From: Ruminococcus sp. YE282
GTDB lineage: Bacteria; Bacillota; Clostridia; Oscillospirales; Acutalibacteraceae
Direction of reading: 5' to 3'
NCBI GenBank assembly: GCA_900101355.1
Contig: FMUV01000005.1
Span: 34,193 to 98,192, forward strand
Length of the DNA stretch: 64,000 nt
Part shown: positions 1-64,000 of the stretch, piece by piece
Layout of the letters: the number at the start of each line of letters is the position of its first letter
Numbering within the stretch: position 1 is the stretch's first letter
Made by a program: the position numbers and the translations under genes
The notes under the pieces: model-generated
Seen by the model: only the letters and a program-made list of their open reading frames with translations
Database searches by the model: none
Told to the model about the DNA's origin: nothing

Positions 1-2
1 CA

Positions 3-159
3 GCTATTGAACAGTCACAGCAAGGGGAGAGGCGCGTCCGTTGCGATGTGTTCAATGTCTCTGCTTCATCATCTGAGTCGAATCATCCAGAATCAGATAG
101 AGCAAAACAGACATCGCAGAAAAGTAAAAACAGACCGAAAAACCCGTCAGAAAATTGAT
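3..159 (+). CDS. C-terminal tail of a truncated (window-edge) protein, possibly a relaxase
   Basis: An open frame enters from the left edge and stops at 157-159. The 51 or so residues visible are Ser/Gln/Lys/Asn-rich and low in hydrophobics, like the disordered tail of a mobilization protein. Its place directly before a TOPRIM gene and a coupling-protein gene fits a relaxase of a conjugative element, but no catalytic domain is in the window, so the name is inference from context. Another frame (7-189) is also open and starts with Met; I prefer this one because its composition looks like a natural hydrophilic tail and the other is rich in Arg/His/Met. Confidence 0.35.
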
Positions 160-242
160 GACAAGAAATTCGGTCTCGGACTTCATTAAAAAATACAAAC
201 TACTATCAAGGGGCAACTATACCTATTCGGTGACAGGACCGT

Positions 243-259
243 CCTATCACGATGATAGG
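243..259. other. Small inverted repeat in the gap before the TOPRIM gene
   Basis: CCTATCA and TGATAGG form a perfect 7-bp stem around a 3-nt loop. No T-run follows, so it is not a standard terminator. It sits in the 188-bp gap between the presumed relaxase tail and the TOPRIM gene and could be a protein-binding or transfer-related site. Nothing else is recognisable in the gap. Confidence 0.3.
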
Positions 260-347
260 AGTGGTATAACAGCCCAAAGTAAGATAACTACAACAGAAAG
301 ATAGACAGACAAACTCTTGAATAAAAGTTAGATGTATAGGAGAAGTA

Positions 348-1259
348 ATGTCAGTATTTAATTATTTTACAAAAGAGCAAAGAGAACGCGCGAGGAACAC
401 TGACCTTGTGCAGCTTCTCAGAAGCCAGGGCGAAAAACTCAAGCGGTCGGGTTCGGAATTTGAATGGCGGGACGGATCCGAGAAAGTGACCGTGAGAGGA
501 AACCTCTGGTTCAATCAGTACGATCAGAAAGGCGGCGACGCGATAGATTTTGTCCGCAGATATTATCACAAGGACTATCCTGAAGCAGTTGCTTTCCTGC
601 TCAATCATGGCGGCGGACAAATCATTCATTCTTTTTCTGCCGAGGAAAAGCCGAAGGTGTTGGAACCTCCCAAGCCGAACTCTGATATGCGCAGAGCCTA
701 CGCTTACTTGCTTTTGAGTCGCTGTATCGACCGAGATGTCCTCAATGCCTTTATCCACAACAAGATGATTTTCGAGGATGAGGAATATCACAATGCCGTG
801 TTTGTAGGCTACGATCCAACAGGTAAGCCTCGGCACTATCACAAGCGAGGATCATTGTCGGAGAGCTCATTTAAGGGAAACGTATCGGGCAGCGTGCCCG
901 AATACAGCTTTCACTGGCACGGCAAGTCGGACAAAATATTTCTGTTTGAGGCGCCGATAGATATGCTCTCGTTTATCTCTATGCACAAAGAGAATTGGTA
1001 TGACCACAGCTATGCGGCATCCTGCTCCGTTTCGGACAGGGTGCTTTTTCAATGTCTCAAGGATAATCCGAACATCAAAAAGGTGTATCTGTGTTTCGAT
1101 AACGATTTTTGGGGACAGCAAGCCAACCAACGGATAAAAGTCAAGCTCAATGAAATGGGTATTGAAAACCATATCCTGTTACCGACGCACAAGGATTGGA
1201 ATCAGGACTGGCTGAATCAGGGAAAGGGGAGTGAGAAGTTATGTTACCGTCAGGCGTAG
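348..1259 (+). CDS. DUF3991/TOPRIM domain protein of a conjugative element
   Basis: A 303-residue protein with a DnaG-like layout. The N-terminal ~90 residues resemble the CHC2 zinc-binding fold of primases but lack its cysteines (note the FEWRDG and GGDAIDFV segments). The C-terminal half carries a TOPRIM core: an acidic residue in FLFEAPIDMLS and the FDND motif in YLCFDNDFWG, which would bind metal. Proteins of this type are common in Firmicutes conjugative elements beside the relaxase and coupling protein and are thought to act on transferred single-stranded DNA. GGAG lies just before the ATG (start 348). Its end overlaps the next gene by 19 nt, suggesting translational coupling. Family call is firm; priming activity is not shown. 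Confidence 0.8.
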   Translation: MSVFNYFTKEQRERARNTDLVQLLRSQGEKLKRSGSEFEWRDGSEKVTVRGNLWFNQYDQKGGDAIDFVRRYYHKDYPEAVAFLLNHGGGQIIHSFSAEEKPKVLEPPKPNSDMRRAYAYLLLSRCIDRDVLNAFIHNKMIFEDEEYHNAVFVGYDPTGKPRHYHKRGSLSESSFKGNVSGSVPEYSFHWHGKSDKIFLFEAPIDMLSFISMHKENWYDHSYAASCSVSDRVLFQCLKDNPNIKKVYLCFDNDFWGQQANQRIKVKLNEMGIENHILLPTHKDWNQDWLNQGKGSEKLCYRQA

Positions 1260-3307
1260 GAATCATGATTGCGGCCGTGGGTGGTTTACTGTTATTCTTT
1301 TTTCTGGTGTTGTCACTCTCCAACCGATACAACCTCAACAACATCAAGGACAAGACAGTAGGACACGGTCAGCATGGAACGGCACGTTGGGCAACAAAAA
1401 AGGAAATCAAAAGAATCTATAAGCACATCAATTATGAACCGGATAAGTGGCGTGAGGATCCCGAAAGCAGACCGAAGGAGCAGGGGATAGTGGTAGGCTG
1501 TACCAACCGCAAGTTGATGATCTTCTCAAACTTCCTGCGGCGAGTATGGTACAGACTCAGAAAGCTGAGAAACAAGCTTCGCAGAAAGAAAAACAAGAAG
1601 TATATCCCCAAGCCCATTCAGAAAGGAACGACTACAGCTATGGTAGATACAGGCGACGTACATGCATTGATGATCGGCGCCGCCGGTGTCGGTAAAACTG
1701 CTTTTTGGTTATATCCTTGTATCGAATACGCTTGTGCTACCGGAATGTCATTCTTATCAACCGATACAAAGGGAGATGTGGTACGAAATTATGGAGAGAT
1801 AGCATCCAAGTATTACGGTTACAATATTTCCGTGATCGACCTTCGAAACCCAACACGTTCCAACGGCAATAACCTTCTGCACCTCGTGAATAAGTACACA
1901 GACTTGTTCAAAGCCAATCCCGATAAGCTCGTTTACAAAGCAAAAGCCGAGAAGTACGCGAAGATCATAGCCAAGACAATCATCATGTCGGGTGGTGACT
2001 CCGCTTCCTACGGACAAAACGCTTACTTCTACGATTCAGCAGAGGGATTGCTGACGGCGACGATCCTGCTTGTAGCGGAATTCTGCAAGCCGGATGAACG
2101 GCATATCGTGTCCGTTTACAAAATTATCCAGGAGCTTCTTGCTCCGTCAAACAAGAAGGGCAAAAATCAATTCCAACAAGTAATGGATCTGCTTCCCGAA
2201 AACCATAAGGCGAAGTGGTTTGCCGGAGCCGCGTTAACCACAGCGGAAGATACAATGGCATCGGTCATGTCGACAGCGCTATCAAGGCTGAATGCTTTTC
2301 TTGACTCAGAGTTAGAGCAGCTACTTTGTTTTGATACGGAAATCGACGCCGAGAAGTTTTGCAACGAAAAGTCGGCAATCTTTATTGTTATGCCCGAAGA
2401 GGATCCCGGTAAATTTTTTATGGTTTCGCTGATTATCCAACAGCTGTACCGAGAAATACTCGCCGTAGCAGATGAGAACGGCGGGAAGCTGAAAAATCGT
2501 TGTGTATTCTATTGTGATGAATTTGGCACTCTGCCGAAAATCGAGTCGGCAGAGATGATGTTCTCTGCATCACGTTCACGTAGATTGCAGATCGTGCCAA
2601 TCATCCAGTCTTTCGCACAGTTAGAGAAGAACTATGGCAAAGAGGGCGCGGATGTTATCATAGACAATACTCAGCTGACGATTTTCGGTGGATTTGCTCC
2701 GAACAGCACCTCGGCTGAAACATTATCCAAAGCGCTCGGTTCTCGAACAGTCATGTCCGGTTCGGTGAGCAGAAGCAAGGATAATCCTTCTCAGTCCATT
2801 CAGATGATAGAGCGACCGTTGATGACTTCCGATGAGCTCAAGAACCTTCCGAAAGGTACTTTTGTGGTAATGAAAACAGCGGAGCATCCTATGAAGGTCA
2901 AACTGAAGCTATTCTTCAAGTGGGGGATAAGCTTTGAAGCTCCTTACTCAGTGGAGGAACACAGCAACCGTGAGGTGCATTATGCTGTCAAGAAAGAGCT
3001 TACAGACGCAATCATCAAGAAATATCATCCGGATTTATTGACGGCGGCAAAGGAGAAGAAGGATGATACAAGCACAGGCGGTGTAAAAGCAGCGAGAGCG
3101 AACAAGGATGTGCCGTTTGAGCAGGCAAGTCATCTTGCCAAGAACGAAGAGCAGGAGAAGCCTGCCACAAGAAAGAAATCTGATAAAAAAGATGATTCAA
3201 AATCAGGCAGCGGCAATAAGCGCGTGATCGAGCAGCAGAGGATCCAGAAGCCGCATACCAGACCTATGCAGCCTCGCACTCATCGGAACGGTGGTGAGCG
3301 AAAATAG
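1241..3307 (+). CDS. Type IV coupling protein (VirD4/TraG family)
   Basis: A 688-residue membrane ATPase that would couple the relaxase-DNA complex to the mating channel. One hydrophobic segment spans about residues 4-27, followed by a basic cytosolic stretch. The Walker A motif GAAGVGKTAF is near residue 145 and the Walker B region FYCDEFGTLPK near residue 424. The last ~90 residues are charged (Lys/Glu/Asp) and disordered, as in substrate-docking tails. There is only one clear membrane helix here, whereas many family members have two. The start overlaps the upstream TOPRIM gene. Codon use is more GC-rich than in the operon starting at 6700, so this block has a different origin from that one. 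Confidence 0.92.
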   Translation: MLPSGVGIMIAAVGGLLLFFFLVLSLSNRYNLNNIKDKTVGHGQHGTARWATKKEIKRIYKHINYEPDKWREDPESRPKEQGIVVGCTNRKLMIFSNFLRRVWYRLRKLRNKLRRKKNKKYIPKPIQKGTTTAMVDTGDVHALMIGAAGVGKTAFWLYPCIEYACATGMSFLSTDTKGDVVRNYGEIASKYYGYNISVIDLRNPTRSNGNNLLHLVNKYTDLFKANPDKLVYKAKAEKYAKIIAKTIIMSGGDSASYGQNAYFYDSAEGLLTATILLVAEFCKPDERHIVSVYKIIQELLAPSNKKGKNQFQQVMDLLPENHKAKWFAGAALTTAEDTMASVMSTALSRLNAFLDSELEQLLCFDTEIDAEKFCNEKSAIFIVMPEEDPGKFFMVSLIIQQLYREILAVADENGGKLKNRCVFYCDEFGTLPKIESAEMMFSASRSRRLQIVPIIQSFAQLEKNYGKEGADVIIDNTQLTIFGGFAPNSTSAETLSKALGSRTVMSGSVSRSKDNPSQSIQMIERPLMTSDELKNLPKGTFVVMKTAEHPMKVKLKLFFKWGISFEAPYSVEEHSNREVHYAVKKELTDAIIKKYHPDLLTAAKEKKDDTSTGGVKAARANKDVPFEQASHLAKNEEQEKPATRKKSDKKDDSKSGSGNKRVIEQQRIQKPHTRPMQPRTHRNGGERK

Positions 3308-3330
3308 GCAGACTTGAACCGATTTATAGA

Positions 3331-3564
3331 ATGGATTTACCTCACAGAGCCTTTGTCGTATATATCTATCTCAAGGATCGCGCCAACAAAGACGGAGTGT
3401 GCTGGCCCTCTGTAAACAGAATAGCCGCCGACACAAAATTGTCGGCGGCTACAGTGCGCAGAGCAGTCAAAGATTTGCGGGAAGCCAAGCTGATCGAAAC
3501 AGAGCAGCGGTATCGCTATAACGGCGAGAACAGCAGCTTGCTTTATACTTTGAAAAATCTTTAG
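3331..3564 (+). CDS. HTH_36-type helix-turn-helix protein
   Basis: A 77-residue protein that is essentially one winged helix-turn-helix. The opening MDLPHRAFVVYIYLKDRA, then CWPSVNRIAAD and SAATVRRAVKDLREAKLI, match the helix pattern of HTH_36 domains found in plasmid and conjugative-element initiator or regulator proteins. It starts 23 nt after the coupling-protein stop with no strong ribosome site in between. Relatives often have a short N-terminal extension before this sequence; an in-frame stop at 3295 prevents that here unless a non-ATG start is used. It probably binds element DNA, for regulation or replication. Confidence 0.65.
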   Translation: MDLPHRAFVVYIYLKDRANKDGVCWPSVNRIAADTKLSAATVRRAVKDLREAKLIETEQRYRYNGENSSLLYTLKNL

Positions 3565-3625
3565 CTTTGGTCTGGCTATTTCAAAAACTTGTGGTATACT
3601 GTTGTGCTTGAAAGGCGGTGATCAA

Positions 3626-3886
3626 ATGACACTTATCGAAAGTTTGTGGTATGGCGATATAGCTATGAACGAGCGCGGAATAGAGAACCATGAAGAGTAT
3701 AACAAGTTAACACAGTTGATTATGAAGCAAGAAGGTGAATTGAAAAAATCACTTTCAAAAGAGCAGATTGAGTTATACGAGAAACTCAGATCAAATCTGA
3801 ATGAGCGCATGGACTTATCAACCTGTGATGCATTCACGGTAGGTTTCAAGCTCGGTGTGAGAGTAATGAATGAAGCGACAAAATGA
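3626..3886 (+). CDS. DUF6809 family small protein
   Basis: A mostly helical 86-residue protein of unknown role. The start was set at the ATG at 3626, preceded by AAGGCGGTGATCA, rather than the GTG upstream. The SLWYGDIAMNE opening and the C-terminal AFTVGFKLGVRVMNEA segment are typical of DUF6809 proteins of Clostridia mobile elements. It is followed at once by a strong terminator, so it may be the last gene of the transfer operon or a separate unit; a TATACT hexamer near 3595 could be its own -10 box. Confidence 0.6.
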   Translation: MTLIESLWYGDIAMNERGIENHEEYNKLTQLIMKQEGELKKSLSKEQIELYEKLRSNLNERMDLSTCDAFTVGFKLGVRVMNEATK

Positions 3887-3889
3887 AGT

Positions 3890-3923
3890 GGAGGACTGTC
3901 GGTGATGGCAGTCCTCCTTTTTT
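3890..3923 (+). terminator. Rho-independent terminator after DUF6809
   Basis: GGAGGACTG and CAGTCCTCC form a perfect 9-bp stem around a 10-nt loop, followed by six T. It ends the rightward transcript and touches the stop codon of the convergent ribbon-helix-helix gene. Confidence 0.88.
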
Positions 3924-4083
3924 ACAGTTCGATTTTTCCGTGTTTTTCCTCATACTTTTCTATTGCGTCACGAATGAGAATCAGAATCTGACTATTCGCT
4001 GAACGACCTTCATAATCAGCAACAACATGAAGCTTGTTTAACATTTCTTCATCAATTCGAATAGATAAACTCTTAACAGCCAT
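3922..4083 (-). CDS. Ribbon-helix-helix DNA-binding protein
   Basis: A 53-residue protein of the Arc/MetJ/CopG fold. It starts MAVKSLSIRIDEEML, the usual beta strand followed by helix A, then a YEGRSANSQILILIRDAIEKYE helix pair. Such proteins act as dimeric repressors, often autoregulatory or as antitoxins, or as relaxosome accessory factors. The gap between its start and the divergent SLOG-like gene at 4204 (about 120 bp) is AT-rich and could hold operators for both. No toxin-like partner is next to it. Confidence 0.7.
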   Translation of the reverse strand: MAVKSLSIRIDEEMLNKLHVVADYEGRSANSQILILIRDAIEKYEEKHGKIEL

Positions 4084-4203
4084 AAAAAATACCCCACTTT
4101 ATATTTATTATGGCTTTATTTTAATTCTAAAATATGTTATAATGATAAAAATAGATACAAAATATATCTAAAATACATTTAATTGTAAGTGGGGTAGGTA
4201 AAC

Positions 4204-4646
4204 ATGGGTAAGGCATGTTGTGGTTTTGGTCATAGAGAAGTGTTTGAAAATATCTCTGAAAAAACATACTCCGCTGTTAAAGAAGCAGCAGAGCAAGGTT
4301 GTGATATATTCTATACAGGTGGGGATGGAGAGTTTGATAAATTATATTCATCAGCAGTTAGAAAACTTAAAACTCTTTATCCTAATGTCAGGTTAATTCT
4401 CGTGAAGCCTTACATGACGAAAAGAATTAATGATACCGGAGATTATCTTTATTCATTGTACGATGATATTTTTTTCCTACGGAGCTTGCTGATACACATT
4501 TCAAATCCGTTATAAAAAAACGGAATCGTCTAATTGTAGATTGGTGTAGTGTAGTAGTTGTCTATGTAAAGAGAGAATATGGTGGTGCTTTTGAAGCAAT
4601 GAGGTATGCGAAAAAACAAAGTAAGACGGTAATAAAAAGGATATAA
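4204..4646 (+). pseudogene. SLOG-family (DprA/LOG-like nucleotide-binding) protein, frameshifted
   Basis: The first 90 codons encode a SLOG-type Rossmann protein: CCGFGHREVFE at the start, then FYTGGDGEFD, then VRLILVKPYM. The frame breaks in a T-run at about 4469-4475 and continues in another frame (PTELADTHFKSVI, then LIVDWCSVVVVYV, then GGAFEAMRYAKKQ) to a stop at 4644-4646. Restoring one T would rejoin the two into a protein of about 147 residues of normal family length. The family binds small nucleotide-like ligands; its role in mobile elements is unclear. It may be truly inactive, phase-variable at the homopolymer, or an assembly error. Confidence 0.7.
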
Positions 4647-4648
4647 AA

Positions 4649-4676
4649 AAAAGGCAGTTCCAGAAAACTACCTTTT
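4649..4676. terminator. Bidirectional terminator between SLOG and integrase genes
   Basis: An imperfect stem AAAAGGcAGTT / AACTaCCTTTT is flanked on its left by a run of A. Read on the minus strand this gives a hairpin followed by eight T, so it would end the leftward integrase transcript as well as the rightward SLOG transcript. Confidence 0.65.
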
Positions 4677-4690
4677 AGTTCTTATAATTG

Positions 4691-4717
4691 TTTCGCAGAT
4701 TGTTTCAATCTATGAAA
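4691..4717. repeat. 27-bp inverted repeat, left copy, beside the integrase
   Basis: Contains CAGATTG TTT CAATCTA, itself nearly palindromic with a TTT centre. It is 26/27 identical to the reverse complement of 6080-6106. Two 7-bp arms around a short asymmetric centre is the layout of a tyrosine-recombinase crossover site. It lies 62 bp beyond the integrase stop. Confidence 0.75.
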
Positions 4718-4778
4718 TATCTTTCAAAGTTCGCATAAACCCTAACCTTTTTAAAGCTTTGACTAAAAAACTGACCAT

Positions 4779-5918
4779 TTAGATAGTCGCGAGCGGCACA
4801 AGTAAATCCATATTTTTCTTTTTCTGGTTCATTGTTGAATGGACATATCTATTTAACGTTGTTTTAACATCAGAATGACCAAGGATATCCGACAAGGACT
4901 TAATATCAAAGCCGCTTTCTACGCATCTTGTAGCAAAAGTATGTCTAAGCGCATGAAAGTTTGTTTTTGCTAATCCACATTCATCAATATACTTTTTAAA
5001 TGTCATTTGCAATAGTCGCGGCTCGACGAAGTTGCCTTTTCGATTCTTCAATACAGAACCTTTTCCTCTAAATGATTCCAGATATTTTTTCAGGAACTGT
5101 GGTATTGGAATAACTCTAATAGAACTACTTGTTTTTGGTGTAGTCACTGATAAAACTGTTTTGTCTCCTTCTTTGAGTCGCTGAACTGTTTTATTGATGA
5201 TAATCCTATCTACCTGAATATCTTCCCACTGCAAGGCGCATAATTCCCCAATCCGAATACCGGTATAAAGGGCGATTAATATACCCAACTTATAGCTGTT
5301 CGTTTCTTGTAGAAGGAAATGCTCCAGAACGGTCTGCTCTTGACTGGATAAAACACGTAACTCCTTTTTCTGAACTTTCTTGAACTTTATTTTTGGTTTT
5401 GATATTTTATAAATATCTTCCGCATACTTCAAAATTAGACCAAGAACCACTAAGATATCATTGACAGTTTTTGCGGACAATCCTTCTTTGCAAAGATGCT
5501 CAGAAAAATCGTGTATTTCTTTGGTTGTCAAATTTGACATATTGATAGTTGAGATGTTGTGAGAAAGTATATGCTTACGTATGATCGTTTCATATTTGAG
5601 ATAAGTGGATTCTTTTACCGACTGTTTAATACTATCTTTCCATTCCACGGATATTTATTGCAGTTTTAAAACTACTCTCGTGGCGTTTTGTGTAACCAGC
5701 GAGTTATTTCGAGTAACCTCATCCTGCTTGAGTTTTGCTTCATCAAACGTCTTTCCATATACAGAACCATATATCCGTTTACCCTCTTTGCTTATTGATT
5801 TTAGATATCTAGCCTCCCAACGACCATCTTTCCTCTTATAAATATTTGTACCTTTCTTTGGCGTAAATATCACCCTTTCTTTTGCTTCATTTATACTTAA
5901 AACAATCTGACAAAACAA
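4779..5918 (-). pseudogene. int: Tyrosine integrase interrupted by one in-frame stop
   Basis: Two open pieces lie in the same frame. Residues 1-87 (5918 to 5655) are the AP2-like arm-binding domain (KDGRWEARYLKSIS, then GKTFDEAKLKQDE). After TAA at 5655-5657 and two codons, a 289-residue piece starts at a GTG (5648). It carries the core-binding domain and the catalytic residues: Arg in TGIRIGELCALQW, HxxR in HALRHTFATR, His in LGHSD and Tyr in RYVHST. The joined protein would be ~379 residues, the normal length for Tn916/ICE-type integrases. The change looks like a single nonsense mutation. Restart at the GTG could make a core without arm binding, unlikely to integrate properly. It is element-coded and ends toward the left inverted repeat. 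Confidence 0.9.
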
Positions 5919-6079
5919 CTGACGAGAATTGCAAAAAAACCTTTACGGTAATTGTTGGATTTTCACAAAAGCAAAAACTAAAACAAAAAAATTTAAAAAT
6001 TTAGAATTATTTTCTAAATATCTATTGCATAATTCGACAAAACATGATATTATAAGATTGCTATTTTATACTCTTTGCG

Positions 6080-6106
6080 TTTCATAGATTGAAACAATCT
6101 ACGAAA
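6080..6106. repeat. 27-bp inverted repeat, right copy; probable element end
   Basis: Contains TAGATTG AAA CAATCTA. Aligned inverted to 4691-4717 it has one mismatch; aligned direct it has six, including the three central bases. The base after it begins sequence coding the middle of an IS5-type transposase, so this is probably the junction between the conjugative element and older DNA. Confidence 0.75.
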
Positions 6107-6590
6107 TGTGGATAAGGACAGCGGATTAGTGTATACGGTCGTTGGCACCTATGCAAATAAACATGACGTTACCCAAACAGAAAACCTATTGACTAGCGAG
6201 GAAGAAACCGTAAACGGAAACGCCGGTTATACCGGTGCATAGAAAAGAAAACCGCTATCGTTTGTAACAAACAAGGCAAGAAAGTAAAATATAAGATTAA
6301 TCGTCACCCATCCCGGTTAAACGAGTTCAGCAGAAGCGGCAAATATAAAGCTAAGAAAAGAGAACATCAAAAGTCATCGGTAAAAGAAAATGCTGAGCAT
6401 TTATCCGCTATTGTCAAATGACAGCTCGATTTTAAGAAAATGCGTTATTGAGAGCTGCAAAAACAGATACCAAAACTCAATATCGTGTTTATCTTAGCAA
6501 ATTTGATTTTGGCTGACATACCTTGTTTGGCTACTTAACTTGAAAATTTTTGCTCTGAATCTGGAAACAAAAGATTTCCACAACCATTTT
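6107..6590 (+). pseudogene. IS5-family transposase remnant (C-terminal half)
   Basis: Translation from 6109 gives VDKDSGLVYTVVGTYANKHD, then VNGNAGYTGA, then further on NKQGKKVKYKINRHPS and DFKKMRYRGLQKQIPKLN. These match in order the DDE core and the conserved C-terminal KxRYRGL region of IS5-family transposases, but with stops and frame changes. The N-terminal half is missing and is replaced by the 27-bp repeat. No intact gene lies between 5919 and 6699; this remnant, the repeat and a terminator are all I see there. Confidence 0.75.
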
Positions 6591-6612
6591 CTAACCAAAT
6601 TGTTCGGTGCTG

Positions 6613-6644
6613 CCTATAATTTAGGTAGTTATAGGTAGTTTTTT
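6613..6644 (+). terminator. Terminator upstream of the biosynthetic operon
   Basis: CCTATAA and TTATAGG (7-bp stem) are followed after three bases by six T. It would insulate the operon starting at 6700 from readthrough out of the IS remnant. I do not see a clear consensus promoter between here and 6700. Confidence 0.55.
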
Positions 6645-6699
6645 GCTTGAACGATTTGGAAATTCAAGTCAAAAGATGTAATTAATATGGAGCTGAAGA

Positions 6700-9198
6700 A
6701 TGATTTTATTAAAATATATACTAAAAGAATTTAAAAGCAAAAAACTGAGAACATTTATTTTGGTGCTTTCAATTTGTTTGGCATCAGCTATGTTGTTTGC
6801 ATCTTTGACATTATCAAAGACACTTGTAGAGCTTCAAAGAGATTCATATAAAGCAAGTGTAGGAACTGCTGATATTGTTGTATTATCAAAGGAAAAACAA
6901 TTTTTTGAACTTACCGATCTTAATTGCAACGAAGTAGCGACAGACCGTGTTATACCTAAACTTAATGTAACTGGCTTGTTTGATAAAAAAACCCAATCGG
7001 GAAGTTTATTTTTCCAAATTAATGGATTTGATTATGATGATATTCAGAACTTTAATCCTATAGAATTTGATAAGGTTGATAATAAAAGTTTTGAAGGAAA
7101 GGAAGTAATAATCGGATCTTACACAGCTGAAAAGCTTGGTCTTGATATTGGCTCTGAATTTGAGATCTCTATTAATGATGTAAAATACAACTTTAACGTT
7201 TACGGAATTGCTAAAAAAACGGGATTGTTTGCTTTTGATGGACAAAGATACAGTGCTATAATACCTATAACGACTCTAAGGGAGATGCTTAAACTTCCTC
7301 AAGAAAGTGTATCAGAATTGTATGTTGTATTGAAAACAGATGTTGATAAAGAAAATGCACTCCAAAAACTCTCGGATGAGAATCCAGAGTTAAAAGTAGA
7401 TTATTCTTATTCTGAGGAAGAAATCGAAGAAGAATCAAAGAATTTGATAGTGCAGATGTATGTTTTGCTTATAATTATATCTATAATGAGTTTTTACATC
7501 ATCTACTCATCATTTAAAGTGTTAATTCTTGAAAGAATGCCTGTTATAGGAACTTTCAGAAGCATTGGTGCAAATAAGCGTCAAACTTCATTAATGCTTA
7601 TTTTTGAAAGTTCAGTATATGGTGTTTTGGGCGGAATATTAGGCTGCTTTACCGGATTATTAATACTTTATATTGTTGTTCGCATGAGTATGACAGGAGA
7701 TCTTGAGAATGTTAATATCGAATTAACTTTTTCAGCTATCGATATTATCATAGCATTCTTGTGGGCAGTCGTTTTAGCTGTTGTCAGTGCAATACTGCCT
7801 GTTTTAAGTGCTAATAAAAAGTCTATCAAGACTATTGTTTTAAATCAGCCTGAGATCAAAAAAGTGAAAAAAGGTTCGTTTGTCGGATTTATGATCTCTT
7901 TGATAATAATTTGTGCAGCCATCGGTTTATTGTATGTTCCGTTTAAGAAGGGCGCAATAGTTTTTGATTCGATCTCTCTTGTACTTCTTATAATAGGTGC
8001 ATTCAGAATTACTTCATATATCATTCATTTTATAGCCTCCAAATTCGAAAAGTTATATTCTTTGTTTTTTGGAAATGCAGGATTAATTGCATTAAAAAAC
8101 ATCAAGAACTCTTCTGAAAGTATTAATAATGTTTTGCTACTTACGTTAGCAGTCGCAACTGCAATCTCTGTCTTCACTGTAACAGGAAGTATAGTTTTTG
8201 AAATAAATAATGTTGTTTCTTCGTCGTATCATTTTGATTATATCATTAAATCACAATCGATGAATGATGAATTTAGGGACAAACTCGTAAATATAGAAGA
8301 AATACAGGATAGTTATGGTCTGTTTTCGCAGAGAAATGTTTCCATAAATGATAGTGAAAAGACAATAAATGTGGTCGAAGGAATAGATACACATAATTAT
8401 CTAGATTTCCGCAGCTTTGATTTTGAAGGTACAGAAGCTGAAAAAAAGGAGTGCATTGAGAAACTCGATTCAGGCAAAAACATCATTATGACATACATGC
8501 TCATGGATAAATATGATCTTAAAGAAAACGATATTGTTTCTCTTGAAACAAACGACGGAAAAGTTGATTATACAGTTGTTGGTTCATTTTACTCCATGCT
8601 TGAAAGCGGCGGAAATTACGCTTTGATAAGTGAGGAAAATTTGAAAGAAGATTTCAATATTGTTAACTACAGTCAGTTCTACATAAAAAGCGAGGATCCT
8701 GCAATTGAGACAAAGCTCTTTTTGGAATTTCCAAATGACAATATTTCAATCACTTCAATTGATGAATTAATTGAAGTGAGCAAAAAGAGCAGTGAACAGA
8801 AAACCAACATCTTTAACGGTTTATCATGCGTTGTTATTATAATATGTTTCTTTGGACTCTTGAATAATCTTATAATGAATTACCTTGAAAGAAGAAAAAC
8901 CAAAGCGATAATGAGATCTATCGGAATGACAAAATCAAAAGGAATACTTATAGTTCTGGTTGAAGCTCTTACTTGCGGAATATTTGGTGGATTGATCGGT
9001 GTTGCAGAAGGCTTGGGAATAATACATATTTCTAAATTTGTAATGAAGGCGATAAATAAACCATATGCAATTAAAATTAATCCTTCGGTTTTTGTAATGT
9101 TTTTCACAATAGCTTTAGTTTCAAGTGTTCTCTCGTTTATATTCCTTGAAATGAAAACAAGAAAAATGAGTATATCCGAAGAGATAAAGGGAAGGTAA
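6700..9198 (+). CDS. FtsX/MacB-type ABC transporter permease
   Basis: An 832-residue membrane protein with two FtsX domains. The first helix is near residues 18-40, followed by a large extracytoplasmic domain to about residue 245. Helix groups lie near 250-275, 305-330 and 347-369, a central pair of helices near 394-445, the second half starts near 475-500, and three C-terminal helices lie near 705-727, 752-775 and 795-818. Gram-positive members of this family export antimicrobial peptides or lipids, or provide resistance to them, using energy from a LolD-like ATPase; that ATPase gene follows after 6 bp. As first gene of the operon it may export the product of the genes downstream. The substrate cannot be read from sequence. 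Confidence 0.88.
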   Translation: MILLKYILKEFKSKKLRTFILVLSICLASAMLFASLTLSKTLVELQRDSYKASVGTADIVVLSKEKQFFELTDLNCNEVATDRVIPKLNVTGLFDKKTQSGSLFFQINGFDYDDIQNFNPIEFDKVDNKSFEGKEVIIGSYTAEKLGLDIGSEFEISINDVKYNFNVYGIAKKTGLFAFDGQRYSAIIPITTLREMLKLPQESVSELYVVLKTDVDKENALQKLSDENPELKVDYSYSEEEIEEESKNLIVQMYVLLIIISIMSFYIIYSSFKVLILERMPVIGTFRSIGANKRQTSLMLIFESSVYGVLGGILGCFTGLLILYIVVRMSMTGDLENVNIELTFSAIDIIIAFLWAVVLAVVSAILPVLSANKKSIKTIVLNQPEIKKVKKGSFVGFMISLIIICAAIGLLYVPFKKGAIVFDSISLVLLIIGAFRITSYIIHFIASKFEKLYSLFFGNAGLIALKNIKNSSESINNVLLLTLAVATAISVFTVTGSIVFEINNVVSSSYHFDYIIKSQSMNDEFRDKLVNIEEIQDSYGLFSQRNVSINDSEKTINVVEGIDTHNYLDFRSFDFEGTEAEKKECIEKLDSGKNIIMTYMLMDKYDLKENDIVSLETNDGKVDYTVVGSFYSMLESGGNYALISEENLKEDFNIVNYSQFYIKSEDPAIETKLFLEFPNDNISITSIDELIEVSKKSSEQKTNIFNGLSCVVIIICFFGLLNNLIMNYLERRKTKAIMRSIGMTKSKGILIVLVEALTCGIFGGLIGVAEGLGIIHISKFVMKAINKPYAIKINPSVFVMFFTIALVSSVLSFIFLEMKTRKMSISEEIKGR

Positions 9199-9204
9199 TT
9201 ATAT

Positions 9205-9879
9205 ATGAAAAAAATTGTTGATGTAATAGATGTATGCAAATCATTTTATATAGCAGGAGAAGAAGTTCCAATTCTGAAACATATCGATCTTTCAATAAAA
9301 AAGGGATCATTTACAAGTATTATGGGGCCTTCTGGCTCAGGGAAAAGTACCTTTCTTTATCTTTTGGGCGGACTTGACGAACCAACTTCAGGCGATATAC
9401 AGATTAATAAAAAAAGTATTGTTAAGCTTAACGACAAACAAAAAAGTAATATGCGCCTTAAAAATATAGGTTTTGTTTTTCAGTTTTATAATCTTGTTCC
9501 TACATTGAATGTTAGAGATAATATTATGCTTCCTGTTTTGCTTGATAAGAAAAAAGCAAAAGATTATGAAGAACGATATAAGGAACTTATAGAAATAACC
9601 GGATTAAGCAAGCGTGAAAGAAATCTCCCTTGTGAATTATCAGGAGGTCAACAGCAAAGAGTTGCTATTGCAAGAGCTCTTATAAACGATCCTGAGATAA
9701 TATTAGCTGATGAGCCAATCGGTAATTTGGATTCAATTACAGGAAAGGAAATAATGGAGCTTTTCAGTAAGCTTAATCGTGAAAAAGGCGTAACTTTTAT
9801 TCAGGTAACACATTCACTAGAGGCTTCTGAGTATGGTGATAATCTAATTAAATTAAAAGACGGAAAAGTGATTAAATAG
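9205..9879 (+). CDS. ABC transporter ATPase of the LolD/MacB type
   Basis: A 224-residue nucleotide-binding subunit of normal family length. It has Walker A GPSGSGKST near residue 38, Q-loop in FVFQFYNLVP, signature LSGGQQQR near residue 146 and Walker B ILADEPIGNLDS near residue 165, plus the H-loop in QVTHS. It starts 6 bp after the FtsX permease gene and surely pairs with it. The second, unrelated ABC system of the operon is at 18987-20533. Confidence 0.95.
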   Translation: MKKIVDVIDVCKSFYIAGEEVPILKHIDLSIKKGSFTSIMGPSGSGKSTFLYLLGGLDEPTSGDIQINKKSIVKLNDKQKSNMRLKNIGFVFQFYNLVPTLNVRDNIMLPVLLDKKKAKDYEERYKELIEITGLSKRERNLPCELSGGQQQRVAIARALINDPEIILADEPIGNLDSITGKEIMELFSKLNREKGVTFIQVTHSLEASEYGDNLIKLKDGKVIK

Positions 9880-9891
9880 GATGGAAATCAA

Positions 9892-11385
9892 ATGAAATAT
9901 GATGATATTATAATAGGTGGTGGACTTGGGGGACTTGTTGCTACTGCTTTCTTATCCAAAGCTAAAAGAAAAGTATTGCTTATTGAGAAAAATGCTAACT
10001 GCGGAGGATGTATTGTTGAATATAAGCGCAAGGGATTTAAATTTGATTCGTCTACGCATTGGATAAATAATGTTAAAATGATAAAACGTTTCTTAGCAGA
10101 ACTTAATGCAGAAGAATATGTGGAATTTAAAAAATTCGATCCAATGATGAATATAATTACCACAAATGGTCAGTATTTATTGTCATTTGATGTTGAAGAT
10201 TTTAAAGAGAAACTAATTAATAAGTTTGAAGATGATAAGGACAACATAATTTTATTTTTTGAAGAGGCTAAAAAATTCGGCGATGAAATGGAGCTTTTAA
10301 TGAATAGCTCATTTAAGTATATGAAATTGATGGATTTTGTAAAATTTGGCATGAACTATGTTACAAATAAAATGCCAGTTATAAGGAAATATTCAGGGAA
10401 AAAAGCTTGTGATGTAATTGAATCAATGTTCAAATCAAAAGAATTAAAAAATATATTATATTCTTTGGGAACAGTTCCTGATCGCTCCATATACCCTATT
10501 TTATGTAAAATAGCATGGGCTTATTCAAAAAATTATTATTATTTGACTAAAGAGAATGGCAAGGATAATTTGCCTGAAGCATTAGAAAGAATAACATTAG
10601 AAAACGGTACTCAAATCAAAAAAAATACAGAAGTTGTGAAGATAATTGTTAAGGATAAAAAAGCCGTTGGAGTTAAATGTAAGGATGGAACAAAATATTA
10701 TGGAAGAAATATCATTTCTGATATTGATGCCAATGCAACTTATTTCAAACTTATAGGTGAAAAAAATCTTCCTGAAAAGTTTATTAGAAAAATAAAAGAT
10801 AAAAAAATATATCCATCCTATTGTCGTATATCCTTGGGCGTGGATTATGATTTTGCCAAAATGGGGTATAAGGGAGAGACAATTACTTTTTTACCTTCGG
10901 ATGATCTTGAAAAAGTATTTGGATATGATTTGAAGTATTGTAGGAAAAGTTTATATTTCAGATCTTTGCATGATAGGTCGTATGCACCTGAAAATTTTAA
11001 CACTCTTGAAATCGGGTTTAGATTACCATATAACTATATGAATTATTGGAAGACTGATTTTGACAGAACTAGGAATGAACAGTATTACGATTTAAAAAAG
11101 ATAGTTGTTGAAGAGGTTCTTGATTCTATATCAACAGTTTTTCCTGATATTAGAGAACATATATTTTTTACTGATTTTATAACTCCAATAACTTATGAAA
11201 GATATACCGGAAATACAGAAGGTTCAATGATGGGGTGGGAAGAAGGTAAAGGCGGCATATTAAGAAAAGAACCTATCAAAAACTTCTATCGCGTAGGTCA
11301 TTGGTCATTTCCAGGAGGGGGAATTCCGCGTGTAATTGCTTCTGGAAAAATAGTATCAGATATGATCATCAGCAGAGAAAAGTAG
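9892..11385 (+). CDS. Phytoene-desaturase-like FAD oxidoreductase
   Basis: A 497-residue flavoprotein of the CrtI/carotenoid-isomerase group (COG1233). The N-terminal dinucleotide fold is explicit: DIIIGGGLGGLVATAFLSKA, then the acidic end of strand 2 in LLIEKNANCGG and the DSSTHW segment. The C-terminus has GGGIPRVIASGK, the usual final FAD/substrate motif. The family desaturates, isomerizes or saturates polyenes. In an operon making an ACP-bound chain, it most likely acts on double bases of the acyl chain or a released product; there are no carotenoid genes nearby. It begins 12 bp after the ATPase and ends 10 bp before the hydrolase. Confidence 0.85.
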   Translation: MKYDDIIIGGGLGGLVATAFLSKAKRKVLLIEKNANCGGCIVEYKRKGFKFDSSTHWINNVKMIKRFLAELNAEEYVEFKKFDPMMNIITTNGQYLLSFDVEDFKEKLINKFEDDKDNIILFFEEAKKFGDEMELLMNSSFKYMKLMDFVKFGMNYVTNKMPVIRKYSGKKACDVIESMFKSKELKNILYSLGTVPDRSIYPILCKIAWAYSKNYYYLTKENGKDNLPEALERITLENGTQIKKNTEVVKIIVKDKKAVGVKCKDGTKYYGRNIISDIDANATYFKLIGEKNLPEKFIRKIKDKKIYPSYCRISLGVDYDFAKMGYKGETITFLPSDDLEKVFGYDLKYCRKSLYFRSLHDRSYAPENFNTLEIGFRLPYNYMNYWKTDFDRTRNEQYYDLKKIVVEEVLDSISTVFPDIREHIFFTDFITPITYERYTGNTEGSMMGWEEGKGGILRKEPIKNFYRVGHWSFPGGGIPRVIASGKIVSDMIISREK

Positions 11386-11395
11386 TGGGGTATAT

Positions 11396-12157
11396 ATGAA
11401 AATTTGTATAATAAAAAACTGTGTTCTTAGTATGAAAAAAGGATTTAGTTTATTTCCAAGTTCAAATATGGAAGACGAATATCCTGTTTACTCATTTTTA
11501 TTTATGTTTGAAAAAGTATCTTTTTTAGTAGATACGGGCATGGCAAAAGAGACTTATGCGAGCCTTGGAACGATAGGTAAATTTTTTAAAGTTACAGATC
11601 AAAAAAAAGTTACAGATTCATTAGCAGATATTGGCTGTAATAAAATTGATTTTATAATCAATACTCATCTCCATTTTGATCATAGTGGGGGGAACAAATT
11701 ATTTCGAAATATTCCGATTTATATACAAAAGAAGGAGATGGATGATTTTATTGCGAATAAAAAAAACCCTATGTATATTAATCAATTGATTGATGGAATC
11801 GATTATAAAATGGTTGAAGGTGATAAAGTCATTTATAAAGATGATGAAGTTAGCGTAAATTTGATATTTACACCTGGGCATTCAAAGGGACATCAGTCTG
11901 TATTGATAGAACATGGTGACAAAAATTTTTTAGTTTTAGGTGATGTGGGTTATTTTGATGAAGAAGGAAGTATAATTCCATTTGGCAACAAAAAGGATTC
12001 GCTTTATGAGGTGTCTTTATCATCAGCTGTAAAAATAAACAAAATAATTCATGATAACGCGTCAAATATATCGGTTTTTGTTTCACATGATGAAAGCAAA
12101 GTGTCTTTTGCTGATGCATGTGCTAATAATAATATAATTATTTTTAAAGGAGAGTAA
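11396..12157 (+). CDS. Metallo-beta-lactamase-fold hydrolase
   Basis: A 253-residue single-domain protein. Zinc ligands are visible in THLHFDHSGG (HxHxDH), the His of TPGHSKGHQS, the Asp of LGDVG, and a C-terminal His in FVSHDES. This arrangement is that of the lactonase/glyoxalase-like branch (COG0491). In polyketide clusters such enzymes release the chain from ACP as thioesterases or help cyclization; here that is inference from position directly before the acyl carrier protein gene. There is no signal peptide, so it is cytosolic. Spacing to the ACP gene is 3 bp. Confidence 0.85.
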   Translation: MKICIIKNCVLSMKKGFSLFPSSNMEDEYPVYSFLFMFEKVSFLVDTGMAKETYASLGTIGKFFKVTDQKKVTDSLADIGCNKIDFIINTHLHFDHSGGNKLFRNIPIYIQKKEMDDFIANKKNPMYINQLIDGIDYKMVEGDKVIYKDDEVSVNLIFTPGHSKGHQSVLIEHGDKNFLVLGDVGYFDEEGSIIPFGNKKDSLYEVSLSSAVKINKIIHDNASNISVFVSHDESKVSFADACANNNIIIFKGE

Positions 12158-12160
12158 TAT

Positions 12161-12421
12161 ATGAAAGCAACACGTGATGAGATTTTAACAACTTTAAAGG
12201 AGATTCTTATCAATAACCTTAATATTTCTTTAAATCCAGAGGAAATTGATGAAAATGAATCATTGTTTGAAGGGGGCTTTGAACTTGATTCAGTAGATAT
12301 GCTTGAAATTGTAGCAGGTGTAGATGAAAAGTATAATATCGCTCTTACTGACAAGGATAGTGAATATTTTGAAAATCTAAACAAACTTAGTAGCTATATC
12401 GAGAGCAAAATTACTGATTAA
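12161..12421 (+). CDS. Acyl carrier protein
   Basis: An 86-residue acidic four-helix protein. The phosphopantetheine attachment serine is Ser44 in GGFELDSVDMLEIV; the usual DSL is replaced by DSV. The preceding hydrophobic NNLNISLNPEEIDENESLF helix-loop is typical. It would hold the growing chain for the ketosynthase, ketoreductase and dehydratase encoded downstream. No phosphopantetheinyl transferase, malonyl-CoA:ACP acyltransferase or enoyl reductase is in the window, so those would come from the host fatty-acid system if needed. An AGGAGAG ribosome site lies 6 bp before ATG. Confidence 0.93.
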   Translation: MKATRDEILTTLKEILINNLNISLNPEEIDENESLFEGGFELDSVDMLEIVAGVDEKYNIALTDKDSEYFENLNKLSSYIESKITD

Positions 12422-12644
12422 TAAATCCCGACTCGCATGCGGAGGGAACCCTTGTAAAACGGGTCTTTATGATGTTTAGTAGATTAATTTTGATTTAGAA
12501 TTTTGAAAATTAAATCTATTGATAAGAAACAATGCCTTGTTATCACATTTCTTCTTAGTTGTTCACTCCGTGTGCAAGTCGCTGGGTTAAATAATAGAGA
12601 GCTATTTGGATCTAGAAATAGATTGCTGAAATAGGAGTTGTATT
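12422..12644 (+). other. 223-bp gap inside the operon
   Basis: This is the only large gap in the operon. It contains a small stem ACCC...GGGT followed by CTTT (about 12449-12468), which could be a weak attenuator, and an AT-rich stretch. I see no gene in it. It splits the operon into an upstream transport/ACP part and a downstream chain-building part, so a second promoter here is possible. Confidence 0.35.
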
Positions 12645-13634
12645 ATGGATTGTGTAAAAATAAAAGTTCCTGTGAATTCATTGGCATCTGCTAAGATACA
12701 GATATCCTGTGGGGCTGATGAGATTTATCTTGGAATGTTTTCGCCTGAATGGTTTGCGAACTTAAGTTTTTCTCATAGGGGAAGAAAAAATTTATCAAGT
12801 GATAGAGATGGTTGCATAACTACAGATGAAGAATTAAAAGCAATTATAGACTATGCACATTCACATGGCGTTACTGTCAGTTTTACTGCAAATTTTTTCA
12901 ACTTACCGGATACTGACGTTAATGAAGTGAATGGTAAAACACTTTCTGATGGTTACCTTGAATATGTAGAAACCGCTATTAGGTGTGGTGTTGATTCTAT
13001 AATTGTTGCAACGCTCAGTGAGGTATTAATAATAAGGAAATCCTTTCCTGATGTAAAAGTAGTTGCGAGCTGTTTATTTATGATCTCAAATGAAGAGTAT
13101 GTAAAGTATTTGTATTCTTTGGGTGTGAAATCATTTTTTTTACCGCATGACACAAATATTGAAGAGATTAGAGCTATTAGAAGTATTAGTGAAGATATAG
13201 AGATTGGCGTTTTTGCGCATCTTTCGTGTGCGATGTTAAGCGGAGGATGCCATTTATATCATAAATTTGGAGAAGCAGTTGATCTTGGATACCCGTGCAG
13301 GAATAAATACACTTGTAAAAATGAAGATGGTGAAGTGGAAATTTGTCACATATTTGATTTTAATTGTGATTGTGCCTTGTGTCAGGTAAAGAATCTGATT
13401 GATGCTGGAGTTAATTCATTAAAGATAATCGGTCGCTCCTCATCTTATAAAATTACATCAAGAATGACAAAGGTTTATAAAAAGATGGTACAAACAGTTC
13501 TTTCAAACGGTGACTGTATGGCAATCAGACAAGAGATAATCAATGAAGAAACTTGGTGGAAGAGTACGTACTGTGATAATCATGCTTGTAAGTATTCTAA
13601 AAACGGTAAATTTACAGATTATCTTATAGGGTGA
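12645..13634 (+). CDS. U32 family protein, UbiU-like (anaerobic hydroxylase subunit)
   Basis: A 329-residue U32 protein, almost the length of E. coli UbiU. The N-terminal half is a TIM-barrel-like fold (GADEIYLG, then TANFFNLPDTD). The cysteine box is present: Cys195 and Cys202 in HLSCAMLSGGCHLYHKFG, Cys218 in LGYPCRNKY, and Cys243/Cys246 in CDCALC, followed by the family motif AGVNSLKIIGRSSSYKI. In UbiU four cysteines in this order hold a [4Fe-4S] cluster. Despite the name peptidase U32, characterised UbiU/RlhA relatives are O2-independent hydroxylases that take oxygen from prephenate. The UbiV-like partner follows after 9 bp. The substrate here is inferred to be the ACP-bound or released product of the operon. 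Confidence 0.85.
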   Translation: MDCVKIKVPVNSLASAKIQISCGADEIYLGMFSPEWFANLSFSHRGRKNLSSDRDGCITTDEELKAIIDYAHSHGVTVSFTANFFNLPDTDVNEVNGKTLSDGYLEYVETAIRCGVDSIIVATLSEVLIIRKSFPDVKVVASCLFMISNEEYVKYLYSLGVKSFFLPHDTNIEEIRAIRSISEDIEIGVFAHLSCAMLSGGCHLYHKFGEAVDLGYPCRNKYTCKNEDGEVEICHIFDFNCDCALCQVKNLIDAGVNSLKIIGRSSSYKITSRMTKVYKKMVQTVLSNGDCMAIRQEIINEETWWKSTYCDNHACKYSKNGKFTDYLIG

Positions 13635-13643
13635 GGTGAAACA

Positions 13644-14537
13644 ATGCTGAACATCGCAAAAGTGTTTGATAACAAGTGCTTAGAAGAAGCAAAAAGAATA
13701 AATTTTGACGGTTATTGTTTCGGTGATGAGTTTTGTTTTTATAAATTCAAGAACGTAACAAAATATTATAATGAAATAAAAGAATTTTCTAAGGCTGGTA
13801 AAATGATTTTTGTTGCAATACCAATAATTCAACAATCTCATCTTGTTGAATGTAAGAAAATTTGCGCTGAATTAATGCAACTTGGCATAAAAATAATTTA
13901 TATAATTAATGATTTAGGTATGCTTTATTATTTGAAAACAGAATATAAGTATGTGGATTATTCTGTAATACTTGGACGTTTACTTAATAAGAATATCGAA
14001 AGCTGTCCATGGAGCGAGCATATAATAAGAAACGAGAATGATTTTATAAAAAAAGTAATGTATACTAACAGTGCTAACTCAGATATTGTTATTGAACATC
14101 TTAATGATTTAAATGTTAAAGGTGTTCATTGTAATATTACTCAAAACCAAAAGGCCTCATACATAAAGCTTAAAGAAAAAGGATATCTTATAACAGCTGA
14201 TTTGGGATATACTTATGTTGCTTCAAGCAGAGTGTGCATAACTGCGCATCATAAGCATATCAAAGTTGGAGACTGTTCATCAATCTGTAAGAGTTTTATA
14301 GAAGTTACACTTGATAAAATTAAGAATGTTTCTGATATGAACAACAGTTTAGTTAAAAGTGAAAACGCAAAGGAGCTTTATGGTACACTTTATGTAAATG
14401 GAAACTGCATATTCAAGAAGAATAGTATTGAGGACGTTCCAAAAGAGATTGATTGTGTTATGATAGATATTGTTTCATATTTAAATGATTTGTCCAAACT
14501 TGAGGAATTGATTTGTAGAATAAAAAGTTTAGATTAA
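13644..14537 (+). CDS. U32 family protein, UbiV-like (anaerobic hydroxylase subunit)
   Basis: A 297-residue protein, close to E. coli UbiV in length. The diagnostic cysteines are all there: Cys31 in GDEFCFYKFKN (UbiV has a Cys in the same place), and Cys198, Cys211 and Cys215 in SSRVCITAHHKHIKVGDC and SSIC, spaced C-x12-C-x3-C exactly as I recall for UbiV. NDLGMLYYLK is the usual barrel motif. UbiU and UbiV form a heterodimer with one [4Fe-4S] cluster per subunit and hydroxylate without oxygen. Finding both as neighbours between an ACP and a ketosynthase gene suggests they work on the pathway product, not on quinone; no quinone genes are present. Confidence 0.85.
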   Translation: MLNIAKVFDNKCLEEAKRINFDGYCFGDEFCFYKFKNVTKYYNEIKEFSKAGKMIFVAIPIIQQSHLVECKKICAELMQLGIKIIYIINDLGMLYYLKTEYKYVDYSVILGRLLNKNIESCPWSEHIIRNENDFIKKVMYTNSANSDIVIEHLNDLNVKGVHCNITQNQKASYIKLKEKGYLITADLGYTYVASSRVCITAHHKHIKVGDCSSICKSFIEVTLDKIKNVSDMNNSLVKSENAKELYGTLYVNGNCIFKKNSIEDVPKEIDCVMIDIVSYLNDLSKLEELICRIKSLD

Positions 14538-14552
14538 TGAGGTGGGAAGCGT

Positions 14553-16871
14553 ATGTACAATAGGTGCGTTGTAACAGGTTTAGGAGTGGTTTGTCCGATT
14601 GGTAATAATCTTCAAGAGGCATGGGATAACGCATTAAAAGGCGTGCCTGGCTCAGGAGATGTAACATCTATTGAAGTTGAAGGATGTTATACAAAGACCG
14701 CTTGTGAGGTTAAGGGATATAATGTTAAAAAAGCAGAACTTGATTTAGTATCAGATTTTTGTCTCACAGCTGTTGAAGAAGCGATTACTGATTCAGGTGT
14801 CATTATAAATGATAAAAACAATAAAAAAACTGGTGTAATTGTTGGAAGCTGTACAGGTGGAGCACTGACATCTGAAAAAGTATATAAAGCATTAATTGAA
14901 GGAAACAAATCCGTTGATAGAAAAGAAGTATTTCAAATGCCAATTTCTTCTATGGCAGTAAATATTGCTCATTATTTTAACATTAAAGGTTATATTTCAA
15001 GTGTAGGAAATGCTTGTGCCGCTGGAACTCTTAATATAGGTTATGCGTGCGACCTTATTGAGCAAGGAATATTAGATATTGTTATAGTTTGTGGTGCTGA
15101 TACCTTATCTTCTCTTGTTTTTTCAGGTTTCCATTCTCTTCACGCATTAGCAAATGGAGCTTGTGCTCCTTTAAGTGCAAGTGACGGAATTAACCTTGGA
15201 GAAGGGGCGGGAGCTATAATAATCGAATCCATAGATCATGCTAAAAGCAGAAACGCAAGAATTTATTGTGTAGTATCAAGCGTTGGAGTAAGTAGTGATG
15301 CACATCATATTACTGCACCCCATCCAGAAGGAGTCGGACAGAGAAGCGCAATGAGAAGCGCTTTACAGCTAGCTGGTGTAAGTGTAGATGAAGTTGGATA
15401 CATTAATACTCACGGAACAGGAACTCCTGTGAATGATTCTACTGAAAAGGAGTCTATCCGTTCAATATTTGGCAATAATGTGTTTATAAGCTCAACAAAA
15501 TCTATGACAGGACACTGCTTAGGTGCTGCAGGTACTATTGAAGCTGTGTTTACAATAAAGAGTTTATACGATTCGATTGTTCCACCTACAATTAATTTTA
15601 AGGGCGATGACGATAGTGGTTTAAATATTGTTATCGATACTGCTAAAAAAATGGGAATGGAATATGCTTTGTCAAATTCATTTGCGTTTGGTGGAAATAA
15701 TGCTTCTATTCTTCTGAAACAGTATAATGATGATGTTATTGGAAAAGAATCATTTTTTTCTGCTGATAAGAGGATTGCAATTACAGGTTTGGGAGTAATT
15801 ACAGATTGTGTTGAAGGTGTAGATGAATATATAAACAAAGTTAATAATTTCAAAAATAAATCCGAATATGGATCTGAAGAATCATCATCGGCATATGCAA
15901 TAAAAAATAATACTTATAAAATTAAGTCTGCATTATACAGGAAAATGGATAGACTTGGAAAATACCTTGTTATTTCAGGTATCAAAGCTATAAACGATTC
16001 TAAGATTGATTTTGATGTTATTGATAAAAATAGGATCGGTTGTATAATTGGAACTGCAAGTGGTCCTGTTACATCAATTGCAACATTCGTATCAGGAGTT
16101 GTGAAAAGTGGACCATCTCACGGAAGTGCTTTTGTATTTCCTAATACAGTATATAATGCTGCTAGTGGTTTCCTCTCTATATGTTTAGGGATCAAAGGCT
16201 ATTCTGCAACCGTCAACAATGGAAATATGTCAGGCATTGAGAGCATATGCTACAGTTCAAATGTTATCAAACACGGTTTGCAGGAAAATATGCTTGCTTG
16301 CGGAAACGATGAGATTTCTGATGTTGTTGAGAAACTCTACGATATAATTGGAAACAAAGTTTACCCGTTAGGTGAGGGCGGAACTGCGATTATGCTTGAA
16401 GATTATGAAAGTGCTTGTAAGCGCAATGCTACAATATATGCTGAAGTTGCAGGGTATTTTATGACACATGAACCTTTAGAGAGCGGGGATGTATCAATTT
16501 CAGAATCTCTTCTTAGTGATGCTGTTATTGGTGCAGTTAAAGCTGCTGATATTTCTATAGATGATATTGATTTTATCATAGGTTTCGGAGAAACTGAAGC
16601 AGAAAGAAAGTGCTATACGAAGCTCTTTGCTCATTGTAACAAGAAGATATCTGTAGTGAATATTAAGCCAATCGTTGGCGATTGCAGAGCTGTGGGTTCT
16701 GCTTTGCAGGTTGTACATGGTGCTCTTGTGCTTGATGGTAATATTCCAAAAGATATTGCTAGCGATTATAGTGTTGGCAAAGGAATTGTTGTTAATAATG
16801 AAACTAAATATGGTGTTATTATAGGACATAGTTTTGGTGGTTCTGTAATGGCGCTTATATTAAAAAAATAA
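14553..16871 (+). CDS. Fused ketosynthase / chain-length-factor-like protein (KS-CLF)
   Basis: A 772-residue protein made of two full beta-ketoacyl synthase domains. Domain 1 (about 1-392) is complete: nucleophile Cys155 in SSVGNACAAGT, His287 in NTHGTGTPVND and His321 in SMTGHCLGAAG. Domain 2 (about 406-772, starting KRIAITGLGVITDC) has lost all three: Asn558 stands in NNGNMSG where Cys should be, GFGETEAERK replaces NTHGTGT, and VGDCRAVGSA replaces GHCLGAAG. An active KS with an inactive KS partner is the KS-alpha/KS-beta pair of type II polyketide and aryl-polyene systems, where KS-beta sets chain length. There they are separate genes; here they are one chain. Confidence 0.92.
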   Translation: MYNRCVVTGLGVVCPIGNNLQEAWDNALKGVPGSGDVTSIEVEGCYTKTACEVKGYNVKKAELDLVSDFCLTAVEEAITDSGVIINDKNNKKTGVIVGSCTGGALTSEKVYKALIEGNKSVDRKEVFQMPISSMAVNIAHYFNIKGYISSVGNACAAGTLNIGYACDLIEQGILDIVIVCGADTLSSLVFSGFHSLHALANGACAPLSASDGINLGEGAGAIIIESIDHAKSRNARIYCVVSSVGVSSDAHHITAPHPEGVGQRSAMRSALQLAGVSVDEVGYINTHGTGTPVNDSTEKESIRSIFGNNVFISSTKSMTGHCLGAAGTIEAVFTIKSLYDSIVPPTINFKGDDDSGLNIVIDTAKKMGMEYALSNSFAFGGNNASILLKQYNDDVIGKESFFSADKRIAITGLGVITDCVEGVDEYINKVNNFKNKSEYGSEESSSAYAIKNNTYKIKSALYRKMDRLGKYLVISGIKAINDSKIDFDVIDKNRIGCIIGTASGPVTSIATFVSGVVKSGPSHGSAFVFPNTVYNAASGFLSICLGIKGYSATVNNGNMSGIESICYSSNVIKHGLQENMLACGNDEISDVVEKLYDIIGNKVYPLGEGGTAIMLEDYESACKRNATIYAEVAGYFMTHEPLESGDVSISESLLSDAVIGAVKAADISIDDIDFIIGFGETEAERKCYTKLFAHCNKKISVVNIKPIVGDCRAVGSALQVVHGALVLDGNIPKDIASDYSVGKGIVVNNETKYGVIIGHSFGGSVMALILKK

Positions 16872-16903
16872 TTATCAAAATATTTTAGGAAGTGAGGTTT
16901 TTT

Positions 16904-17785
16904 ATGATAGGAATTGTAACCGATAGCAGTGCTGATCTCCCGTTATCATTTTATAAAGAGCATGAAAATGTCGTAATGATGCCCCTTACAGTAAGATTAG
17001 GATTGCAGTCATTAAAGGATTGGTATGATATTTCGCCCGAGTTTGGCAAAGATGAAAGAGTTTATACAATAAACGAATTCTATGAAAAAATGGCTGAAAA
17101 AAAATATGTGCCACGTACCGTTCCGGTAACAGTCAGTGAATTTCAAAATATATACAATGTACTATCTTCAAAATGTGATACGATCATATCTATTCATTTT
17201 TCACATAAGCTCGGATATACAGTTGAACAGGCAAAAGTAGCTGCTAAACGTATAAATAACTGTAATGTAATAGTAATAGATACTCTTCAGATTTCAAACG
17301 GATATAGTGCAATGATACGTGAAGCTGTTAATCTAAGAGATCGTGGAGCGTCTGCTGAAGATATCGTAAAGCTTGTAAATTCAATGATTTCTTCGCTTAA
17401 TTCAAAGTTGATAATGACAAATCCAAGTAGCGAATATTTGCACCGTTGTGGCAGAATGAGTACATTTAAATTCGTGTTTGCTAACATAGTAAAGTTGAAA
17501 AACTTTACTATTACTGACGGAATGATAACACCTATGTTTGCTTATAAGGGAGAAAATGGTCTGAATCGGCTTATTAATGAAATGATAAAAGAACTTGTTA
17601 AAGAAAAGAAAAGCGGAAAAAAAGTATACGCTATCATTTCACACGCCAACTGCGAGAATAGTCTGAAAAAACTGGAGAGGTTATTGATAATAAATAATAT
17701 TGATTATTATACTCAGTTCCTCGGACCTATAACAGGCGTATACGGTGGCCCCGGAACATGGGCTGTTATGCCAGTTATATTGTAA
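16904..17785 (+). CDS. DegV family fatty-acid-binding protein
   Basis: A 293-residue DegV/FakB-type protein. The start at ATG 16904 has AGGAAGTGAGG upstream; a GTG 12 nt earlier is in frame but badly placed. It opens with IGIVTDSSADLP, the family signature, has a lipid-contact region around HFSHKLGYTVEQA, and ends with GGPGTWAVMPVIL, the usual C-terminal motif. FakB proteins hold a fatty acid for phosphorylation by FakA or shuttle it. In this operon it probably binds the acyl product or a fatty-acid starter and passes it to an enzyme or exporter. No FakA kinase is present here. Confidence 0.88.
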   Translation: MIGIVTDSSADLPLSFYKEHENVVMMPLTVRLGLQSLKDWYDISPEFGKDERVYTINEFYEKMAEKKYVPRTVPVTVSEFQNIYNVLSSKCDTIISIHFSHKLGYTVEQAKVAAKRINNCNVIVIDTLQISNGYSAMIREAVNLRDRGASAEDIVKLVNSMISSLNSKLIMTNPSSEYLHRCGRMSTFKFVFANIVKLKNFTITDGMITPMFAYKGENGLNRLINEMIKELVKEKKSGKKVYAIISHANCENSLKKLERLLIINNIDYYTQFLGPITGVYGGPGTWAVMPVIL

Positions 17786-17799
17786 AAAGGGGGCGGATT

Positions 17800-18534
17800 A
17801 TGTCTAAGACAGCGTTAATCACTGGTGGGTCAAGAGGTATCGGAAAGGCATGTGCATTATCTCTTGCTGAAAATGGATATGATATAATAATTAATTATTG
17901 CAACAATTCTGCTGCCGCTGAAGCTACAGTAAATGAAATAAAGGCTTTAGGTGTAAATGCTATATCTATAAAAGCTGATGTATCAAAAAATGACGAAGTC
18001 AGAAGCATGTTTAAACGAATCAACGCAACCACTAAACAGTTAGATGTGTTGGTAAATAATGCAGGTATTGTAAAAGATCAGTATTTGCTTATGCTTGATG
18101 GTGCTACAACTCAAAGATGTATTAATACCAATATAGTTGGATATGTATATTGTTTGCAACAAGCCGCCTTAAAAATGTTTAGAAAGAAAAGTGGGTGCAT
18201 AATAAATATTTCTTCTGTGAGTTCTAAAATAGCATTACCTGGTCAGGTGATATATTCTGCAACTAAGGGTGCTATCAATTCTATGACTCAGACATCAGCA
18301 AAAGAACTTGCACCTTATGGTATAAGAGTTAACGCCGTTGCACCTGGATTTGTAAGAACAGAAATGCTCGATGCTTTAAATGAAGAGTATATTAAAAAGC
18401 ATATAGAAAATATTCCTTTAGGAAAATTTGCTGATGTTGAAGATGTAGCTAACGTTGTTTCTTTTTTATGTAGCGAAAAAGCTTCTTATATTACAGGACA
18501 AGTTGTTATTGTTGATGGAGGTCTGTCACTGTGA
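17800..18534 (+). CDS. fabG: 3-oxoacyl-ACP reductase, FabG-type (ketoreductase)
   Basis: A 244-residue short-chain dehydrogenase starting at the ATG at 17800 after AGGGGGCGG. Motifs in order: TGGSRGIGKACA (NADPH-binding glycine motif), NNAGIVKDQ, catalytic Ser in NISSVSSK, Tyr and Lys in YSATKGAIN, and C-terminal YITGQVVIVDGGLSL typical of FabG. It would reduce the beta-keto group after each condensation by the KS-CLF protein. It is the operon's own copy, not necessarily the housekeeping enzyme. Its stop overlaps the FabZ start by 4 nt (GTGA), pointing to coupled translation. Confidence 0.95.
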   Translation: MSKTALITGGSRGIGKACALSLAENGYDIIINYCNNSAAAEATVNEIKALGVNAISIKADVSKNDEVRSMFKRINATTKQLDVLVNNAGIVKDQYLLMLDGATTQRCINTNIVGYVYCLQQAALKMFRKKSGCIINISSVSSKIALPGQVIYSATKGAINSMTQTSAKELAPYGIRVNAVAPGFVRTEMLDALNEEYIKKHIENIPLGKFADVEDVANVVSFLCSEKASYITGQVVIVDGGLSL

Positions 18535-18986
18535 AAAAGAGTAACTATGAAGTCAATTCTATTTTAAAACAAAAGCCTCCATTTCAAATGGTAGACAGAT
18601 TAGAAGAATTAGTTGAAGGGAAAAGTGCAGTTGGTATCAAGTGTGTTTCTTCTAATGAAGACTTTTTCTTAGGCCATTTTCCTGATCAGCCTATTATGCC
18701 GGGCGTACTGTTGATGGAATCTTTTGCCCAGACTTGTGCTCTTGTTATGGCTTCGGTAGATGGTAGTGAGAATAATGAAAAAGTTCAGATGATAGTAAAA
18801 GTAAAAGATTTTAAATTTGTCAGAGTTGTAACACCAGGAGATATTTTGAAGGTCAATGTAAGAAGAAAAAATAAGTCCTTGGCTATGGCGACTTTTGAAG
18901 GTGAGATATACTCTGGAGAAAATAAATTAGTTGCAAAAGGTGAGATGGCTTTTTCATCCGCTTCCTATAATAAACGGAGTGAGTAG
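18531..18986 (+). CDS. fabZ: 3-hydroxyacyl-ACP dehydratase, FabZ-type
   Basis: A 151-residue hot-dog-fold protein. The catalytic motif is intact: His in FLGHFPDQPIMPGVLLMES and the downstream Glu in the same helix, with the following FAQTCALVM helix. It begins at GTG within the FabG stop codon. Together with KS-CLF, FabG and ACP it can build a chain with conjugated double bonds, since no enoyl reductase is encoded. That set (KS, CLF, KR, DH, ACP) matches aryl-polyene-type and other reducing type II polyketide systems. The next gene starts directly after its stop codon. Confidence 0.95.
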   Translation: MKKSNYEVNSILKQKPPFQMVDRLEELVEGKSAVGIKCVSSNEDFFLGHFPDQPIMPGVLLMESFAQTCALVMASVDGSENNEKVQMIVKVKDFKFVRVVTPGDILKVNVRRKNKSLAMATFEGEIYSGENKLVAKGEMAFSSASYNKRSE

Positions 18987-19832
18987 ATGAAATGTATAGA
19001 GATAAATGAATTATCCAAAGTTATTGCCGGTAAAATTATTCTTGATAAAGTTACTTTTCATGTTGATGAAGGTGAGATATTTGGACTTTTAGGTCCATCA
19101 GGTGCTGGTAAAACCACAATAATGAATATCTTATGCGGTCAAAGAAAAGCGACAAGCGGACAAACTATTATAAACGGAATAAAGTCGGAAATGCTTCCTG
19201 ATGATGTACTGAAAAACATTGGAATAATGTTTGATGATTATTCTTTATATGATAGATTGAGTTGCTTTGATAATCTTTTACTTATCACTGATATCTTGAA
19301 AATTGACAAAAATGAAATATTTAATGTGTTAAGAAAAGTCGGACTTGAAGATAGCAAAGATAAAGCTGTTTCAAAGCTTTCTAAAGGTATGAAACAGAGA
19401 TTATTGTTTGCTCGTGCCATTATTCATAAACCAAAGCTATTGTTTCTTGATGAGCCCACAAGTAGCCTCGATCCATCAACTACACTTTTGATTCATAATG
19501 TTATTCGTGATTTGAAAAAAGAAAAAACAACAGTTTTTTTGACTACGCATAATATGCATGAAGCTCATAAGTTGTGTGATAATATCGCATTATTAAGTAA
19601 TGGAAAAATAGTTGAGTATGGAAATCCAGATGAGATTTGTTTAAAATATCAATCTGAATTAGAAGTTGCTTTAACTTTTGATGATGGAAGAATTGAAAAA
19701 TTATTCTTAACCAACAAGAATATCGATATTTTATATAATTATTTAAAAAATAATTGTGTAAAGTCAATTCATTCATCTGATGTTAATTTGGAAACCATTT
19801 TCATAAAATTAACAGGTAAGGGTTTGAAATAA
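18987..19832 (+). CDS. ABC transporter ATPase (ABC-2 exporter type)
   Basis: A 281-residue nucleotide-binding protein with Walker A GPSGAGKTT, signature LSKGMKQRL, Walker B LLFLDEPTSSLDP and H-loop TTHNMHEA. The ~70 residues after the ATPase core resemble the C-terminal extension of drug/lantibiotic-type ABC-2 exporters. It starts right after the FabZ stop and its stop overlaps the permease start (TAATG), so these two form the second exporter of the operon. Two exporters of different classes suggest export of the product and self-protection, though which does what cannot be told. Confidence 0.93.
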   Translation: MKCIEINELSKVIAGKIILDKVTFHVDEGEIFGLLGPSGAGKTTIMNILCGQRKATSGQTIINGIKSEMLPDDVLKNIGIMFDDYSLYDRLSCFDNLLLITDILKIDKNEIFNVLRKVGLEDSKDKAVSKLSKGMKQRLLFARAIIHKPKLLFLDEPTSSLDPSTTLLIHNVIRDLKKEKTTVFLTTHNMHEAHKLCDNIALLSNGKIVEYGNPDEICLKYQSELEVALTFDDGRIEKLFLTNKNIDILYNYLKNNCVKSIHSSDVNLETIFIKLTGKGLK

Positions 19833-20533
19833 TGTCAATTAATTCGATAAAAGCGATTTTTAAAAAGCAGTGTAAGGATTTATGGAAGAATAAAGCTATT
19901 TTGATACAATTTACCCTTTTCCCTTTTTTATGTTTAATGATGACATTTTTGATAAAAACCGAACAATTTACACATATGTTTTTTGCGAATCTTTTTTCAA
20001 CAATGTATATTGGAATGACTCCGCTAAGTAGTATGAATTCCATAATCGCTGAAGAGAAAGAAAGTGGAACACTTTCGATGCTGAGAATGCTCAGGGTTAA
20101 ATCTGTGGAGTATTTTATTGGTGCTGGATCAAGTGTTTTTCTTATGTGTCTTTTGGTATCAATCAGTTTTGGTTTTGTGGCAGGGTATTCATTTAGTCAG
20201 TTTATAATGTATATTGTCATTGAAAGTTTAGGAATTATTATATCTATGATTATTGGTTCAGTAATTGCCATGTTCACTAAGAATCAAAGTGCTGCAACCT
20301 CAATTGCTACACCTATAAGAATGATGATATCCTTTTTTCCTATGATTTCAATGTTAAATCCTGATATTAAATGTTATTTTGGCTTTTTATATACTCAACA
20401 GATTAATAATTCACTTGCTGATCTCTCAAATAATGAAAAATTTTTTGATTGCTTGAAAATTACTTCAATAACAATAGTTGTACTTGTAGGGGTTTTTATT
20501 TTGCTTTATAAAAAGAATAATAAGCAAGAATAA
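19832..20533 (+). CDS. ABC-2 type transporter permease
   Basis: A 233-residue membrane protein with about six hydrophobic segments (near residues 22-38, 44-66, 98-120, 125-146, 150-172 and 205-228). It contains the cytoplasmic EEKESGTLSMLRMLRVKS segment that in ABC-2 permeases contacts the ATPase. It is the last intact gene of the operon; downstream lies decayed transposase DNA. The partner ATPase is the overlapping upstream gene. Confidence 0.88.
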   Translation: MSINSIKAIFKKQCKDLWKNKAILIQFTLFPFLCLMMTFLIKTEQFTHMFFANLFSTMYIGMTPLSSMNSIIAEEKESGTLSMLRMLRVKSVEYFIGAGSSVFLMCLLVSISFGFVAGYSFSQFIMYIVIESLGIIISMIIGSVIAMFTKNQSAATSIATPIRMMISFFPMISMLNPDIKCYFGFLYTQQINNSLADLSNNEKFFDCLKITSITIVVLVGVFILLYKKNNKQE

Positions 20534-20734
20534 TGGATTGAATATAGTTTGAGTGTATGTGATTATTTCGTGCCAAGTAGAGCAGGTATACGCGCCACAG
20601 AAAGTGCGGAGTTAATGCCTTTCTCGGAAGTGAAATAGCTTTTCAAAAGAAACTGCCAACTAAATCTCGTCCTACATAAGCTATGCGCAACATTATACAA
20701 TCACTTAGGAATCAAAAACTAAGGAGTGAATTGC

Positions 20735-20893
20735 ATGACAAATATCAGGGAAGAAAAAAATATTTGCGGCACAGCGAGTGGGCAAATGGTACAAAACTAA
20801 CGGTATTACTGAAACTACGTATTACCCTAGGATAAGAATCATCAGCGAGGAGTATCTTCAAAATGCGAAAAACGCAACGACGAAAGTTGTCTA
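20735..20893 (+). pseudogene. IS66 TnpA-like remnant
   Basis: In one frame the sequence gives RVGKWYKTNGITETTYYPRI, then IRIISEE, closely resembling the conserved helix-turn-helix of IS66-family TnpA (VRxWCExNGIxExTYYYxLRKIRE). Frames are broken on both sides. It is one of several insertion scars in the 1.15-kb gap (20534-21688) after the biosynthetic operon. The first 200 bp of that gap hold nothing I recognise. Confidence 0.6.
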
Positions 20894-20902
20894 GTTATCT
20901 TT

Positions 20903-21486
20903 ATGAATGAAAAAATTTTCCGATTCATGGATGAATACTTGGAACCACTTCCTATGAAAAAAAGCTATAATGTCAAAAAGTATGATTGTGAATACTTATA
21001 CAAAAGCTCTTGCTCTATCTTCATGTTTACGGAACCGTTAGATTAATGGCGATAAGCGCATGTTTTACTCCTCAGAATAAACGGTAGCTGTACACACCAG
21101 AATAAGTGGTTGGTAGACGAACAATATCCAAAGTCAGAAAAGATTGTCTTAGTTATAATAATGATCGTAAAACTTGCTTAGTTCCTTTACTCTATAAAGT
21201 TTACTCTCTTGAATAAGCTTTTCGCATATCTCAAAAGTTGAAAATTCACTAAACTCTTAAGCATGTTTCTAGGCTTGACATTGCTGAAATAGAGTTATCT
21301 TCCCTTAGAATCAAAGCTCTTCTTGGGAAGCGTATTCCCTCGATTGACACTTTTGATGAAACGCTATCTGCATTGAGTTGTAATCGCAACTACTCACAAA
21401 AGTGTGTTGATTGGCAGTTCACTATAGACGATGCTCGAATTAAACATAAACAGCTTTATCTAGTGATAGAGTTTTATGTGAAATAA
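20903..21486 (+). pseudogene. IS630-family transposase remnant
   Basis: Pieces in different frames line up in order with IS630-type transposases: CSIFMFTEPLD, then NKWLVDEQYPKSEKIVLV (before the second catalytic Asp region), and finally RIKALLGKRIPSIDTFDETL and CVDWQFTIDDARIKHKQLY, which is the standard C-terminus. Stops and frame changes throughout show it is dead. The order and spacing are right for one copy of the C-terminal two thirds of the gene. Confidence 0.7.
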
Positions 21487-21772
21487 GATACTACGATGAT
21501 GGTTTGCTTTCACCATGTGTATATTTTTTGTAACGTTTTTGTTGATAAATACTACTTATTAATGATTTTTAGGTTCAGTCCCTTTTTCTGTAATATTTAA
21601 AAAGTATTGAGAAACTAAGGGAAAAAGTCTTAGCATATTTTCAGATTATTGCCAAGATTAAAATGATCGGCTACGCCGCCATCTCTTAATGAGCTTACTC
21701 CACAAAAAAGCAATTGAGTTTTTTTATATCGAGTTTAACAGATTCAGAATAACAATACCGGGAATGATTTTG

Positions 21773-22801
21773 ATGAAGTATCTTAATAGGTTGCCAGAAC
21801 CAAATGAATTAAAACAGCGGCTTAAAATTTCACATGACATGTTCCATAAAAAAGAATTACGCGATCAAGAAATTGCTGATATTTTAAGAGGAGTATCGAA
21901 AAAAAAGATTATAATAATTGGTCCTTGTTCATCCGATAATGAATCATCAATTCTTGATTATGTAAGTCGCCTTGCAATTATTCAAGAGTCAGTAAAAGAC
22001 AAATTGCTTATTATTCCTCGTGTTTATACTGCTAAACCAAGAACAAAGGGCTGTGGCTATATGGGTATGCTACATCAGCCAGACAAATCAAGTAATGAAG
22101 ACGTTGTTAAAGGAATTGAGCAAGTTAGAAAAATCCACATAAAGGTTTTCAACGAATCAGAATTGAGCACAGCTGACGAAATATTATACCCTGATGTTTA
22201 TGAGTATATATCTGATTTACTTACATATTGTTCTATTGGTGCACGAACTGTAGAAAGTCAGGAGCATAGATTATTGGCTAGTGGAATTTCATGCCCAGTA
22301 GGTATGAAAAATCCAACCAGTGGGGATTTGTCTGTCATGCTTAATGCAATTTTTGCAAGTCAAATGCCGCATCGAATGCTTTACATGGGGTGGGAAGTTC
22401 AAACGGATGGAAATCCGTTATCACATGCAATATTACGTGGCTCTTCTTTGTTTGGAATAGAAAAACAAAACTGTACTATTAGCGAATTCAATTATTTGAG
22501 AAAACATTATAAAACGCCAGTTTTTCAAGTTCCTTCTGTAATTGTGGATGTTAGTCACAGTAATGCATTAGGAAACTATAATAATCAAATCTACAATTGC
22601 TATAATCTAATAAAATTATGTAATTTGTATGGATGGGTTAATAGAATGATAAAAGGTCTAATGATAGAAAGCTATATTGAAGATGGAAGACAAAATGTGA
22701 ACGGTTGTTGCTATGGTAAATCAATTACCGATCCATGTATCGGTTGGAAGAAAACCTATGACTTATTGATGAAAATAGCGAATGATTGGAATATTATTTA
22801 A
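21773..22801 (+). CDS. aroG: DAHP synthase, class I AroG-type
   Basis: A 342-residue enzyme that condenses phosphoenolpyruvate and erythrose 4-phosphate, the first step of aromatic biosynthesis. It has GPCSSDN (PEP site), the KPRT motif in YTAKPRTKGCGYMGM, GARTVESQEHR, CPVGMKN, DVSHSN and the C-terminal YGKSITDPCIGW, all in AroG order and length. The start was placed at the ATG at 21773, with GGGA upstream; the open frame reaches 21689 but the added residues do not look like the family. It sits alone between transposase scars and a broken cysK. It may increase flux to chorismate and prephenate, the oxygen donor of UbiU/UbiV-type enzymes. Confidence 0.88.
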   Translation: MKYLNRLPEPNELKQRLKISHDMFHKKELRDQEIADILRGVSKKKIIIIGPCSSDNESSILDYVSRLAIIQESVKDKLLIIPRVYTAKPRTKGCGYMGMLHQPDKSSNEDVVKGIEQVRKIHIKVFNESELSTADEILYPDVYEYISDLLTYCSIGARTVESQEHRLLASGISCPVGMKNPTSGDLSVMLNAIFASQMPHRMLYMGWEVQTDGNPLSHAILRGSSLFGIEKQNCTISEFNYLRKHYKTPVFQVPSVIVDVSHSNALGNYNNQIYNCYNLIKLCNLYGWVNRMIKGLMIESYIEDGRQNVNGCCYGKSITDPCIGWKKTYDLLMKIANDWNII

Positions 22802-22822
22802 AATGCCCAATGATGGTTATTA

Positions 22823-23119
22823 ATGATATACCAAAACCTTTTGGAGTTGATAGGAAATTCTCTTGTTGTTAAGCTGAATAAAATTGTATATCCTAATTGT
22901 GCTGATTTTCCTGTTGTAATTGAAGTCTCAATATCGGCGAATCAATTAAAATATGTACGGTATTTAATATGATATGGAAGGCATATTGTGTGGTGTTTCA
23001 AGCATTACCATTGTCGTAGCTGCAATTGAGTGTGCAAAAAACTTGAAATTGGAAAACCATTGTAACAATTCTGCCTGATACATCTGGGCGTTATTTTGTT
23101 ACACTGCATTTGATTAGTT
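22823..23119 (+). pseudogene. Internally deleted cysteine synthase (cysK) remnant
   Basis: The first part translates as MIYQNLLELIGNSLVVKLNK, then IVYPNCADFPVVIEVS, the N-terminus of cysteine synthase, up to a stop near 22970. After a short break, MEGILCGVSS, then AAIECAKNLKLE and a frameshifted form of the LPDTSGRYF region give its C-terminal part. The central ~200 residues with the catalytic Lys are gone. It is clearly dead. The rest of the gap to 23604 shows only an AT-rich stretch and a hairpin. Confidence 0.65.
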
Positions 23120-23510
23120 AAGGATTCTTAAAGAAGTTGATACTCTTTTCAGTAAAAAGCAGGAAAAATCCATGCATTTTCGGGGAAAGGTGTCATGTTA
23201 AATGATTAAAAAACCTAAATATTTTAATAGATGAAAAATAGAAACCGCTACATAACCGCTCCTTGAAATAAGGTTTTATGAAGAGATAAGTATGAGCAAC
23301 TTTAAACATCATAGCATTGTATTAGTAAACTATTTTCTAACAAATAAGAATAGATAATTAACTAATTAACTATTGAATTTTAAATTAATATCCTTAATTC
23401 AAGAAATTGTTTGTGATTAGTCCGAATGTATTTGTCTCATTATGGCTGAATGTCTAAAGAAAAAATTTTGCGATTATGCTTAAGTTGTTGGTAGTTAATA
23501 TCAAGTAGTT

Positions 23511-23536
23511 CGTGCCTCTGTGTTTACAAAGGCACG
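23511..23536 (+). terminator. Hairpin, possible terminator, before the WYL gene
   Basis: CGTGCCT and AGGCACG form a 7-bp stem around a 12-nt loop; the following sequence is T-rich (GATTTGTTGTATT) but not a clean T-run. It would stop readthrough from the left before the WYL gene. Confidence 0.4.
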
Positions 23537-23655
23537 GATTTGTTGTATTATAACTGTGTTGAATTTGCTGAATTGAAAATAACAAAGGTTTCAATCGTTT
23601 AATTGTGCCGATTGATAATGCAAGTCAAAACGAGAATAAAGATGGAAGTGAACCT

Positions 23656-24639
23656 ATGGACATCAAAGCAAAGCTTCGTACATTCTATGTAGCTAAAATA
23701 CTATATGAGCAGACGGACGAAGAACACTATTTGACGATAGCTCAAATCTTAGATCAGCTTAAAAATGAATATGGGATTTTAACCTCGCGTGGAACAGTCA
23801 GCGATGATATTAAAGTACTCCAAGCGTTTGGTGTTGAAATAGAAGTGGAGCAATCTACACAGAACCGATATTATTTGATTGGCAGAAGGTTTGATTTGCC
23901 GGAACTGAAAGTTCTGATTGACGCGGTGGAGTCTGCCAGATTTATTCCGAAAGAAAAAAGCTCTGCACTGGTGGCTAAGCTCAGTCTATTGGCGAGTCCG
24001 TTTGAGACTCCAAGATTAATTCGAAATGTTGACGTCGAAAATCGAATAAAGGCTGATAATGAGAAGATTTACTATATCATGGAAGCTCTGAACGATGCAA
24101 TAAATGATAAAAAGAAAGTATCTTTTCAGTATTTTACATATAACCGAAACAAAGAACGAGCAGCTAAACATGACGGCGAGGTTTATGTGTTCAGTCCATA
24201 TAAAATGATATGGAACGGTGATTATTATTATGTTGTCGGATATTCCGAAAAGCACAGCAGTATCGGAAGCTTTCGTGTTGATCGGATTGTAACAACACCG
24301 CAAATCTTGATAGAAGAACAGCATGAGCCGCCTAGAGACTTTGATTTGAATGTATATCTGAATTCTATGTTCCGAATGTATAACGGCGAGCGTAAGCAGG
24401 TTGAATTAATATGCGATAACGATCTCATGGATGCCATTATCGATAAGTTCGGGAAAGATGTAGATGTTTCCGCTTATGATGAAGAATCATTTAACGTGGT
24501 TGTAACAACATCTGTCGGGAATGTTTTTTACAGCTGGATTTTTGGCTTTGGCGGTCGAGTAACTATAAATAGTCCGGAAGATGTAAAAAGTAAGTATGCA
24601 AAAATGGTAGCGGCTGCTACATCTGCGCTTGAAAAGTGA
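23656..24639 (+). CDS. WYL-domain transcriptional regulator
   Basis: A 327-residue regulator from ATG 23656 (GGAAGTG upstream); an in-frame GTG at 23605 would add 17 hydrophilic residues. An N-terminal winged helix (residues ~1-70: YLTIAQILDQLKNEYGI, TSRGTVSDDIKVLQAFG) is followed by the WYL domain: VSFQYFTYNR, then VFSPYKMIWNGDYYYVVGYS (here WNGDYYY in place of the WYL signature), then SFRVDRI, and a WCX C-terminal extension. WYL domains bind nucleic acid ligands and commonly control phage and defence genes or the SOS-like response. It is first in a block of regulatory and mobile genes and ends at a strong terminator, so it is its own transcript. Confidence 0.88.
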   Translation: MDIKAKLRTFYVAKILYEQTDEEHYLTIAQILDQLKNEYGILTSRGTVSDDIKVLQAFGVEIEVEQSTQNRYYLIGRRFDLPELKVLIDAVESARFIPKEKSSALVAKLSLLASPFETPRLIRNVDVENRIKADNEKIYYIMEALNDAINDKKKVSFQYFTYNRNKERAAKHDGEVYVFSPYKMIWNGDYYYVVGYSEKHSSIGSFRVDRIVTTPQILIEEQHEPPRDFDLNVYLNSMFRMYNGERKQVELICDNDLMDAIIDKFGKDVDVSAYDEESFNVVVTTSVGNVFYSWIFGFGGRVTINSPEDVKSKYAKMVAAATSALEK

Positions 24640-24662
24640 GTTTCAATATATCGTATTTTGTT

Positions 24663-24694
24663 GAGGTGTAACCGATTGGTTGCACCTCGTTTTT
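24663..24694 (+). terminator. Rho-independent terminator of the WYL gene
   Basis: GAGGTG-t-AACC pairs with GGTT-g-CACCTC around a small loop and is followed by five T. A strong terminator isolating the WYL gene from the LexA-like gene. Confidence 0.88.
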
Positions 24695-24711
24695 AAATTG
24701 CAATTACCCTC

Positions 24712-24739
24712 TTGATATTTATAAAAGAAAGAGTATAAT
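24712..24739 (+). promoter_or_regulatory. Sigma-A type promoter of the LexA-like gene
   Basis: TTGATA at 24712-24717 and TATAAT at 24734-24739, separated by 16 bp. It is placed about 50 bp before the ATG at 24790 and immediately upstream of a palindrome. Confidence 0.75.
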
Positions 24740-24745
24740 ATTTGT

Positions 24746-24766
24746 AGTGGGAAAACAAATCCCACT
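24746..24766. promoter_or_regulatory. Palindromic operator, likely for the LexA-like repressor
   Basis: AGTGGGA and TCCCACT are perfect 7-bp arms around a 7-bp centre, beginning 6 bp after the -10 box, right where transcription would start. This is a classic place for autorepression. It is not the B. subtilis LexA box or the E. coli SOS box. Confidence 0.65.
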
Positions 24767-24789
24767 AAATGAAATTTAGGTGCTAATAT

Positions 24790-25404
24790 ATGAGATCTTT
24801 CAATCAAACGTACTTGGACGATATTTTGAAATTCGTGAATAAGTACTATCAGGAAAATCGTAAGGCTCCGACCATTATTCAGGTGTCTACAGGTGTTGGT
24901 GTGCCCCGTTCAACTACGCACCGATATCTGCAGGAGTTGAGCAACAGAGGCTTGCTTGAATATGGCAGAGGCATCCTTTCAGCCCCGGAGAGCGCTAAGA
25001 TGAAAACTTCCTACATATCCGCCCCGTTAGTCGGTTCAATTCAATGCGGTTCTCCGGAAGAAGAGGAAGAGTTTGTAGAGGAATATGTCAGCCTGCCCGT
25101 TTCCATGTTTGGCGAAGGAGATTTTTATATTCTCAGAGCTAAAGGTGATTCGATGGTCGACGCCGGAATTGAAGAAGATGATTTGATTGTGATTGAGCGT
25201 AATTGTCCTGCTAAAATAGGGGATATAGTGGTTGCGTTGGATCCTTATAATCAGAACACTTTAAAACGCTACGGCGGTTTCGACAAAGCGGAACGACGCT
25301 ATATTCTTAAATATGAGAATGAGGCGAAGTATCCGGGAGAAGAAATAAAGGTGCAAAGCTTCCATGTGCAAGGAGTAGCTCGAAACGTTATCAAATCTCT
25401 TTAA
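24790..25404 (+). CDS. LexA-like repressor with S24 autoprotease domain
   Basis: A 204-residue protein. The N-terminal winged helix (residues ~5-60: APTIIQVSTGVGVPRSTTHRYLQELSNRG) binds DNA. The C-terminal S24 domain has the cleavage site in LVGSIQCGSP, with Cys-Gly as in UmuD rather than Ala-Gly as in most LexA proteins, nucleophile Ser in KGDSMVDAGI, and general base Lys in NTLKRYGG. RecA-stimulated self-cleavage after DNA damage would derepress its targets. A promoter and palindrome right upstream suggest autoregulation. Context (small zinc ribbons, recombinase downstream) suggests it controls a mobile element rather than the host SOS regulon. Confidence 0.9.
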   Translation: MRSFNQTYLDDILKFVNKYYQENRKAPTIIQVSTGVGVPRSTTHRYLQELSNRGLLEYGRGILSAPESAKMKTSYISAPLVGSIQCGSPEEEEEFVEEYVSLPVSMFGEGDFYILRAKGDSMVDAGIEEDDLIVIERNCPAKIGDIVVALDPYNQNTLKRYGGFDKAERRYILKYENEAKYPGEEIKVQSFHVQGVARNVIKSL

Positions 25405-25438
25405 TCAATATACTTAAACATGATAGGAGATGTTTCAT

Positions 25439-25633
25439 ATGAATTCAGTTGATGTGAAATGTCCGATCTGTGACACCTTGAATAAATTATTAAACTTAGA
25501 AGAAACAGACGGATGGATGGAATGTGAAAATTGCGGCAGCGCGGTTCAGATAATGAAATATGTTAAGACTCGTCGGATACCTACATATCAGATGTGCGAC
25601 GCCAAGCTGCTGGTTGCTCTATCAAAGAAGTAG
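25439..25633 (+). CDS. Small zinc-ribbon protein
   Basis: A 64-residue protein, start at ATG 25439 with AGGAG ten bases upstream. It has one zinc ribbon, CPIC near the start and CENC some 25 residues later. The C-terminal ~25 residues have no recognisable motif. Function unknown; such proteins accompany LexA-like genes in Clostridia mobile elements. It is in a run of three small genes spaced 13 and 1 bp apart, probably one operon with the LexA-like gene. Confidence 0.6.
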   Translation: MNSVDVKCPICDTLNKLLNLEETDGWMECENCGSAVQIMKYVKTRRIPTYQMCDAKLLVALSKK

Positions 25634-25646
25634 GAGGGAGAAGGCA

Positions 25647-25859
25647 ATGCTGCAAGATTGGACGATCTACTCTTGGTATTGCCCAAACTGTAACACAGAA
25701 GTATGTGGGATAAAAGACAAGAAGAATCAGATCAAAACAAAATGTGAGAGGTGCGGAGTACAGATGGTGCGCAAATTTATCGGAAGGCGACACCAGCAGA
25801 TAGATATCTACGCGCCGGATTATGATGAATATGACAATTTTAGTTTAGGGAGGCAATAA
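25647..25859 (+). CDS. Small zinc-ribbon protein
   Basis: A 70-residue protein with a strong ribosome site (GAGGGAGAAGG) before ATG 25647. Two CxxC pairs, WYCPNCNTE and KCERCGVQM, form a zinc ribbon, followed by a basic GRRHQQ turn and an acidic Tyr/Asp-rich tail. It resembles its upstream neighbour in layout but not in sequence. Role unknown, likely nucleic-acid binding. Confidence 0.6.
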   Translation: MLQDWTIYSWYCPNCNTEVCGIKDKKNQIKTKCERCGVQMVRKFIGRRHQQIDIYAPDYDEYDNFSLGRQ

Positions 25860-25860
25860 G

Positions 25861-26100
25861 ATGAAAGTGTTACAAAGACGTATACAAGAACGTAATGAGG
25901 CATTGTTCAGCCTTGATAAGATTAAGATTATGGCTTACTTGCGTAAGTATAATCTGCCGACAGAGGCTAGCTCAGATGTTGTTTTCTGGGCAGGCATTTA
26001 TAAGGCAATCTGCAATATAAAGAACGCACCCGAGCCGATTGTTGAAGAAGCTCGTACATGGCTGAATGAAAAAGGATTCAGCACGACTATCTCTTTATAA
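25861..26100 (+). CDS. Small hypothetical protein of a mobile element
   Basis: A 79-residue mostly helical protein (DKIKIMAYLRKYNLPTE, then FWAGIYKAICNI, then EEARTWLNEKGFS). The gene starts one base after the upstream stop, so is translated with it. I do not recognise the family. It is the last of the small-gene run; a structured, non-coding 500-bp stretch follows. Confidence 0.55.
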   Translation: MKVLQRRIQERNEALFSLDKIKIMAYLRKYNLPTEASSDVVFWAGIYKAICNIKNAPEPIVEEARTWLNEKGFSTTISL

Positions 26101-26320
26101 ATCGTTCATAGTTCAATACAAATGAATCAACGGCATCACGACGGAAAGGCTGAGATGAAACAGACTGCATAAGTCCTTCTTCCAGGTCACTTGACCGTGC
26201 GGCGAGAATAAACTCGCCCAAACACTAACCGGTAGTTAGTCCAGATATAAATGAGAGGCCACCGGCAAGGTAAACGCTATAGTTGTATCTATAGGTTTAT
26301 CTTGTCGGTGGCTTTTTTGT
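26101..26320 (+). ncRNA. Non-coding stretch ending in a strong terminator; possible leader or small RNA
   Basis: No ORF of note lies here, but the sequence ends in an exceptionally long terminator hairpin (26258-26318) and contains a local repeat pair, ACTAACCGGTAGTTAGT, at about 26224. It could be the 3' UTR of the small-gene operon or an independent RNA. I see no promoter that settles this, and I do not recognise an Rfam family. Confidence 0.35.
26258..26318 (+). terminator. Very long terminator hairpin
   Basis: GCCACCGGCAAGGTAAAC (26258-26275) pairs with 26295-26312 over 18 positions with two G-T type mismatches; an inner CTATA/TATAG extends the stem. Six T follow. It ends the LexA/small-gene transcript. 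Confidence 0.9.
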
Positions 26321-26568
26321 TTTCACCGACATTTACAAATACATATTCGAAGCCTGAAGTACAAGGGCAAAGGATACAAATACGCTGATTTCAAAAGATG
26401 AAAAAGCAGTATAGGTACCCTTAGATTTTTGCACCTTGTTTCAGACAAGCAGAATCAGGAGCACTTTTCGCTGGCGTAATTGTGTCCTTTGGACCGCGTC
26501 AGGCGGAAAGGGCTTTTATGCGTTATTTACAGCTATGTAGTGCAGATGAATCAAACTGCACCCGCGCT

Positions 26569-26618
26569 CCTCCGAGTCAAATTGAATAGGCTAACAAAAT
26601 TCAATTTGATTTCGGAGG
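26569..26618 (+). promoter_or_regulatory. Hairpin that buries the Shine-Dalgarno of the next gene
   Basis: CCTCCGA (26569-26575) is complementary to TCGGAGG (26612-26618), which holds the GGAGG ribosome site of the gene at 26624. Inside this, TCAAATTGAAT (26577-26587) pairs perfectly with 26599-26609, leaving an 11-nt loop. Together they give 18 base pairs with one small internal loop, directly before the start codon. This should strongly repress translation unless opened by a trans factor, RNA, or temperature. Confidence 0.7.
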
Positions 26619-26623
26619 ACATA

Positions 26624-27154
26624 ATGAAAAATTATAAAAACAGCTCATATGCAGCTAACAAATACAGTAAGGATATAGTTTACAATTCAGAGGTTTCAGG
26701 AAGCACTTCAATAACTTTGGACGATTTTTTGAAGTCAGATCCAACCTTGACAAAGGCTGATTTCGAGTTTTGGAAGAATTGGTCAGATGAGGATTACAGA
26801 GTGGAATCCAAAGAAACCAACAATCAAACAAAAAAAGATGTGTTATTTACGAGTCTTGATGAGGTGGTTGCTGGTTTTGAATTATCTATTGAAGAACAGT
26901 ACGAGGAAGATGAGTGCGAGAGCATCTATTTAACTGCAGTGCGTGAAGCAATGCATAGATTCCTTAATGACAAATCTATTTCTTCGACAACAAAAGAACG
27001 ATTTCGCCTCCATTTTATTAATGGTGAAAGAGTGCTTGATATTTCAGAAAGACATGGGGTACAGAGCTCCTCAGTATGCAAAGGGCTTAAAAAATCTCTA
27101 AACAAGTTTAAGGGTTATTTCTTTTTATGTGTTCGTGAGATTATGGAAAGATAA
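26624..27154 (+). CDS. Sigma-factor region-4-like regulator of the mobile element
   Basis: A 176-residue protein from ATG 26624 (GGAGG upstream). The N-terminal half is acidic and polar. The C-terminal ~70 residues form a sigma-70 region 4 type helix-turn-helix: STTKERFRLHFINGERVLDI, then SERHGVQSSSVCKGLKKSLNKFK. Similar sigma-like proteins activate late or transfer genes in Clostridia mobile elements. An in-frame extension to 26480 exists but is unlikely, since it would run through the regulatory hairpin. Translation is probably controlled by that hairpin. Confidence 0.65.
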   Translation: MKNYKNSSYAANKYSKDIVYNSEVSGSTSITLDDFLKSDPTLTKADFEFWKNWSDEDYRVESKETNNQTKKDVLFTSLDEVVAGFELSIEEQYEEDECESIYLTAVREAMHRFLNDKSISSTTKERFRLHFINGERVLDISERHGVQSSSVCKGLKKSLNKFKGYFFLCVREIMER

Positions 27155-27296
27155 TAATCGTTGGTCAATATAGCCGAAAACACAGATTGAAAAATGTTTA
27201 AAATGCTGAAATAATTATTTTTTTCAAAAAACGGTCTAATTTTTCCTGATTTGAGTGCAATAGGTGAAAGGGTTAGTTCTCTTTTACCGGATTGCC

Positions 27297-27792
27297 TCAA
27301 CTCGCCAGAGGGAATTCGGTGTTGTTCTTTGAAAATTTCATATCAGCATTTAAAACACTTTCTTTCTGTTGTGAGCTACAGAAGCGGACGCGCAAGCCTC
27401 CAGGACTTCGACTCGGAGAGGCATACTTCGGGAAAGCCAAAACCAACAGCGAGGATAATGATACTTCCGTCCAGTCACAGTCCGAGCGTGATAGAACCGT
27501 CGCAGGCAATGAGGGCGGCCGCGAGAGAACCTTGCGGTAGCGGAGAGGCTAATGGAGTCAAATGCATGACCTTTTAAGTGTTCCCGTAATCCGAGGGGGA
27601 TCGAGGATAAATATCGGATACCGGACAGTTCCAATGCAGGACTATTCTGTTGTGAGAAGGAACACAGAGAGCTCTCTCAAGAGCCGCGACGTCGTGTTTC
27701 GAAAAACGGCAGGGCAGAGGAACTGTCCAATCGTGCGACATTAGAAATAATGATTGATAAGATAAGGCAGTGGCTTCGGTTGCTGCCTTGTT
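27297..27792 (+). ncRNA. Candidate large structured non-coding RNA
   Basis: About 500 bp without a credible gene, clearly more GC-rich than its surroundings and almost free of stops in several frames, as structured RNAs often are. Local stems are visible: GCCTCC with GGAGAGGC near 27398-27421, the palindrome GAGAGCTCTC near 27667-27676, and a 10-nt perfect long-range match GGACAGTTCC (27623-27632) with GGAACTGTCC (27719-27728). It ends near a small GC hairpin. It lies between a sigma-like gene and a nuclease gene inside a mobile element, the sort of place where large phage/element RNAs (such as GOLLD or ROOL) occur, but I cannot assign a family. Confidence 0.5.
27764..27789 (+). terminator. 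Hairpin at the end of the RNA candidate
   Basis: AAGGCAG and CTGCCTT (7 bp) around a TTCG-containing loop, followed by TTGTTA. A weak T-run, but well placed to end the GC-rich stretch before the next promoter. Confidence 0.5.
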
Positions 27793-27869
27793 ACATAAAA
27801 TCGAAAAGAAGTCTTTATAAATTCAATATTATATGTTATAATAAATCGAAATGTAAAGTGGGTGATTAT

Positions 27870-28895
27870 TTGGAAAACAAAATCGCAAACATAAACAGCA
27901 ATTCAGAAGAGATATATTCTTCTATTCGTTCAAGTGTAATCAACGCGCAGCACAGAGTTTATTCTGCCGTAAATTCCGCTATGGTGATTGCCTATTGGGA
28001 GATAGGTGAGCAGATTTATAAAGCTTGCGGTGAAAATGAAAGAGCTGAGTACGGCAAAAATCTTTTGAAATATCTTTCTGATAAACTAACGGCTGAATTT
28101 GGTAAAGGGTATACTGTCAGAAATCTAAGAGCTATGCGACAGTTTTATTGCAACTATCCAATTCGGCACACACTGTGTGCCGAATTGAGTTGGTCGCATT
28201 ATCGTGTACTAATGAGAGTTTCAGATAAAACTGTCCGTGATTTTTATACTGAAGAATGCGCCAAATCTATGTGGAGTGTACGACAGCTTGAAAGACAGAT
28301 AAACACGATGTATTATCAGCGGCTTCTCGCAAGCCAAGATAAGAAAGCTGTTGCCGCAGAAATAGGGAGCATCGAACCAAAGCCTGAATATGAAAAAGCT
28401 ATCAAGGATCCGTATGTAATGGAGTTTCTCCAAATTAAGCCGGATACACATGTATATGAAACCGACCTTGAACAAGCCTTGATAGACCATTTACAGCAGT
28501 TTCTCCTTGAATTAGGAAGAGGCTTCTCGTTCGTTTCAAGACAGAAGCGTTTTACGCTCAACGGACAGGATTTCTTCATCGATCTTGTTTTCTACAATTA
28601 CATACTCAAATGCTTTGTCTTAATTGACTTGAAAACGGACAAGCTTACGCACCAAGATCTCGGACAAATGCAGATGTATGTTAATTACTACACAAGAGAG
28701 TTGATGAACGAAGGAGATAATCCTCCAATCGGCATTGTGCTTTGTGCTGAAAAGAATGATGCCATTGTAAAATACACCTTGCCGGAGGATAATAATCAAA
28801 TCTTCGCCTCAAAATACTTTACATATCTTCCCACAGAGGAAGAGTTAAAGCAGGAATTGAGAATAGATGAGTTTAGAAAACTCGACGAAGATTAA
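27870..28895 (+). CDS. DUF1016 (YhcG-type) PD-(D/E)XK nuclease
   Basis: A 341-residue protein. I start it at TTG 27870 because GTGGGTGA precedes it and a TATAAT box (27837-27842) lies within the longer frame. The N-terminal DUF1016_N domain shows VIAYWEIGEQIY, GKNLLKYLSDKLTAEFGKG, LRAMRQFY and ELSWSHYRVLMRV. The C-terminal nuclease domain has DFFIDLVFYNYILKCFVLIDLK, with Asp and DLK in the PD-(D/E)XK pattern. Proteins of this family are often tied to restriction-modification or mobile elements; their target is not well known. A perfect 29-nt palindrome lies inside the gene. A GAAA-loop terminator follows. Confidence 0.85.
   Translation: MENKIANINSNSEEIYSSIRSSVINAQHRVYSAVNSAMVIAYWEIGEQIYKACGENERAEYGKNLLKYLSDKLTAEFGKGYTVRNLRAMRQFYCNYPIRHTLCAELSWSHYRVLMRVSDKTVRDFYTEECAKSMWSVRQLERQINTMYYQRLLASQDKKAVAAEIGSIEPKPEYEKAIKDPYVMEFLQIKPDTHVYETDLEQALIDHLQQFLLELGRGFSFVSRQKRFTLNGQDFFIDLVFYNYILKCFVLIDLKTDKLTHQDLGQMQMYVNYYTRELMNEGDNPPIGIVLCAEKNDAIVKYTLPEDNNQIFASKYFTYLPTEEELKQELRIDEFRKLDED
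28159..28187. repeat. Perfect 29-nt palindrome inside the DUF1016 gene
   Basis: Two 14-nt arms, CAATTCGGCACACA and its exact complement, flank one base. It codes for PIRHTLCAELSW, in frame. The arms would form a strong hairpin in DNA or RNA. Nothing similar is seen elsewhere in the window. Confidence 0.85.
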
Positions 28896-28919
28896 TCGGA
28901 AAATATAACACATTAATGG

Positions 28920-28946
28920 AGCACTGACGAAAGTCGGTGCTTTTTC
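28920..28946 (+). terminator. Rho-independent terminator after DUF1016
   Basis: AGCACTGAC and GTCGGTGCT with a GAAA tetraloop, followed by a T-run. It separates the nuclease gene from mazF. Confidence 0.88.
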
Positions 28947-28961
28947 TATTGGTGAAAGAAA

Positions 28962-29291
28962 ATGATAAATAAAGGTGATGTATATTATGCCGACCTCAAC
29001 CCTGTGATCGGAAGTGAGCAGGGAGGGGTCAGACCGGTTGTCATTCTACAGAATGATATCGGAAACAAATATAGTCCGACTACGATAGTTGCTCCCATGA
29101 CAACCAAAAGTAAAACTTATGTCCCGATGCACATTAAGCTCAAGGAGAGTTTTCTCGCTGGACGCTCCACCTTGCTTTTAGAGCAGATACGGACGATAGA
29201 TAAAAGACGGTTGATTAAAAAGATGGGTTCGCTATCGGAAAACAGTATGGCTGAAATTGAAAGATTATTAGATAAGAATTTCAATATATAA
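28962..29291 (+). CDS. mazF: MazF/PemK family endoribonuclease toxin
   Basis: A 109-residue protein of normal MazF length. It starts INKGDVYYADLNPVIGSEQGG, then RPVVILQND and YSPTTIVAPMTT, with conserved Arg and Ser/Thr positions of the CcdB/MazF fold, and LEQIRTIDKRRL near the C-terminus. MazF toxins cut mRNA at short sequences. No antitoxin gene (MazE or RHH type) is adjacent: DUF1016 is upstream behind a terminator and a membrane peptide gene downstream. In Firmicutes recombination modules orphan MazF genes next to serine recombinases are common, and a distant antitoxin is possible. Confidence 0.88.
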   Translation: MINKGDVYYADLNPVIGSEQGGVRPVVILQNDIGNKYSPTTIVAPMTTKSKTYVPMHIKLKESFLAGRSTLLLEQIRTIDKRRLIKKMGSLSENSMAEIERLLDKNFNI

Positions 29292-29306
29292 AGGAAAGGA
29301 ATTAAG

Positions 29307-29456
29307 ATGGTAGGATTTATAATCGGATTGTTTGTAGGCGGCTTTCTCGGAGTTTTCGTTATGTGTTTATGTAACGTGGCTTCGAGAGCCGATAATAATA
29401 TTGAACGAATGGATATTAAGGGAGCTGATAAGGATGGAGAAAACGAAGAGAAATAA
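29307..29456 (+). CDS. DUF3789 small membrane protein
   Basis: A 49-residue protein with one membrane helix, VGFIIGLFVGGFLGVFVMCL, followed by a short acidic/basic tail (ASRADNN...). This is the pattern of DUF3789, a tiny protein found in Clostridia conjugative and mobilizable elements. AAAGGAAAGG precedes its ATG. Its 3' end overlaps the next gene. Function unknown. Confidence 0.7.
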   Translation: MVGFIIGLFVGGFLGVFVMCLCNVASRADNNIERMDIKGADKDGENEEK

Positions 29457-29616
29457 CGAATATGAATATGATAAGAGCCATGTTATCCATAGTCTGTTTG
29501 GAGATTACCCGGTAACGATACGCTTTTCCAAGAAGAAAAACGAAGAAGTTGAAAGCTATGTTTTAGGTTCACTTTTAGATACATTTAATGAAAGAATCAG
29601 AGAAAATCCTTGTTAG
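29434..29616 (+). CDS. TnpW-like small protein beside the recombinase
   Basis: A 60-residue protein; start at ATG 29434 after AAGGATGGAG context, overlapping the DUF3789 gene. The core (FGDYPVTIRFSKKKNEEVES then VLGSLLDTFNERI) resembles TnpW proteins found just upstream of the large serine recombinase TnpX in Tn4451-type elements. Its role there is not established. Position, size and sequence all fit that arrangement. A 36-nt longer frame to 29401 is possible but lacks a ribosome site. Confidence 0.55.
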   Translation: MEKTKRNNEYEYDKSHVIHSLFGDYPVTIRFSKKKNEEVESYVLGSLLDTFNERIRENPC

Positions 29617-29700
29617 TTTTTTTGCTCTGTTTATCTGGCTATATTAATTAGTTTATAGTATTGTTTGTGTTGCAAAAAAGCACCGAAAGGAAGGATTAAA

Positions 29701-31305
29701 ATGACAGAAGCAAAAATGCCGACAACTTGCAACAGAGTTATGGCGCTATACAGAGTATCAACCAAAGGTCAGGTTGACAAAAACGACATCCCGATGCAGA
29801 AGCAATCCTGCAGGGAGTTCGCCCAAAGACAAGGCTGGTGCATTATAAAGGAGTTCCAGGAAAAGGGAATATCCGGTTATAAGGTATCAGCAGAAAACCG
29901 TGACGCCATGATAGAACTGAAAAAAGCCGCCGAGCGAAAGGAATTTGATATACTGCTTGTATTCATGTTCGACAGAATCGGCAGAATGGACGATGAAACT
30001 CCTTATGTTGTAAAATGGTTCATCGATCACGGAATCAGAGTTTGGAGCGTCGTCGAAGGTGAGCAGCGCATGGACAGTCACGTCGACAAGCTTATGAACT
30101 ACATAAGATTCTGGCAAGCTAACGGCGAAAGCGAGAAAACATCAACCCGCGTAAAGACAAGACTCTCGCAGATGGTGCAAGAGGGAATGTATACCGGAGG
30201 CAATGTTCCTTACGGATACAAGCTTGTAAAAAGCGGGATGAAGAATAAAAAGGGCAAAGAACTAATGATGGTTGTGATTGACGAAGATGAAGCCCCAATC
30301 ATCAAGAGCATATTCTCGATGACATTGAGAGAAGGATACGGCTCCTATCAAATAGCCAAGCAACTCAATGAAAAAGGGCTTCGAACCCATAGAGGAAGTA
30401 AATTCCAAGCAAACACCATCAGGCGAATCCTCAGGAACAAGATGTTCTGCGGTTACCTTATAGCGGGAGAAAGCGAATCTCCTCACTTGCCTGACCTCGA
30501 AATAATCAGCGAAAACGTATTCAAACAAGTACAATTCATCATGGATCAGCGTTCGGCGAAGGATGATGAGAAGAAACAAATCGCTTTAAGAACCAAAGGT
30601 AAGACGCAGCTATCAGGAAATCTTTACTGCGGACACTGCGGAAGAAAACTGATTGCTACCACACATACATACTACTATGACAGAGCAGACGGCACGAGAG
30701 TGAAAACCGTAAAACAGAGGTATATCTGTACCAACAGCGGACGAGATAGAGGTATATGCAACGGGCAAGGTGCTTATCTTGCAGAGAAAGTTGACGAAGT
30801 GGTACTCGAAGTTGTCAGAAAATACCTTGATGCCATAAAGGTCACTCCCAAGAGTCTGACTATGGAAAAGCAGTATAAAACTGAAATTGCTGACACAAAG
30901 AAACTGAAAAAGAAGGTTGAAGCAGAGTTGGAAAAGCTGAAGAAACAGTCAGTGAAGCTCTCCGCTGAAATCGGAAAAGTATTAATAGGGGAGAGCAACT
31001 ATACCTCTGAAATGCTTACTACCTCCATCAACATTATCAATCAGTCGATAGCTGAAAAAGAAAATCAAATAGCCGAGATAGAGTCCAAGCTTGCCAATCA
31101 ACAAGATGATATAGGCAAGCTTGATTTCTATTATGATGAGTTTAGATCATGGGCAGATGAATTCGATCTTAGCACTAATGAAGAGCGAAAGATGATTATC
31201 TGCAAGCTGATAAAACAGATAAGGCTCTACAAAGGATATCAGTTCGAGATTGACTTCGACAGCGACTACAAGAGATTCATAAACGAATTCACGATGGTTA
31301 AGTAA
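29701..31305 (+). CDS. Large serine recombinase
   Basis: A 534-residue site-specific recombinase. Start at ATG 29701 after AAGGAAGG. The resolvase domain shows ALYRVSTKGQV (nucleophile Ser), IPMQKQ, FMFDRIGRMDDET and the SEKTSTRVKTRL helix. A recombinase domain follows (GNVPYGYKLV, then SYQIAKQLNEKGLRT), then a zinc ribbon (YCGHCGRKLIA ... YICTNS ... CNGQG) and a coiled coil of ~60 residues (KKLKKKVEAELEKLKKQ). This is the TnpX/Tn4451-like layout and would excise and integrate the surrounding element in both directions with short core sites. It is the last gene of its block; an element end is expected within a few hundred bases of 31305. Confidence 0.95.
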   Translation: MTEAKMPTTCNRVMALYRVSTKGQVDKNDIPMQKQSCREFAQRQGWCIIKEFQEKGISGYKVSAENRDAMIELKKAAERKEFDILLVFMFDRIGRMDDETPYVVKWFIDHGIRVWSVVEGEQRMDSHVDKLMNYIRFWQANGESEKTSTRVKTRLSQMVQEGMYTGGNVPYGYKLVKSGMKNKKGKELMMVVIDEDEAPIIKSIFSMTLREGYGSYQIAKQLNEKGLRTHRGSKFQANTIRRILRNKMFCGYLIAGESESPHLPDLEIISENVFKQVQFIMDQRSAKDDEKKQIALRTKGKTQLSGNLYCGHCGRKLIATTHTYYYDRADGTRVKTVKQRYICTNSGRDRGICNGQGAYLAEKVDEVVLEVVRKYLDAIKVTPKSLTMEKQYKTEIADTKKLKKKVEAELEKLKKQSVKLSAEIGKVLIGESNYTSEMLTTSINIINQSIAEKENQIAEIESKLANQQDDIGKLDFYYDEFRSWADEFDLSTNEERKMIICKLIKQIRLYKGYQFEIDFDSDYKRFINEFTMVK

Positions 31306-31479
31306 TAACAGAACAGTCTTATATCTTTACAAACCTCTTTAATATCTTGCGAAGGTTTATGGACAAGGAAAGTTTTTTCTGTTATCATATATAATATACA
31401 AAATAGGGATAGGTTAATTTGTGATTGTTGACCTGTTATGTAAGAGAATTATTATAATGGTTTATAAAAGGAAAGAAAA

Positions 31480-32250
31480 ATGTGTAAAAGTAATGTCTAT
31501 ATAAGTGATAATATTGATCCAAACCTTAGCCTTTATCGGTATATGTCTTTAGCTCAATTTCTGTCAATTGTTGAGAATAATAAGATTTTTATGAATAAGG
31601 TTAAAAGTTGGGAAGATCCATGGGAAGGCCCTGATGACCAAATTCCAGTTCAGCTTGAAAATGAAAAAATAGAACAACGTGATTCATTCTTAACAGCAAC
31701 AACCGTTGGTCAATGTTGGACATATGAAAAAGACTCGGATGCAATGTGGAGAATTTATTCACCAGATAGACAAGGCATTATGATAGAAACAAATATTGAA
31801 AGCTTTGGTGGGGTTCGAAATTTAAGAGAGGCAGTATTAGCTAAAGTTATCTATTACAACAGAGATAATTATATAGAAAAGCGAAATGAAATATCAGAGA
31901 ATAAATCATATCGGTATGCAGGGGATATGGCTTTGAAAAGAGAAGCATTTAAGCACGAAAATGAAGTTAGACTTTTAGTTTGCCTACAAGCATATGGCGA
32001 TATAAAAGAAGCATTGAAAACATCTAGTATGAGTTTTGATTTAAACCCGCTTTCTTTTATTAAGTCAATTACATTTGATCCGAGAGCCGATGATTGGTAT
32101 GTCAATACAATGAAGCTATACTGTGCATCAAAGGGATTTAAATGCCCTATAGAGAAATCATCTTTGTATGAAAAAGATTTTTTTGAGAAATTGAGGCTTG
32201 TCAAAAGATATGAAACAATAGAAGGAGATTGTCATGGCAAACGAAACTGA
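31480..32250 (+). CDS. DUF2971 domain protein, first gene of a defence-like cassette
   Basis: A 256-residue protein with the DUF2971 pattern: YRYMSLAQFLSIVENNKIFM near the N-terminus, WEDPWEG, CWTYEKDSDAMWRIYSP, and KREAFKHENEVRLLV toward the end. The family is frequent in phage-defence islands; its biochemical role is unknown to me. An AAAGGAAAG ribosome site precedes the ATG. It overlaps the following DUF4365 gene by 17 nt, so the two are probably co-translated. AT content is high compared with the recombinase upstream, suggesting separate acquisition. Confidence 0.8.
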   Translation: MCKSNVYISDNIDPNLSLYRYMSLAQFLSIVENNKIFMNKVKSWEDPWEGPDDQIPVQLENEKIEQRDSFLTATTVGQCWTYEKDSDAMWRIYSPDRQGIMIETNIESFGGVRNLREAVLAKVIYYNRDNYIEKRNEISENKSYRYAGDMALKREAFKHENEVRLLVCLQAYGDIKEALKTSSMSFDLNPLSFIKSITFDPRADDWYVNTMKLYCASKGFKCPIEKSSLYEKDFFEKLRLVKRYETIEGDCHGKRN

Positions 32251-33196
32251 ACAGATGGGTGTTAGTTATTGCTCATGGATTGCTGCACGTAACAAATGGT
32301 TGTTTCGAAATCAACCGGTTAATGATATTGGCATTGATGCACATATGGAGTTTATTGAAGAATCCGGCAAACCAAAACAACTTCTTGCTTTACAGATTAA
32401 ATCTGGTATAAGTTGGTTCAAAGAGAAAAAAGATGGATGTATAGTTTTTCGCAGTATCAACGAGAGGCAATACCTTTATTGGACTACAAATTCTTTGCCT
32501 TGCATTGTAGTATTGTATAATCCGGAAGATAATATGTGTATTTGGCAAAAACTAACATCAGAAACTATTGAGAGAACAAGTGGTGGGCAGGGAAAAGGCT
32601 TTTTTGTTAAAGTTCCTTTAGAACAGGTTTTCTTGAACGAGCGCTCAAATAATAAACTTCTTTCTTATACGAATTTGCCGGATCATATTACAAATTACAA
32701 TTTTTTGCTCTCTCAAAAAGCATTTATGCAAATAATTCAGGAAGGCGGAATTGTCAAATTACATTCAGAAGAATGGGTAAACAAGAGTAGCGGTAGAGGA
32801 AAGACGGAATTGATTGTGGATGACGGCAATAGTATAAGAGAATATTCGTATCCATATTGGTTTCCGTTTACACCATATACTGAAGTTTTTCCTCGGCTTT
32901 TTCCATGGGCGAATTTTTCGATTGATGAAGATTATTACGAAGAGTATGATGAGGCATTTTGGCGTGAATATCATTGTATTTATGATAAAGAGGAACATGA
33001 GTGGTTGATTGTGGGTGATACCTTTGAAGAGTATCGAAAAAAATTAGATCCAATGCGCAGCATTGACTATTCAGGAGAAGTGGCAGAATATATGCTAATA
33101 CTTAGTTTAAATGATTTGGGTAAATCTTTTTTAACAGTTAATGAATTTATTACGCAGAACCAGGTATATGCAGATGCAAGACCGGAAAAAGACTAA
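32234..33196 (+). CDS. DUF4365 domain protein (PD-(D/E)XK-like)
   Basis: A 320-residue protein. The N-terminal ~140 residues are DUF4365: NDIGIDAHMEFIEESGKP, then LLALQIKSGISWF. The Asp, Glu and QxK residues match the PD-(D/E)XK nuclease core. The C-terminal ~150 residues are rich in aromatic residues (YWFPFTPYTEVFPRLFPW) and are not recognised. Proteins with this domain occur in restriction-like systems. It is encoded with an overlap to DUF2971 and just before a small unknown gene and a DNA methyltransferase, so it may be an extra nuclease or effector of that cassette. Confidence 0.75.
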   Translation: MANETEQMGVSYCSWIAARNKWLFRNQPVNDIGIDAHMEFIEESGKPKQLLALQIKSGISWFKEKKDGCIVFRSINERQYLYWTTNSLPCIVVLYNPEDNMCIWQKLTSETIERTSGGQGKGFFVKVPLEQVFLNERSNNKLLSYTNLPDHITNYNFLLSQKAFMQIIQEGGIVKLHSEEWVNKSSGRGKTELIVDDGNSIREYSYPYWFPFTPYTEVFPRLFPWANFSIDEDYYEEYDEAFWREYHCIYDKEEHEWLIVGDTFEEYRKKLDPMRSIDYSGEVAEYMLILSLNDLGKSFLTVNEFITQNQVYADARPEKD

Positions 33197-33209
33197 AAGG
33201 AAATAGAAT

Positions 33210-33608
33210 ATGAGAAAAATAAAGCTAAATGAGATTATTGATAATAAAAATGTAATAGGTGAGTATAATCTTTTACCTACAGAAAAATATGTTATTAATA
33301 TTGAAGAGAAATGGGATTTCCAAATGGCAGTAATGACATCATTTCAAACTGTAGGAGTACCCCCTGCACTTAAGAATTATCATGCGTGGCTATTTGAAAA
33401 TGGGTTTAAAGTGAATGAGCCAAATCTTTCAAATGAATTTGTGGCGCAATATTATGGAGTTAAGCCTCTTTGGAAAACCAATTTTTCGCAAGGTATTGTT
33501 GTTAGGGAAGAGCATGATAACGATTATTATATTATCATGGAATGCAGTAATAAAAATATAGGGTATAAGCACGCTGTAGTTATACTTACTCTGGGTGGAT
33601 GTATGTAG
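33210..33608 (+). CDS. Hypothetical protein of the defence-like cassette
   Basis: A 132-residue protein, not recognised. It has alternating beta-like segments (KYVINIEEKWDFQ, then GIVVREEHDNDYYIIMEC, then AVVILTLGGCM) and a helix around MTSFQTVGVPPALKN. No signal peptide or membrane helix. The gene starts 13 bp after DUF4365, and 77 bp separate it from the methyltransferase, so it is probably co-transcribed. An immunity, adaptor or inhibitor role would be plain guesswork. Confidence 0.55.
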   Translation: MRKIKLNEIIDNKNVIGEYNLLPTEKYVINIEEKWDFQMAVMTSFQTVGVPPALKNYHAWLFENGFKVNEPNLSNEFVAQYYGVKPLWKTNFSQGIVVREEHDNDYYIIMECSNKNIGYKHAVVILTLGGCM

Positions 33609-33685
33609 AATTATTGTTTAGATGGTTTACATAAGCTAATAGAGGTTAAAAGAGACAAGAAAAATCTATAAATGCGGAGGGGAAA

Positions 33686-36658
33686 ATGAGCGAGTTGCTT
33701 AATGGAATATTTGACTGCCTGAATTTAGATGAACATAATGGTTTGGCTACAGCTGATAGCTTACATAGTATGAGCCCTTTTCAAAGAATGTTTTATACAC
33801 AGGTTCATGATAAAATAGGAGTTGATGCAGTTTATTTTCTTCGTGATACGCAGGGAATTGCGAAGATACCACTAATCTATTTCTCGGTTATACAGGAATA
33901 TGATGCAAAACAAGTATCAGAATTACATCGATTATCTTGGAATCTTGGAGAAGCACCGCTGCTGTTTGTGGTTACACCTGATGAATTATTAATCTATAAT
34001 AACTACCAAACTCCAAAAACAAAAGAGGATGGAACGCTTGATCCTACCGCTGCTGTAATTGAAACATTAAGCTTAGCTAATGGTGTAGCAACACAACGAG
34101 CTGCGCTTCAAAAGTATCATCGCACATTGCTTGAAAGCGGGGAGTTTTGGAGACAAAGCAAAAATAGATTTGATGCACAGGGACGAGTTGACACAACCCT
34201 TATGTCAAATCTAAGAATCATGCGTAAAACTCTGATCAATCAAATCGGCAAAAGAAATAACACAAGCAAAGAAATTATTTCGAGTGTTGTTCATTCTTTA
34301 CTCAGCAGATCTATATTTATTAAGTACTTAGAGGAAAGAAAGGATTCTAACGGGCAAACGGTGTTTCCTTATGGATTCTATTCACAATTTTTTGAATCTG
34401 CAAAGCAATATACTGATGTTCTAAAGAATAAAGAAGCAACATACAATTTGTTTCATTCATTAAGAGAAAAGTTTCATGGCGATACACTTCAAGTTTCGGA
34501 AATAGAAGAAGAGATAATTACGCAAACAGATTTAGAAGAATTACGTGCATTTCTTCTGGGAGATAGTGATCTGGAAAGCCGACAACTATCTTTATGGCCT
34601 CTTTATAGTTTCGATATAATCCCCATTCAACTTATCAGTAGTATCTACGAATTATTTTTTCATCTTTCGGATGAGGATGATGAGAAAGGTACATATTATA
34701 CTCCTCTACATCTCGTAAACTTGTTAATGGATGAAGTTTATCCGTGGGAAGGTGATTATAAAGATATTACCTTTTTTGATCCCTCATGCGGATCAGGTGT
34801 TTTCTTAGTTGAAGCGTATAGAAGAATCGTATGCAGATGGATTTATCACAACAATTGTAATTCTATCACATGTGATCAACTTGAATCACTATTAACCAAA
34901 TGTATATTTGGTGTAGATATTAATGAAGAAGCTATCAGAGTTGCATCCTTTAGCTTAAGCCTTGCTATGTGCGATTTTCTTGATCCACGTAGCATATGGG
35001 ATGATCTTTCATTTCCTCGATTACTTGAAACAAATTTGATTATCAGCGATTTCTTTGATGAAGATAAAACATTTAATTCAACAAAATATGATGTGATTAT
35101 CGGTAATCCTCCTTGGCAAAGCAGTATTACTGATAAAACAAAAGAATACTTAAAAAAAGAAAACTATGTCATAGGTGATAAGCAAATCGCACAAGCTTTC
35201 TCGCTTAAGTGTTCATCGTTATGTAAAACAAATGGGTTTATTTGCCTTTTAATGCCAAGTAAAGGATTACTATTTAATAGATCAGAAAACAGTAGAAAGT
35301 ATCGCGCTGATTTGTTTTTCAATAATAGTGTAATTGCGATTATTAATCTGTCAATATATAGAAGGTTTTTATTCGATCATGCGAGTGGACCAGCTGCTGC
35401 GATTATCTACACTCCTAAAAAAGAAAGCATTAATCAACCAATAGTATATTGTACTCCAAAGCCAATTTACACAATTGAAGATATAAGAAAGTTTTCTATA
35501 GATCCAACGGATATTTGCAGAATTCCATCTGATATTATTGATGATGATAGGATATGGAAGATTGCAATGTGGGGTTCTCCGCGAGATCTTGAATTAATCG
35601 AAAAAATGAATAATACTTTCGAACCCATGAAATCATTTCTTAACGAAAATCAGATGATAACTGCCGAAGGGTTCAAAAGAGGAAATCGCAAGCACCAGTG
35701 TAATGATTTTTATGGACTTCCGTTAGTAGAAGCCAAAACATTCAAGCCATATTATGTTCCTCAGATTGATTTATCTGTTGTCGAATTTAGTGATTTTGAA
35801 TGTGTTGTAAAAAAATATAGAGAAATCTTTATGGCTCCACATTTAATTATAAAACAAAGTCATAGAAACGGCACTTTTCTATCGGAGGTATTAGATTATA
35901 ATGCTGTATTTAACCATAGTTTGTTGGGAATACATGGAGACATTAATAAACTCAAGTATCTAAGTGTAATTATAGGGTCAAGAGTTTTTTCGTATTATCA
36001 TATCCTTACAAACAGAAAGTGGTTAGTTGAACGTGATGAGTTAGAAGCAGGGGACATTTGGCAAACGCCCATACCTAATCCGAACGAAATAGAGATAGCC
36101 GAAGCCTGTATATTATTTGACGAATTAGTATCTTCACCAACAGATAAAGAGCGGTCAGAGCAATTTGTTCGCAGGATGTATCGTTTAAAAGAATATGAGT
36201 GCTATCAAATAGATGATGTAATTGATTATGTGTTTGATTATTTTAAGAATAAACAACGCTCAGTTTCTTTTGAATCGCCAAATGTTGATGCCTATAAATT
36301 GTACTATCAATCATTAACTGAGGTGTTATTAAATTCATTTGGAAAGAATATAGGCTTTTCAGGCATATTCTATTTGGGGGATTCGCCACTTTCTTTACTT
36401 GTGTTAAGCATCAAAGATCATTATCAAGCCAATCCAAACTTTGAAAACAATAATGATAAATTAAATGAATTACTTCTGAATTTGGATGGTTCGTTGGTTG
36501 ACGAACAACAAATGGTTTTTATTAGGCGAAACCTTCGAATCTATCAACAGGATAAAATATTTATCATTAAGCCTTCGCAAAGAAAGTATTGGACATATTC
36601 TGCTTCATGTAGGGATGCAGATGAAATATTTAAAGATGTTTCAAACGCATGGAGGTAA
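33686..36658 (+). CDS. N6-adenine DNA methyltransferase (type IIG/Eco57I-like)
   Basis: A 990-residue protein. An N-terminal domain (~1-330), rich in aromatic and charged residues, is followed by the methyltransferase core: YYTPLHLVNLLMDE, motif I DPSCGSGVFLVEA near residue 367, CIFGVDINEEAIRVA (motif II) and the catalytic motif IV NPPW near residue 474. The C-terminal ~400 residues fit a target-recognition region (QSHRNGTFLSEV, NRKWLVERDELEAGD). It would methylate adenine at a specific site. It has no obvious helicase and the N-terminal part lacks a clear nuclease motif, so cutting is more likely done by the next gene, 3 bp downstream. ATG preceded by GGAGGGG. Confidence 0.88.
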   Translation: MSELLNGIFDCLNLDEHNGLATADSLHSMSPFQRMFYTQVHDKIGVDAVYFLRDTQGIAKIPLIYFSVIQEYDAKQVSELHRLSWNLGEAPLLFVVTPDELLIYNNYQTPKTKEDGTLDPTAAVIETLSLANGVATQRAALQKYHRTLLESGEFWRQSKNRFDAQGRVDTTLMSNLRIMRKTLINQIGKRNNTSKEIISSVVHSLLSRSIFIKYLEERKDSNGQTVFPYGFYSQFFESAKQYTDVLKNKEATYNLFHSLREKFHGDTLQVSEIEEEIITQTDLEELRAFLLGDSDLESRQLSLWPLYSFDIIPIQLISSIYELFFHLSDEDDEKGTYYTPLHLVNLLMDEVYPWEGDYKDITFFDPSCGSGVFLVEAYRRIVCRWIYHNNCNSITCDQLESLLTKCIFGVDINEEAIRVASFSLSLAMCDFLDPRSIWDDLSFPRLLETNLIISDFFDEDKTFNSTKYDVIIGNPPWQSSITDKTKEYLKKENYVIGDKQIAQAFSLKCSSLCKTNGFICLLMPSKGLLFNRSENSRKYRADLFFNNSVIAIINLSIYRRFLFDHASGPAAAIIYTPKKESINQPIVYCTPKPIYTIEDIRKFSIDPTDICRIPSDIIDDDRIWKIAMWGSPRDLELIEKMNNTFEPMKSFLNENQMITAEGFKRGNRKHQCNDFYGLPLVEAKTFKPYYVPQIDLSVVEFSDFECVVKKYREIFMAPHLIIKQSHRNGTFLSEVLDYNAVFNHSLLGIHGDINKLKYLSVIIGSRVFSYYHILTNRKWLVERDELEAGDIWQTPIPNPNEIEIAEACILFDELVSSPTDKERSEQFVRRMYRLKEYECYQIDDVIDYVFDYFKNKQRSVSFESPNVDAYKLYYQSLTEVLLNSFGKNIGFSGIFYLGDSPLSLLVLSIKDHYQANPNFENNNDKLNELLLNLDGSLVDEQQMVFIRRNLRIYQQDKIFIIKPSQRKYWTYSASCRDADEIFKDVSNAWR

Positions 36659-36661
36659 AAA

Positions 36662-37327
36662 ATGAGTAGTATTAGAAATATAACAGCCTCCTCTCCTGTC
36701 CCTGATGATTTAGCTAAAAGACTTGGACCATCTGGGGTTAATGAGATCCTATTGACTTTATGGCAAGGATATCATGATCTAGTATCTGATCCCGCAATCA
36801 TAATAACTAAGAATGCATTGGAAGATGATATTACACTAGAATGGTATGGAAAAATACAACAACGATGGAATAATAAGAATCGTGCAACATCTCTTAAAAT
36901 CAACCGTATAGGACCGGTACATCAATATCCTGATCCGAGTTTAAAAAAGAAACGCGGATACGAACCTACGATAGATTTTTGCTTTAGAGATTGGAATACT
37001 TCAAACAGTTATTTTGGAGCGGAATGCAAAAATCTTTATCATAAGAAAAAAGATAAAATCAAAAGATATGTTAAAACAGGCGTCCAAAACTATACATCCG
37101 GACGCTATGGTTCACAATCATCTGAATCATCAATAGTGGGGTATGTATTAAGCGGAAAAATTGCTGATATAGTGAAAGAACTTGTTTCTGAAATTGCAAC
37201 AGATTCACCTATTAGCAATTTATCTAGAGAAACTGTTTTTGTGGATCCTCAATATGCATCACGCCATATACGAAACACCGACAAAAACGAAATAACACTC
37301 CATCACTTGTTTTTTGATTTTACTTAA
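36662..37327 (+). CDS. Putative restriction endonuclease (PD-(D/E)XK type)
   Basis: A 221-residue protein beginning 3 bp after the methyltransferase stop. It contains EPTIDFCFRDWN then YFGAECKNLYHKKKDKI, in which Asp, Glu and Lys (ExK) are spaced like a PD-(D/E)XK active site (about residues 105, 120 and 122), followed by a helix with GRYGSQSSESSIVGYVLSG. I do not recognise a named enzyme. With the methyltransferase it would form a restriction-modification pair. Nothing gene-like follows up to the tRNA fragment at 37711, though the gap of about 380 bp is AT-rich and unreadable. Confidence 0.65.
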   Translation: MSSIRNITASSPVPDDLAKRLGPSGVNEILLTLWQGYHDLVSDPAIIITKNALEDDITLEWYGKIQQRWNNKNRATSLKINRIGPVHQYPDPSLKKKRGYEPTIDFCFRDWNTSNSYFGAECKNLYHKKKDKIKRYVKTGVQNYTSGRYGSQSSESSIVGYVLSGKIADIVKELVSEIATDSPISNLSRETVFVDPQYASRHIRNTDKNEITLHHLFFDFT

Positions 37328-37710
37328 AATACAAGTTAATAAATGAACGAAAATTGCTTATCATCGAAGGCTTATATTTTATTCTTTAGAAAATTTGAGC
37401 ATGTCAAAGAATATGGTTAGTCTAATGTTATGAATGTCTTAAGAATTCTTTTTGACTAATTAGCTGTTTTTTCTTACTTGGCTTATTCTGCTGATAATGT
37501 TAAGCTCGGACGATTAGAGAACGTGGAGGACGTGGTTGACATGCCCTGAGAGGAAATGTAAGCCTTATAAGTTATCGGCTTTTTACCGAAAGTGTTAACG
37601 CTATGTATTTATGAAAGACGAAATCATAATCATACGCATCTTTCTTTTTGCTGAATACTCGTCTAACAATTACTTGGGTAACACAGTCGGGCACTGAGTG
37701 TGACACTAAG

Positions 37711-37767
37711 GAGAGCGCATGACTGTTAATCATGATGTCACTGGTTCGAGCCCAGTTGGGGGAGCCA
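37711..37767 (+). other. 3' fragment of tRNA-Asn (GTT), attachment site
   Basis: 57 nt match the anticodon arm (loop CTGTTAATC), variable loop, T-arm (GGTTCGAGCCC) and acceptor 3' strand with CCA of tRNA-Asn, but the sequence upstream does not make the 5' acceptor strand or D-arm. It is therefore not a working tRNA. It lies 179 bp from the stop of the phage integrase, which is where a tRNA-type attachment site is expected. I read it as the left att site of the prophage and also as the displaced 3' end left by an element to its left. Confidence 0.75.
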
Positions 37768-37773
37768 TGGAAA

Positions 37774-37815
37774 AGTCAGTAAGTAAGCCGATAACGGCTT
37801 GTTTATTGACTTTTT
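37774..37815 (+). terminator. Terminator after the tRNA fragment
   Basis: AGTCA...GTAAGCCG pairs with CGGCTTGTTT...TGACT around ATAA and is followed by five T. It is probably carried with the attachment site, as tRNA genes often have a terminator. Confidence 0.75.
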
Positions 37816-37945
37816 GCTTTATCAATAACATTTTTTGTTTTCAAAAATATTTATCTCTTTTTATGCTTTTTGGTCTCTTATACTACAAATAAACTACAAA
37901 TTTTCCATAAAACAAGCCGCCCGATTATATTTCGAGCGGCTTGTT

Positions 37946-39181
37946 TTATGCCAGCAATTTGATTGCGTTGTAGAGGGTGTCAACCTCTTGTATAATGTAG
38001 TGATCAATATCGACTTTGTAATCTGTGTGGCCCATAAGTGCGATAATATCTTCTTCTCTTGCTCCTGCGGCAGACATTCTCGTTGAAAAAGTTCTGCGGC
38101 AGGAATGCGGAGTAAATTCGTCACCTAACCCGAGAGCCAGCATTGCCGGACGAAAAGCGTATTTTAAAAAATAGTCTTTATTCATAGATTTTCCAATCTC
38201 TGAACCCTCGTGGATTCTGCAAAAAATCGTTTCACCTTTGTTGTTTATGCAGTTCTCTATCAATTTTAAAATTTTTGGATGAATTGGTATAATACGATTT
38301 TTACCTGCATCAGTTTTAATACCTGCAACAAAGTAATGTATACCTTGCTTGCTGACATGGTATTGCTCGGTAGTGAGCGAAAGAAACTCGGTAACTCTAA
38401 AATTGAGATAGCACATAATATAAACATAATCAGCATAAGGCACTTTGCCTATGTTTTGTCTGATAAGTTCTAACTGTACATCGGTAAAGCGTGTGGCGTT
38501 TACCTCTTCGGGTTCGGGCAGTTCAATAAATGTGCCATAGTCCTTATTAACTATGTCCTCTTGCATTGCAAAATTGTAAAGACTCGTAACTAAGCATTTA
38601 ATCTTATGTAGTGCGGAGTATCCTAAGCCCTGGCATATTTTAGGCGTGTCAGTAACTTTATAAGTACCCTTGCCATTAGGCAAAAGATATTTCAGCTTAC
38701 CGCCTGCGCCGACTTCGTGGTGTGGATTATCATAATAATCTATAATATACTGATAGTCCGAAGTCCTCAAATCCCTAAATTTACGCTTATACAGTGGTTT
38801 TAACTTGATATATGCACTCGCATAGTTGCTTTTTACACTGTCACCGAGTTTTTTGTATGTTTTTGTTTTTATCCATTTATCATGCAATTGTTCAAGTGTC
38901 ATATTAAAACCATTAACAGGATTATATTCGTAGTCTTTTAGTGCATTTTCTGCCTCTCGTTTTGTTGCAAATGCTCCCAAGTAAACTTGTTTGCCGGTGG
39001 CACTACTTGCAGCGGCATATGGTTTTGACTTATTATCTTTGCGTATGTAAATACTGCCGGTGCCTTTTGTTCGTCGTCTGGTGCTCGGCTTATTATCTGA
39101 TTGATTTTTACCGCAATAAGGACAATATATATAATCGTCCTGCAATTCTCGGTTGCACCGTCGATTTATGCACTTTTTCAT
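37946..39181 (-). CDS. int: Prophage tyrosine integrase with N-terminal zinc ribbon
   Basis: A 411-residue recombinase transcribed toward the attachment site. Residues 1-25 form a zinc ribbon (CINRRC ... CPYCGK), unusual but known for Clostridia phage integrases. An arm-binding region follows (GTGSIYIRKDNKSKPYAAA), then the core-binding domain, then the catalytic domain with Arg in YLNFRVTEFLSL, HxxR in HSCRRTFSTR, His in MGHTD and Tyr in DIDHYII. All catalytic residues are present, so it should be active, unlike the integrase at 4779-5918. It presumably recombines the tRNA-Asn 3' end. Its upstream region has a separate promoter on the other strand. Confidence 0.95.
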   Translation of the reverse strand: MKKCINRRCNRELQDDYIYCPYCGKNQSDNKPSTRRRTKGTGSIYIRKDNKSKPYAAASSATGKQVYLGAFATKREAENALKDYEYNPVNGFNMTLEQLHDKWIKTKTYKKLGDSVKSNYASAYIKLKPLYKRKFRDLRTSDYQYIIDYYDNPHHEVGAGGKLKYLLPNGKGTYKVTDTPKICQGLGYSALHKIKCLVTSLYNFAMQEDIVNKDYGTFIELPEPEEVNATRFTDVQLELIRQNIGKVPYADYVYIMCYLNFRVTEFLSLTTEQYHVSKQGIHYFVAGIKTDAGKNRIIPIHPKILKLIENCINNKGETIFCRIHEGSEIGKSMNKDYFLKYAFRPAMLALGLGDEFTPHSCRRTFSTRMSAAGAREEDIIALMGHTDYKVDIDHYIIQEVDTLYNAIKLLA

Positions 39182-39211
39182 TTTTTACTCCTTAAAAAAG
39201 GGTGCAAAAAT

Positions 39212-39253
39212 CCCCTGCAAAATGTTGTAATTTTCGCAGGGGTGTGGTACAAT
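39212..39253 (+). promoter_or_regulatory. Promoter within an inverted repeat between integrase and membrane protein genes
   Basis: TTGTAA (39225-39230) and TACAAT (39248-39253) are 17 bp apart. The arms CCCCTGC (39212-39218) and GCAGGGG (39236-39242) surround the -35 box. This puts a repressor or excisionase-type site over a promoter reading rightward, with no protein gene on that strand before 41220. Confidence 0.6.
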
Positions 39254-39259
39254 ATTATT

Positions 39260-39336
39260 GCTTGATTAGTACCATTGCCCCCTTGTGTAGTGGCTTCCGC
39301 TCCGACTTGCGCCAACAAGTCAGGGCGGTTTTTTAT
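39260..39336 (+). ncRNA. Candidate small RNA of the prophage
   Basis: A plus-strand promoter at 39225-39253 and a clean terminator at 39297-39336 bracket about 75 nt with no ORF. Both flanking genes are on the minus strand, so neither needs these signals. The transcript would be just upstream of the integrase gene and on the opposite strand. Confidence 0.5.
39297..39336 (+). terminator. Rho-independent terminator of the small RNA
   Basis: CCGCTCcGACTTG pairs with CAAGTCaGGGCGG around a 6-nt loop and is followed by six T and further T-rich sequence. On the minus strand the hairpin is not followed by T, so it serves the plus strand. Confidence 0.82.
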
Positions 39337-39342
39337 TTTATT

Positions 39343-40266
39343 TTATTTTACGCTTTGACTCGCAATGCTGAGTTTTACAGTGTTATCATAAGTAATCGAA
39401 TCAAAGTAAATTAAATCTGCGCCTACTGTTGACGGATCGTAATTTTCACAGTCCTCGACAGAAAGCTCAATCATTCCGGCGCTGTTTGCAGAAACGGGGT
39501 CACTGCAAATAATCTTGTTATAACTTCTACCGTCAAGAATGACGGTATTTGCCTGAAATGTAATAGATTCGTCCGTTTTATTTTGAACGTAAAAATGAAC
39601 CTCTGCTATATCCTCAGAACTATATTTTTTGACGTCACTGAAATAAACTGTGATGTCATTGTCAGAGTAAAGCTCGGTCAAAGTGTCGATAAATTCTGTC
39701 GGTGCTTTCGTTTCTTCTTCTGTTGGTGGTTCGGTTTCTTTTTCGGTCGGCTTTTCAGTTGATTCTTTTGACGAAAAATCAGAATGACTTGAATACGAAG
39801 AATAATTAGACTTTGACTCAGGAGAAGATTTTGAGCAGCGACTCGCAGATACGCCATAAATAATTATAGCTATTATAATTAACGCCCCTATTACAATCGC
39901 AAATTTATTCAATTTATAAAAATTTGTATAATCAATCTCAGGCTTTTTTGGCTCGGAAAAGACTGTAAAGCACTTATAACAATAATCAGCATTTGGATCA
40001 TTCTCGGTGCCGCATTTTGGGCAAATTTTAGGTTCAGGCGGTGTCGGTGCCGTGTTGCAATACGGGCAGGTTGTATGAACGGCTTTGTACAACCTTTTGC
40101 AGTTCGAACAAACAACATAATCAGGCTGTTGCAATTGCTCTATCTGCTGCTCGGTTTTCGCTGCGTCTATTTCGTCTGTCGGTGCTGTCTGCTCGACAGG
40201 TGTTCCGCACTCCGGGCAAAATTTGTCTGTTTCTCTCAGTTCTTGACCGCATTTCCCACATTTCAT
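39343..40266 (-). CDS. Membrane-anchored zinc-ribbon protein (candidate lysogenic conversion gene)
   Basis: A 307-residue protein. Three zinc ribbons at the cytoplasmic N-terminus (CGKCGQEL ... CPECG, CSNCKRLY ... CPYCN, CPKCGTEN ... CYKCF), then one membrane helix (FAIVIGALIIIAIIIYGVSA, near residues 126-146), a Ser/Thr/Glu/Pro-rich linker (~150-190), and a ~115-residue outer beta domain resembling DUF4352-like folds. It would stand in the host membrane with its C-terminus outside. It is placed between integrase and regulatory genes, the usual site of lysogeny cargo. Function unknown; surface change or superinfection exclusion are options. Confidence 0.65.
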   Translation of the reverse strand: MKCGKCGQELRETDKFCPECGTPVEQTAPTDEIDAAKTEQQIEQLQQPDYVVCSNCKRLYKAVHTTCPYCNTAPTPPEPKICPKCGTENDPNADYCYKCFTVFSEPKKPEIDYTNFYKLNKFAIVIGALIIIAIIIYGVSASRCSKSSPESKSNYSSYSSHSDFSSKESTEKPTEKETEPPTEEETKAPTEFIDTLTELYSDNDITVYFSDVKKYSSEDIAEVHFYVQNKTDESITFQANTVILDGRSYNKIICSDPVSANSAGMIELSVEDCENYDPSTVGADLIYFDSITYDNTVKLSIASQSVK

Positions 40267-40368
40267 AAAAAATCCTCCTCAAAGTGTGCATTTTATCACT
40301 TTTTTGTACCTCTATCGCAGTTGCAGCTACGATAGAGGCTTTTTGTTTTTTTTAAAATAGAATTAAAT

Positions 40369-41073
40369 TTAAAAAATCAAAGCTAATTTACGAATTAGGT
40401 TTGCGTGATATTTTTTGCTTACACTAATTTGAGCATCATTGTTCATTATAATATATTTATCTGTAAACTTTTTTATATTTCTGAGATTGACAATATACGC
40501 AGAATGACATCTGCAAAAAAATTTAATGTTAGATAAATTTTGCTCAAGCTCTTTCATTGAAATTCGCTGAATAAATGTTTCTTTCTCAGTGATTATGTCA
40601 ACTACATTGTGTCTTTTTTCAAAATATAAAATTTGCTGTGCAGGAATTATAAATTTTTCTTTGTCGTATGAAAAAATATAATTTGATTTAAAAAGAGCAA
40701 TATCATTAAGCATTTGTTTAATAGATTCTTCTAATTCAATCTTATCTCCTTTATCTATGAATCTATAAACTCTATGCTTTATCGTTGAAACAGCATAGTT
40801 ACTGAAGCTGGTTGTGTAAAAAATAAAAATATCATGATTTATTTTGAAAGCCTCATCACCGACAATCATGCCATTTGCTTGTGGCATTTCAATATCTAAA
40901 AACACAGCGTCGAATTTCTTTTCCTTGTGCTCTTCTAAAAATAGCATTGGGTTATCATACTCAAAGTAATTAAATAAAAAATCATAGACATTGTTTTTAT
41001 CTATTATATCTTTTGCCAAACGTGTTAAACTTTTTAAGCACTGTTTATCATCATCCAAAAAAGCAATATTCAT
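40369..41073 (-). CDS. LytTR-type response regulator (AgrA-like)
   Basis: A 234-residue regulator, start at the ATG at 41073 (MNIAFLDDDKQCLKSL), since the 15 residues before it are not family-like. The receiver domain has DDD near residues 7-9, the phospho-acceptor Asp in FDAVFLDIEMPQANG, and the Lys in FIDKGDK. The C-terminal LytTR domain has QQILYFEKRHNVVDI, FCRCHSAYIVNLRNIKKF and the IMNN strand. This is the AgrA/ComE layout, normally driven by a peptide-sensing kinase. No kinase is in the window. It is encoded in the lysogeny region, so it may link prophage control to a host or phage peptide signal. Confidence 0.9.
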   Translation of the reverse strand: MNIAFLDDDKQCLKSLTRLAKDIIDKNNVYDFLFNYFEYDNPMLFLEEHKEKKFDAVFLDIEMPQANGMIVGDEAFKINHDIFIFYTTSFSNYAVSTIKHRVYRFIDKGDKIELEESIKQMLNDIALFKSNYIFSYDKEKFIIPAQQILYFEKRHNVVDIITEKETFIQRISMKELEQNLSNIKFFCRCHSAYIVNLRNIKKFTDKYIIMNNDAQISVSKKYHANLIRKLALIF

Positions 41074-41117
41074 AAGATTATTGTATATCAAATGTGACGT
41101 TTTATACGCAAAATTCA

Positions 41118-41147
41118 ACTAATTATCCCCGCAAGTCTGCTAATTGT
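41118..41147 (+). promoter_or_regulatory. Tandem 9-bp repeat, candidate LytTR binding site
   Basis: ACTAATTAT (41118-41126) and GCTAATTGT (41139-41147) are 21 bp apart, with a 12-bp spacer. Their complements resemble the AgrA/ComE-type consensus ACAGTTAAG, and 9-12-9 is the usual spacing of LytTR sites. They end 10 bp before a -35-like box of the small gene and lie just upstream of the regulator gene on the other strand. Confidence 0.45.
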
Positions 41148-41156
41148 ACCGTTCGA

Positions 41157-41186
41157 TTGAAAATCGAACAAAAAAGGATATATAAT
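41157..41186 (+). promoter_or_regulatory. Promoter of the 36-aa ORF
   Basis: TTGAAA (41157-41162) and TATAAT (41181-41186) with an 18-bp spacer. An inverted repeat GTTCGATT/AATCGAAC (41151-41169) overlaps the -35 box and may be an operator. Confidence 0.55.
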
Positions 41187-41219
41187 ACAATTAAAATTTA
41201 AACGAAAGAAGTTGATATC

Positions 41220-41330
41220 GTGTATAACTACAAAAAATACATAATTGAATTGCTAAATAAAATCGAAAATGAAAAAATGCTTAAAAAGATTTATACGTTA
41301 GTAAATCGAATTTTTGTAAGAGGTGATTAA
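41220..41330 (+). CDS. 36-aa ORF between the regulator and repressor genes
   Basis: Starts with GTG after GAAAGAAG and codes VYNYKKYIIELLNKIENE then KMLKKIYTLVNRIFVRGD. It is a single amphipathic helix with many Lys/Ile and no signal sequence. Similar short ORFs sit next to repressor genes in Clostridia phages; their role is unknown to me. It has its own promoter, flanked by possible LytTR sites, and converges on the repressor gene with a shared terminator. It may be a small regulator, a toxin or a peptide signal. Confidence 0.5.
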   Translation: MYNYKKYIIELLNKIENEKMLKKIYTLVNRIFVRGD

Positions 41331-41343
41331 TCACCTCTTTTAT
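41320..41343. terminator. Bidirectional terminator between small ORF and repressor
   Basis: AGAGGTGATTAATCACCTCT is a perfect 20-nt palindrome, followed by TTTTATTTTT. It overlaps the stop codon of the small ORF and ends next to the repressor stop. Confidence 0.8.
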
Positions 41344-41708
41344 TTTTCATCAAAGATTTGCTTAAGAAAGTTCTTAAACACCATTTTATCCTCATGACTT
41401 AACTTTAAATATATTTCTATTATCTTTTTATCGAGCTCATCAAGATTGAACTCTTCCGACAGCTCGTCAAGTATGTAGTCTTCATCATCTGAGAACATTT
41501 CTCCAAAGCCATCGGTTAGCCATAAATAATTCACGTGGTATTCTTTACAAACTTGTTTGACAAATAAATCTTTAGGTTCAACAAGTTTTCTTTCTATGTT
41601 ATTAATAACACTTCTTGAAACCCCCACATGCTCTCCAAATTCTGTTTGCGAGAGCTTTTTTGCTTTTCGCAATGTTTTAAAGCGCTCGTTTATGTCCAAC
41701 TTTATCAC
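41340..41708 (-). CDS. XRE-family repressor (CI-like)
   Basis: A 122-residue protein. The first ~65 residues are a helix-turn-helix of the XRE/Cro type (RFKTLRKAKKLSQTEFGEHV, then GVSRSVINNIERKLVEPKD, VKQVCKEYHVNYLWLTDG). The last ~50 are helical and acidic (EFNLDELDKKIIEIYLKL), probably for dimerization. There is no S24 autoprotease domain, so induction must work by another route, for instance an antirepressor or the LytTR regulator. It is divergent from the early genes and faces two consensus promoters. Confidence 0.85.
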   Translation of the reverse strand: MIKLDINERFKTLRKAKKLSQTEFGEHVGVSRSVINNIERKLVEPKDLFVKQVCKEYHVNYLWLTDGFGEMFSDDEDYILDELSEEFNLDELDKKIIEIYLKLSHEDKMVFKNFLKQIFDEK

Positions 41709-41738
41709 CTCTTGCTAAAAATACAATTTAATATATTC

Positions 41739-41767
41739 ATTATATACACTAATCAATGATTTGTCAA
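41739..41767 (-). promoter_or_regulatory. Leftward promoter of the repressor gene
   Basis: On the minus strand TTGACA (41767-41762) and TATAAT (41744-41739) are perfect consensus boxes with a 17-bp spacer. A candidate operator, CAATGATTTGTCAATG (41754-41769), covers the -35 box. Confidence 0.82.
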
Positions 41768-41794
41768 TGCAAAAACAAAATAAATATTTTTAAA

Positions 41795-41830
41795 CAATGA
41801 CTTGACAATTCAAATTAGAAAGTATATAAT
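41795..41830 (+). promoter_or_regulatory. Rightward early promoter with operator
   Basis: TTGACA (41802-41807) and TATAAT (41825-41830), perfect consensus with a 17-bp spacer. CAATGACTTGACAATT (41795-41810) covers the -35 and is a near copy of the operator at 41754-41769, so one repressor could close both promoters. Confidence 0.85.
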
Positions 41831-41860
41831 GTTGTTACAATGCAAAAAGGAGATGACATA

Positions 41861-42019
41861 ATGATTTATACAGACAAAACGATCAAAAGAGAAACAGAAC
41901 GTCAAGATGTTAAATGCTTGTACGAAGAACTTTTAAAAAATGCAACTAAGGAACAGAAAGAAAAAGCTATCATAGCCGCAACTGCATTTTTATTGGGCTC
42001 ACATCAGAAATCAGCGTGA
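41861..42019 (+). CDS. Small early prophage protein
   Basis: A 52-residue protein, first gene under the rightward promoter, with AAAGGAGATGACATA before its ATG. It is highly charged at the start (DKTIKRETERQDVKCLYEEL) and ends in a hydrophobic helix (EKAIIAATAFLLGSHQ). Not recognised. By position it could be a Cro-like or antirepressor function, but it shows no helix-turn-helix that I can see. Confidence 0.55.
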   Translation: MIYTDKTIKRETERQDVKCLYEELLKNATKEQKEKAIIAATAFLLGSHQKSA

Positions 42020-42050
42020 ACACAGCGACTAAAAGCGAGGAGGTGAAAAT

Positions 42051-42329
42051 ATGAACAACACTATACTTATCAATCCAAAGACCGGGCAGGAATATGACGA
42101 TGTTCCGCCGACCGTAGCGGCGAAGTATCTCGGGGTTGCTCTCAATTTTATTTATGAAGGTCTTAAGAAACAAAAGCTACCTATCGGCTCAGCATTGCAG
42201 AGTGACTCAGGTAGATGGACTTATAACATTCCGTGTGCACGGCTAAAAGCATATGCGCACGGAACGGATATAATTCAGACAGCATCTATGATTAAAAAAT
42301 TATTTGCCGGAGCGGAAAGGAGTGCTTAA
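42051..42329 (+). CDS. Excisionase-like small HTH protein
   Basis: A 92-residue protein with PPTVAAKYLGVALNFIYEGLKKQKLPIGSA, the MerR/Xis-like winged helix used by phage excisionases and DNA-binding adaptors, followed by SDSGRWTYNIPCARLKAY (the wing and next helix). AGGAGGTG lies ahead of the ATG. It probably directs excision or regulates early genes. A second HTH protein of similar size is at 43171. Confidence 0.65.
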   Translation: MNNTILINPKTGQEYDDVPPTVAAKYLGVALNFIYEGLKKQKLPIGSALQSDSGRWTYNIPCARLKAYAHGTDIIQTASMIKKLFAGAERSA

Positions 42330-42330
42330 T

Positions 42331-42510
42331 ATGTTGTTTTCAGTCAATGAAGAAGTAGCATTAGAATCAGTCGATAGCACAATTGTAAAGTTGTGCAAAT
42401 ACATAGACAGAATCACACGTGATAAAACAGTAAGCGATTCAGCTGTTTCAGAGAACGTAGCAGCTCTTGCCAAATTAGTTGAATCAAGAACTAAGTTTTC
42501 TGTGAGTTAA
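42331..42510 (+). CDS. Small early protein, paralogue of 43018-43161
   Basis: A 59-residue protein from the ATG at 42331. It contains STIVKLCKYIDRITRDKTVS then SENVAALAKLVESRTKF, two helices. The gene at 43018 codes a related protein (NLIVDLCKYIHKLSKDK then AANVKALAELIETRNK). Unknown role. Confidence 0.5.
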   Translation: MLFSVNEEVALESVDSTIVKLCKYIDRITRDKTVSDSAVSENVAALAKLVESRTKFSVS

Positions 42511-42560
42511 TAATGTTAATGTGGAGTATAGCTTGTTACGTGTAAAGGCAGGTGAATATA

Positions 42561-42829
42561 ATGTCAAATCTTCTTAAAAAGCAATTTTCAAAGAAGCATA
42601 TCATTGCGAACAATTAGCTTTTGAAGCACAATGCGAATATGACGATTGTTTTGACGACTTTAAACTTAAATGTATTGTTGATGATGAAGTTTTAAAAGCA
42701 AAGAAAGAAGAACAAATTGCTTGTTCGTCAGCGGCAGAAACACTTTTAAATTTCATTTCTAAAAACAGTTTATTCGACGAATACGAAAAATTTAAAATAA
42801 AGTGTTCCTGCGAGGGACACTTACATTAA
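42561..42829 (+). pseudogene. Small early gene with a frame break
   Basis: ATG 42561 opens MSNLLKKQFS and stops soon after, but from about 42590 a second frame (-1) codes EAYHCEQLAFEAQCEYDDCF, then DDFKLKCIVDDEVLKAKKEE, then SAAETLLNFISKN to a stop at 42827. The second part has no start codon after its upstream stop. One inserted or lost base near 42575-42590 would explain it. I see no canonical slippery heptamer in the right phase. The intact product would be ~89 residues. An inverted repeat, CTTACATTAAT/ATTAATGTAAG, follows at 42820-42850. Confidence 0.5.
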
Positions 42830-43017
42830 TTAATCTATTATTAATGTAAGATTACAATTGATGTGTTACAAATAGCGTGTTAATTGTGGAATCGTGGAAA
42901 ACTGCAAGCGATTCAGCAGTTACTGAGAATACAACAGCTCAAAAATGCTGATTAAATCACTTACAGCGACTTGTTTGTTTGTCGTTGGAATTATCATTAC
43001 AAGAGGAGCGTGAAAGA

Positions 43018-43161
43018 GTGAAAAATATTGATAATTTGATAGTTGATTTGTGTAAATACATTCACAAGCTATCGAAAGATAAATCAAAAGCGAATGAGCT
43101 TGCTGCTAACGTAAAAGCACTTGCTGAGCTGATTGAAACCCGAAATAAGTACGATAAGTGA
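43018..43161 (+). CDS. Small early protein, paralogue of 42331-42510
   Basis: Start taken at GTG 43018 (AGGAG ten bases upstream), giving 47 residues; a TTG start at 42979 is possible. The sequence matches the product of 42331 across NLIVDLCKYIHKLSKDK and AANVKALAELIETRN. The stretch just upstream (42890-42955) also resembles the 3' part of the 42331 gene at DNA level, so a local duplication with decay has taken place. Confidence 0.45.
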   Translation: MKNIDNLIVDLCKYIHKLSKDKSKANELAANVKALAELIETRNKYDK

Positions 43162-43170
43162 GGTGATTTT

Positions 43171-43368
43171 ATGGCAAGAGAAAAGCCACTGTATAGATTA
43201 ACACTCGACAGACTTGACGAAAAATTCCCGGATAAAGATGTATTAAGTCAGAAAGAATTAGCTATTTATCTTGGAGTATCTACAAAGCATATACAGCGAC
43301 ACTGGAAAAAGAATCCGATGATAAACGGTTATGCAAAAACCGTTATTGCCTCTGTTATTGCAGGATAG
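43171..43368 (+). CDS. Small HTH protein
   Basis: A 65-residue protein with PDKDVLSQKELAIYLGVSTK then HIQRHWKKNPMINGY, a MerR/excisionase-type helix-turn-helix. GAGGTGATTTT precedes ATG. It is 10 bp after the previous gene. One of two such proteins in this early region; one may be the excisionase and the other a regulator. Confidence 0.55.
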   Translation: MAREKPLYRLTLDRLDEKFPDKDVLSQKELAIYLGVSTKHIQRHWKKNPMINGYAKTVIASVIAG

Positions 43369-43380
43369 GAGGCAAAAGAA

Positions 43381-43630
43381 ATGCAAGTAATACATGTGAG
43401 AAAAAAAGACTGAGGCTTTGAAAGAAGCAAAAGAGCTCGCTTCTAAACTTGATAAAAACGCTGATGCAGATCTTGTGACAGCAAGTATATATTTCACAGA
43501 AGCTCAAAAGCAGCTTAGTGAATTTAAAAGACATGCTAATAAAATTGAAGTATCAGACTCAAACAGAGCATCAAGACTTAAAAAGCTTGCAATAGAGTAT
43601 CTTACAGATTTTATAAACAGCTTAAATTAG
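43381..43630 (+). pseudogene. Small early gene with a poly-A frame break
   Basis: ATG 43381 after AGGAGGCAAAAGAA opens MQVIHVRKKD and then stops, while another frame continues KTEALKEAKELASKLDKNAD, then SIYFTEAQKQLSEFKRH to a stop at 43628. The shift lies in the A-run 43401-43407; removing one A joins the two into a helical protein of about 82 residues. Translation could also begin at TTG 43418 in the second frame. Homopolymer slippage, sequencing error or decay are equally possible. Confidence 0.5.
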
Positions 43631-43750
43631 TTAATAAGCTCCGCACAGTTTATTATATTTTTTATCTTTATTCTGACATTTTCCTCTTATCTTATATTAC
43701 CTGAACAGGTGCGGCTGTTCAGGTTTTAGCTAATGAAAGGACATGATTTT

Positions 43751-44308
43751 ATGAAATTTAAAAAGTTTCAAAGTCTTGCAAAAAATGCAGGACAAATCGA
43801 AATCATACAAATCAAGGAGTCGAAACTTCAGTTTTTAAATAATGGTTATACAGTTTATCCGGTTCATAAATTACCTGAGCTCAATAATGAAATGATTTTT
43901 GCATTGCTCGATATTGATGAAAAAAAACGTGATGATTATGCAATAACACGTGTAAATAATACTTCTTTAAACTACAATGACATAGACGAAACAGAAGAAC
44001 CTGTTGTTAGTGCATCATTTACTATCAAATTTGCTAATCTCGATAATACAGTAAGACCTGTGTTTACGAGGCGTGGATTATACTACTATGACCCAAAATG
44101 GTTAGAACCTTTTGAAGGTGACTACGATTCTTTATTTATAAGATGTGACAATAATTTTGATAGTCAGCCTTATATAGCTGTAAAATCAGGTATATTTATT
44201 GTAGGATTCATTATATTGAGGAATCTAAACTTACAGCTTAAAATGTTTGCAAATAAAAGTAATGAAGATTTGCGAACACTTTGTTCAATGCTTGAGGTGA
44301 TTGAATGA
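43751..44308 (+). CDS. Hypothetical prophage protein
   Basis: A 185-residue protein from ATG 43751. It is mostly beta and helix without known motifs (IEIIQIKESKLQFLNNGYTV near the start, then VSASFTIKFANLDNTVRPVF, then PYIAVKSGIFIVGFIILRNL). It overlaps the VRR-NUC gene by 4 nt (ATGA). Its neighbours suggest a role in replication or recombination, but there is no evidence beyond position. Confidence 0.5.
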   Translation: MKFKKFQSLAKNAGQIEIIQIKESKLQFLNNGYTVYPVHKLPELNNEMIFALLDIDEKKRDDYAITRVNNTSLNYNDIDETEEPVVSASFTIKFANLDNTVRPVFTRRGLYYYDPKWLEPFEGDYDSLFIRCDNNFDSQPYIAVKSGIFIVGFIILRNLNLQLKMFANKSNEDLRTLCSMLEVIE

Positions 44309-44670
44309 AACAGTATGAGGCTGACCAACAGCGAAAATTATTTCAATGGACAACCTTTATTAGAGCGGAATATCCAGAAGTGAATTTGATGTTCCACATC
44401 CCAAACGGAGGCAGTCGAAATAAACTTGAAGCGGCCAACCTAAAAAGGCAGGGAGTGAAGGCAGGCGTGCCTGACTTGTTTCTCCCTGTCAGCCGTGGCG
44501 GTTATCACGGTTTATTTATTGAGTTAAAATGTGGTAAGAACAAAACAACTGCAAAACAAAATGAATGGCTCAAAAATCTTAGTGAACAAGGCTACGCGGT
44601 TTCAGTTTGTTATGGTTGTAATGAAGCAATCAAAAAAATATTAAAGTATCTGAAATTAGGTGAAGTTTAA
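44305..44670 (+). CDS. VRR-NUC domain nuclease, copy 1
   Basis: A 121-residue single-domain nuclease. The motifs are clear: MFHIPNGGSRNKLEAANLKR, GVKAGVPDLFLPVSRGGYHG and IELKCGKN, with catalytic Asp in GVPD and ExK in IELK. VRR-NUC nucleases of phages usually resolve branched or flap DNA. Most siphophages of this type carry one; a second copy lies at 46607. It overlaps its neighbours by 4 and 1 nt. Confidence 0.93.
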   Translation: MKQYEADQQRKLFQWTTFIRAEYPEVNLMFHIPNGGSRNKLEAANLKRQGVKAGVPDLFLPVSRGGYHGLFIELKCGKNKTTAKQNEWLKNLSEQGYAVSVCYGCNEAIKKILKYLKLGEV

Positions 44671-44897
44671 TGAGTGAAAAAGAATACATAGAGCGTGATG
44701 TTTTGCTAAAGGCAGTTGATAGGCTTGTAAAATCAGCATCCACCGTCGATGTTGCTGAGGTAGTCCGTTGCAAGCATTGTAAACACTATGAATTTTTAAG
44801 CTCTTGCTATAGATACATTTGTAACGTATACGGCGGTTTTGTTAACGAAAGTGATTTTTGCAGTAGAGCAGAAAAGGACGACAACAATAATGATTGA
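44670..44897 (+). CDS. Small cysteine-rich phage protein
   Basis: A 75-residue protein: IERDVLLKAVDRLVKSAS, then VVRCKHCKHYEFLSSCYRYI, then CNVYGGFVNESDFCSRAE. The CxxC and later cysteines form the knuckle often found in phage proteins annotated as putative zinc-binding. It is coupled to copy 1 of the VRR-NUC gene (TAATG overlap). Function unknown. Confidence 0.6.
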   Translation: MSEKEYIERDVLLKAVDRLVKSASTVDVAEVVRCKHCKHYEFLSSCYRYICNVYGGFVNESDFCSRAEKDDNNND

Positions 44898-44975
44898 AAT
44901 TAAAGACCAATGAAAAAATGCTTTGGTGCGAGAATGGATTAGGAGAATAGCGATGAAAAATAAAAAGGAGAAATA

Positions 44976-45662
44976 ATGATGAATACAGATAAAATTAAAA
45001 CAATAGATGATATTGAATTAATTTCAAAGAAAATCATTGATGGAGAAATCGAAGTACTTGAACTTCAAAGCTTAGCTGTCTTAGATAGAATTTTAGTGCT
45101 CGAGTTTGCAAATATTTATAGTTTAATAAAAACAGGTATGCTAAGTCAAAAAACTGCTGCAATTTTAAAATATCAGTTTTTAAATGAATATAGGCAGTTT
45201 AAAACAGATTTTTATTTTATTAGTGCGATACATGAAAAGTGGATTGATAATGCAAATAAATTTTCTATTCTTATGTCGCGTCTTGCAAAAGAGTTAGGAG
45301 ATACAAACGGACAAGATGATGCATTTGAACTTGCATTAGAAATTATTGATAATCTTACAAATGAAAATGTATATTTGAATCTTTATTATAAATCGTGTAA
45401 TGACAAAATGAGCAAAGCCCATGCGCTTCGCGCAGGTAATAAAATAGTTGACAGTTTAATCAAGAAGTACGGAAGCAATGTACCATATGCACAGCAAATA
45501 GAAGCGTTTTATCGTATCACTAATAGAGATAAACTGAAACAGATGTGGGAACAACTTAATCCGGATGATTTTGGAAAACGTGCTCGACATTTACCACGAA
45601 AAGATGAAGAACTAAAAGGCTTTTGCTCAAGCTTAAACACAATTTATAATGACAAATCATAA
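44976..45662 (+). CDS. Hypothetical prophage protein
   Basis: A 228-residue, almost completely helical protein (DDIELISKKIIDGEIEVLEL, then LAVLDRILVLEFANIYSLIK, then DDAFELALEIIDNLT). No recognisable motif. AAGGAGAAATA precedes its ATG. In this genome position (before Rep) it might be a replication or recombination accessory. A terminator follows at 45728. Confidence 0.5.
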   Translation: MMNTDKIKTIDDIELISKKIIDGEIEVLELQSLAVLDRILVLEFANIYSLIKTGMLSQKTAAILKYQFLNEYRQFKTDFYFISAIHEKWIDNANKFSILMSRLAKELGDTNGQDDAFELALEIIDNLTNENVYLNLYYKSCNDKMSKAHALRAGNKIVDSLIKKYGSNVPYAQQIEAFYRITNRDKLKQMWEQLNPDDFGKRARHLPRKDEELKGFCSSLNTIYNDKS

Positions 45663-45727
45663 AAACAATTTAAATAGCAAGCTCTGTACGCTGTTATATA
45701 AATTTTAATATGAAATCTTCTTTCAAT

Positions 45728-45758
45728 AAAAAAAGGCAGGCACGACTGTCTTTTTTTT
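45728..45758 (+). terminator. Rho-independent terminator in the early region
   Basis: AAAAAAGGCAG pairs with CTGTCTTTTTT around a short loop and runs into eight T. It divides the early genes from the Rep gene. Confidence 0.75.
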
Positions 45759-45851
45759 AAACTGCGGCGACCTGCCGCTTTGCAATCTTGCTATAACAAT
45801 TAATTAAGTAGACGTTGACATAAAAGCGATGATAAAATAAAAGGTTATACT

Positions 45852-46580
45852 ATGTACATATATAAAAGAACGATAAAGAGCAATCAGATGATTGAGATTG
45901 AGTATTATAAATCTTTCCGCAGAGTCGGTAAAAATTATGGCGGCCGCTCTCGCAATAAAAGCAAGTCTCCTCAAAAGCAAAAAATTGCAAATAAGCTCCG
46001 AGCAATTAAAGCAGCTCAGAGGATTATTAATTGCAACTGGGGCATCGGCGATTGGTGGTGCAGGTTCTCAGCTCAGTATGGTACATTTGAAACAGAACAG
46101 GATTTCAGGCGTTGTGTTTCAAATTGGTTCGTTCGCATAAAAAGGCGTTGCAAAAAGCAAGGTATTGATTTTAAATATTATGGCTTTATCGAATGTGGTA
46201 AGAGCGGAAAGAACTGGCATATTCACATCATTCTTAGCGATAAAATTCGTAGAATTGCGCAAGAATGCTGGCGGTACAAAAACGGAATGGATTTTAGACC
46301 TCTTTATGAGCAAGGCAATTTTGAAGCGTTGGCGACATACATACAAAAGGACAGCAATGGAGAAAAGCGAATGATGAGCAGTCGAAACCTTAAGCGACCG
46401 GAGGTTGAGGTTAGAGAAGCAGGAAAACGCGAAATCAGAAAACTTGAACGTGGAGAGACAATAAAAATCCCTAAGGGTTACTACATCAGCAAAGATGACG
46501 ATAATTATAATTACAACGACCTCACAGGTGCAAGCTGGTATTTCAAACTACTGCCGCTTGAATACCGACGATATGAATGA
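45852..46580 (+). CDS. HUH-type replication protein (ORF2/G2P-like Rep)
   Basis: A 242-residue Rep protein. A basic N-terminus is followed by the endonuclease domain: YYGFIECGKSGKNWHIHIIL (HUH motif, His about residues 121-123) and ALATYIQKDSNGEKR (catalytic Tyr in ATYIQK), the pattern of rolling-circle initiators of the phage replication-associated ORF2/G2P group. It would nick the phage origin and bind its 5' end. No helicase, primase or polymerase is visible in the early region, so replication presumably uses host proteins. An origin should lie near; the 110-bp gap upstream with a GCGGCGACCTGCCGC palindrome at about 45764 is a candidate. Confidence 0.75.
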   Translation: MYIYKRTIKSNQMIEIEYYKSFRRVGKNYGGRSRNKSKSPQKQKIANKLRAIKAAQRIINCNWGIGDWWCRFSAQYGTFETEQDFRRCVSNWFVRIKRRCKKQGIDFKYYGFIECGKSGKNWHIHIILSDKIRRIAQECWRYKNGMDFRPLYEQGNFEALATYIQKDSNGEKRMMSSRNLKRPEVEVREAGKREIRKLERGETIKIPKGYYISKDDDNYNYNDLTGASWYFKLLPLEYRRYE

Positions 46581-46606
46581 CGATACGAATTTTGTTAGGA
46601 GGAAAA

Positions 46607-46981
46607 ATGCAACACGAAGCGATAGAACAAACAAAGCTATTTAACTGGATAACTTTTGCAAGAGCGGCAATACCTGAGCTTGATATGCTCTACCACATAC
46701 CGAACGGAGGTTATCGCAACAAGCGTGAGGCGGCAAACCTCAAACGCCAAGGCGTAAGAGCAGGTGTGCCTGACTTATGCCTGCCCGTTGCACGTGGCAA
46801 TTACCATGGATTGTACATAGAACTTAAATACGGTACGAACACTGTAACTGAAAATCAAAGGGAGTGGTTGAATAGACTGCAAGCGCAAGGCTATGCGGTT
46901 GCGATATGCTACGGCTGGGAGCAGGCAAAGCATGTGCTTGAAAAGTATTTAGCAATTTCAAAGGGGGAGAAAAATGCGTAA
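46607..46981 (+). CDS. VRR-NUC domain nuclease, copy 2
   Basis: A 124-residue nuclease from ATG 46607 (TTAGGAGGAAAA). It has MLYHIPNGGYRNKREAANLK, GVRAGVPDLCLPVARGNYHG and IELKYGTN, and is a clear paralogue of the protein at 44305. Both keep Asp and ExK. Copy 2 is flanked by Rep and a late regulator-like gene. Differences in the rest of the sequence are spread evenly, so the duplication is not recent; one may have come with Rep. Confidence 0.93.
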   Translation: MQHEAIEQTKLFNWITFARAAIPELDMLYHIPNGGYRNKREAANLKRQGVRAGVPDLCLPVARGNYHGLYIELKYGTNTVTENQREWLNRLQAQGYAVAICYGWEQAKHVLEKYLAISKGEKNA

Positions 46982-47321
46982 AGATAATTGTAGAGATTAT
47001 GTTGTGGCAGCATTCAGGTTATATGCTCAAAGCGGCGAACCGAGCGTAGAACAAATCGAGTTAATGCAGTTGACTGCCGCCGAACGTCTTGACTTGCTTG
47101 CCGTTGCATCAACGATGGCAAGTCTTGATGATGATTGTAACAAAGCAGTAAGATATATTTATTTCTACAACCCGAGTGCGGGGCTGCATAAAGGTGAAAT
47201 AAGCAAGCGTATAACAAAATTTGCATTAATCAATCATTGTGATGAATCGACTGTGTACCGTTTGCTCAAGTTTGCGCGCTGGATATGTGCACGAAATCGA
47301 GGACTTAATATTATTCTTTAA
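46974..47321 (+). CDS. Phage late-gene regulator-like protein
   Basis: A 115-residue protein overlapping the nuclease gene by 8 nt. It has a helical N-terminal part (QIELMQLTAAERLDLLAVAS) and a C-terminal helix-turn-helix-like segment (ISKRITKFALINHCDESTVY, then RLLKFARWICARN). Its size and position, directly before HNH and terminase, fit ArpU/sigma-like late regulators of Gram-positive phages. Not certain; no clear family signature. Confidence 0.5.
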   Translation: MRKDNCRDYVVAAFRLYAQSGEPSVEQIELMQLTAAERLDLLAVASTMASLDDDCNKAVRYIYFYNPSAGLHKGEISKRITKFALINHCDESTVYRLLKFARWICARNRGLNIIL

Positions 47322-47383
47322 ACGGCTATTATTCTGATTCAGAATGACAGTAGTAGCACTGCTTTTTGCTGTAAAATAATAAT

Positions 47384-47689
47384 ATGACAAACAAAAGAGT
47401 AACTCTCGATTGGATAAAAGATCTTGTTGAGAGCGGAGATATATCACAATTTTATAAAACAAAAACGTGGTGTGAACTCGCACGACGAAAACGCAAAGCA
47501 GAACACAACGAGTGTGAGCGTTGTCGCGAGCAAGGGCGACACTCTCCTTGTGAAGCCGTACATCACAAGAAATATCTTAAAAAGTATCCTGAGTTAGCTT
47601 TGGACTATGATAATTTAGAGTGTTTGTGTGCTGATTGTCATTATGACGAACATCACAAACGAGAACAGCTGAACGAGGAGCGTTGGTAA
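47384..47689 (+). CDS. HNH endonuclease next to terminase
   Basis: A 101-residue phage HNH protein. Two CxxC zinc pairs (CERCREQGRHSPC and CLCADC) frame the active site AVHHKKYLKKYPELALD, YDNLECLC and HYDEHH. HNH proteins directly before terminase are required in HK97-type phages for specific cos cleavage. The packaging site is likely near here. Confidence 0.92.
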   Translation: MTNKRVTLDWIKDLVESGDISQFYKTKTWCELARRKRKAEHNECERCREQGRHSPCEAVHHKKYLKKYPELALDYDNLECLCADCHYDEHHKREQLNEERW

Positions 47690-47788
47690 GAATTCACCCC
47701 CCGGGTGAAAAATCGAAAAAAAAATGCCCCAAAGGAGAACGGAGTAAGGCTCGACAATTCGCCCTCGCACGTGCGTGAGGAAATTTTT

Positions 47789-48346
47789 ATGGAAAATGAA
47801 ATCATAAAATTGAACAAAAAGCGTTATAGATTTCATATCATCGCCGAAAAAGCCAAAATTGAAACGCTGGACAAAGAATTACCGACAAACGAGGTCAGGA
47901 AATATGTATCAAACGGCGGCTTTAGCTCAATCGGCTTTGTAAAATTTATAGCCGACAGAACCAAAATTGACTCTTTGATTGTGTCAACGCTCAGAGTCGG
48001 CAGAAAACATTTGCAGGTGCTTGACGTACTCAAAGAGCAAGGACGGCTCGGCAATGTTATTTTTATCGTCGGAAGCGTAATGAAAAACGACAGCGACCTC
48101 GGTAAATCGTATAAATACTACGATGATTTGTTTGCGGTGTCCCCAAAAAACGGCTGGCAGGTCATTGTAAAAAACAATCACTCAAAGATTTTGCTGTTTG
48201 ACACAGACAAAGGCAAATTTGTGATTGAGACAAGCTCAAATCTCAACGAAAATCCGAATTGCGAACAGTTTAGCTTTGAAAAAAACGAAGAACTGTACGA
48301 ATTTTACAAAAAGTATTTTTTAGAAGGTGTTGCGAATGGCAAATAA
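47789..48346 (+). CDS. Phospholipase D-like domain protein in the packaging module
   Basis: A 185-residue protein from ATG 47789 (GTGAGGAAATTTTT upstream). It contains one HxK(x4)D motif in NNHSKILLFDTDKGKFVI, followed by ETSSNLNENPNCEQFS, a close match to PLD-type nuclease half-sites (HKD...GSxN). One motif means it would act as a dimer, as Nuc does. I do not know it as a standard packaging protein. It overlaps terS by 11 nt. A nuclease or a membrane-phospholipid role is possible. Confidence 0.65.
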   Translation: MENEIIKLNKKRYRFHIIAEKAKIETLDKELPTNEVRKYVSNGGFSSIGFVKFIADRTKIDSLIVSTLRVGRKHLQVLDVLKEQGRLGNVIFIVGSVMKNDSDLGKSYKYYDDLFAVSPKNGWQVIVKNNHSKILLFDTDKGKFVIETSSNLNENPNCEQFSFEKNEELYEFYKKYFLEGVANGK

Positions 48347-48644
48347 AAAAGAAGTGCTCGAAAGCCTGCGAAGTCAGCTTGAAGAACGTGGCGTATCTGT
48401 CGCCGCTTTTGATGATCTTGTGGAAGACTATGGAAAACTTTGGGACATAAAAAACAAGCTTATCCGTGACATCAAAAAGCGGGGCGTCGTTTATGAAGAT
48501 TTTTCGTCGGTTGGCGTTAAAATCCAAAAAAATAACCCCTCCACCAAAGAGCTGATGAACGTAGAGCGGCATATGCTTTTGATACTTGACAAGCTCGATT
48601 TGTCAACAAAAAATTGCGAAAGCGATATTGATGACGAATTGTAA
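48336..48644 (+). CDS. terS: Terminase small subunit (P27 family)
   Basis: A 102-residue protein with LESLRSQLEERGVSVAAFDD, then LVEDYGKLWDIKNKLIRDIK, GVVYEDFSSVGVKIQKNNPS, TKELMNVERHMLLILDKLDL, which is the P27 small-terminase pattern. It would bind the packaging site and hand DNA to the large subunit. Start ATG 48336, overlapping the previous gene. The large subunit begins within its 3' end. Confidence 0.9.
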   Translation: MANKKEVLESLRSQLEERGVSVAAFDDLVEDYGKLWDIKNKLIRDIKKRGVVYEDFSSVGVKIQKNNPSTKELMNVERHMLLILDKLDLSTKNCESDIDDEL

Positions 48645-50283
48645 AGCCATTGACGACTATATCAATCTTGTCAGGAGCGGCAAATATGCCGTTTGTAAAG
48701 AGCAAATACAGCTTTGCGATTTTGTCGAAAAAATTTTTGATAAAGAGCGGATTTACGTTGATGAAGAACAGCTTGAAAAATACTTTGCATTGCAAAAATA
48801 TTTTGAGTACGAGCTTTTCCCTTGGGAAAAATTTTGCTTTGCACTACATAATTGCACCTACATAAGCCCCGGAGTTTTGCGTTTTCCCGATTTGCTGATT
48901 TTAGTAGGTCGAGGCGCAGGCAAAAACGGCTATTTGGCATTTGAGGACTTTGCATTGCTTACCCCGGCAAACGGCATTAAAAACTACGACATTGACATTT
49001 GTGCAACGTCGGAGGAACAGGCGCAAACAACGTTTGTAGACATTTATGAAACGTTGGAGCGGAACAGCAAAAAGATGCAGAAACATTTCCGCTGGACCAA
49101 AACCGAAATCATAAATTTAAAAACACGCTCACGTCTAAGATACAGGACGTCGAACAGCAAGACCAAAGACGGCGGACGTCCCGGCAAAGTCGACTTTGAC
49201 GAAAAACACGCGTACGAAGATTACAAGATGATCAACGTGTTTAAAACGGGCTTTGGTAAAAAACCAATGCCGAGAACAACGTCAATTACTACAATGGGAG
49301 ACGTCAGAGACGGCCCGCTTGATAACGAGCTTGAGGACGCTCTCGACATCTTGCAATTTAAGCTTGCCGATAACGGTTTACTGGCTTTTATTTGCCGTCT
49401 TGACGACAAAAAAGAGGTTGACGATCCGGAAAATTGGTACAAAGCTAACCCCTCATTGCAATATTTTCCCGAGCTGCAGCGCGAAATCAAAAAAGAGTAT
49501 CACGATTGGAAGCGTGATAAGCTCGGAAATAATGCATTTATGACAAAAAGAATGAACATCCCACAGGGAACAACCGAAGTGCCCGTTACTGACTGGGAAA
49601 ACATCTTGGCAACAAAAAAAGAAGTGCCCGACCTCAGCGGAAAAGCCTGCGTTTTTGGACTCGATTACACCAAAACTACAGACTTCCTAGGCGTCGGTTT
49701 GAAATTTATTTTTGACGACAAAATTTATTGGATAACACACACTTGGGTGTGCGAAAATTGCCGAGACTTGTCAAGGATTAAATATCCCGTAGCTGAGGCG
49801 GCAGAAAAAGGCTTGCTGACAATGGTACCGGGAGTGGAAATTCCTCCGGAAATCCCGGTTGAATGGCTCGCCGAGCAAAAAACAAAGTATAAAATTGTCG
49901 GCGGCGCATTGGATAATTACCGCTATACGCTGTTAAAAAAACCTTTGGAGAGCATCGGCTTTGATTGTGACAAGAGCGGCAACAACAATCTTAAGCTTGT
50001 CAGACCGTCGGATCTGATGAAAGTCGCACCAAAAATATCCTCTGACTTTGCGAATCAACGTATTATTTGGGGTAACAACTCATTAATGCGCTGGTATACA
50101 AACAACACTAAGGTGATATTTGATAAACACGGCAATATGATTTATGCCAAAATTGAGCCAAAGAGCCGTAAAACAGACGGATTTTTTGCATTTGCGGCAT
50201 CGTACACACAGGACGAAATATTGTTAAAAAATCAGCCTGCGCCGCAGAAAGTGCAGAAAATGATGAAAGTTTACACATTTTAA
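48631..50283 (+). CDS. terL: Terminase large subunit
   Basis: A 550-residue packaging motor, from ATG 48631 overlapping terS by 14 nt. The ATPase domain has LILVGRGAGKNGYLAFEDFA near residue 92 (Walker A with Asn after the Lys, seen in this phage group), adenine-contact ATSEEQAQTTF and Walker B VDFDEKHAYEDYK. The nuclease domain begins at GLDYTKTTDFLGV (first Asp) and includes GALDNYRYTLLK and FAAS near the end. Full length. Confidence 0.95.
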   Translation: MTNCKAIDDYINLVRSGKYAVCKEQIQLCDFVEKIFDKERIYVDEEQLEKYFALQKYFEYELFPWEKFCFALHNCTYISPGVLRFPDLLILVGRGAGKNGYLAFEDFALLTPANGIKNYDIDICATSEEQAQTTFVDIYETLERNSKKMQKHFRWTKTEIINLKTRSRLRYRTSNSKTKDGGRPGKVDFDEKHAYEDYKMINVFKTGFGKKPMPRTTSITTMGDVRDGPLDNELEDALDILQFKLADNGLLAFICRLDDKKEVDDPENWYKANPSLQYFPELQREIKKEYHDWKRDKLGNNAFMTKRMNIPQGTTEVPVTDWENILATKKEVPDLSGKACVFGLDYTKTTDFLGVGLKFIFDDKIYWITHTWVCENCRDLSRIKYPVAEAAEKGLLTMVPGVEIPPEIPVEWLAEQKTKYKIVGGALDNYRYTLLKKPLESIGFDCDKSGNNNLKLVRPSDLMKVAPKISSDFANQRIIWGNNSLMRWYTNNTKVIFDKHGNMIYAKIEPKSRKTDGFFAFAASYTQDEILLKNQPAPQKVQKMMKVYTF

Positions 50284-50298
50284 AAAGACGGTGAAAAA

Positions 50299-51462
50299 AT
50301 GAAGTTGATAGATTATTTGCGGTCGAGGTTTGGCAGCAAAAAAAACGCAATAACTCTCGAGGACATAGAGCGGTACTACTCACATCAGGCAAACGAATTT
50401 AATATTACCGAGCTTGCGCTCTACACGACGATAAATTTAATCGCCCGCAGTATAGCCAAAAGTGATTTTGTCACCGTCAAGAGCGGCAAAGAATATCACG
50501 GGGCGGAGTATTATGCCTGGAATTACCGCCCAAACCGCCACGAAACCAAAATTGAATTTATCACAAAATTTGTTTCGTCGCTAATTTTGCGAAACGAAGC
50601 ATTAATTTTTGAAACCGCCGATGGACAAATGTTTGTCGCTGACGGCTTTAGCAAAACTAAGTATGCGGTTTTTGATGATAAATTTAGCAATATATCTGCG
50701 TTCGGATACAACTTTAACAAGACGTACACGAGCAGCGAGGTTATATATCTCAAATATAATAATTTTGCAGTTCAAAACTTGTTACAAAATATGGCTGTGA
50801 CATATGAAGAACTTATGACATCTGCCTCTGACAGATATAACAAGTCTGTCGGTCACAAAGGTATTTTAAAAATCTCAAATATGGTAACGAACGACACAGA
50901 TTTCCAGGAAAAATTCTCAGCACTGATGAACGACCGCTTTAGGACGTATTTTGAAGCCAAAAATGCGGTGTTGCCGTTGTTTGACGGCTATGATTATTCC
51001 GAACCGTCTACCGATGCTCAAAAATCAACAAACTCAGAAATAAACGATATTGAAAAACTCAAAAGTGAGATATTTGCAAACGTCGGCAATACTCTGCACG
51101 TCCCTCCGGCACTCATAGCCGGCACAGCCTCGCAATTGAGCGACTGTATGGACGCTTTTATCGGCAATGCGGTTGATCCGATTGCCAATATGCTTGAGCA
51201 AGCCATTACAAATGCCAAATACGGCGCAAGTGAGTATGTCAAAGGCAACTATATGCTCATTGATACAACTACGGTAAGGCATATAGACGCTATAAGCCAG
51301 GCTAACAACCTTGACAAGGCTATTGCAAGCGGCACACTGACACCTGCAAAGGCTCAGCGGTATTGCAATATGCTGCCTTGCTCCGAGGATTGGGCGAATA
51401 AATACTGGATGACTAAAAATTATCAAACCGCCGAGGTTGCATTGAGAGGGGGTGATGACTAA
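50299..51462 (+). CDS. Portal protein (HK97 family)
   Basis: A 387-residue phage portal of normal length. DIERYYSHQANEFNITELALYTTINLIARSIA... is the classic N-terminal region, then the SGKEYHGAEYYAWNYRPN segment, VPPALIAGTASQLSD (the tunnel-loop region), and QAITNAKYGASEYVKG. It forms the dodecameric DNA entry ring. Gap of 15 bp after terL; its stop overlaps the protease start (TAATG). Confidence 0.93.
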   Translation: MKLIDYLRSRFGSKKNAITLEDIERYYSHQANEFNITELALYTTINLIARSIAKSDFVTVKSGKEYHGAEYYAWNYRPNRHETKIEFITKFVSSLILRNEALIFETADGQMFVADGFSKTKYAVFDDKFSNISAFGYNFNKTYTSSEVIYLKYNNFAVQNLLQNMAVTYEELMTSASDRYNKSVGHKGILKISNMVTNDTDFQEKFSALMNDRFRTYFEAKNAVLPLFDGYDYSEPSTDAQKSTNSEINDIEKLKSEIFANVGNTLHVPPALIAGTASQLSDCMDAFIGNAVDPIANMLEQAITNAKYGASEYVKGNYMLIDTTTVRHIDAISQANNLDKAIASGTLTPAKAQRYCNMLPCSEDWANKYWMTKNYQTAEVALRGGDD

Positions 51463-52259
51463 TGCTGACAATAAAAAATTACAACGTCAAACAAATTGGC
51501 GAAGCAAAAACGCTTGAGCTCTATCTCTACGGCGAAATTATGGCGGATTATTACGATGTGTGGAGCGGCAAAATTGTTGAAAGTAAGACATCGGCGAACT
51601 ACATCCGCAAATCAATCGACGAAGCGGGAGAAATTAACGCAATTAACGTGTATATAAACTCCTGCGGCGGCTCAGTCGCCGAGGGAAACGCAATATATAA
51701 TATCCTCAAACGTCAGAACGTGCCTATCACGGTCTATGTAGACGCATTTGCGTACAGCGTAGCCTCTGTAATAGCTATGGCGGGTGACAAGGTCATAATG
51801 CCGTCAAACACCGTTATGATGATACATAACGCAATTATGGGCGCATACGGCAACGCCGCCGAACTCAGAAAGGCGGCAGATGACCTCGACGTAATGAACG
51901 AGGCAAGCTGCAACACCTATCTTGTTAAAACCGCAGGCAAAATTGACAAAGTGCAGTTGACTGAAATGCTTGATGCCGAAACATTTATGACTGCCGAAAA
52001 AGCTTTTGAACTTGGTTTTTGCGACGAAATCACAACCCCGGTTGACACAGCTTCTGCGCTTGAGGTCATTGAGCAAGCAAAACAGCTTAAAAATCCGTAT
52101 GCAAAGCAAGCATATGAGCAGCTCAAGCAACCTACAATCGAAAAGAAGCCTTCATCACCTCCGGAACCACCTGCACATCAGACAAAAACTAACGGAAGCG
52201 ACGGCGAAAATGACTTTATCGAAAATTTAAAAGAAGCATTTACAAAGATATTTATTTAA
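51462..52259 (+). CDS. ClpP-like prohead protease
   Basis: A 265-residue serine protease of the phage ClpP/S14 type. Oxyanion region VYINSCGGSVAEGNAIYNI, nucleophile Ser in DAFAYSVASVIAMAGD, His in NTVMMIHNAIMG, Asp in the EASCNTYLVK region, followed by an acidic Pro/Ser/Lys-rich tail (IEKKPSSPPEPPAHQTKTNG) that may act as scaffold. It matures the capsid and cleaves the delta-domain. Confidence 0.93.
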   Translation: MLTIKNYNVKQIGEAKTLELYLYGEIMADYYDVWSGKIVESKTSANYIRKSIDEAGEINAINVYINSCGGSVAEGNAIYNILKRQNVPITVYVDAFAYSVASVIAMAGDKVIMPSNTVMMIHNAIMGAYGNAAELRKAADDLDVMNEASCNTYLVKTAGKIDKVQLTEMLDAETFMTAEKAFELGFCDEITTPVDTASALEVIEQAKQLKNPYAKQAYEQLKQPTIEKKPSSPPEPPAHQTKTNGSDGENDFIENLKEAFTKIFI

Positions 52260-52271
52260 AAGGAGCAAAAA

Positions 52272-53501
52272 ATGAAGAACAAAGACATTTTGGCAGAACA
52301 GAAAAAGACTTTTGCCGCAAACTTTCAAAAGGCTGTTGACAAAAAGGACGTTGACGGCGTAATGCAGTGCTTTGAAGAATACTCAAACAGCTTGCAGTCG
52401 ATGCTCATCGAAACAGCGCAGGAATACGCGCAGACAAACGACAGTGCTATTCTCTCAGCTCGCGGAATCCGCCAGCTGACCGAGGAGGAAAAGGCATATT
52501 ATGACGGACTTGCAAAAGCTCTCAGCTCAGCAAATCCAAAACAGGCACTCACGGACGCCGCCTTGACAATCCCGACAACCGTAATTGATACGGTTATGGA
52601 GGATATTACAAGAGAGCACCCATTACTTAATGCCATTGATTTCCAAAACACAAGCGGTGCACTCAAGTGGATTTATGCCGATGGCAGTATGCCGCTTGCC
52701 GCTTGGGGCGCACTTAACAGTGAGATTACAAAAGAGATCACAAAGGCGTTTCATTCCGTTGATTTCTCCGCCTGCAAGCTCTCGGCGTTTATCCCCGTGC
52801 CCAAGGATATGCTCAAGCTCGGCGCACAGTACCTTGACAGTTATATCAGAGCGCTGCTTGCCGAAGCTATTGCGTGCGAACTTGAAAAAGGTATCGTAAA
52901 AGGCACTGGCAAAAACGAGCCTATCGGTATGCTCAAGGACCTTAACGGCTCGGTCGTACAGGGCGTTTATCCCGACAAGACCGCCGTTAAAATGACGTCT
53001 TTTGCAGTTGACAAATACTGCGAGATTGTCGCAAAGCTTGCCGATAACGGTGACGGCACATACAGGACTATTAACGAGGTTGCGCTCATTTGCAATCCAA
53101 AAGATTATTTGCTCAAAATCTGCCCGGCAACGACGGTGCTTGCAACAAACGGTACATACATCAACGGTGTATTTCCATTTCCGACAGCCGTTTATCAGAC
53201 GGAGGCGTTGTCGGAGGGCGAGGCTATTATCGGCTTGCCTAAAAAGTACCTTGCTTGCATTGCAGGCGGCAACAAGAGCGGCGATATTACATACAGCGAT
53301 GACGCTCAATTTTTGGAGGACAATCGTGTCTACGTAACAAAGCTGCACGGTACAGGCCGTCCAAAGGACAACACCGCATTTGTTAAGCTCGACATCAGCA
53401 AGCTTGAGGCGCTCAAGCTCCGTGTGACTGTTGAGCAGGAGGGCGGCTCAACAACCACCTCAACAACCGGTGGCACAGACAGCGGCAAAACAGGCAGCTA
53501 A
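52272..53501 (+). CDS. Major capsid protein (HK97 fold)
   Basis: A 409-residue protein. An N-terminal helical delta-like domain (~1-95: KDILAEQKKTFAANFQKAVD, EEYSNSLQSMLIETAQEYA) would be removed by the protease. The HK97 fold follows (LTIPTTVIDTVMEDITREHP, then AFIPVPKDMLKLGAQYLDSY, then GDGTYRTINEVALICNPKDY). A short Gly/Ser/Thr-rich tail (EQEGGSTTTSTTGGTDSG) ends it. AAAGGAGCAAAAA precedes the ATG. Confidence 0.92.
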   Translation: MKNKDILAEQKKTFAANFQKAVDKKDVDGVMQCFEEYSNSLQSMLIETAQEYAQTNDSAILSARGIRQLTEEEKAYYDGLAKALSSANPKQALTDAALTIPTTVIDTVMEDITREHPLLNAIDFQNTSGALKWIYADGSMPLAAWGALNSEITKEITKAFHSVDFSACKLSAFIPVPKDMLKLGAQYLDSYIRALLAEAIACELEKGIVKGTGKNEPIGMLKDLNGSVVQGVYPDKTAVKMTSFAVDKYCEIVAKLADNGDGTYRTINEVALICNPKDYLLKICPATTVLATNGTYINGVFPFPTAVYQTEALSEGEAIIGLPKKYLACIAGGNKSGDITYSDDAQFLEDNRVYVTKLHGTGRPKDNTAFVKLDISKLEALKLRVTVEQEGGSTTTSTTGGTDSGKTGS

Positions 53502-53521
53502 AAGAGTAGTGAGGTGCAAAA

Positions 53522-53839
53522 ATGACACTGTTGGACGACGTAAAAACGATGCTTGACATCAATCCTAACTCGACGAGTGAGGATAACAAACTTAATATTA
53601 TAATTGCCAACGGCAAGCAGCACCTCACATCTTTCAACCCGCTGCTTACGGCGGCAAATTTTGAAGCCCCTACAAGGGCAAGGACGTTACTGTTTGCTTA
53701 CTGCCGATATGCGTATAGCAACGCTACAGAGGCGTTTGACACCGACTGGCAGGATGAAATTTTAGCCTTGCGGCAGGAATACGAAGTCACCGAATACAAG
53801 AGGAGAACAATTTGCAATGAGAATCAAGACACCGATTGA
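53522..53839 (+). CDS. Head-tail connector (gp6-like)
   Basis: A 105-residue protein with TLLDDVKTMLDINPNSTSED, then KLNIIIANGKQHLTSFNPLL, ARTLLFAYCRYAYSNATEAF; this matches the HK97 gp6/DNA-packaging connector family. GAGGTGCAAAA precedes the ATG. The next gene begins 23 nt inside its end. Confidence 0.75.
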   Translation: MTLLDDVKTMLDINPNSTSEDNKLNIIIANGKQHLTSFNPLLTAANFEAPTRARTLLFAYCRYAYSNATEAFDTDWQDEILALRQEYEVTEYKRRTICNENQDTD

Positions 53840-54167
53840 GTTTATGGCGTTTAACGACGGCGTAGTCGATTTTTACGAAACGGATGAAAACGACGAAATC
53901 ATATCAAACACACAACTTCAAAGCCGTTTTCACGCAAAAAAAATTGGCGTAAATCGTTATTATGCCGCACGCTCAAACGATATTGAGTTGTCAAAGCTTA
54001 TTGCAATCCACCGTAACGACTGTATTACGACTGCATTTGCGGCGGTTATTGACAAAACCCGCTACAAAATTGAGCAAATCTCAACCAACACAAGCACAAA
54101 TCCTCCGACAACGGAGCTTAGCTTGTCACAGCGTGGCTTATATGAGGGAGCGGCTGACAATGATTAA
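53817..54167 (+). CDS. Head-tail adaptor/stopper-like protein
   Basis: A 116-residue beta-rich protein (EFMAFNDGVVDFYETDENDE, then RFHAKKIGVNRYYAARSNDI, then RYKIEQISTNTSTNPPTTEL). Size, position and the VVDFYE/YYAA pattern fit the SPP1 gp16-like head closure family. Overlaps both neighbours. Confidence 0.6.
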   Translation: MRIKTPIEFMAFNDGVVDFYETDENDEIISNTQLQSRFHAKKIGVNRYYAARSNDIELSKLIAIHRNDCITTAFAAVIDKTRYKIEQISTNTSTNPPTTELSLSQRGLYEGAADND

Positions 54168-54492
54168 AAACTTTGCAAAATTTAAAGAACTTGCACAATC
54201 CTCGAAAATCCCATGCAAAGAAGCCGAATACAGTAAATCGGTGAATCCTCCGTTTGCGGCTTATTTTAGAGCGGAAGAGCGGGGGATTTATGCCGACAGC
54301 CAACTCATTGAAACTATCGTGACAGTAATGATTGAGCTTTACACAGCGAAAGCTGACGAAAAATCTGAAAGAGCTTTTGAAAAATGGTTAGCTGACAATG
54401 AAATCCCGGCAAAAAAGACAAGGCGAACATGGATTACCGAGGAAAAATTTTACTGCACAATCTACGAAGCGGAGATGATTGAGTTTGACTGA
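54160..54492 (+). CDS. Small head-tail module protein
   Basis: A 110-residue protein from ATG 54160, overlapping the previous stop. It has PFAAYFRAEERGIYADSQLI, IVTVMIELYTAKADEKSERA, EEKFYCTIYEAEMIEF, which resembles the tail-terminator/head-tail joining family (HK97 gp10/lambda gpU region). The call rests mainly on order and size. Confidence 0.5.
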   Translation: MIKNFAKFKELAQSSKIPCKEAEYSKSVNPPFAAYFRAEERGIYADSQLIETIVTVMIELYTAKADEKSERAFEKWLADNEIPAKKTRRTWITEEKFYCTIYEAEMIEFD

Positions 54493-54886
54493 ACTTACAA
54501 TCAGCACCGCCAAAGTCGATTCAGCAATAAAAGAAATTTTAACTGAATATGCTGCTAATGTGCAGGACGTTGTTGTGACCCAAACTGATAAAGCTGCAAA
54601 AGAGCTAAAGACACTTATACAGTCTTCTGCGCCAAAAAGGACTCAAAAATATAGTCGTAGTTGGCGTATAAAACTCACTGAAGACACGTCATTCAGATAC
54701 TCTAAGACTGTTTATTCGAATAAGGAGTACCCGTTGACGCATCTGCTTGAGAATGGGCACGCCCTGCGCCGAGGCGGCAGAGCGATTGGAAAAGTAAAAG
54801 CTTACAAGCACATTGCACCGTCGTTCGAAGAAATACAAAAATCATACGTTAAGAATATTCAAGAAGAAATAATAAAATTATTATAA
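54479..54886 (+). CDS. HK97 gp10-like tail component
   Basis: A 135-residue protein. The family pattern is visible: TKAAKELKTLIQSSAPKRTQ, YSRSWRIKLTEDTSF, YSNKEYPLTHLLENGHALR, AYKHIAPSFEEIQKSYVKN. It starts at TTG 54479 or TTG 54485, both inside the previous gene's end; there is no ATG. AAGGAGATATATGT before the next gene marks the end of the module. Confidence 0.8.
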   Translation: MSLTELTISTAKVDSAIKEILTEYAANVQDVVVTQTDKAAKELKTLIQSSAPKRTQKYSRSWRIKLTEDTSFRYSKTVYSNKEYPLTHLLENGHALRRGGRAIGKVKAYKHIAPSFEEIQKSYVKNIQEEIIKLL

Positions 54887-54898
54887 GGAGATATATGT

Positions 54899-55510
54899 AT
54901 GAATAAAACAATAGCAAAGATCGGCTATGCGCTGATAACTTCAACCGCTGAAGAATCGTACAAATACGATCCTGTAACGTACTTGGAAACAAAAACAGCT
55001 GGTGGACGAAAAGTAACCGCATCGCCAAAGGGCGACAGTAAAGACATTTATGCGGATGGTGTTGTCGCCGTATCAATGAACAAAAACTCGGGATACGAGA
55101 TAGACGTTGAAACGCTTGCCATTATAGACAAAGTTGAAAAAGCGTGGCTCGGCTGCGGAATCATGGAGGATGGTTCGGTCATCGAAATTGACGACGGAAA
55201 AGAACTGCCAAGGATGGCGCTTGTCATTGCACAAGAGCGATACAACGCAGCAACTAAGTACGAAGTAGATGTCTATTATAACGCAATCGTCACAACACGT
55301 CCGAACCGAAACGGAAAAACGGCTGAGGGCAGCGTTGCAGACCCCGACTTCCCGACGTACAAATTTACAGCAACCCCACGAGACGACAACAAATTGATTC
55401 GTCAAACATTCTATGTTGATACACTACCAACAACAATCAAAACACCGTCCGCTGCTGAAATTGCAAAAGCACTTGGAGCAGAAACCGCATCCGACTCTAT
55501 TGGCTCATAA
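54899..55510 (+). CDS. Major tail protein
   Basis: A 203-residue protein of the tube-forming family: IAKIGYALITSTAEESYKYD, then TAGGRKVTASPKGDSKDIYA, then GVVAVSMNKNSGYEIDVETL, FPTYKFTATPRDDNKLIRQT. GGAGATATATGT ahead of its ATG gives strong expression, as expected for this abundant protein. Its stop overlaps the chaperone start. Confidence 0.88.
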   Translation: MNKTIAKIGYALITSTAEESYKYDPVTYLETKTAGGRKVTASPKGDSKDIYADGVVAVSMNKNSGYEIDVETLAIIDKVEKAWLGCGIMEDGSVIEIDDGKELPRMALVIAQERYNAATKYEVDVYYNAIVTTRPNRNGKTAEGSVADPDFPTYKFTATPRDDNKLIRQTFYVDTLPTTIKTPSAAEIAKALGAETASDSIGS

Positions 55511-55884
55511 TGGATAGAACGGTCAAAATAGACGGTCGCTCAATAAGATTAAAAGCCTCTGCCCTAACTCTCCTCATATATGAGGACAGATTTAAAGGGC
55601 GGCGGCTTTTACAAGATATGAGCGAAATTGTAAAAATCACAGATGCAGACGATGCTCCTTTGTCGGTATACGCTCGAATCTTATGGGCAGTAGCAAAAAC
55701 AGCGGATGATACTTTGCCTGATATATATGAATGGACTAAGGATTTCAGCATATCGGGTATTATGCAAGCGTCAAAAACTGCATATGAACTTGTATGTAAC
55801 TCGTTTAATACCCCAAAAAAAGCGAAAGCGACGGCAATTCGCAAGGGCATGCGTCGGCTTATGACATTCTGTCAATCGCATTAA
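55510..55884 (+). CDS. Tail assembly chaperone, short form (gpG-like)
   Basis: A 124-residue protein with DRTVKIDGRSIRLKASALTL then LIYEDRFKGRRLLQDM, and ASKTAYELVCNSFNTPKKAK. Siphophages make a short and a long chaperone from this locus by a -1 frameshift. The frame-0 product ends at 55882-55884. The slippery run is at codons 102-104, so ~20 residues of the short form differ from the long form. It would coat the tape-measure protein during tail assembly. Confidence 0.82.
   Translation: MDRTVKIDGRSIRLKASALTLLIYEDRFKGRRLLQDMSEIVKITDADDAPLSVYARILWAVAKTADDTLPDIYEWTKDFSISGIMQASKTAYELVCNSFNTPKKAKATAIRKGMRRLMTFCQSH
55815..55821 (+). promoter_or_regulatory. Programmed -1 frameshift site A_AAA_AAA
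   Basis: In the reading frame CCA AAA AAA GCG there is a perfect A AAA AAA heptamer. A -1 slip gives ...KKSESDGNSQGHAS..., which stays open through the whole second frame to the stop at 56124-56126. The GC-rich AGCGAAAGCGACG that follows could help by structure. This is the gpG/gpGT arrangement. Confidence 0.8.
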
Positions 55885-56126
55885 AAAGCGGTTTGACCGT
55901 CGCTGATTTCAACATATTATCAATCGGTTTTGTAGTTGAGTTTTGTTTGGAGCGGTTAAACTCAGATACAAACAAAAAATCAGACGAAGAAAAGTATTTA
56001 AAATTCAAAGAAATTCTACCGCTTGTCGAAGAACGACACGAAGACGGCGAAATATCAGAATCGGAATATACAGACTTTATAAAAAAATATCAGAGTTTGG
56101 AGGGTCAATATGGCTGGGACTATTAA
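55821..56126 (+). CDS. Tail assembly chaperone, frameshifted extension (gpT-like)
   Basis: The -1 extension codes ~101 residues: SAYDILSIALKSGLTVADFN, then ILSIGFVVEFCLERLNSDTN, then KFKEILPLVEERHEDG. Fused to the first 104 residues of the short form it makes a ~205-residue protein. A TTG at 55893 could start it alone but has no ribosome site, so frameshift expression is more likely. Its end overlaps the tape-measure start by 17 nt. Confidence 0.75.
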   Translation, partial: SESDGNSQGHASAYDILSIALKSGLTVADFNILSIGFVVEFCLERLNSDTNKKSDEEKYLKFKEILPLVEERHEDGEISESEYTDFIKKYQSLEGQYGWDY

Positions 56127-59100
56127 AGGAATCACGGTTGAAATCGGAGGCGAAACAGTTGATTTGAAAAAGTCGATAGACGACGTTGTAAAAAAATCAA
56201 AAGATTTACAAAAAGAGCTTAAAGACGTTGACAAGCAGCTTAAATTTGACCCTTCAAATACTGTTTTACTTGCTCAAAAACAAGAATTACTTGAAGAAAA
56301 AATAGGAGCAACAAAAGAAGAACTTAAACGCTTAAAAAGCGTGCAGGACCAAGTTGAAGGTCAAGCTAAAACTGGAGACATCAGCGCAGAAAAATATAGA
56401 AAATATCAGCGTGAAATTGAAACTACAAAAGGCGTGCTCAAAAACTATGAAAAGCAATTAGACAAATGTAAAACAGCGCAAGAAGAAACGGCAACATCGG
56501 CGAACAATACAGATTTATCAAAATATAAAAAAGAAGTTGACGGCGTGAAAGACTCAGCAGAAAAGCTGAAAGACACGCTTAAAAATACAGCAACAGACAT
56601 TGGGGTCGGACTTGGTGCGGCAGGAACTGCGGCACTGGGCGCAGTAAAATCATATGATTCTAATAAATCAGCACTCAACTCTTTACAAGCACAAGCGGGA
56701 CTGACTGCTGATGAAATGATTAAGTATAAAGATGTACTTGAAGATATTTATAAAAATAATTTTGGCGAAAGTCAAGAAGAAGTCGCAAATGTTCTTGCTT
56801 TAATAAAACAAACTACGAACGAAACAGACGCAAATAAATTAAAAGAGATGACAGAAAATCTCTTTACTTTATCGGACACTTTTGGATATGACTTTACTGA
56901 AACCTTGAGAGCAGTAAACATGCTGATGGAACAATTTGGCATTAATGGAGAAGAAGCATTTAATTTGATTGTCCAGGGCACACAAAAAGGTCTAAACAAA
57001 AATGGCGATCTACTTGACACAGTTAACGAGTACGCTGTGCACTATAAACAGTTAGGTTATAACGCAGAACAATTCTTTAATTCACTTGAAAATGGCTCAA
57101 AAGCAGGCACTTTTAGCATTGACAAACTTGGCGATGCAATGAAAGAATTTGGAATCAGAACAAAGGATACTGCAACAAGCACTCAAGAAGGTTTTTCACT
57201 TCTCGGATACGGCGCAGAGGCATCAGCTGAAGATATTTCAAAAGCTAAGGACGAAGTTAAAAAACTTGAGAAAAATTTATATTATGCTAAAGAAGAACAG
57301 AAAAATTTTAATAGTTCGACAAGCGAATTAACTAAGCAAAAAAACGCTGACAAAATTGCTGAGTATTCTGATTCTTTAGAAGCAGCTAAAGAAAAACTTC
57401 AAAATCTCGAATCGGCGGGAAAGGGCACAAAAGGCAGTATTGAAGATTTACAAGCCCGATTTTCGGCTGGTGGGGAAAGTGCCAGATCTGCAACAGATGA
57501 GGTACTGCAAGCTTTATTTGAAATGGACGATAAGGTTAAACAAAATCAAGCAGGGGTTGACCTTTTCGGAACAATGTGGGAAGACTTGGGAATCGACGGT
57601 GTCAAAGCACTTATGGATGTCCAAGGAGAAGCTGATAAAACTACTGATTCAATGAATCAAATTAAAGATATCATGTATGACGATGTTGGAAATGACATCA
57701 GTACACTTGGTAGAACTATACAAACAGATATCATTAATCCGCTTGTTGAAGATGCTTATCCTGACATAAAAGACGGAATAGAATGGGTATCCAAAAATCT
57801 TGATAAGGTTATTCCGATAATACAAGGAATTGCACGTGAAGCAGGAATTGCGTGGAGTGCTAAAAAGATAAATGATATAGTAAATGGTGTTATCGACTTA
57901 TATAAATCGTATAGAACACTTAAAACAGCTACCGATGCTGCAAAAGTATCCCAAACAGCATTAAATGCTGCACAAAGCACAAATGCAATTGGGCTAATAA
58001 TTACTGCTGTTGCAACGTTAGGAAACGTTCTGTATACGCTCTATGACGCTAACAAAAATGCAGAGGACTCAACAGATGCACTTAAAGAAAAGCAAGAAAA
58101 AGCTCGGGAAAAAATCGACGACTTAAAAAAATCTTATACAGATTTTGTGGACACAAAAAATCAAAAGTTATCGGATAATACATCGGAATTTCAATACTAT
58201 TATGATTTAAACGAAGAACTCGGAAAAATTGTTGACAAAAACGGAAAAGTCCTTGAAGGATACGAGGATCGAGCAGAGTTCATCGTCGGGGTAATGAAAG
58301 AGAAAACTGGACTTGAAATTGAATATAATGATGGCGTCATAACATCATATCAAAATTTAAAAACTGAAATCGAAAACTATCTAAAAGCAAAAGAAGCCGA
58401 AGCAGCGTTATCTGCAATTGAGTCAAGTTATACAGAAGCAACACAAAAACGAACACAGGCTACTATCGATGCAGCAACAGCATATAACGATTTGATCGAC
58501 AAGCAAGAGAAATTAGAAAAAAGAAAAAATGATTTGTCAGAAGCTCAAAATATTGATATTAATGATAAAGATGAAGTAACAGCATGGTATCGAAAAGCGT
58601 ACGGTCTTACTAAAAATCAATCCGTCGATTTTTTTACGGCTCGTACAGGTTTATTTGGATATTTGGCTAATACCCAAACCGACATAAAAAATCTTGAAAG
58701 CGAGGTAGACGACTCTAAAGAAACATATATAAATTTATCAAACACTGTATCAGAATACAGTCGAACTATTACTTATTATGAAGATTTAGCTGCCGCAGTC
58801 GCTTCGAAAGACACAGACAAAATCAGTGAAGCTTTGGACACGCTTAACAAGAATTTTATTACAGCGGGAAATGGCACAGAAGATGAATTAAGGAATCAGA
58901 AAGACAAGCTCGGGAAAAATTTATCTGAACTTAGAGAAGCTCTAAAAAGCGGAGCTGACGGAGTAAATCAAGATATGGTCGATAACGCCGAGAAACTTTA
59001 TAATGACGCTTGTAACGAATATGATAAGTTTATAAAAAATAACGGAAAACTATCAGCAAAAGTTGAAAAGCAAGCATCTGACAATGCGAATACAGCTGCC

Positions 59101-60228
59101 GAAAAGCGCGCAAAAATATTGCGAGAAAATGCAAAAAGTTTGAGAGAACAATATAAAAACGGTGTGCCGGGAGTTGGTATCTTACAGGTGACTGCCGCCG
59201 AAGAGGCTGCTGACCTCGCAGAGAAAGAACTGAAAAAAGTTGAAGGCATTACAGATAAACATAACAAAAGTCAAAAAGAAAAAACCAAAAAAGCCGTCAG
59301 TGATGTAAACAATGAAGCTGGGAAGATTAATGTCAGCGGAGCGGTCAAAAACGATATGAGCAGTGCCGTCGACAACATGAATGTAAAAGGAGACGAGCTG
59401 AGCGGAACTATGACGATCGTCACTGGCAATACCCGGAATGCCGCCAAGGTCGGCGGATGGTCGTGGATAGGTTCAACATGGATAGGCAGTATTATAGACG
59501 GCATATTCGGAAGAAACAAGGACGTTGAAAACGCCGGAGAAGGAGCGGCAAACCAAGCGAAAGACGGTGCAGGCAAAGTTTCGCTGTTTGCGAAAGGTTT
59601 TAATCTCATCAGCAGTTTTATAAACGGCATATTTGGGCGGAATGAAGACGCTGCCAATGCAGGAGAAGAATCAGCTAATCAAGCCAAAAGCGGCGCAGGC
59701 AAGGTCTCAGCATTCGACGACGGAAACAATTTTGTACAAGGCTTTGTGAACGGTATAAAAAACGGAAATGCATTTGAGCTTATCGTAAGCGCAGCCGAGT
59801 CTGTTGCATCAACAGCTTGGAACGCTTTGCGTAAATTTTTGGGCATTGCAAGTCCGGCTAAGCTTACTATCGAAGACGGCGGATATTTTTCTGAGGGCTT
59901 TTCACTAGGTATAAATAAAAAATCAAAACTTGCTATTGAAAGTGCTCAAAATTTAGCTAAAAATACACACAAAGCACTGCAAACAACGAATTTTAACATT
60001 AACGACGCAGCCAAAAATGTTGAAAATATGATTGGAGTATCGAAAAATTCAATAAACAATAATTCAACTTCAATAAACAAAAATTTGACGGTTTTCCCGA
60101 AAATCAACGTTGAAATTAAGCAAACGCCGTCTTCAAAAAGCATTGACGGTAGAGCGTTGGGACAACAAATTTCTAAAGAAATCACACACACGCTAATTCA
60201 AAATGAAATGAAGTGGGGAAAATTATGA
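56110..60228 (+). CDS. Tail tape measure protein
   Basis: A 1372-residue protein that sets tail length. The N-terminal ~160 residues are a long coiled coil (DDVVKKSKDLQKELKDVDKQ ...), then a hydrophobic stretch (GVGLGAAGTAALGAVKSY), a TP901-type phage tail tape measure domain (~180-560), a second helical/coiled half, and a Gly-rich repeat pair near residues 1120-1210 (SIIDGIFGRNKDVENAGEGA and FINGIFGRNEDAANAGEESA). At ~1370 residues it implies a tail of roughly 200 nm by the usual ~0.15 nm per residue. No lytic domain seen. Confidence 0.95.
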   Translation: MAGTIKGITVEIGGETVDLKKSIDDVVKKSKDLQKELKDVDKQLKFDPSNTVLLAQKQELLEEKIGATKEELKRLKSVQDQVEGQAKTGDISAEKYRKYQREIETTKGVLKNYEKQLDKCKTAQEETATSANNTDLSKYKKEVDGVKDSAEKLKDTLKNTATDIGVGLGAAGTAALGAVKSYDSNKSALNSLQAQAGLTADEMIKYKDVLEDIYKNNFGESQEEVANVLALIKQTTNETDANKLKEMTENLFTLSDTFGYDFTETLRAVNMLMEQFGINGEEAFNLIVQGTQKGLNKNGDLLDTVNEYAVHYKQLGYNAEQFFNSLENGSKAGTFSIDKLGDAMKEFGIRTKDTATSTQEGFSLLGYGAEASAEDISKAKDEVKKLEKNLYYAKEEQKNFNSSTSELTKQKNADKIAEYSDSLEAAKEKLQNLESAGKGTKGSIEDLQARFSAGGESARSATDEVLQALFEMDDKVKQNQAGVDLFGTMWEDLGIDGVKALMDVQGEADKTTDSMNQIKDIMYDDVGNDISTLGRTIQTDIINPLVEDAYPDIKDGIEWVSKNLDKVIPIIQGIAREAGIAWSAKKINDIVNGVIDLYKSYRTLKTATDAAKVSQTALNAAQSTNAIGLIITAVATLGNVLYTLYDANKNAEDSTDALKEKQEKAREKIDDLKKSYTDFVDTKNQKLSDNTSEFQYYYDLNEELGKIVDKNGKVLEGYEDRAEFIVGVMKEKTGLEIEYNDGVITSYQNLKTEIENYLKAKEAEAALSAIESSYTEATQKRTQATIDAATAYNDLIDKQEKLEKRKNDLSEAQNIDINDKDEVTAWYRKAYGLTKNQSVDFFTARTGLFGYLANTQTDIKNLESEVDDSKETYINLSNTVSEYSRTITYYEDLAAAVASKDTDKISEALDTLNKNFITAGNGTEDELRNQKDKLGKNLSELREALKSGADGVNQDMVDNAEKLYNDACNEYDKFIKNNGKLSAKVEKQASDNANTAAEKRAKILRENAKSLREQYKNGVPGVGILQVTAAEEAADLAEKELKKVEGITDKHNKSQKEKTKKAVSDVNNEAGKINVSGAVKNDMSSAVDNMNVKGDELSGTMTIVTGNTRNAAKVGGWSWIGSTWIGSIIDGIFGRNKDVENAGEGAANQAKDGAGKVSLFAKGFNLISSFINGIFGRNEDAANAGEESANQAKSGAGKVSAFDDGNNFVQGFVNGIKNGNAFELIVSAAESVASTAWNALRKFLGIASPAKLTIEDGGYFSEGFSLGINKKSKLAIESAQNLAKNTHKALQTTNFNINDAAKNVENMIGVSKNSINNNSTSINKNLTVFPKINVEIKQTPSSKSIDGRALGQQISKEITHTLIQNEMKWGKL

Positions 60229-60995
60229 GAGATATATTTTTTAACGGTGAAAGCTTGCTTGAACAGGGCTTTGCATTAAAGTCATTTCCAGTTTACAAAA
60301 CCGCCGAACCTGAGTTAGAATTTGTAGGGCTGCCTGGGTGTGATGGAGATGATGTTATCTCTAATTTCAGATATAAAAACGTTGAGGAATCAATTGAAAT
60401 AAATTCGATTCCTCACAGCGTATTTTTAGCTGAAAACACGTTTCAGCTTGTAATGGCTTTAAAAAACTGGCTTGTATATTCAGACGGACAATATAAAGAG
60501 TATCGAGACAGTATTTTTCCTGGATATTTCACGAAAGCAATTTGCACTTCCATCGGAGAAATTCAGACTTGTGGTTTTGCAAAATTAATCGAAACAACGT
60601 TGCTGTTTAATCGAGTTCCTTGGTGGTATAGCGACTTAGGAAATCAACCGTATATCATTAATGAATTGAATAAGCAAATCTCAATCAACAACCCTGAAAA
60701 ATATTCATCTTTACCGCTGATAATTTTTCAAGGTGCAGGTAACGTTAATCTTGTCATAAATAACATAAGCTTCTCAATTAAAGATATAAGCAATGTTGGG
60801 AATTATTTGAAAATAGACGGAGAAACAGGGAATTGTACAGATATCGATGGAAATTCTCTGGATACTAAAGTTAATTTCGATTATCCCCCGATTTTTAAAA
60901 GTGGTTCGAACACAATAAAAGCTGTTTATGGAGGTGGCACTCCGGAATCGGCATTAAAACAAATTACAATTATTCCACGTTGGAGGCGACTATGA
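60225..60995 (+). CDS. Distal tail protein (Dit-like)
   Basis: A 256-residue protein; ATG 60225 overlaps the tape-measure stop. It starts MRDIFFNGESLLEQGFALKS and has VGLPGCDGDDVISNFRYKNV, then PWWYSDLGNQPY and PLIIFQGAGNVNLVINN, matching phage tail/Dit family proteins. It forms the hub at the tail tip. Ends with a 4-nt overlap onto the next gene. Confidence 0.82.
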   Translation: MRDIFFNGESLLEQGFALKSFPVYKTAEPELEFVGLPGCDGDDVISNFRYKNVEESIEINSIPHSVFLAENTFQLVMALKNWLVYSDGQYKEYRDSIFPGYFTKAICTSIGEIQTCGFAKLIETTLLFNRVPWWYSDLGNQPYIINELNKQISINNPEKYSSLPLIIFQGAGNVNLVINNISFSIKDISNVGNYLKIDGETGNCTDIDGNSLDTKVNFDYPPIFKSGSNTIKAVYGGGTPESALKQITIIPRWRRL

Positions 60996-62179
60996 TACCA
61001 AGACTTTTTGACGGAGCTAAAACAGGAATTGAACGTACAGGTAATGGATATGGTTTCTTTAGTACGTGTTCGCAGTGTAGTGTCACTGAAGAAAGAAATG
61101 GAGAATACTTTTTAGAGATGACTTTATCAATTAATGATAATTTAGCTAAAAAAGTTGTCCCAAACATGTGGATTCTTGCGAAAGCGAACAACGAAGATCC
61201 AGCACAATTTTTCGAAATCTATAACGTTGAAAGAAATAACAATATTCTAACTGTGAAAGCAAATCATATAAAATACTTATATTATCAAAATGGTTTCGGA
61301 AATAAGAACGAAGAAGATTTAAAAAAAGGATATATATATGGAAATACAACTCTCTGCGGTACTCCGTCAGAAATCATGGATAGGATAATTTCTGAATATC
61401 TTTTCTTTGTTCCACCTTTTAAATTTTCATCTGATATAAAATCTTCAAATAGCATAAATTTACAAAATTTTTTTAGTGATAATCTCGGAAACTTTATGTC
61501 AAACACGGATGGAGGAATGCTTGATATATTTGACGGAGAATATCATTATAATAATTTTAATATCGAATTATTAAAAGCACGTGGAAACACAACAAATCAA
61601 TTCATTAGATATGGTTATAATTTGGGAGATTTTTCACAATCAATATCTAACTGTGATTGCTACACACACGTTGTTGCATTCGCAGAGGTAAAAAAAATGA
61701 AAATAAGTTCTAATGTTGTATGTGAAGATAACCCAATTGAAATACACGGCTTTCCTGTTCAATGTGTTGATTCTTATAATTGCTTTGAAAAAATAAAATT
61801 TATTGATTCAAACGAATTTATAAAAAATTACTGGGATAGTTCAAAATTCAAATATGCTGAAGCAACAATCGGTCCGCAGGGAGAAAATTATGAGACGCTT
61901 GTTGATTATTTAACACAAGCAGCAGAAAATTATGTTGATTTAAACAAACATAATAAACTTGCAACTGTGAATTTTGATATTACAAATGAACAAGAATTAC
62001 AGTCGATGCAGAAATTGAAACTCTGTGATAAAGTAAAAGTCGTTTTTGGTGATGGAACGTTTGTTGAAAGTCAAATAACAGAAGTGACATATAATTCACT
62101 AACAGAAAAATACAATAAGATGCATGTCGGTGAAAGAACTATCTCACTTGCTGATTTTATTTTAAAAAAGCGGAGGTAA
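60992..62179 (+). CDS. Tail-associated protein (Tal/prophage endopeptidase-like)
   Basis: A 395-residue protein from ATG 60992. It begins IPRLFDGAKTGIERTGNGYG and contains SVTEERNGEYFLEMTLSIND, KANHIKYLYYQNGF and KLCDKVKVVFGDGTFVESQI; these are the hub-domain features of gp27/Tal-type tail proteins. There is no extra peptidase or lysozyme domain at the C-terminus, so it is the short form. Confidence 0.82.
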   Translation: MIPRLFDGAKTGIERTGNGYGFFSTCSQCSVTEERNGEYFLEMTLSINDNLAKKVVPNMWILAKANNEDPAQFFEIYNVERNNNILTVKANHIKYLYYQNGFGNKNEEDLKKGYIYGNTTLCGTPSEIMDRIISEYLFFVPPFKFSSDIKSSNSINLQNFFSDNLGNFMSNTDGGMLDIFDGEYHYNNFNIELLKARGNTTNQFIRYGYNLGDFSQSISNCDCYTHVVAFAEVKKMKISSNVVCEDNPIEIHGFPVQCVDSYNCFEKIKFIDSNEFIKNYWDSSKFKYAEATIGPQGENYETLVDYLTQAAENYVDLNKHNKLATVNFDITNEQELQSMQKLKLCDKVKVVFGDGTFVESQITEVTYNSLTEKYNKMHVGERTISLADFILKKRR

Positions 62180-62182
62180 AAA

Positions 62183-64000
62183 ATGATAAACAACACAATT
62201 CTGAAAATCGATGTAAATAATACAAACGGCTATCAAAAAGTTATTGCAATTGAGCACGAAAATGATAAAAATGTACGATTTATTGAAGTTGAATGTTATA
62301 GCAGCGGCGAAAAAATTATTTTCAATGACAGTGCAATTGCAAAAGCTGCATTTATAATTGATGATGTTTTGATTGACGATTCTGTTTCTTGCGAAATTAA
62401 TTCTGATAAATCGACTATATTGATACCAATTGACAACGGTTCGATTAAATCAAAAAGTGGTATATTAGGAATCGAAGTTTCAATCATTGATGGAGATACA
62501 ATCTTAACACTACCAGTCGCATTAAAAGTGCGTATCAAAAGTTCAGTTTTAAATAACGCACAAGTCACAGAAAATTCAAAAGGCACGGTCGCTGAAACGA
62601 TTCAGGATATTTTTAAAGCAAAAGGCAATTTTGAAAATCTTAGTGCAAAATTAGATAATCTTTCTTTAAACTATATAACTGCTGAACAATTTGGTGCAAA
62701 AGGCGATGGAATAACTGATGATACAGCAGCACTTCAGGCGATGTTTGATTATGCTTCTAAAAATAATTGTGCAATCTCTCTATCAGCCAACAAAATTTAT
62801 ATTATTTCTAATACACTGAGATACGACACAGCTAACGCAAACTTCGATGGAAATTGGGCAACAATCAAAGTTGTTGATGATTGTCCAAAACGTGAGGAAT
62901 CATATTTTATTAGTCAAGATCAACAAATCAAAGAGCAAGAAATCGAAGGAAAATGGAGTTTAAATTCTTTAATCACAATTAATATCACTTCTGGCGAAAA
63001 TGCAAGATATAATATGGGAACTTTTAAGCAGTTAATCGTTGATTGTAATTGCGGTCAAGCCAAGCACGCTATTAAAATTGAAAACGAAGGAAAAACCAAC
63101 TATGCACACATAATGGTCAAAAATCCTGCATTGTACGGTATTCGTTCTTATGGTGGAAATGAGGCGACATTCAGTTATATTCACGGCTGCCGCAGTGGAG
63201 TATCAGAATTATCATCAAAATTAATTACAAAAGGCTGGCTTTCAATAGATCAAAGACTGCATTCAACAATGTTGTATCTCGGTTGCGCTGATACGTATGT
63301 TAGTGATTGCGTCGCTGTCGATTTTGAAAATGGTTTTCTTACTGGTGCATCAGATAATCATTTTAATAAATGCCACGCTTGGTGTTCAAATAAGAACATA
63401 ATGCAATGTTCAGCTTCGTTTATAATTTGGGGTGGTGCTGCAACATTTATTCAATGTACAGTTGATAGCACAAAGTTTGGATACAAATTTTATAATCGAG
63501 GTTGTGCGACAGTTGTAGGGGGAATGAGTGCATATAATGATATTTATAAGAAAAATATAGAAAATTTTGGTGTTCCAACTTTATTTTATTTTGAAAAGGA
63601 ATCAACATATAAGTCAGAATTAGTAGGTTTGAACACTATTATTTCATCAAGTAGTTTTAAAACGGTCGAGGGGTTGAGTTGCAACTTTGATAATCTCACT
63701 GATGAAAACGATAACAAATTAAGTATTGATTATAAGCCGGAGGGTGAGTTTGAAAGTGTTCATGTCATTGAACTTTCTGATACATACTCAAAATCTGAAA
63801 TTGATGCAGAGCTTGCGAAAAAAATCAACGAAGAAGATGTTTATACTACCGAAGAGGCCGACGATCATTTTCAGAGAATTTTGACAGCGGGCGATAATAT
63901 AAAAATTGACGATAACAAGCAGGGCAAAATTACAATCTCGGCAGATTTAAGCAAAAAATACGATGCCGCAAACGTTGAATCGGGCAGCGGAGATTTGTCT
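62183..64000 (+). CDS. Tail fibre/receptor-binding protein with BppU-like and pectate-lyase-fold domains, runs off window
   Basis: An open frame from ATG 62183 (CGGAGGTAAAAA) to the window end, at least 606 residues. Residues ~1-125 resemble the BppU N-terminal domain (FIEVECYSSGEKIIFNDSAI, KVRIKSSVLNNAQVTENSKG). At ~165 the motif AEQFGAKGDGITDDTAALQA starts a right-handed beta-helix (pectate lyase 3 type) running to ~540, then a segment (YSKSEIDAELAKKIN, EADDHFQRI) typical of fibre stalks and carbohydrate-binding repeats. It would bind and perhaps cut a cell-surface glycan. No catalytic residues can be named. Confidence 0.82.
   Translation, partial: MINNTILKIDVNNTNGYQKVIAIEHENDKNVRFIEVECYSSGEKIIFNDSAIAKAAFIIDDVLIDDSVSCEINSDKSTILIPIDNGSIKSKSGILGIEVSIIDGDTILTLPVALKVRIKSSVLNNAQVTENSKGTVAETIQDIFKAKGNFENLSAKLDNLSLNYITAEQFGAKGDGITDDTAALQAMFDYASKNNCAISLSANKIYIISNTLRYDTANANFDGNWATIKVVDDCPKREESYFISQDQQIKEQEIEGKWSLNSLITINITSGENARYNMGTFKQLIVDCNCGQAKHAIKIENEGKTNYAHIMVKNPALYGIRSYGGNEATFSYIHGCRSGVSELSSKLITKGWLSIDQRLHSTMLYLGCADTYVSDCVAVDFENGFLTGASDNHFNKCHAWCSNKNIMQCSASFIIWGGAATFIQCTVDSTKFGYKFYNRGCATVVGGMSAYNDIYKKNIENFGVPTLFYFEKESTYKSELVGLNTIISSSSFKTVEGLSCNFDNLTDENDNKLSIDYKPEGEFESVHVIELSDTYSKSEIDAELAKKINEEDVYTTEEADDHFQRILTAGDNIKIDDNKQGKITISADLSKKYDAANVESGSGDLS

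Follow-up and report, generated by a model that had tools for sequence, protein, structure and literature searches.

The closest described counterpart of the locus analysed here is the UbiU-UbiV pair of E. coli, encoded by the adjacent U32 genes ubiU (331 aa) and ubiV (292 aa). In anaerobic ubiquinone synthesis prephenate is reported as the source of the hydroxyl group (PMC11574389), and the proven cluster ligands of UbiV are, according to PMC6747719, C39, C180, C193 and C197. Two further U32 proteins act on RNA, TrhP on tRNA U34 and RlhA on 23S C2501, and TrhP is reported to require prephenate (PMC6599085). Among polyketide systems, the highly reducing type II polyketide synthases (PKSs) of skyllamycin and kitacinnamycin are described as combining KS-alpha/KS-beta with a ketoreductase (KR), a dehydratase (DH), an acyl carrier protein (ACP) and a candidate isomerase/desaturase, and a P450 acts on the terminal methyl of kitacinnamycin (PMC6510318).

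The window studied here is a 64,000-nt stretch of Ruminococcus sp. YE282, a member of the mostly anaerobic class Clostridia (GCA_900101355.1, FMUV01000005.1:34,193-98,192, forward strand). Like ubiU and ubiV, its two U32 genes, termed U32a and U32b, are adjacent, in the same order and of near-equal size, and their products share all four UbiV ligands and three UbiU ligand positions. They differ from UbiU-UbiV in lying within a PKS operon in which no UbiT-like gene was seen, in a host genome lacking UbiA, and in a U32a protein that lacks UbiU C193 and carries an extra CxxC and a C-terminal cysteine pair. With TrhP and RlhA the pair would have in common the U32 domain and prephenate-linked hydroxylation, whereas those proteins are longer and belong to other clades. 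The operon has the component types of the skyllamycin and kitacinnamycin systems; in contrast to them its KS and chain-length factor (CLF) are fused and no NRPS is present, and the U32 pair is found in place of the kitacinnamycin P450. The reading we favour, with moderate confidence, is that the two U32 proteins may act as a heterodimeric, O2-independent, prephenate-dependent hydroxylase akin to UbiU-UbiV, with a tailoring role in a reducing type II PKS pathway.

The U32 gene pair and its operon

The following genes, all on the + strand, make up the operon and its downstream neighbour (bit scores in brackets).

6700..9198, +, FtsX/MacB-like ABC permease, 832 aa (Pfam PF02687, PF12704)
9205..9879, +, ABC transporter ATPase, partner of the preceding permease (PF00005, 119.4 bits)
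9892..11385, +, CrtI/carotenoid-isomerase-like FAD oxidoreductase, candidate polyene isomerase/desaturase (PF01593, 59.8 bits; NCBIfam carotenoid isomerase, 128.6 bits, below the cut-off of 586.9)
11396..12157, +, metallo-beta-lactamase-fold hydrolase, AHL-lactonase-like, candidate thioester/lactone hydrolase (PF00753, 61.8 bits; AiiA model, 119.2 bits, below the cut-off of 375)
12161..12421, +, ACP (PF00550, 27.9 bits, cut-off 20.8)
12645..13634, +, U32a, UbiU-side subunit, 329 aa, with Cys195, 202, 218, 243, 246, 310 and 315 (Pfam, alignment, tree)
13644..14537, +, U32b, UbiV-side subunit, 297 aa, with Cys31, 198, 211 and 215 in UbiV cluster positions (alignment, tree)
14553..16871, +, KS-CLF fusion, 772 aa (Pfam, alignment of the two halves)
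16892..17785, +, DegV family (fatty-acid-binding) protein (PF02645, 153.5 bits)
17758..18534, +, FabG-like KR (3-oxoacyl-ACP reductase TIGR01830, 261.8 bits, below the cut-off of 297.75)
18531..18986, +, FabZ-like DH (PF07977, 84.2 bits; NF000582, 121.1 bits, above the cut-off of 113)
18987..19832, +, ABC-2 type exporter ATPase (PF00005, 111 bits)
19832..20533, +, ABC-2 type permease (PF12698, 22.6 bits, below the cut-off of 31.6)
21689..22801, +, accessory DAHP synthase, AroFGH type (PF00793, 136.6 bits; aroFGH, 247.2 bits, above the cut-off of 173.2)

A sequence-only reading had described two adjacent U32 genes between an ACP and a ketosynthase gene, with C195, C202, C218, C243 and C246 in the first protein and C31, C198, C211 and C215 in the second; the open reading frames, their neighbours and all of these cysteines were found as described. 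Both U32 genes are intact, 9 bp lie between them, and a purine-rich stretch 5' of each is read as a ribosome-binding site. The genes of 6700-20533 are likewise intact and closely spaced, save for 223 bp without a convincing gene between ACP and U32a. The integrase-like ORFs further upstream (4779-5918) are broken in two.

With an ACP, a KS-CLF fusion, a KR and a DH, the operon encodes the components that define a reducing type II PKS, accompanied by a CrtI-like flavoprotein and two ABC exporters. Judged by what we take to be the KS catalytic motif, the first half of the KS-CLF protein keeps the catalytic Cys and His positions, and the second half lacks the Cys and both His. The fusion is 39.8% identical over 100% of its length to a KS-CLF fusion of Lachnospira eligens, in which the ACP-KS/CLF-KR-DH core occurs without U32. 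None of the ORFs of 6700-22801 was recognised as a malonyl transferase, a gene that the L. eligens cluster does contain. The CrtI-like protein was found, at E<=1e-30, in 1 of 295 genomes of the order, the host's own. The DAHP synthase gene is codirectional with the operon and follows the last exporter gene at a distance of 1.16 kb, with no ORF of 70 aa in the gap; it is the second copy in the genome, the other being on contig C70. Given this gap, it could be unrelated to the operon.

Candidate cysteine ligands and phylogenetic placement

U32a matched the Pfam U32 family (PF01136) with 105.8 bits (cut-off 22.4). Its score against the NCBIfam TrhP model (64.1 bits, cut-off 534) was slightly above that against the UbiU model (60.8 bits), where the cut-off of 440 was not reached either. 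U32b gave no Pfam match, no useful NCBIfam match and none to the NCBIfam UbiV model, so that its assignment as a U32b/UbiV protein rests on alignment and tree. Identity to the E. coli counterparts is 24% for U32a-UbiU and 19% for U32b-UbiV. The AlphaFold model of U32a has a mean pLDDT of 72.7, with 108 of 329 residues at 90 or more and the Cys-bearing stretches 193-235 and 309-329 below 50; that of U32b has a mean of 82.2. In Foldseek, U32a retrieved the U32 structure 5D88 at rank 2, amid many TIM barrels, and U32b retrieved TIM-barrel enzymes with no U32 protein among the 50 matches listed. 5D88 carries peptidase in name only. A sequence search of solved structures returned nothing relevant.

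The sequence-only reading had also recognised a UbiV-type cysteine spacing (CXnCX12CX3C) in the second protein, and the alignment bears this out, all four UbiV ligand positions being aligned in 9 of 9 U32b proteins. In this set of nine diverged sequences, E. coli UbiV included, C31, C198, C211 and C215 of U32b account for 4 of the 10 invariant columns. Spacing as sole evidence of kinship was rejected: CX12CX3C arose in 384 of 20000 shuffles of U32b (1.9%) and CX6CX15C in 573 of 20000 shuffles of U32a (2.9%). As judged from sequence, the signal above chance for U32b is the homologous alignment, set against a weak spacing motif.

In U32a, C195, C202 and C218 align with UbiU C169, C176 and C232, which matches three of the four positions of the UbiU ligand set C169, C176, C193 and C232 (CX6CX16CX38C). 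UbiU C193 has no counterpart, so another ligand would be needed. This fourth ligand would probably come from the CxxC at 243/246, where the structure model is unsure; the CxxC and the C-terminal pair C310/C315 are specific to U32a and invariant in nine relatives. Across nine wider U32a proteins C202 is the sole invariant cysteine, C195 being absent from the Ruminiclostridium hungatei U32a and C218 from the second-type U32a of genomes G744 and G588.

The tree covered U32a and U32b proteins, UbiU, UbiV and U32 proteins of the TrhP and RlhA types; re-fetched or near-copy loci, L055 (U32a cut by the locus end) and four poorly covered long U32 rows were left out. U32b proteins including UbiV formed one clade (99/98) with long branches, and U32a proteins another (100/99), separate from TrhP- and RlhA-type U32. 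The R. hungatei U32a is the sister of the window protein (97/83), and the window U32b sits on a long branch (2.21) with no firmly placed nearest kin inside U32b. UbiU branched outside the U32a clade, at the base and without firm placement. Neither the TrhP group (100/99) nor the RlhA group (98/92) contains the window pair; the grouping with tRNA- or rRNA-type U32 proteins, which the sequence-only reading had named as one outcome that would speak against it, was thus not what the tree gave. Each of the 22 U32b sequences in the tree set is accompanied by a U32a gene at its own locus, and after removal of four near-duplicate pairs the U32a and U32b trees mirrored each other (Mantel r 0.92, 18 pairs, 0 of 9999 permutations as high). 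The earlier idea of a UbiU/UbiV-type pair accordingly stands in part: U32b groups with UbiV, U32a lies outside the RNA-type clades and the trees are mirrored, while by score, tree position and the missing C193 the first protein is not UbiU.

U32 pairs in other genomes

U32a/U32b pairs were found in 9 of 391 Clostridia genomes, at 11 loci, a weak match in G509 (27.8 bits, 410-aa frame) having been dropped before counting. We judged nine of the 11 loci to be biosynthetic. In a leave-one-out marker test, with marker classes picked after the loci were seen and hand-picked controls, biosynthetic genes occurred in 7 of 10 clostridial pair windows and in 0 of 14 lone-U32 windows; the second G627 pair, which nearly duplicates the one in G588, was left out, and for the second G588 pair the window covers one flank only. 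No such markers were detected in the windows of two clostridial pairs (G681, G765), two Bacillota pairs and two methanogen pairs, which indicates that U32 pairs also serve other jobs.

Like the window, the pairs of R. hungatei, R. papyrosolvens and its relative G588, G418, G744 and G691 have biosynthetic surroundings. The clusters differ from it in chemistry, with NRPS and ligases, B12-radical SAM and carbamoyltransferase, or cyclase and UbiA. A search for U32 pairs next to KS/ACP genes, as the sequence-only reading had proposed, did not meet the KS/U32 combination again, the other pair windows being without a KS marker. U32b was found in 1 of 394 genomes of the order, the host's own, and no relative was returned by a single-sequence scan of genome contigs with U32a or by searches of plasmids with U32b (tblastn) and with 9892-14537 (blastn). 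The first profile alignment (A7) was set aside as too diverged for searching.

Besides its U32 pair, the R. hungatei cluster has genes for a chorismate mutase-DAHP synthase and a prephenate-dehydratase-like protein, and this genome has 3 DAHP synthases vs 2 in each of four relatives. Prephenate use would be in keeping with the DAHP synthase near the operon and with this R. hungatei chorismate mutase-DAHP synthase, whose cluster contains the nearest relative of the window U32a; a DAHP synthase lies beside the pair in only 2 of the 6 pair-bearing genomes examined (G691, G681 and G765 being outside this set). A broader reading, which we propose tentatively and with less confidence than the one for the window, would see U32a/U32b pairs as a general type of tailoring oxygenase that draws on prephenate under anaerobic conditions in clostridial natural-product clusters, in place of the P450s and flavin monooxygenases of aerobes. 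Some of these clusters would supply prephenate themselves through a chorismate mutase-DAHP synthase, and pairs of this type would also work in other pathways of archaea and Bacilli. The occurrence of pairs in several clostridial clusters points to a little-explored route by which anaerobes may oxygenate natural products. Among the matches listed from open-licence literature, which leaves out most subscription papers, none reports U32 pairs within natural-product clusters. Such genes escape cluster annotation because U32 proteins are labelled 'peptidase' and U32b lacks a Pfam match.

Proposed function and competing explanations

In the proposed pathway U32a and U32b would form a heterodimer, each subunit with one iron-sulphur cluster. 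The protein families suggest that a conjugated polyene is assembled on ACP by KS-CLF, KR and DH, and the CrtI-like flavoprotein could then isomerise or desaturate it, possibly toward an aryl ring as in cinnamoyl-lipid pathways. By analogy with its relatives, the U32 pair would transfer a hydroxyl from prephenate onto an sp2 carbon of the polyene or aryl product, either while this is still on the carrier or after its release. Because known U32 hydroxylases target sp2 carbons in rings, the favoured site is a polyene or aryl carbon and not a saturated chain. The extra DAHP synthase may raise shikimate-pathway flux for prephenate, and the product would be released, perhaps via the metallo-hydrolase, bound by the DegV protein and exported by the ABC systems. 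If this is true, polyketide-type molecules join the substrates of U32 hydroxylases, prephenate connects shikimate metabolism with tailoring, and adjacent U32a/U32b genes with four UbiV-type cysteines and the U32a CxxC become a handle for genome mining.

The pair could instead carry out prephenate-dependent hydroxylation of a shikimate-derived or other small building block, such as a starter or side group, leaving the polyketide chain itself untouched. The adjoining DAHP synthase would suit this, and the anaerobe arylpolyene celluxanthene, a product of an iterative type I PKS, is reported to be built from phenylacetate (PMC12144888). However, no gene of the starter-ligase, ammonia-lyase or aromatic-acid type was recognised among the ORFs of 6700-22801, and we regard this explanation as unlikely, though it carries the most weight among the alternatives. 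Slightly less probable still is another Fe-S redox step (dehydration, desaturation, isomerisation or sulphur chemistry) in place of hydroxylation: the cysteine set of U32a (C243/C246, C310/C315) differs from that of UbiU, yet U32b keeps all four UbiV ligands, and the characterised U32 oxidases are, in the sources cited, tied to hydroxylation (PMC11574389, PMC6747719, PMC6599085).

An RNA hydroxylase acting on tRNA or rRNA and carried with the island, for instance for self-protection, has a precedent in the B. subtilis U32 paralogues yrrN and yrrO, which form one operon and are reported to act on tRNA (PMC6599085), and would agree with the marginally higher TrhP score of U32a. Against it, the pair falls outside the TrhP and RlhA groups in a tree built without YrrN/YrrO, pairs occur in varied biosynthetic clusters, and the host genome encodes one TrhP-like and one RlhA-like U32 away from the pair. 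A role in a respiratory quinone pathway would follow from UbiV being the characterised protein that groups with U32b; the host genome, however, gave no UbiA match, where 14 of 14 control genomes did, which makes this role very improbable. With these two U32 proteins elsewhere and UbiA lacking, housekeeping RNA and quinone roles do not require an extra pair, and the RNA role is itself improbable. A decaying island with the pair as a functionless remnant is only marginally more probable than the RNA role: the split integrase-like ORFs, the DNA around the DAHP synthase without another ORF of 70 aa and the lack of U32b and CrtI-like relatives in other sampled genomes of the order would agree with decay, whereas the intact, closely spaced operon and the retained ligand cysteines argue against it. 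A promoter scan did no better than shuffles (90 found vs 90.0 expected), and a terminator scan found 12 vs 6.5 expected.

The operon and its U32 gene pair

On sequence evidence, the operon at 6700-20533 is a reducing type II polyketide synthase operon carrying a pair of U32 genes of the UbiU/UbiV kind, here called U32a (329 aa, the UbiU side) and U32b (297 aa, the UbiV side). The two genes are codirectional and separated by 9 bp. As the sequence-only reading had described, they lie between an ACP and a ketosynthase (KS) gene, and the cysteines it named in both proteins are all present in the translated sequences.

Features of the operon, in gene order, and of its downstream flank
Operon start, from 6700: MacB/FtsX-type ABC exporter
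Next: CrtI-like flavoprotein
Next: AHL-lactonase-like metallohydrolase
12161-12421: ACP
12645-13634, + strand: U32a gene, intact
13644-14537, + strand: U32b gene, intact
14553-16871: KS fused to a chain-length factor (KS-CLF)
Downstream of KS-CLF: DegV, KR and DH
Operon end, up to 20533: ABC-2 exporter
21689-22801: DAHP synthase, downstream of the operon; one of two copies in the genome

The second half of the KS-CLF fusion lacks the catalytic Cys and both His, like a chain-length factor. The presence of KS/CLF, KR and DH, with no enoyl reductase, suggests a polyene product. For cinnamoyl pathways, an excerpt of PMC6510318 describes a proposed isomerisation, ring closure and desaturation of a polyene to an aryl group; by analogy, such a conversion would give the CrtI-like protein a candidate role. 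The nearest KS-CLF in plasmid records (39.8%) is from Lachnospira eligens, whose cluster has the order ACP-KS/CLF-KR-DH-MAT and no U32 gene; the window operon has this core too, supplemented by DegV, the U32 pair and further genes.

Relationship of the pair to UbiU and UbiV

U32a matches Pfam PF01136 (105.8 bits, cut-off 22.4) and falls far short of the NCBIfam models for TrhP (64.1 bits, cut-off 534) and UbiU (60.8 bits, cut-off 440), while U32b had no Pfam match and no useful NCBIfam match. The cysteine spacings alone also arise in shuffled sequences (1.9% for U32b, 2.9% for U32a), and homology therefore needed other proof. U32b C31, C198, C211 and C215 correspond to UbiV C39, C180, C193 and C197, the [4Fe-4S] cluster ligands according to an excerpt of PMC6747719. 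These four make up 4 of the 10 invariant columns in an alignment of nine diverged U32b proteins, E. coli UbiV among them, and the identical four were obtained from a second nine-protein set with UbiV left out and archaeal and other relatives included. In a U32 tree of 82 rows (IQ-TREE, LG+C20; without collagenases and YrrN/YrrO), U32b and UbiV form a single clade (support 99/98), a grouping to be taken with care given the long branches of UbiV (2.66) and window U32b (2.21); the tree does not resolve the nearest kin of the latter within U32b.

UbiU C169, C176 and C232 align with U32a C195, C202 and C218, and UbiU C193 falls in a segment absent from window U32a. C202, C218, C243, C246, C310 and C315 are common to nine U32a proteins (window, Ruminiclostridium hungatei, R. 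papyrosolvens, four Methanosarcinaceae, one Thermoproteota and one Saelkia genome). In a wider set, which takes in UbiU and two clostridial types of greater divergence, both without C218, C202 is the sole invariant Cys; R. hungatei lacks C195, and a CxxC plus a C-terminal Cys pair occur in all eight non-UbiU proteins. Because UbiU C193 is missing and the CxxC and C-terminal pair are present instead, U32a appears to be a UbiU relative with a different, predicted ligand set, and is not to be filed as UbiU. In the tree, U32a is a single clade (100/99) that takes in an actinobacterial row of 517 aa, and UbiU lies outside it, at a base that lacks resolution. The sister of window U32a is that of R. 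hungatei (97/83), and a six-row clade (100/99) holds window U32a with R. papyrosolvens-type and Methanosarcinaceae proteins. The original designation of a UbiU/UbiV-type pair is supported in part: the pair is of this kind, with the exception that U32a is not UbiU itself.

Each of the 22 U32b rows of the tree set is accompanied at its locus by a U32a partner. Among the 18 pairs remaining once near-copies were removed, U32a and U32b distances were correlated (r 0.92; 0 of 9999 permutations as high), as would be expected for obligate partners.

Recurrence of U32 pairs

Such pairs recur in other clostridial biosynthetic clusters. A U32b profile search matched 10 of 391 Clostridia genomes, nine once one weak lone match was set aside. 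The nine carry 11 pair loci in all, R. papyrosolvens and a relative of it contributing two apiece. By Pfam and ORF reading we judged nine loci, the window's included, to lie in biosynthetic clusters, and the surroundings of two (genomes G681 and G765) to be non-biosynthetic.

Neighbours of the other biosynthetic pairs
R. hungatei: AMP-ligases; NRPS at 11 kb
R. papyrosolvens and relative, pair 1: B12-radical SAM and carbamoyltransferase; in the relative, ACP about 12 kb off
Relative, pair 2: adenylation enzyme (Pfam)
R. papyrosolvens, pair 2: neighbour cut off, its visible start resembling the relative's adenylation enzyme
G418: squalene-hopene-cyclase-like, UbiA, methyltransferase, ligase-carrier
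G744: two ACPs, condensation, radical SAMs
G691: radical SAM, B12-radical SAM, carbamoyltransferase

Carrier, KS, NRPS, B12-radical SAM or carbamoyltransferase genes occurred in 7 of 10 pair windows versus 0 of 14 lone-U32 windows, using leave-one-out queries, marker classes chosen with the loci already seen and control windows picked by hand. Since pair 1 of R. papyrosolvens and that of its relative are near-copies, independent contexts with markers number 6 of 9; counting the relative's two pairs, which are 10 kb apart, as a single context gives 5 of 8. R. hungatei scores zero because the ligase queries derive from this genome itself and the NRPS is located slightly beyond the test window; markers were absent from two pair windows of Bacillota outside Clostridia and two of methanogens.

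The G418 cluster (L070:2278-17738) resembles a pathway for anaerobic meroterpenoid synthesis: alongside the U32 pair it encodes UbiA, two HGD-D proteins, a squalene-hopene-cyclase-like/MacB fusion and a PEMT/UbiE-like methyltransferase fusion. Across the phylum Bacillota, 17 genomes matched and 11, including the window's own, carry the pair by profile scores; outside Clostridia (L047-L055, L057) the gene order is reversed, U32b then U32a. In four Methanosarcinaceae MAGs an adjacent pair is followed by a uvrC-like gene (L081:993-2811, L082:1-1813, L083:9986-11797, L084:9959-11818). Archaea of this kind make methanophenazine, a compound whose ring must acquire an oxygen anaerobically, which makes the pair a candidate for that step.

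Proposed role and prephenate supply

We infer that the pair would carry out a prephenate-dependent hydroxylation of the polyene or aryl product at an sp2 carbon; the matches listed in open-licence PMC literature contained no description of a U32 pair in this tailoring use. The tree that the sequence-only reading proposed as a check sets the pair apart from both RNA-type groups, TrhP (tRNA U34; 100/99) and RlhA (23S C2501; 98/92), where the genome's other U32 proteins, of 406 and 693 aa respectively, are found; placement and additional copies together make RNA hydroxylation by the pair unlikely. A quinone role is opposed by the own genome, which had no UbiA match, all 14 control genomes being positive. 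A peptidase role is not supported, on a tree whose references are UbiU, UbiV and the TrhP- and RlhA-type U32 proteins.

Regarding the proposed tailoring hydroxylation, excerpts of the literature state that TrhP requires prephenate (PMC6599085) and that prephenate is reported as hydroxyl source in anaerobic ubiquinone synthesis, the review noting that the enzymes await direct proof (PMC11574389). The link of the DAHP synthase to the window operon is suggestive only, given the intervening 1.16 kb without any ORF of 70 aa. In the R. hungatei U32 cluster, L036:13402-19613 encodes a fusion of chorismate mutase and DAHP synthase (PF01817, 69.0 bits; PF00793, 265.4 bits) as well as a protein resembling prephenate dehydratase (PF00800, 27.7 bits against a cut-off of 25.2); between these genes lie ORFs read as acyl-CoA-dehydrogenase-like and TPP-enzyme-like. 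R. hungatei has three DAHP synthases versus two in each of four relatives. Among six pair-bearing genomes searched, a DAHP synthase lies beside the pair in two, the window's and R. hungatei.

Genes beside the operon, at 348-5918, suggest a conjugative element: they encode a Toprim/DUF3991 protein, a coupling protein of the TraG/VirD4 type and, divided between two ORFs, a tyrosine integrase. GC drops from about 0.46 (1-4000) to 0.30-0.36 across the operon. Elsewhere, the window contains a pemK cis-regulatory RNA (27455-27555; RF02913, 51.7 bits) and prophage-like genes identified by ORF reading (46000-62200; terminase-, portal-, protease-, capsid- and tail-tape-measure-like). Among the matches listed, contig C52 of the same genome (3000-62000) has several carrier domains in large NRPS-like frames, which are 6648 and 5556 codons long.
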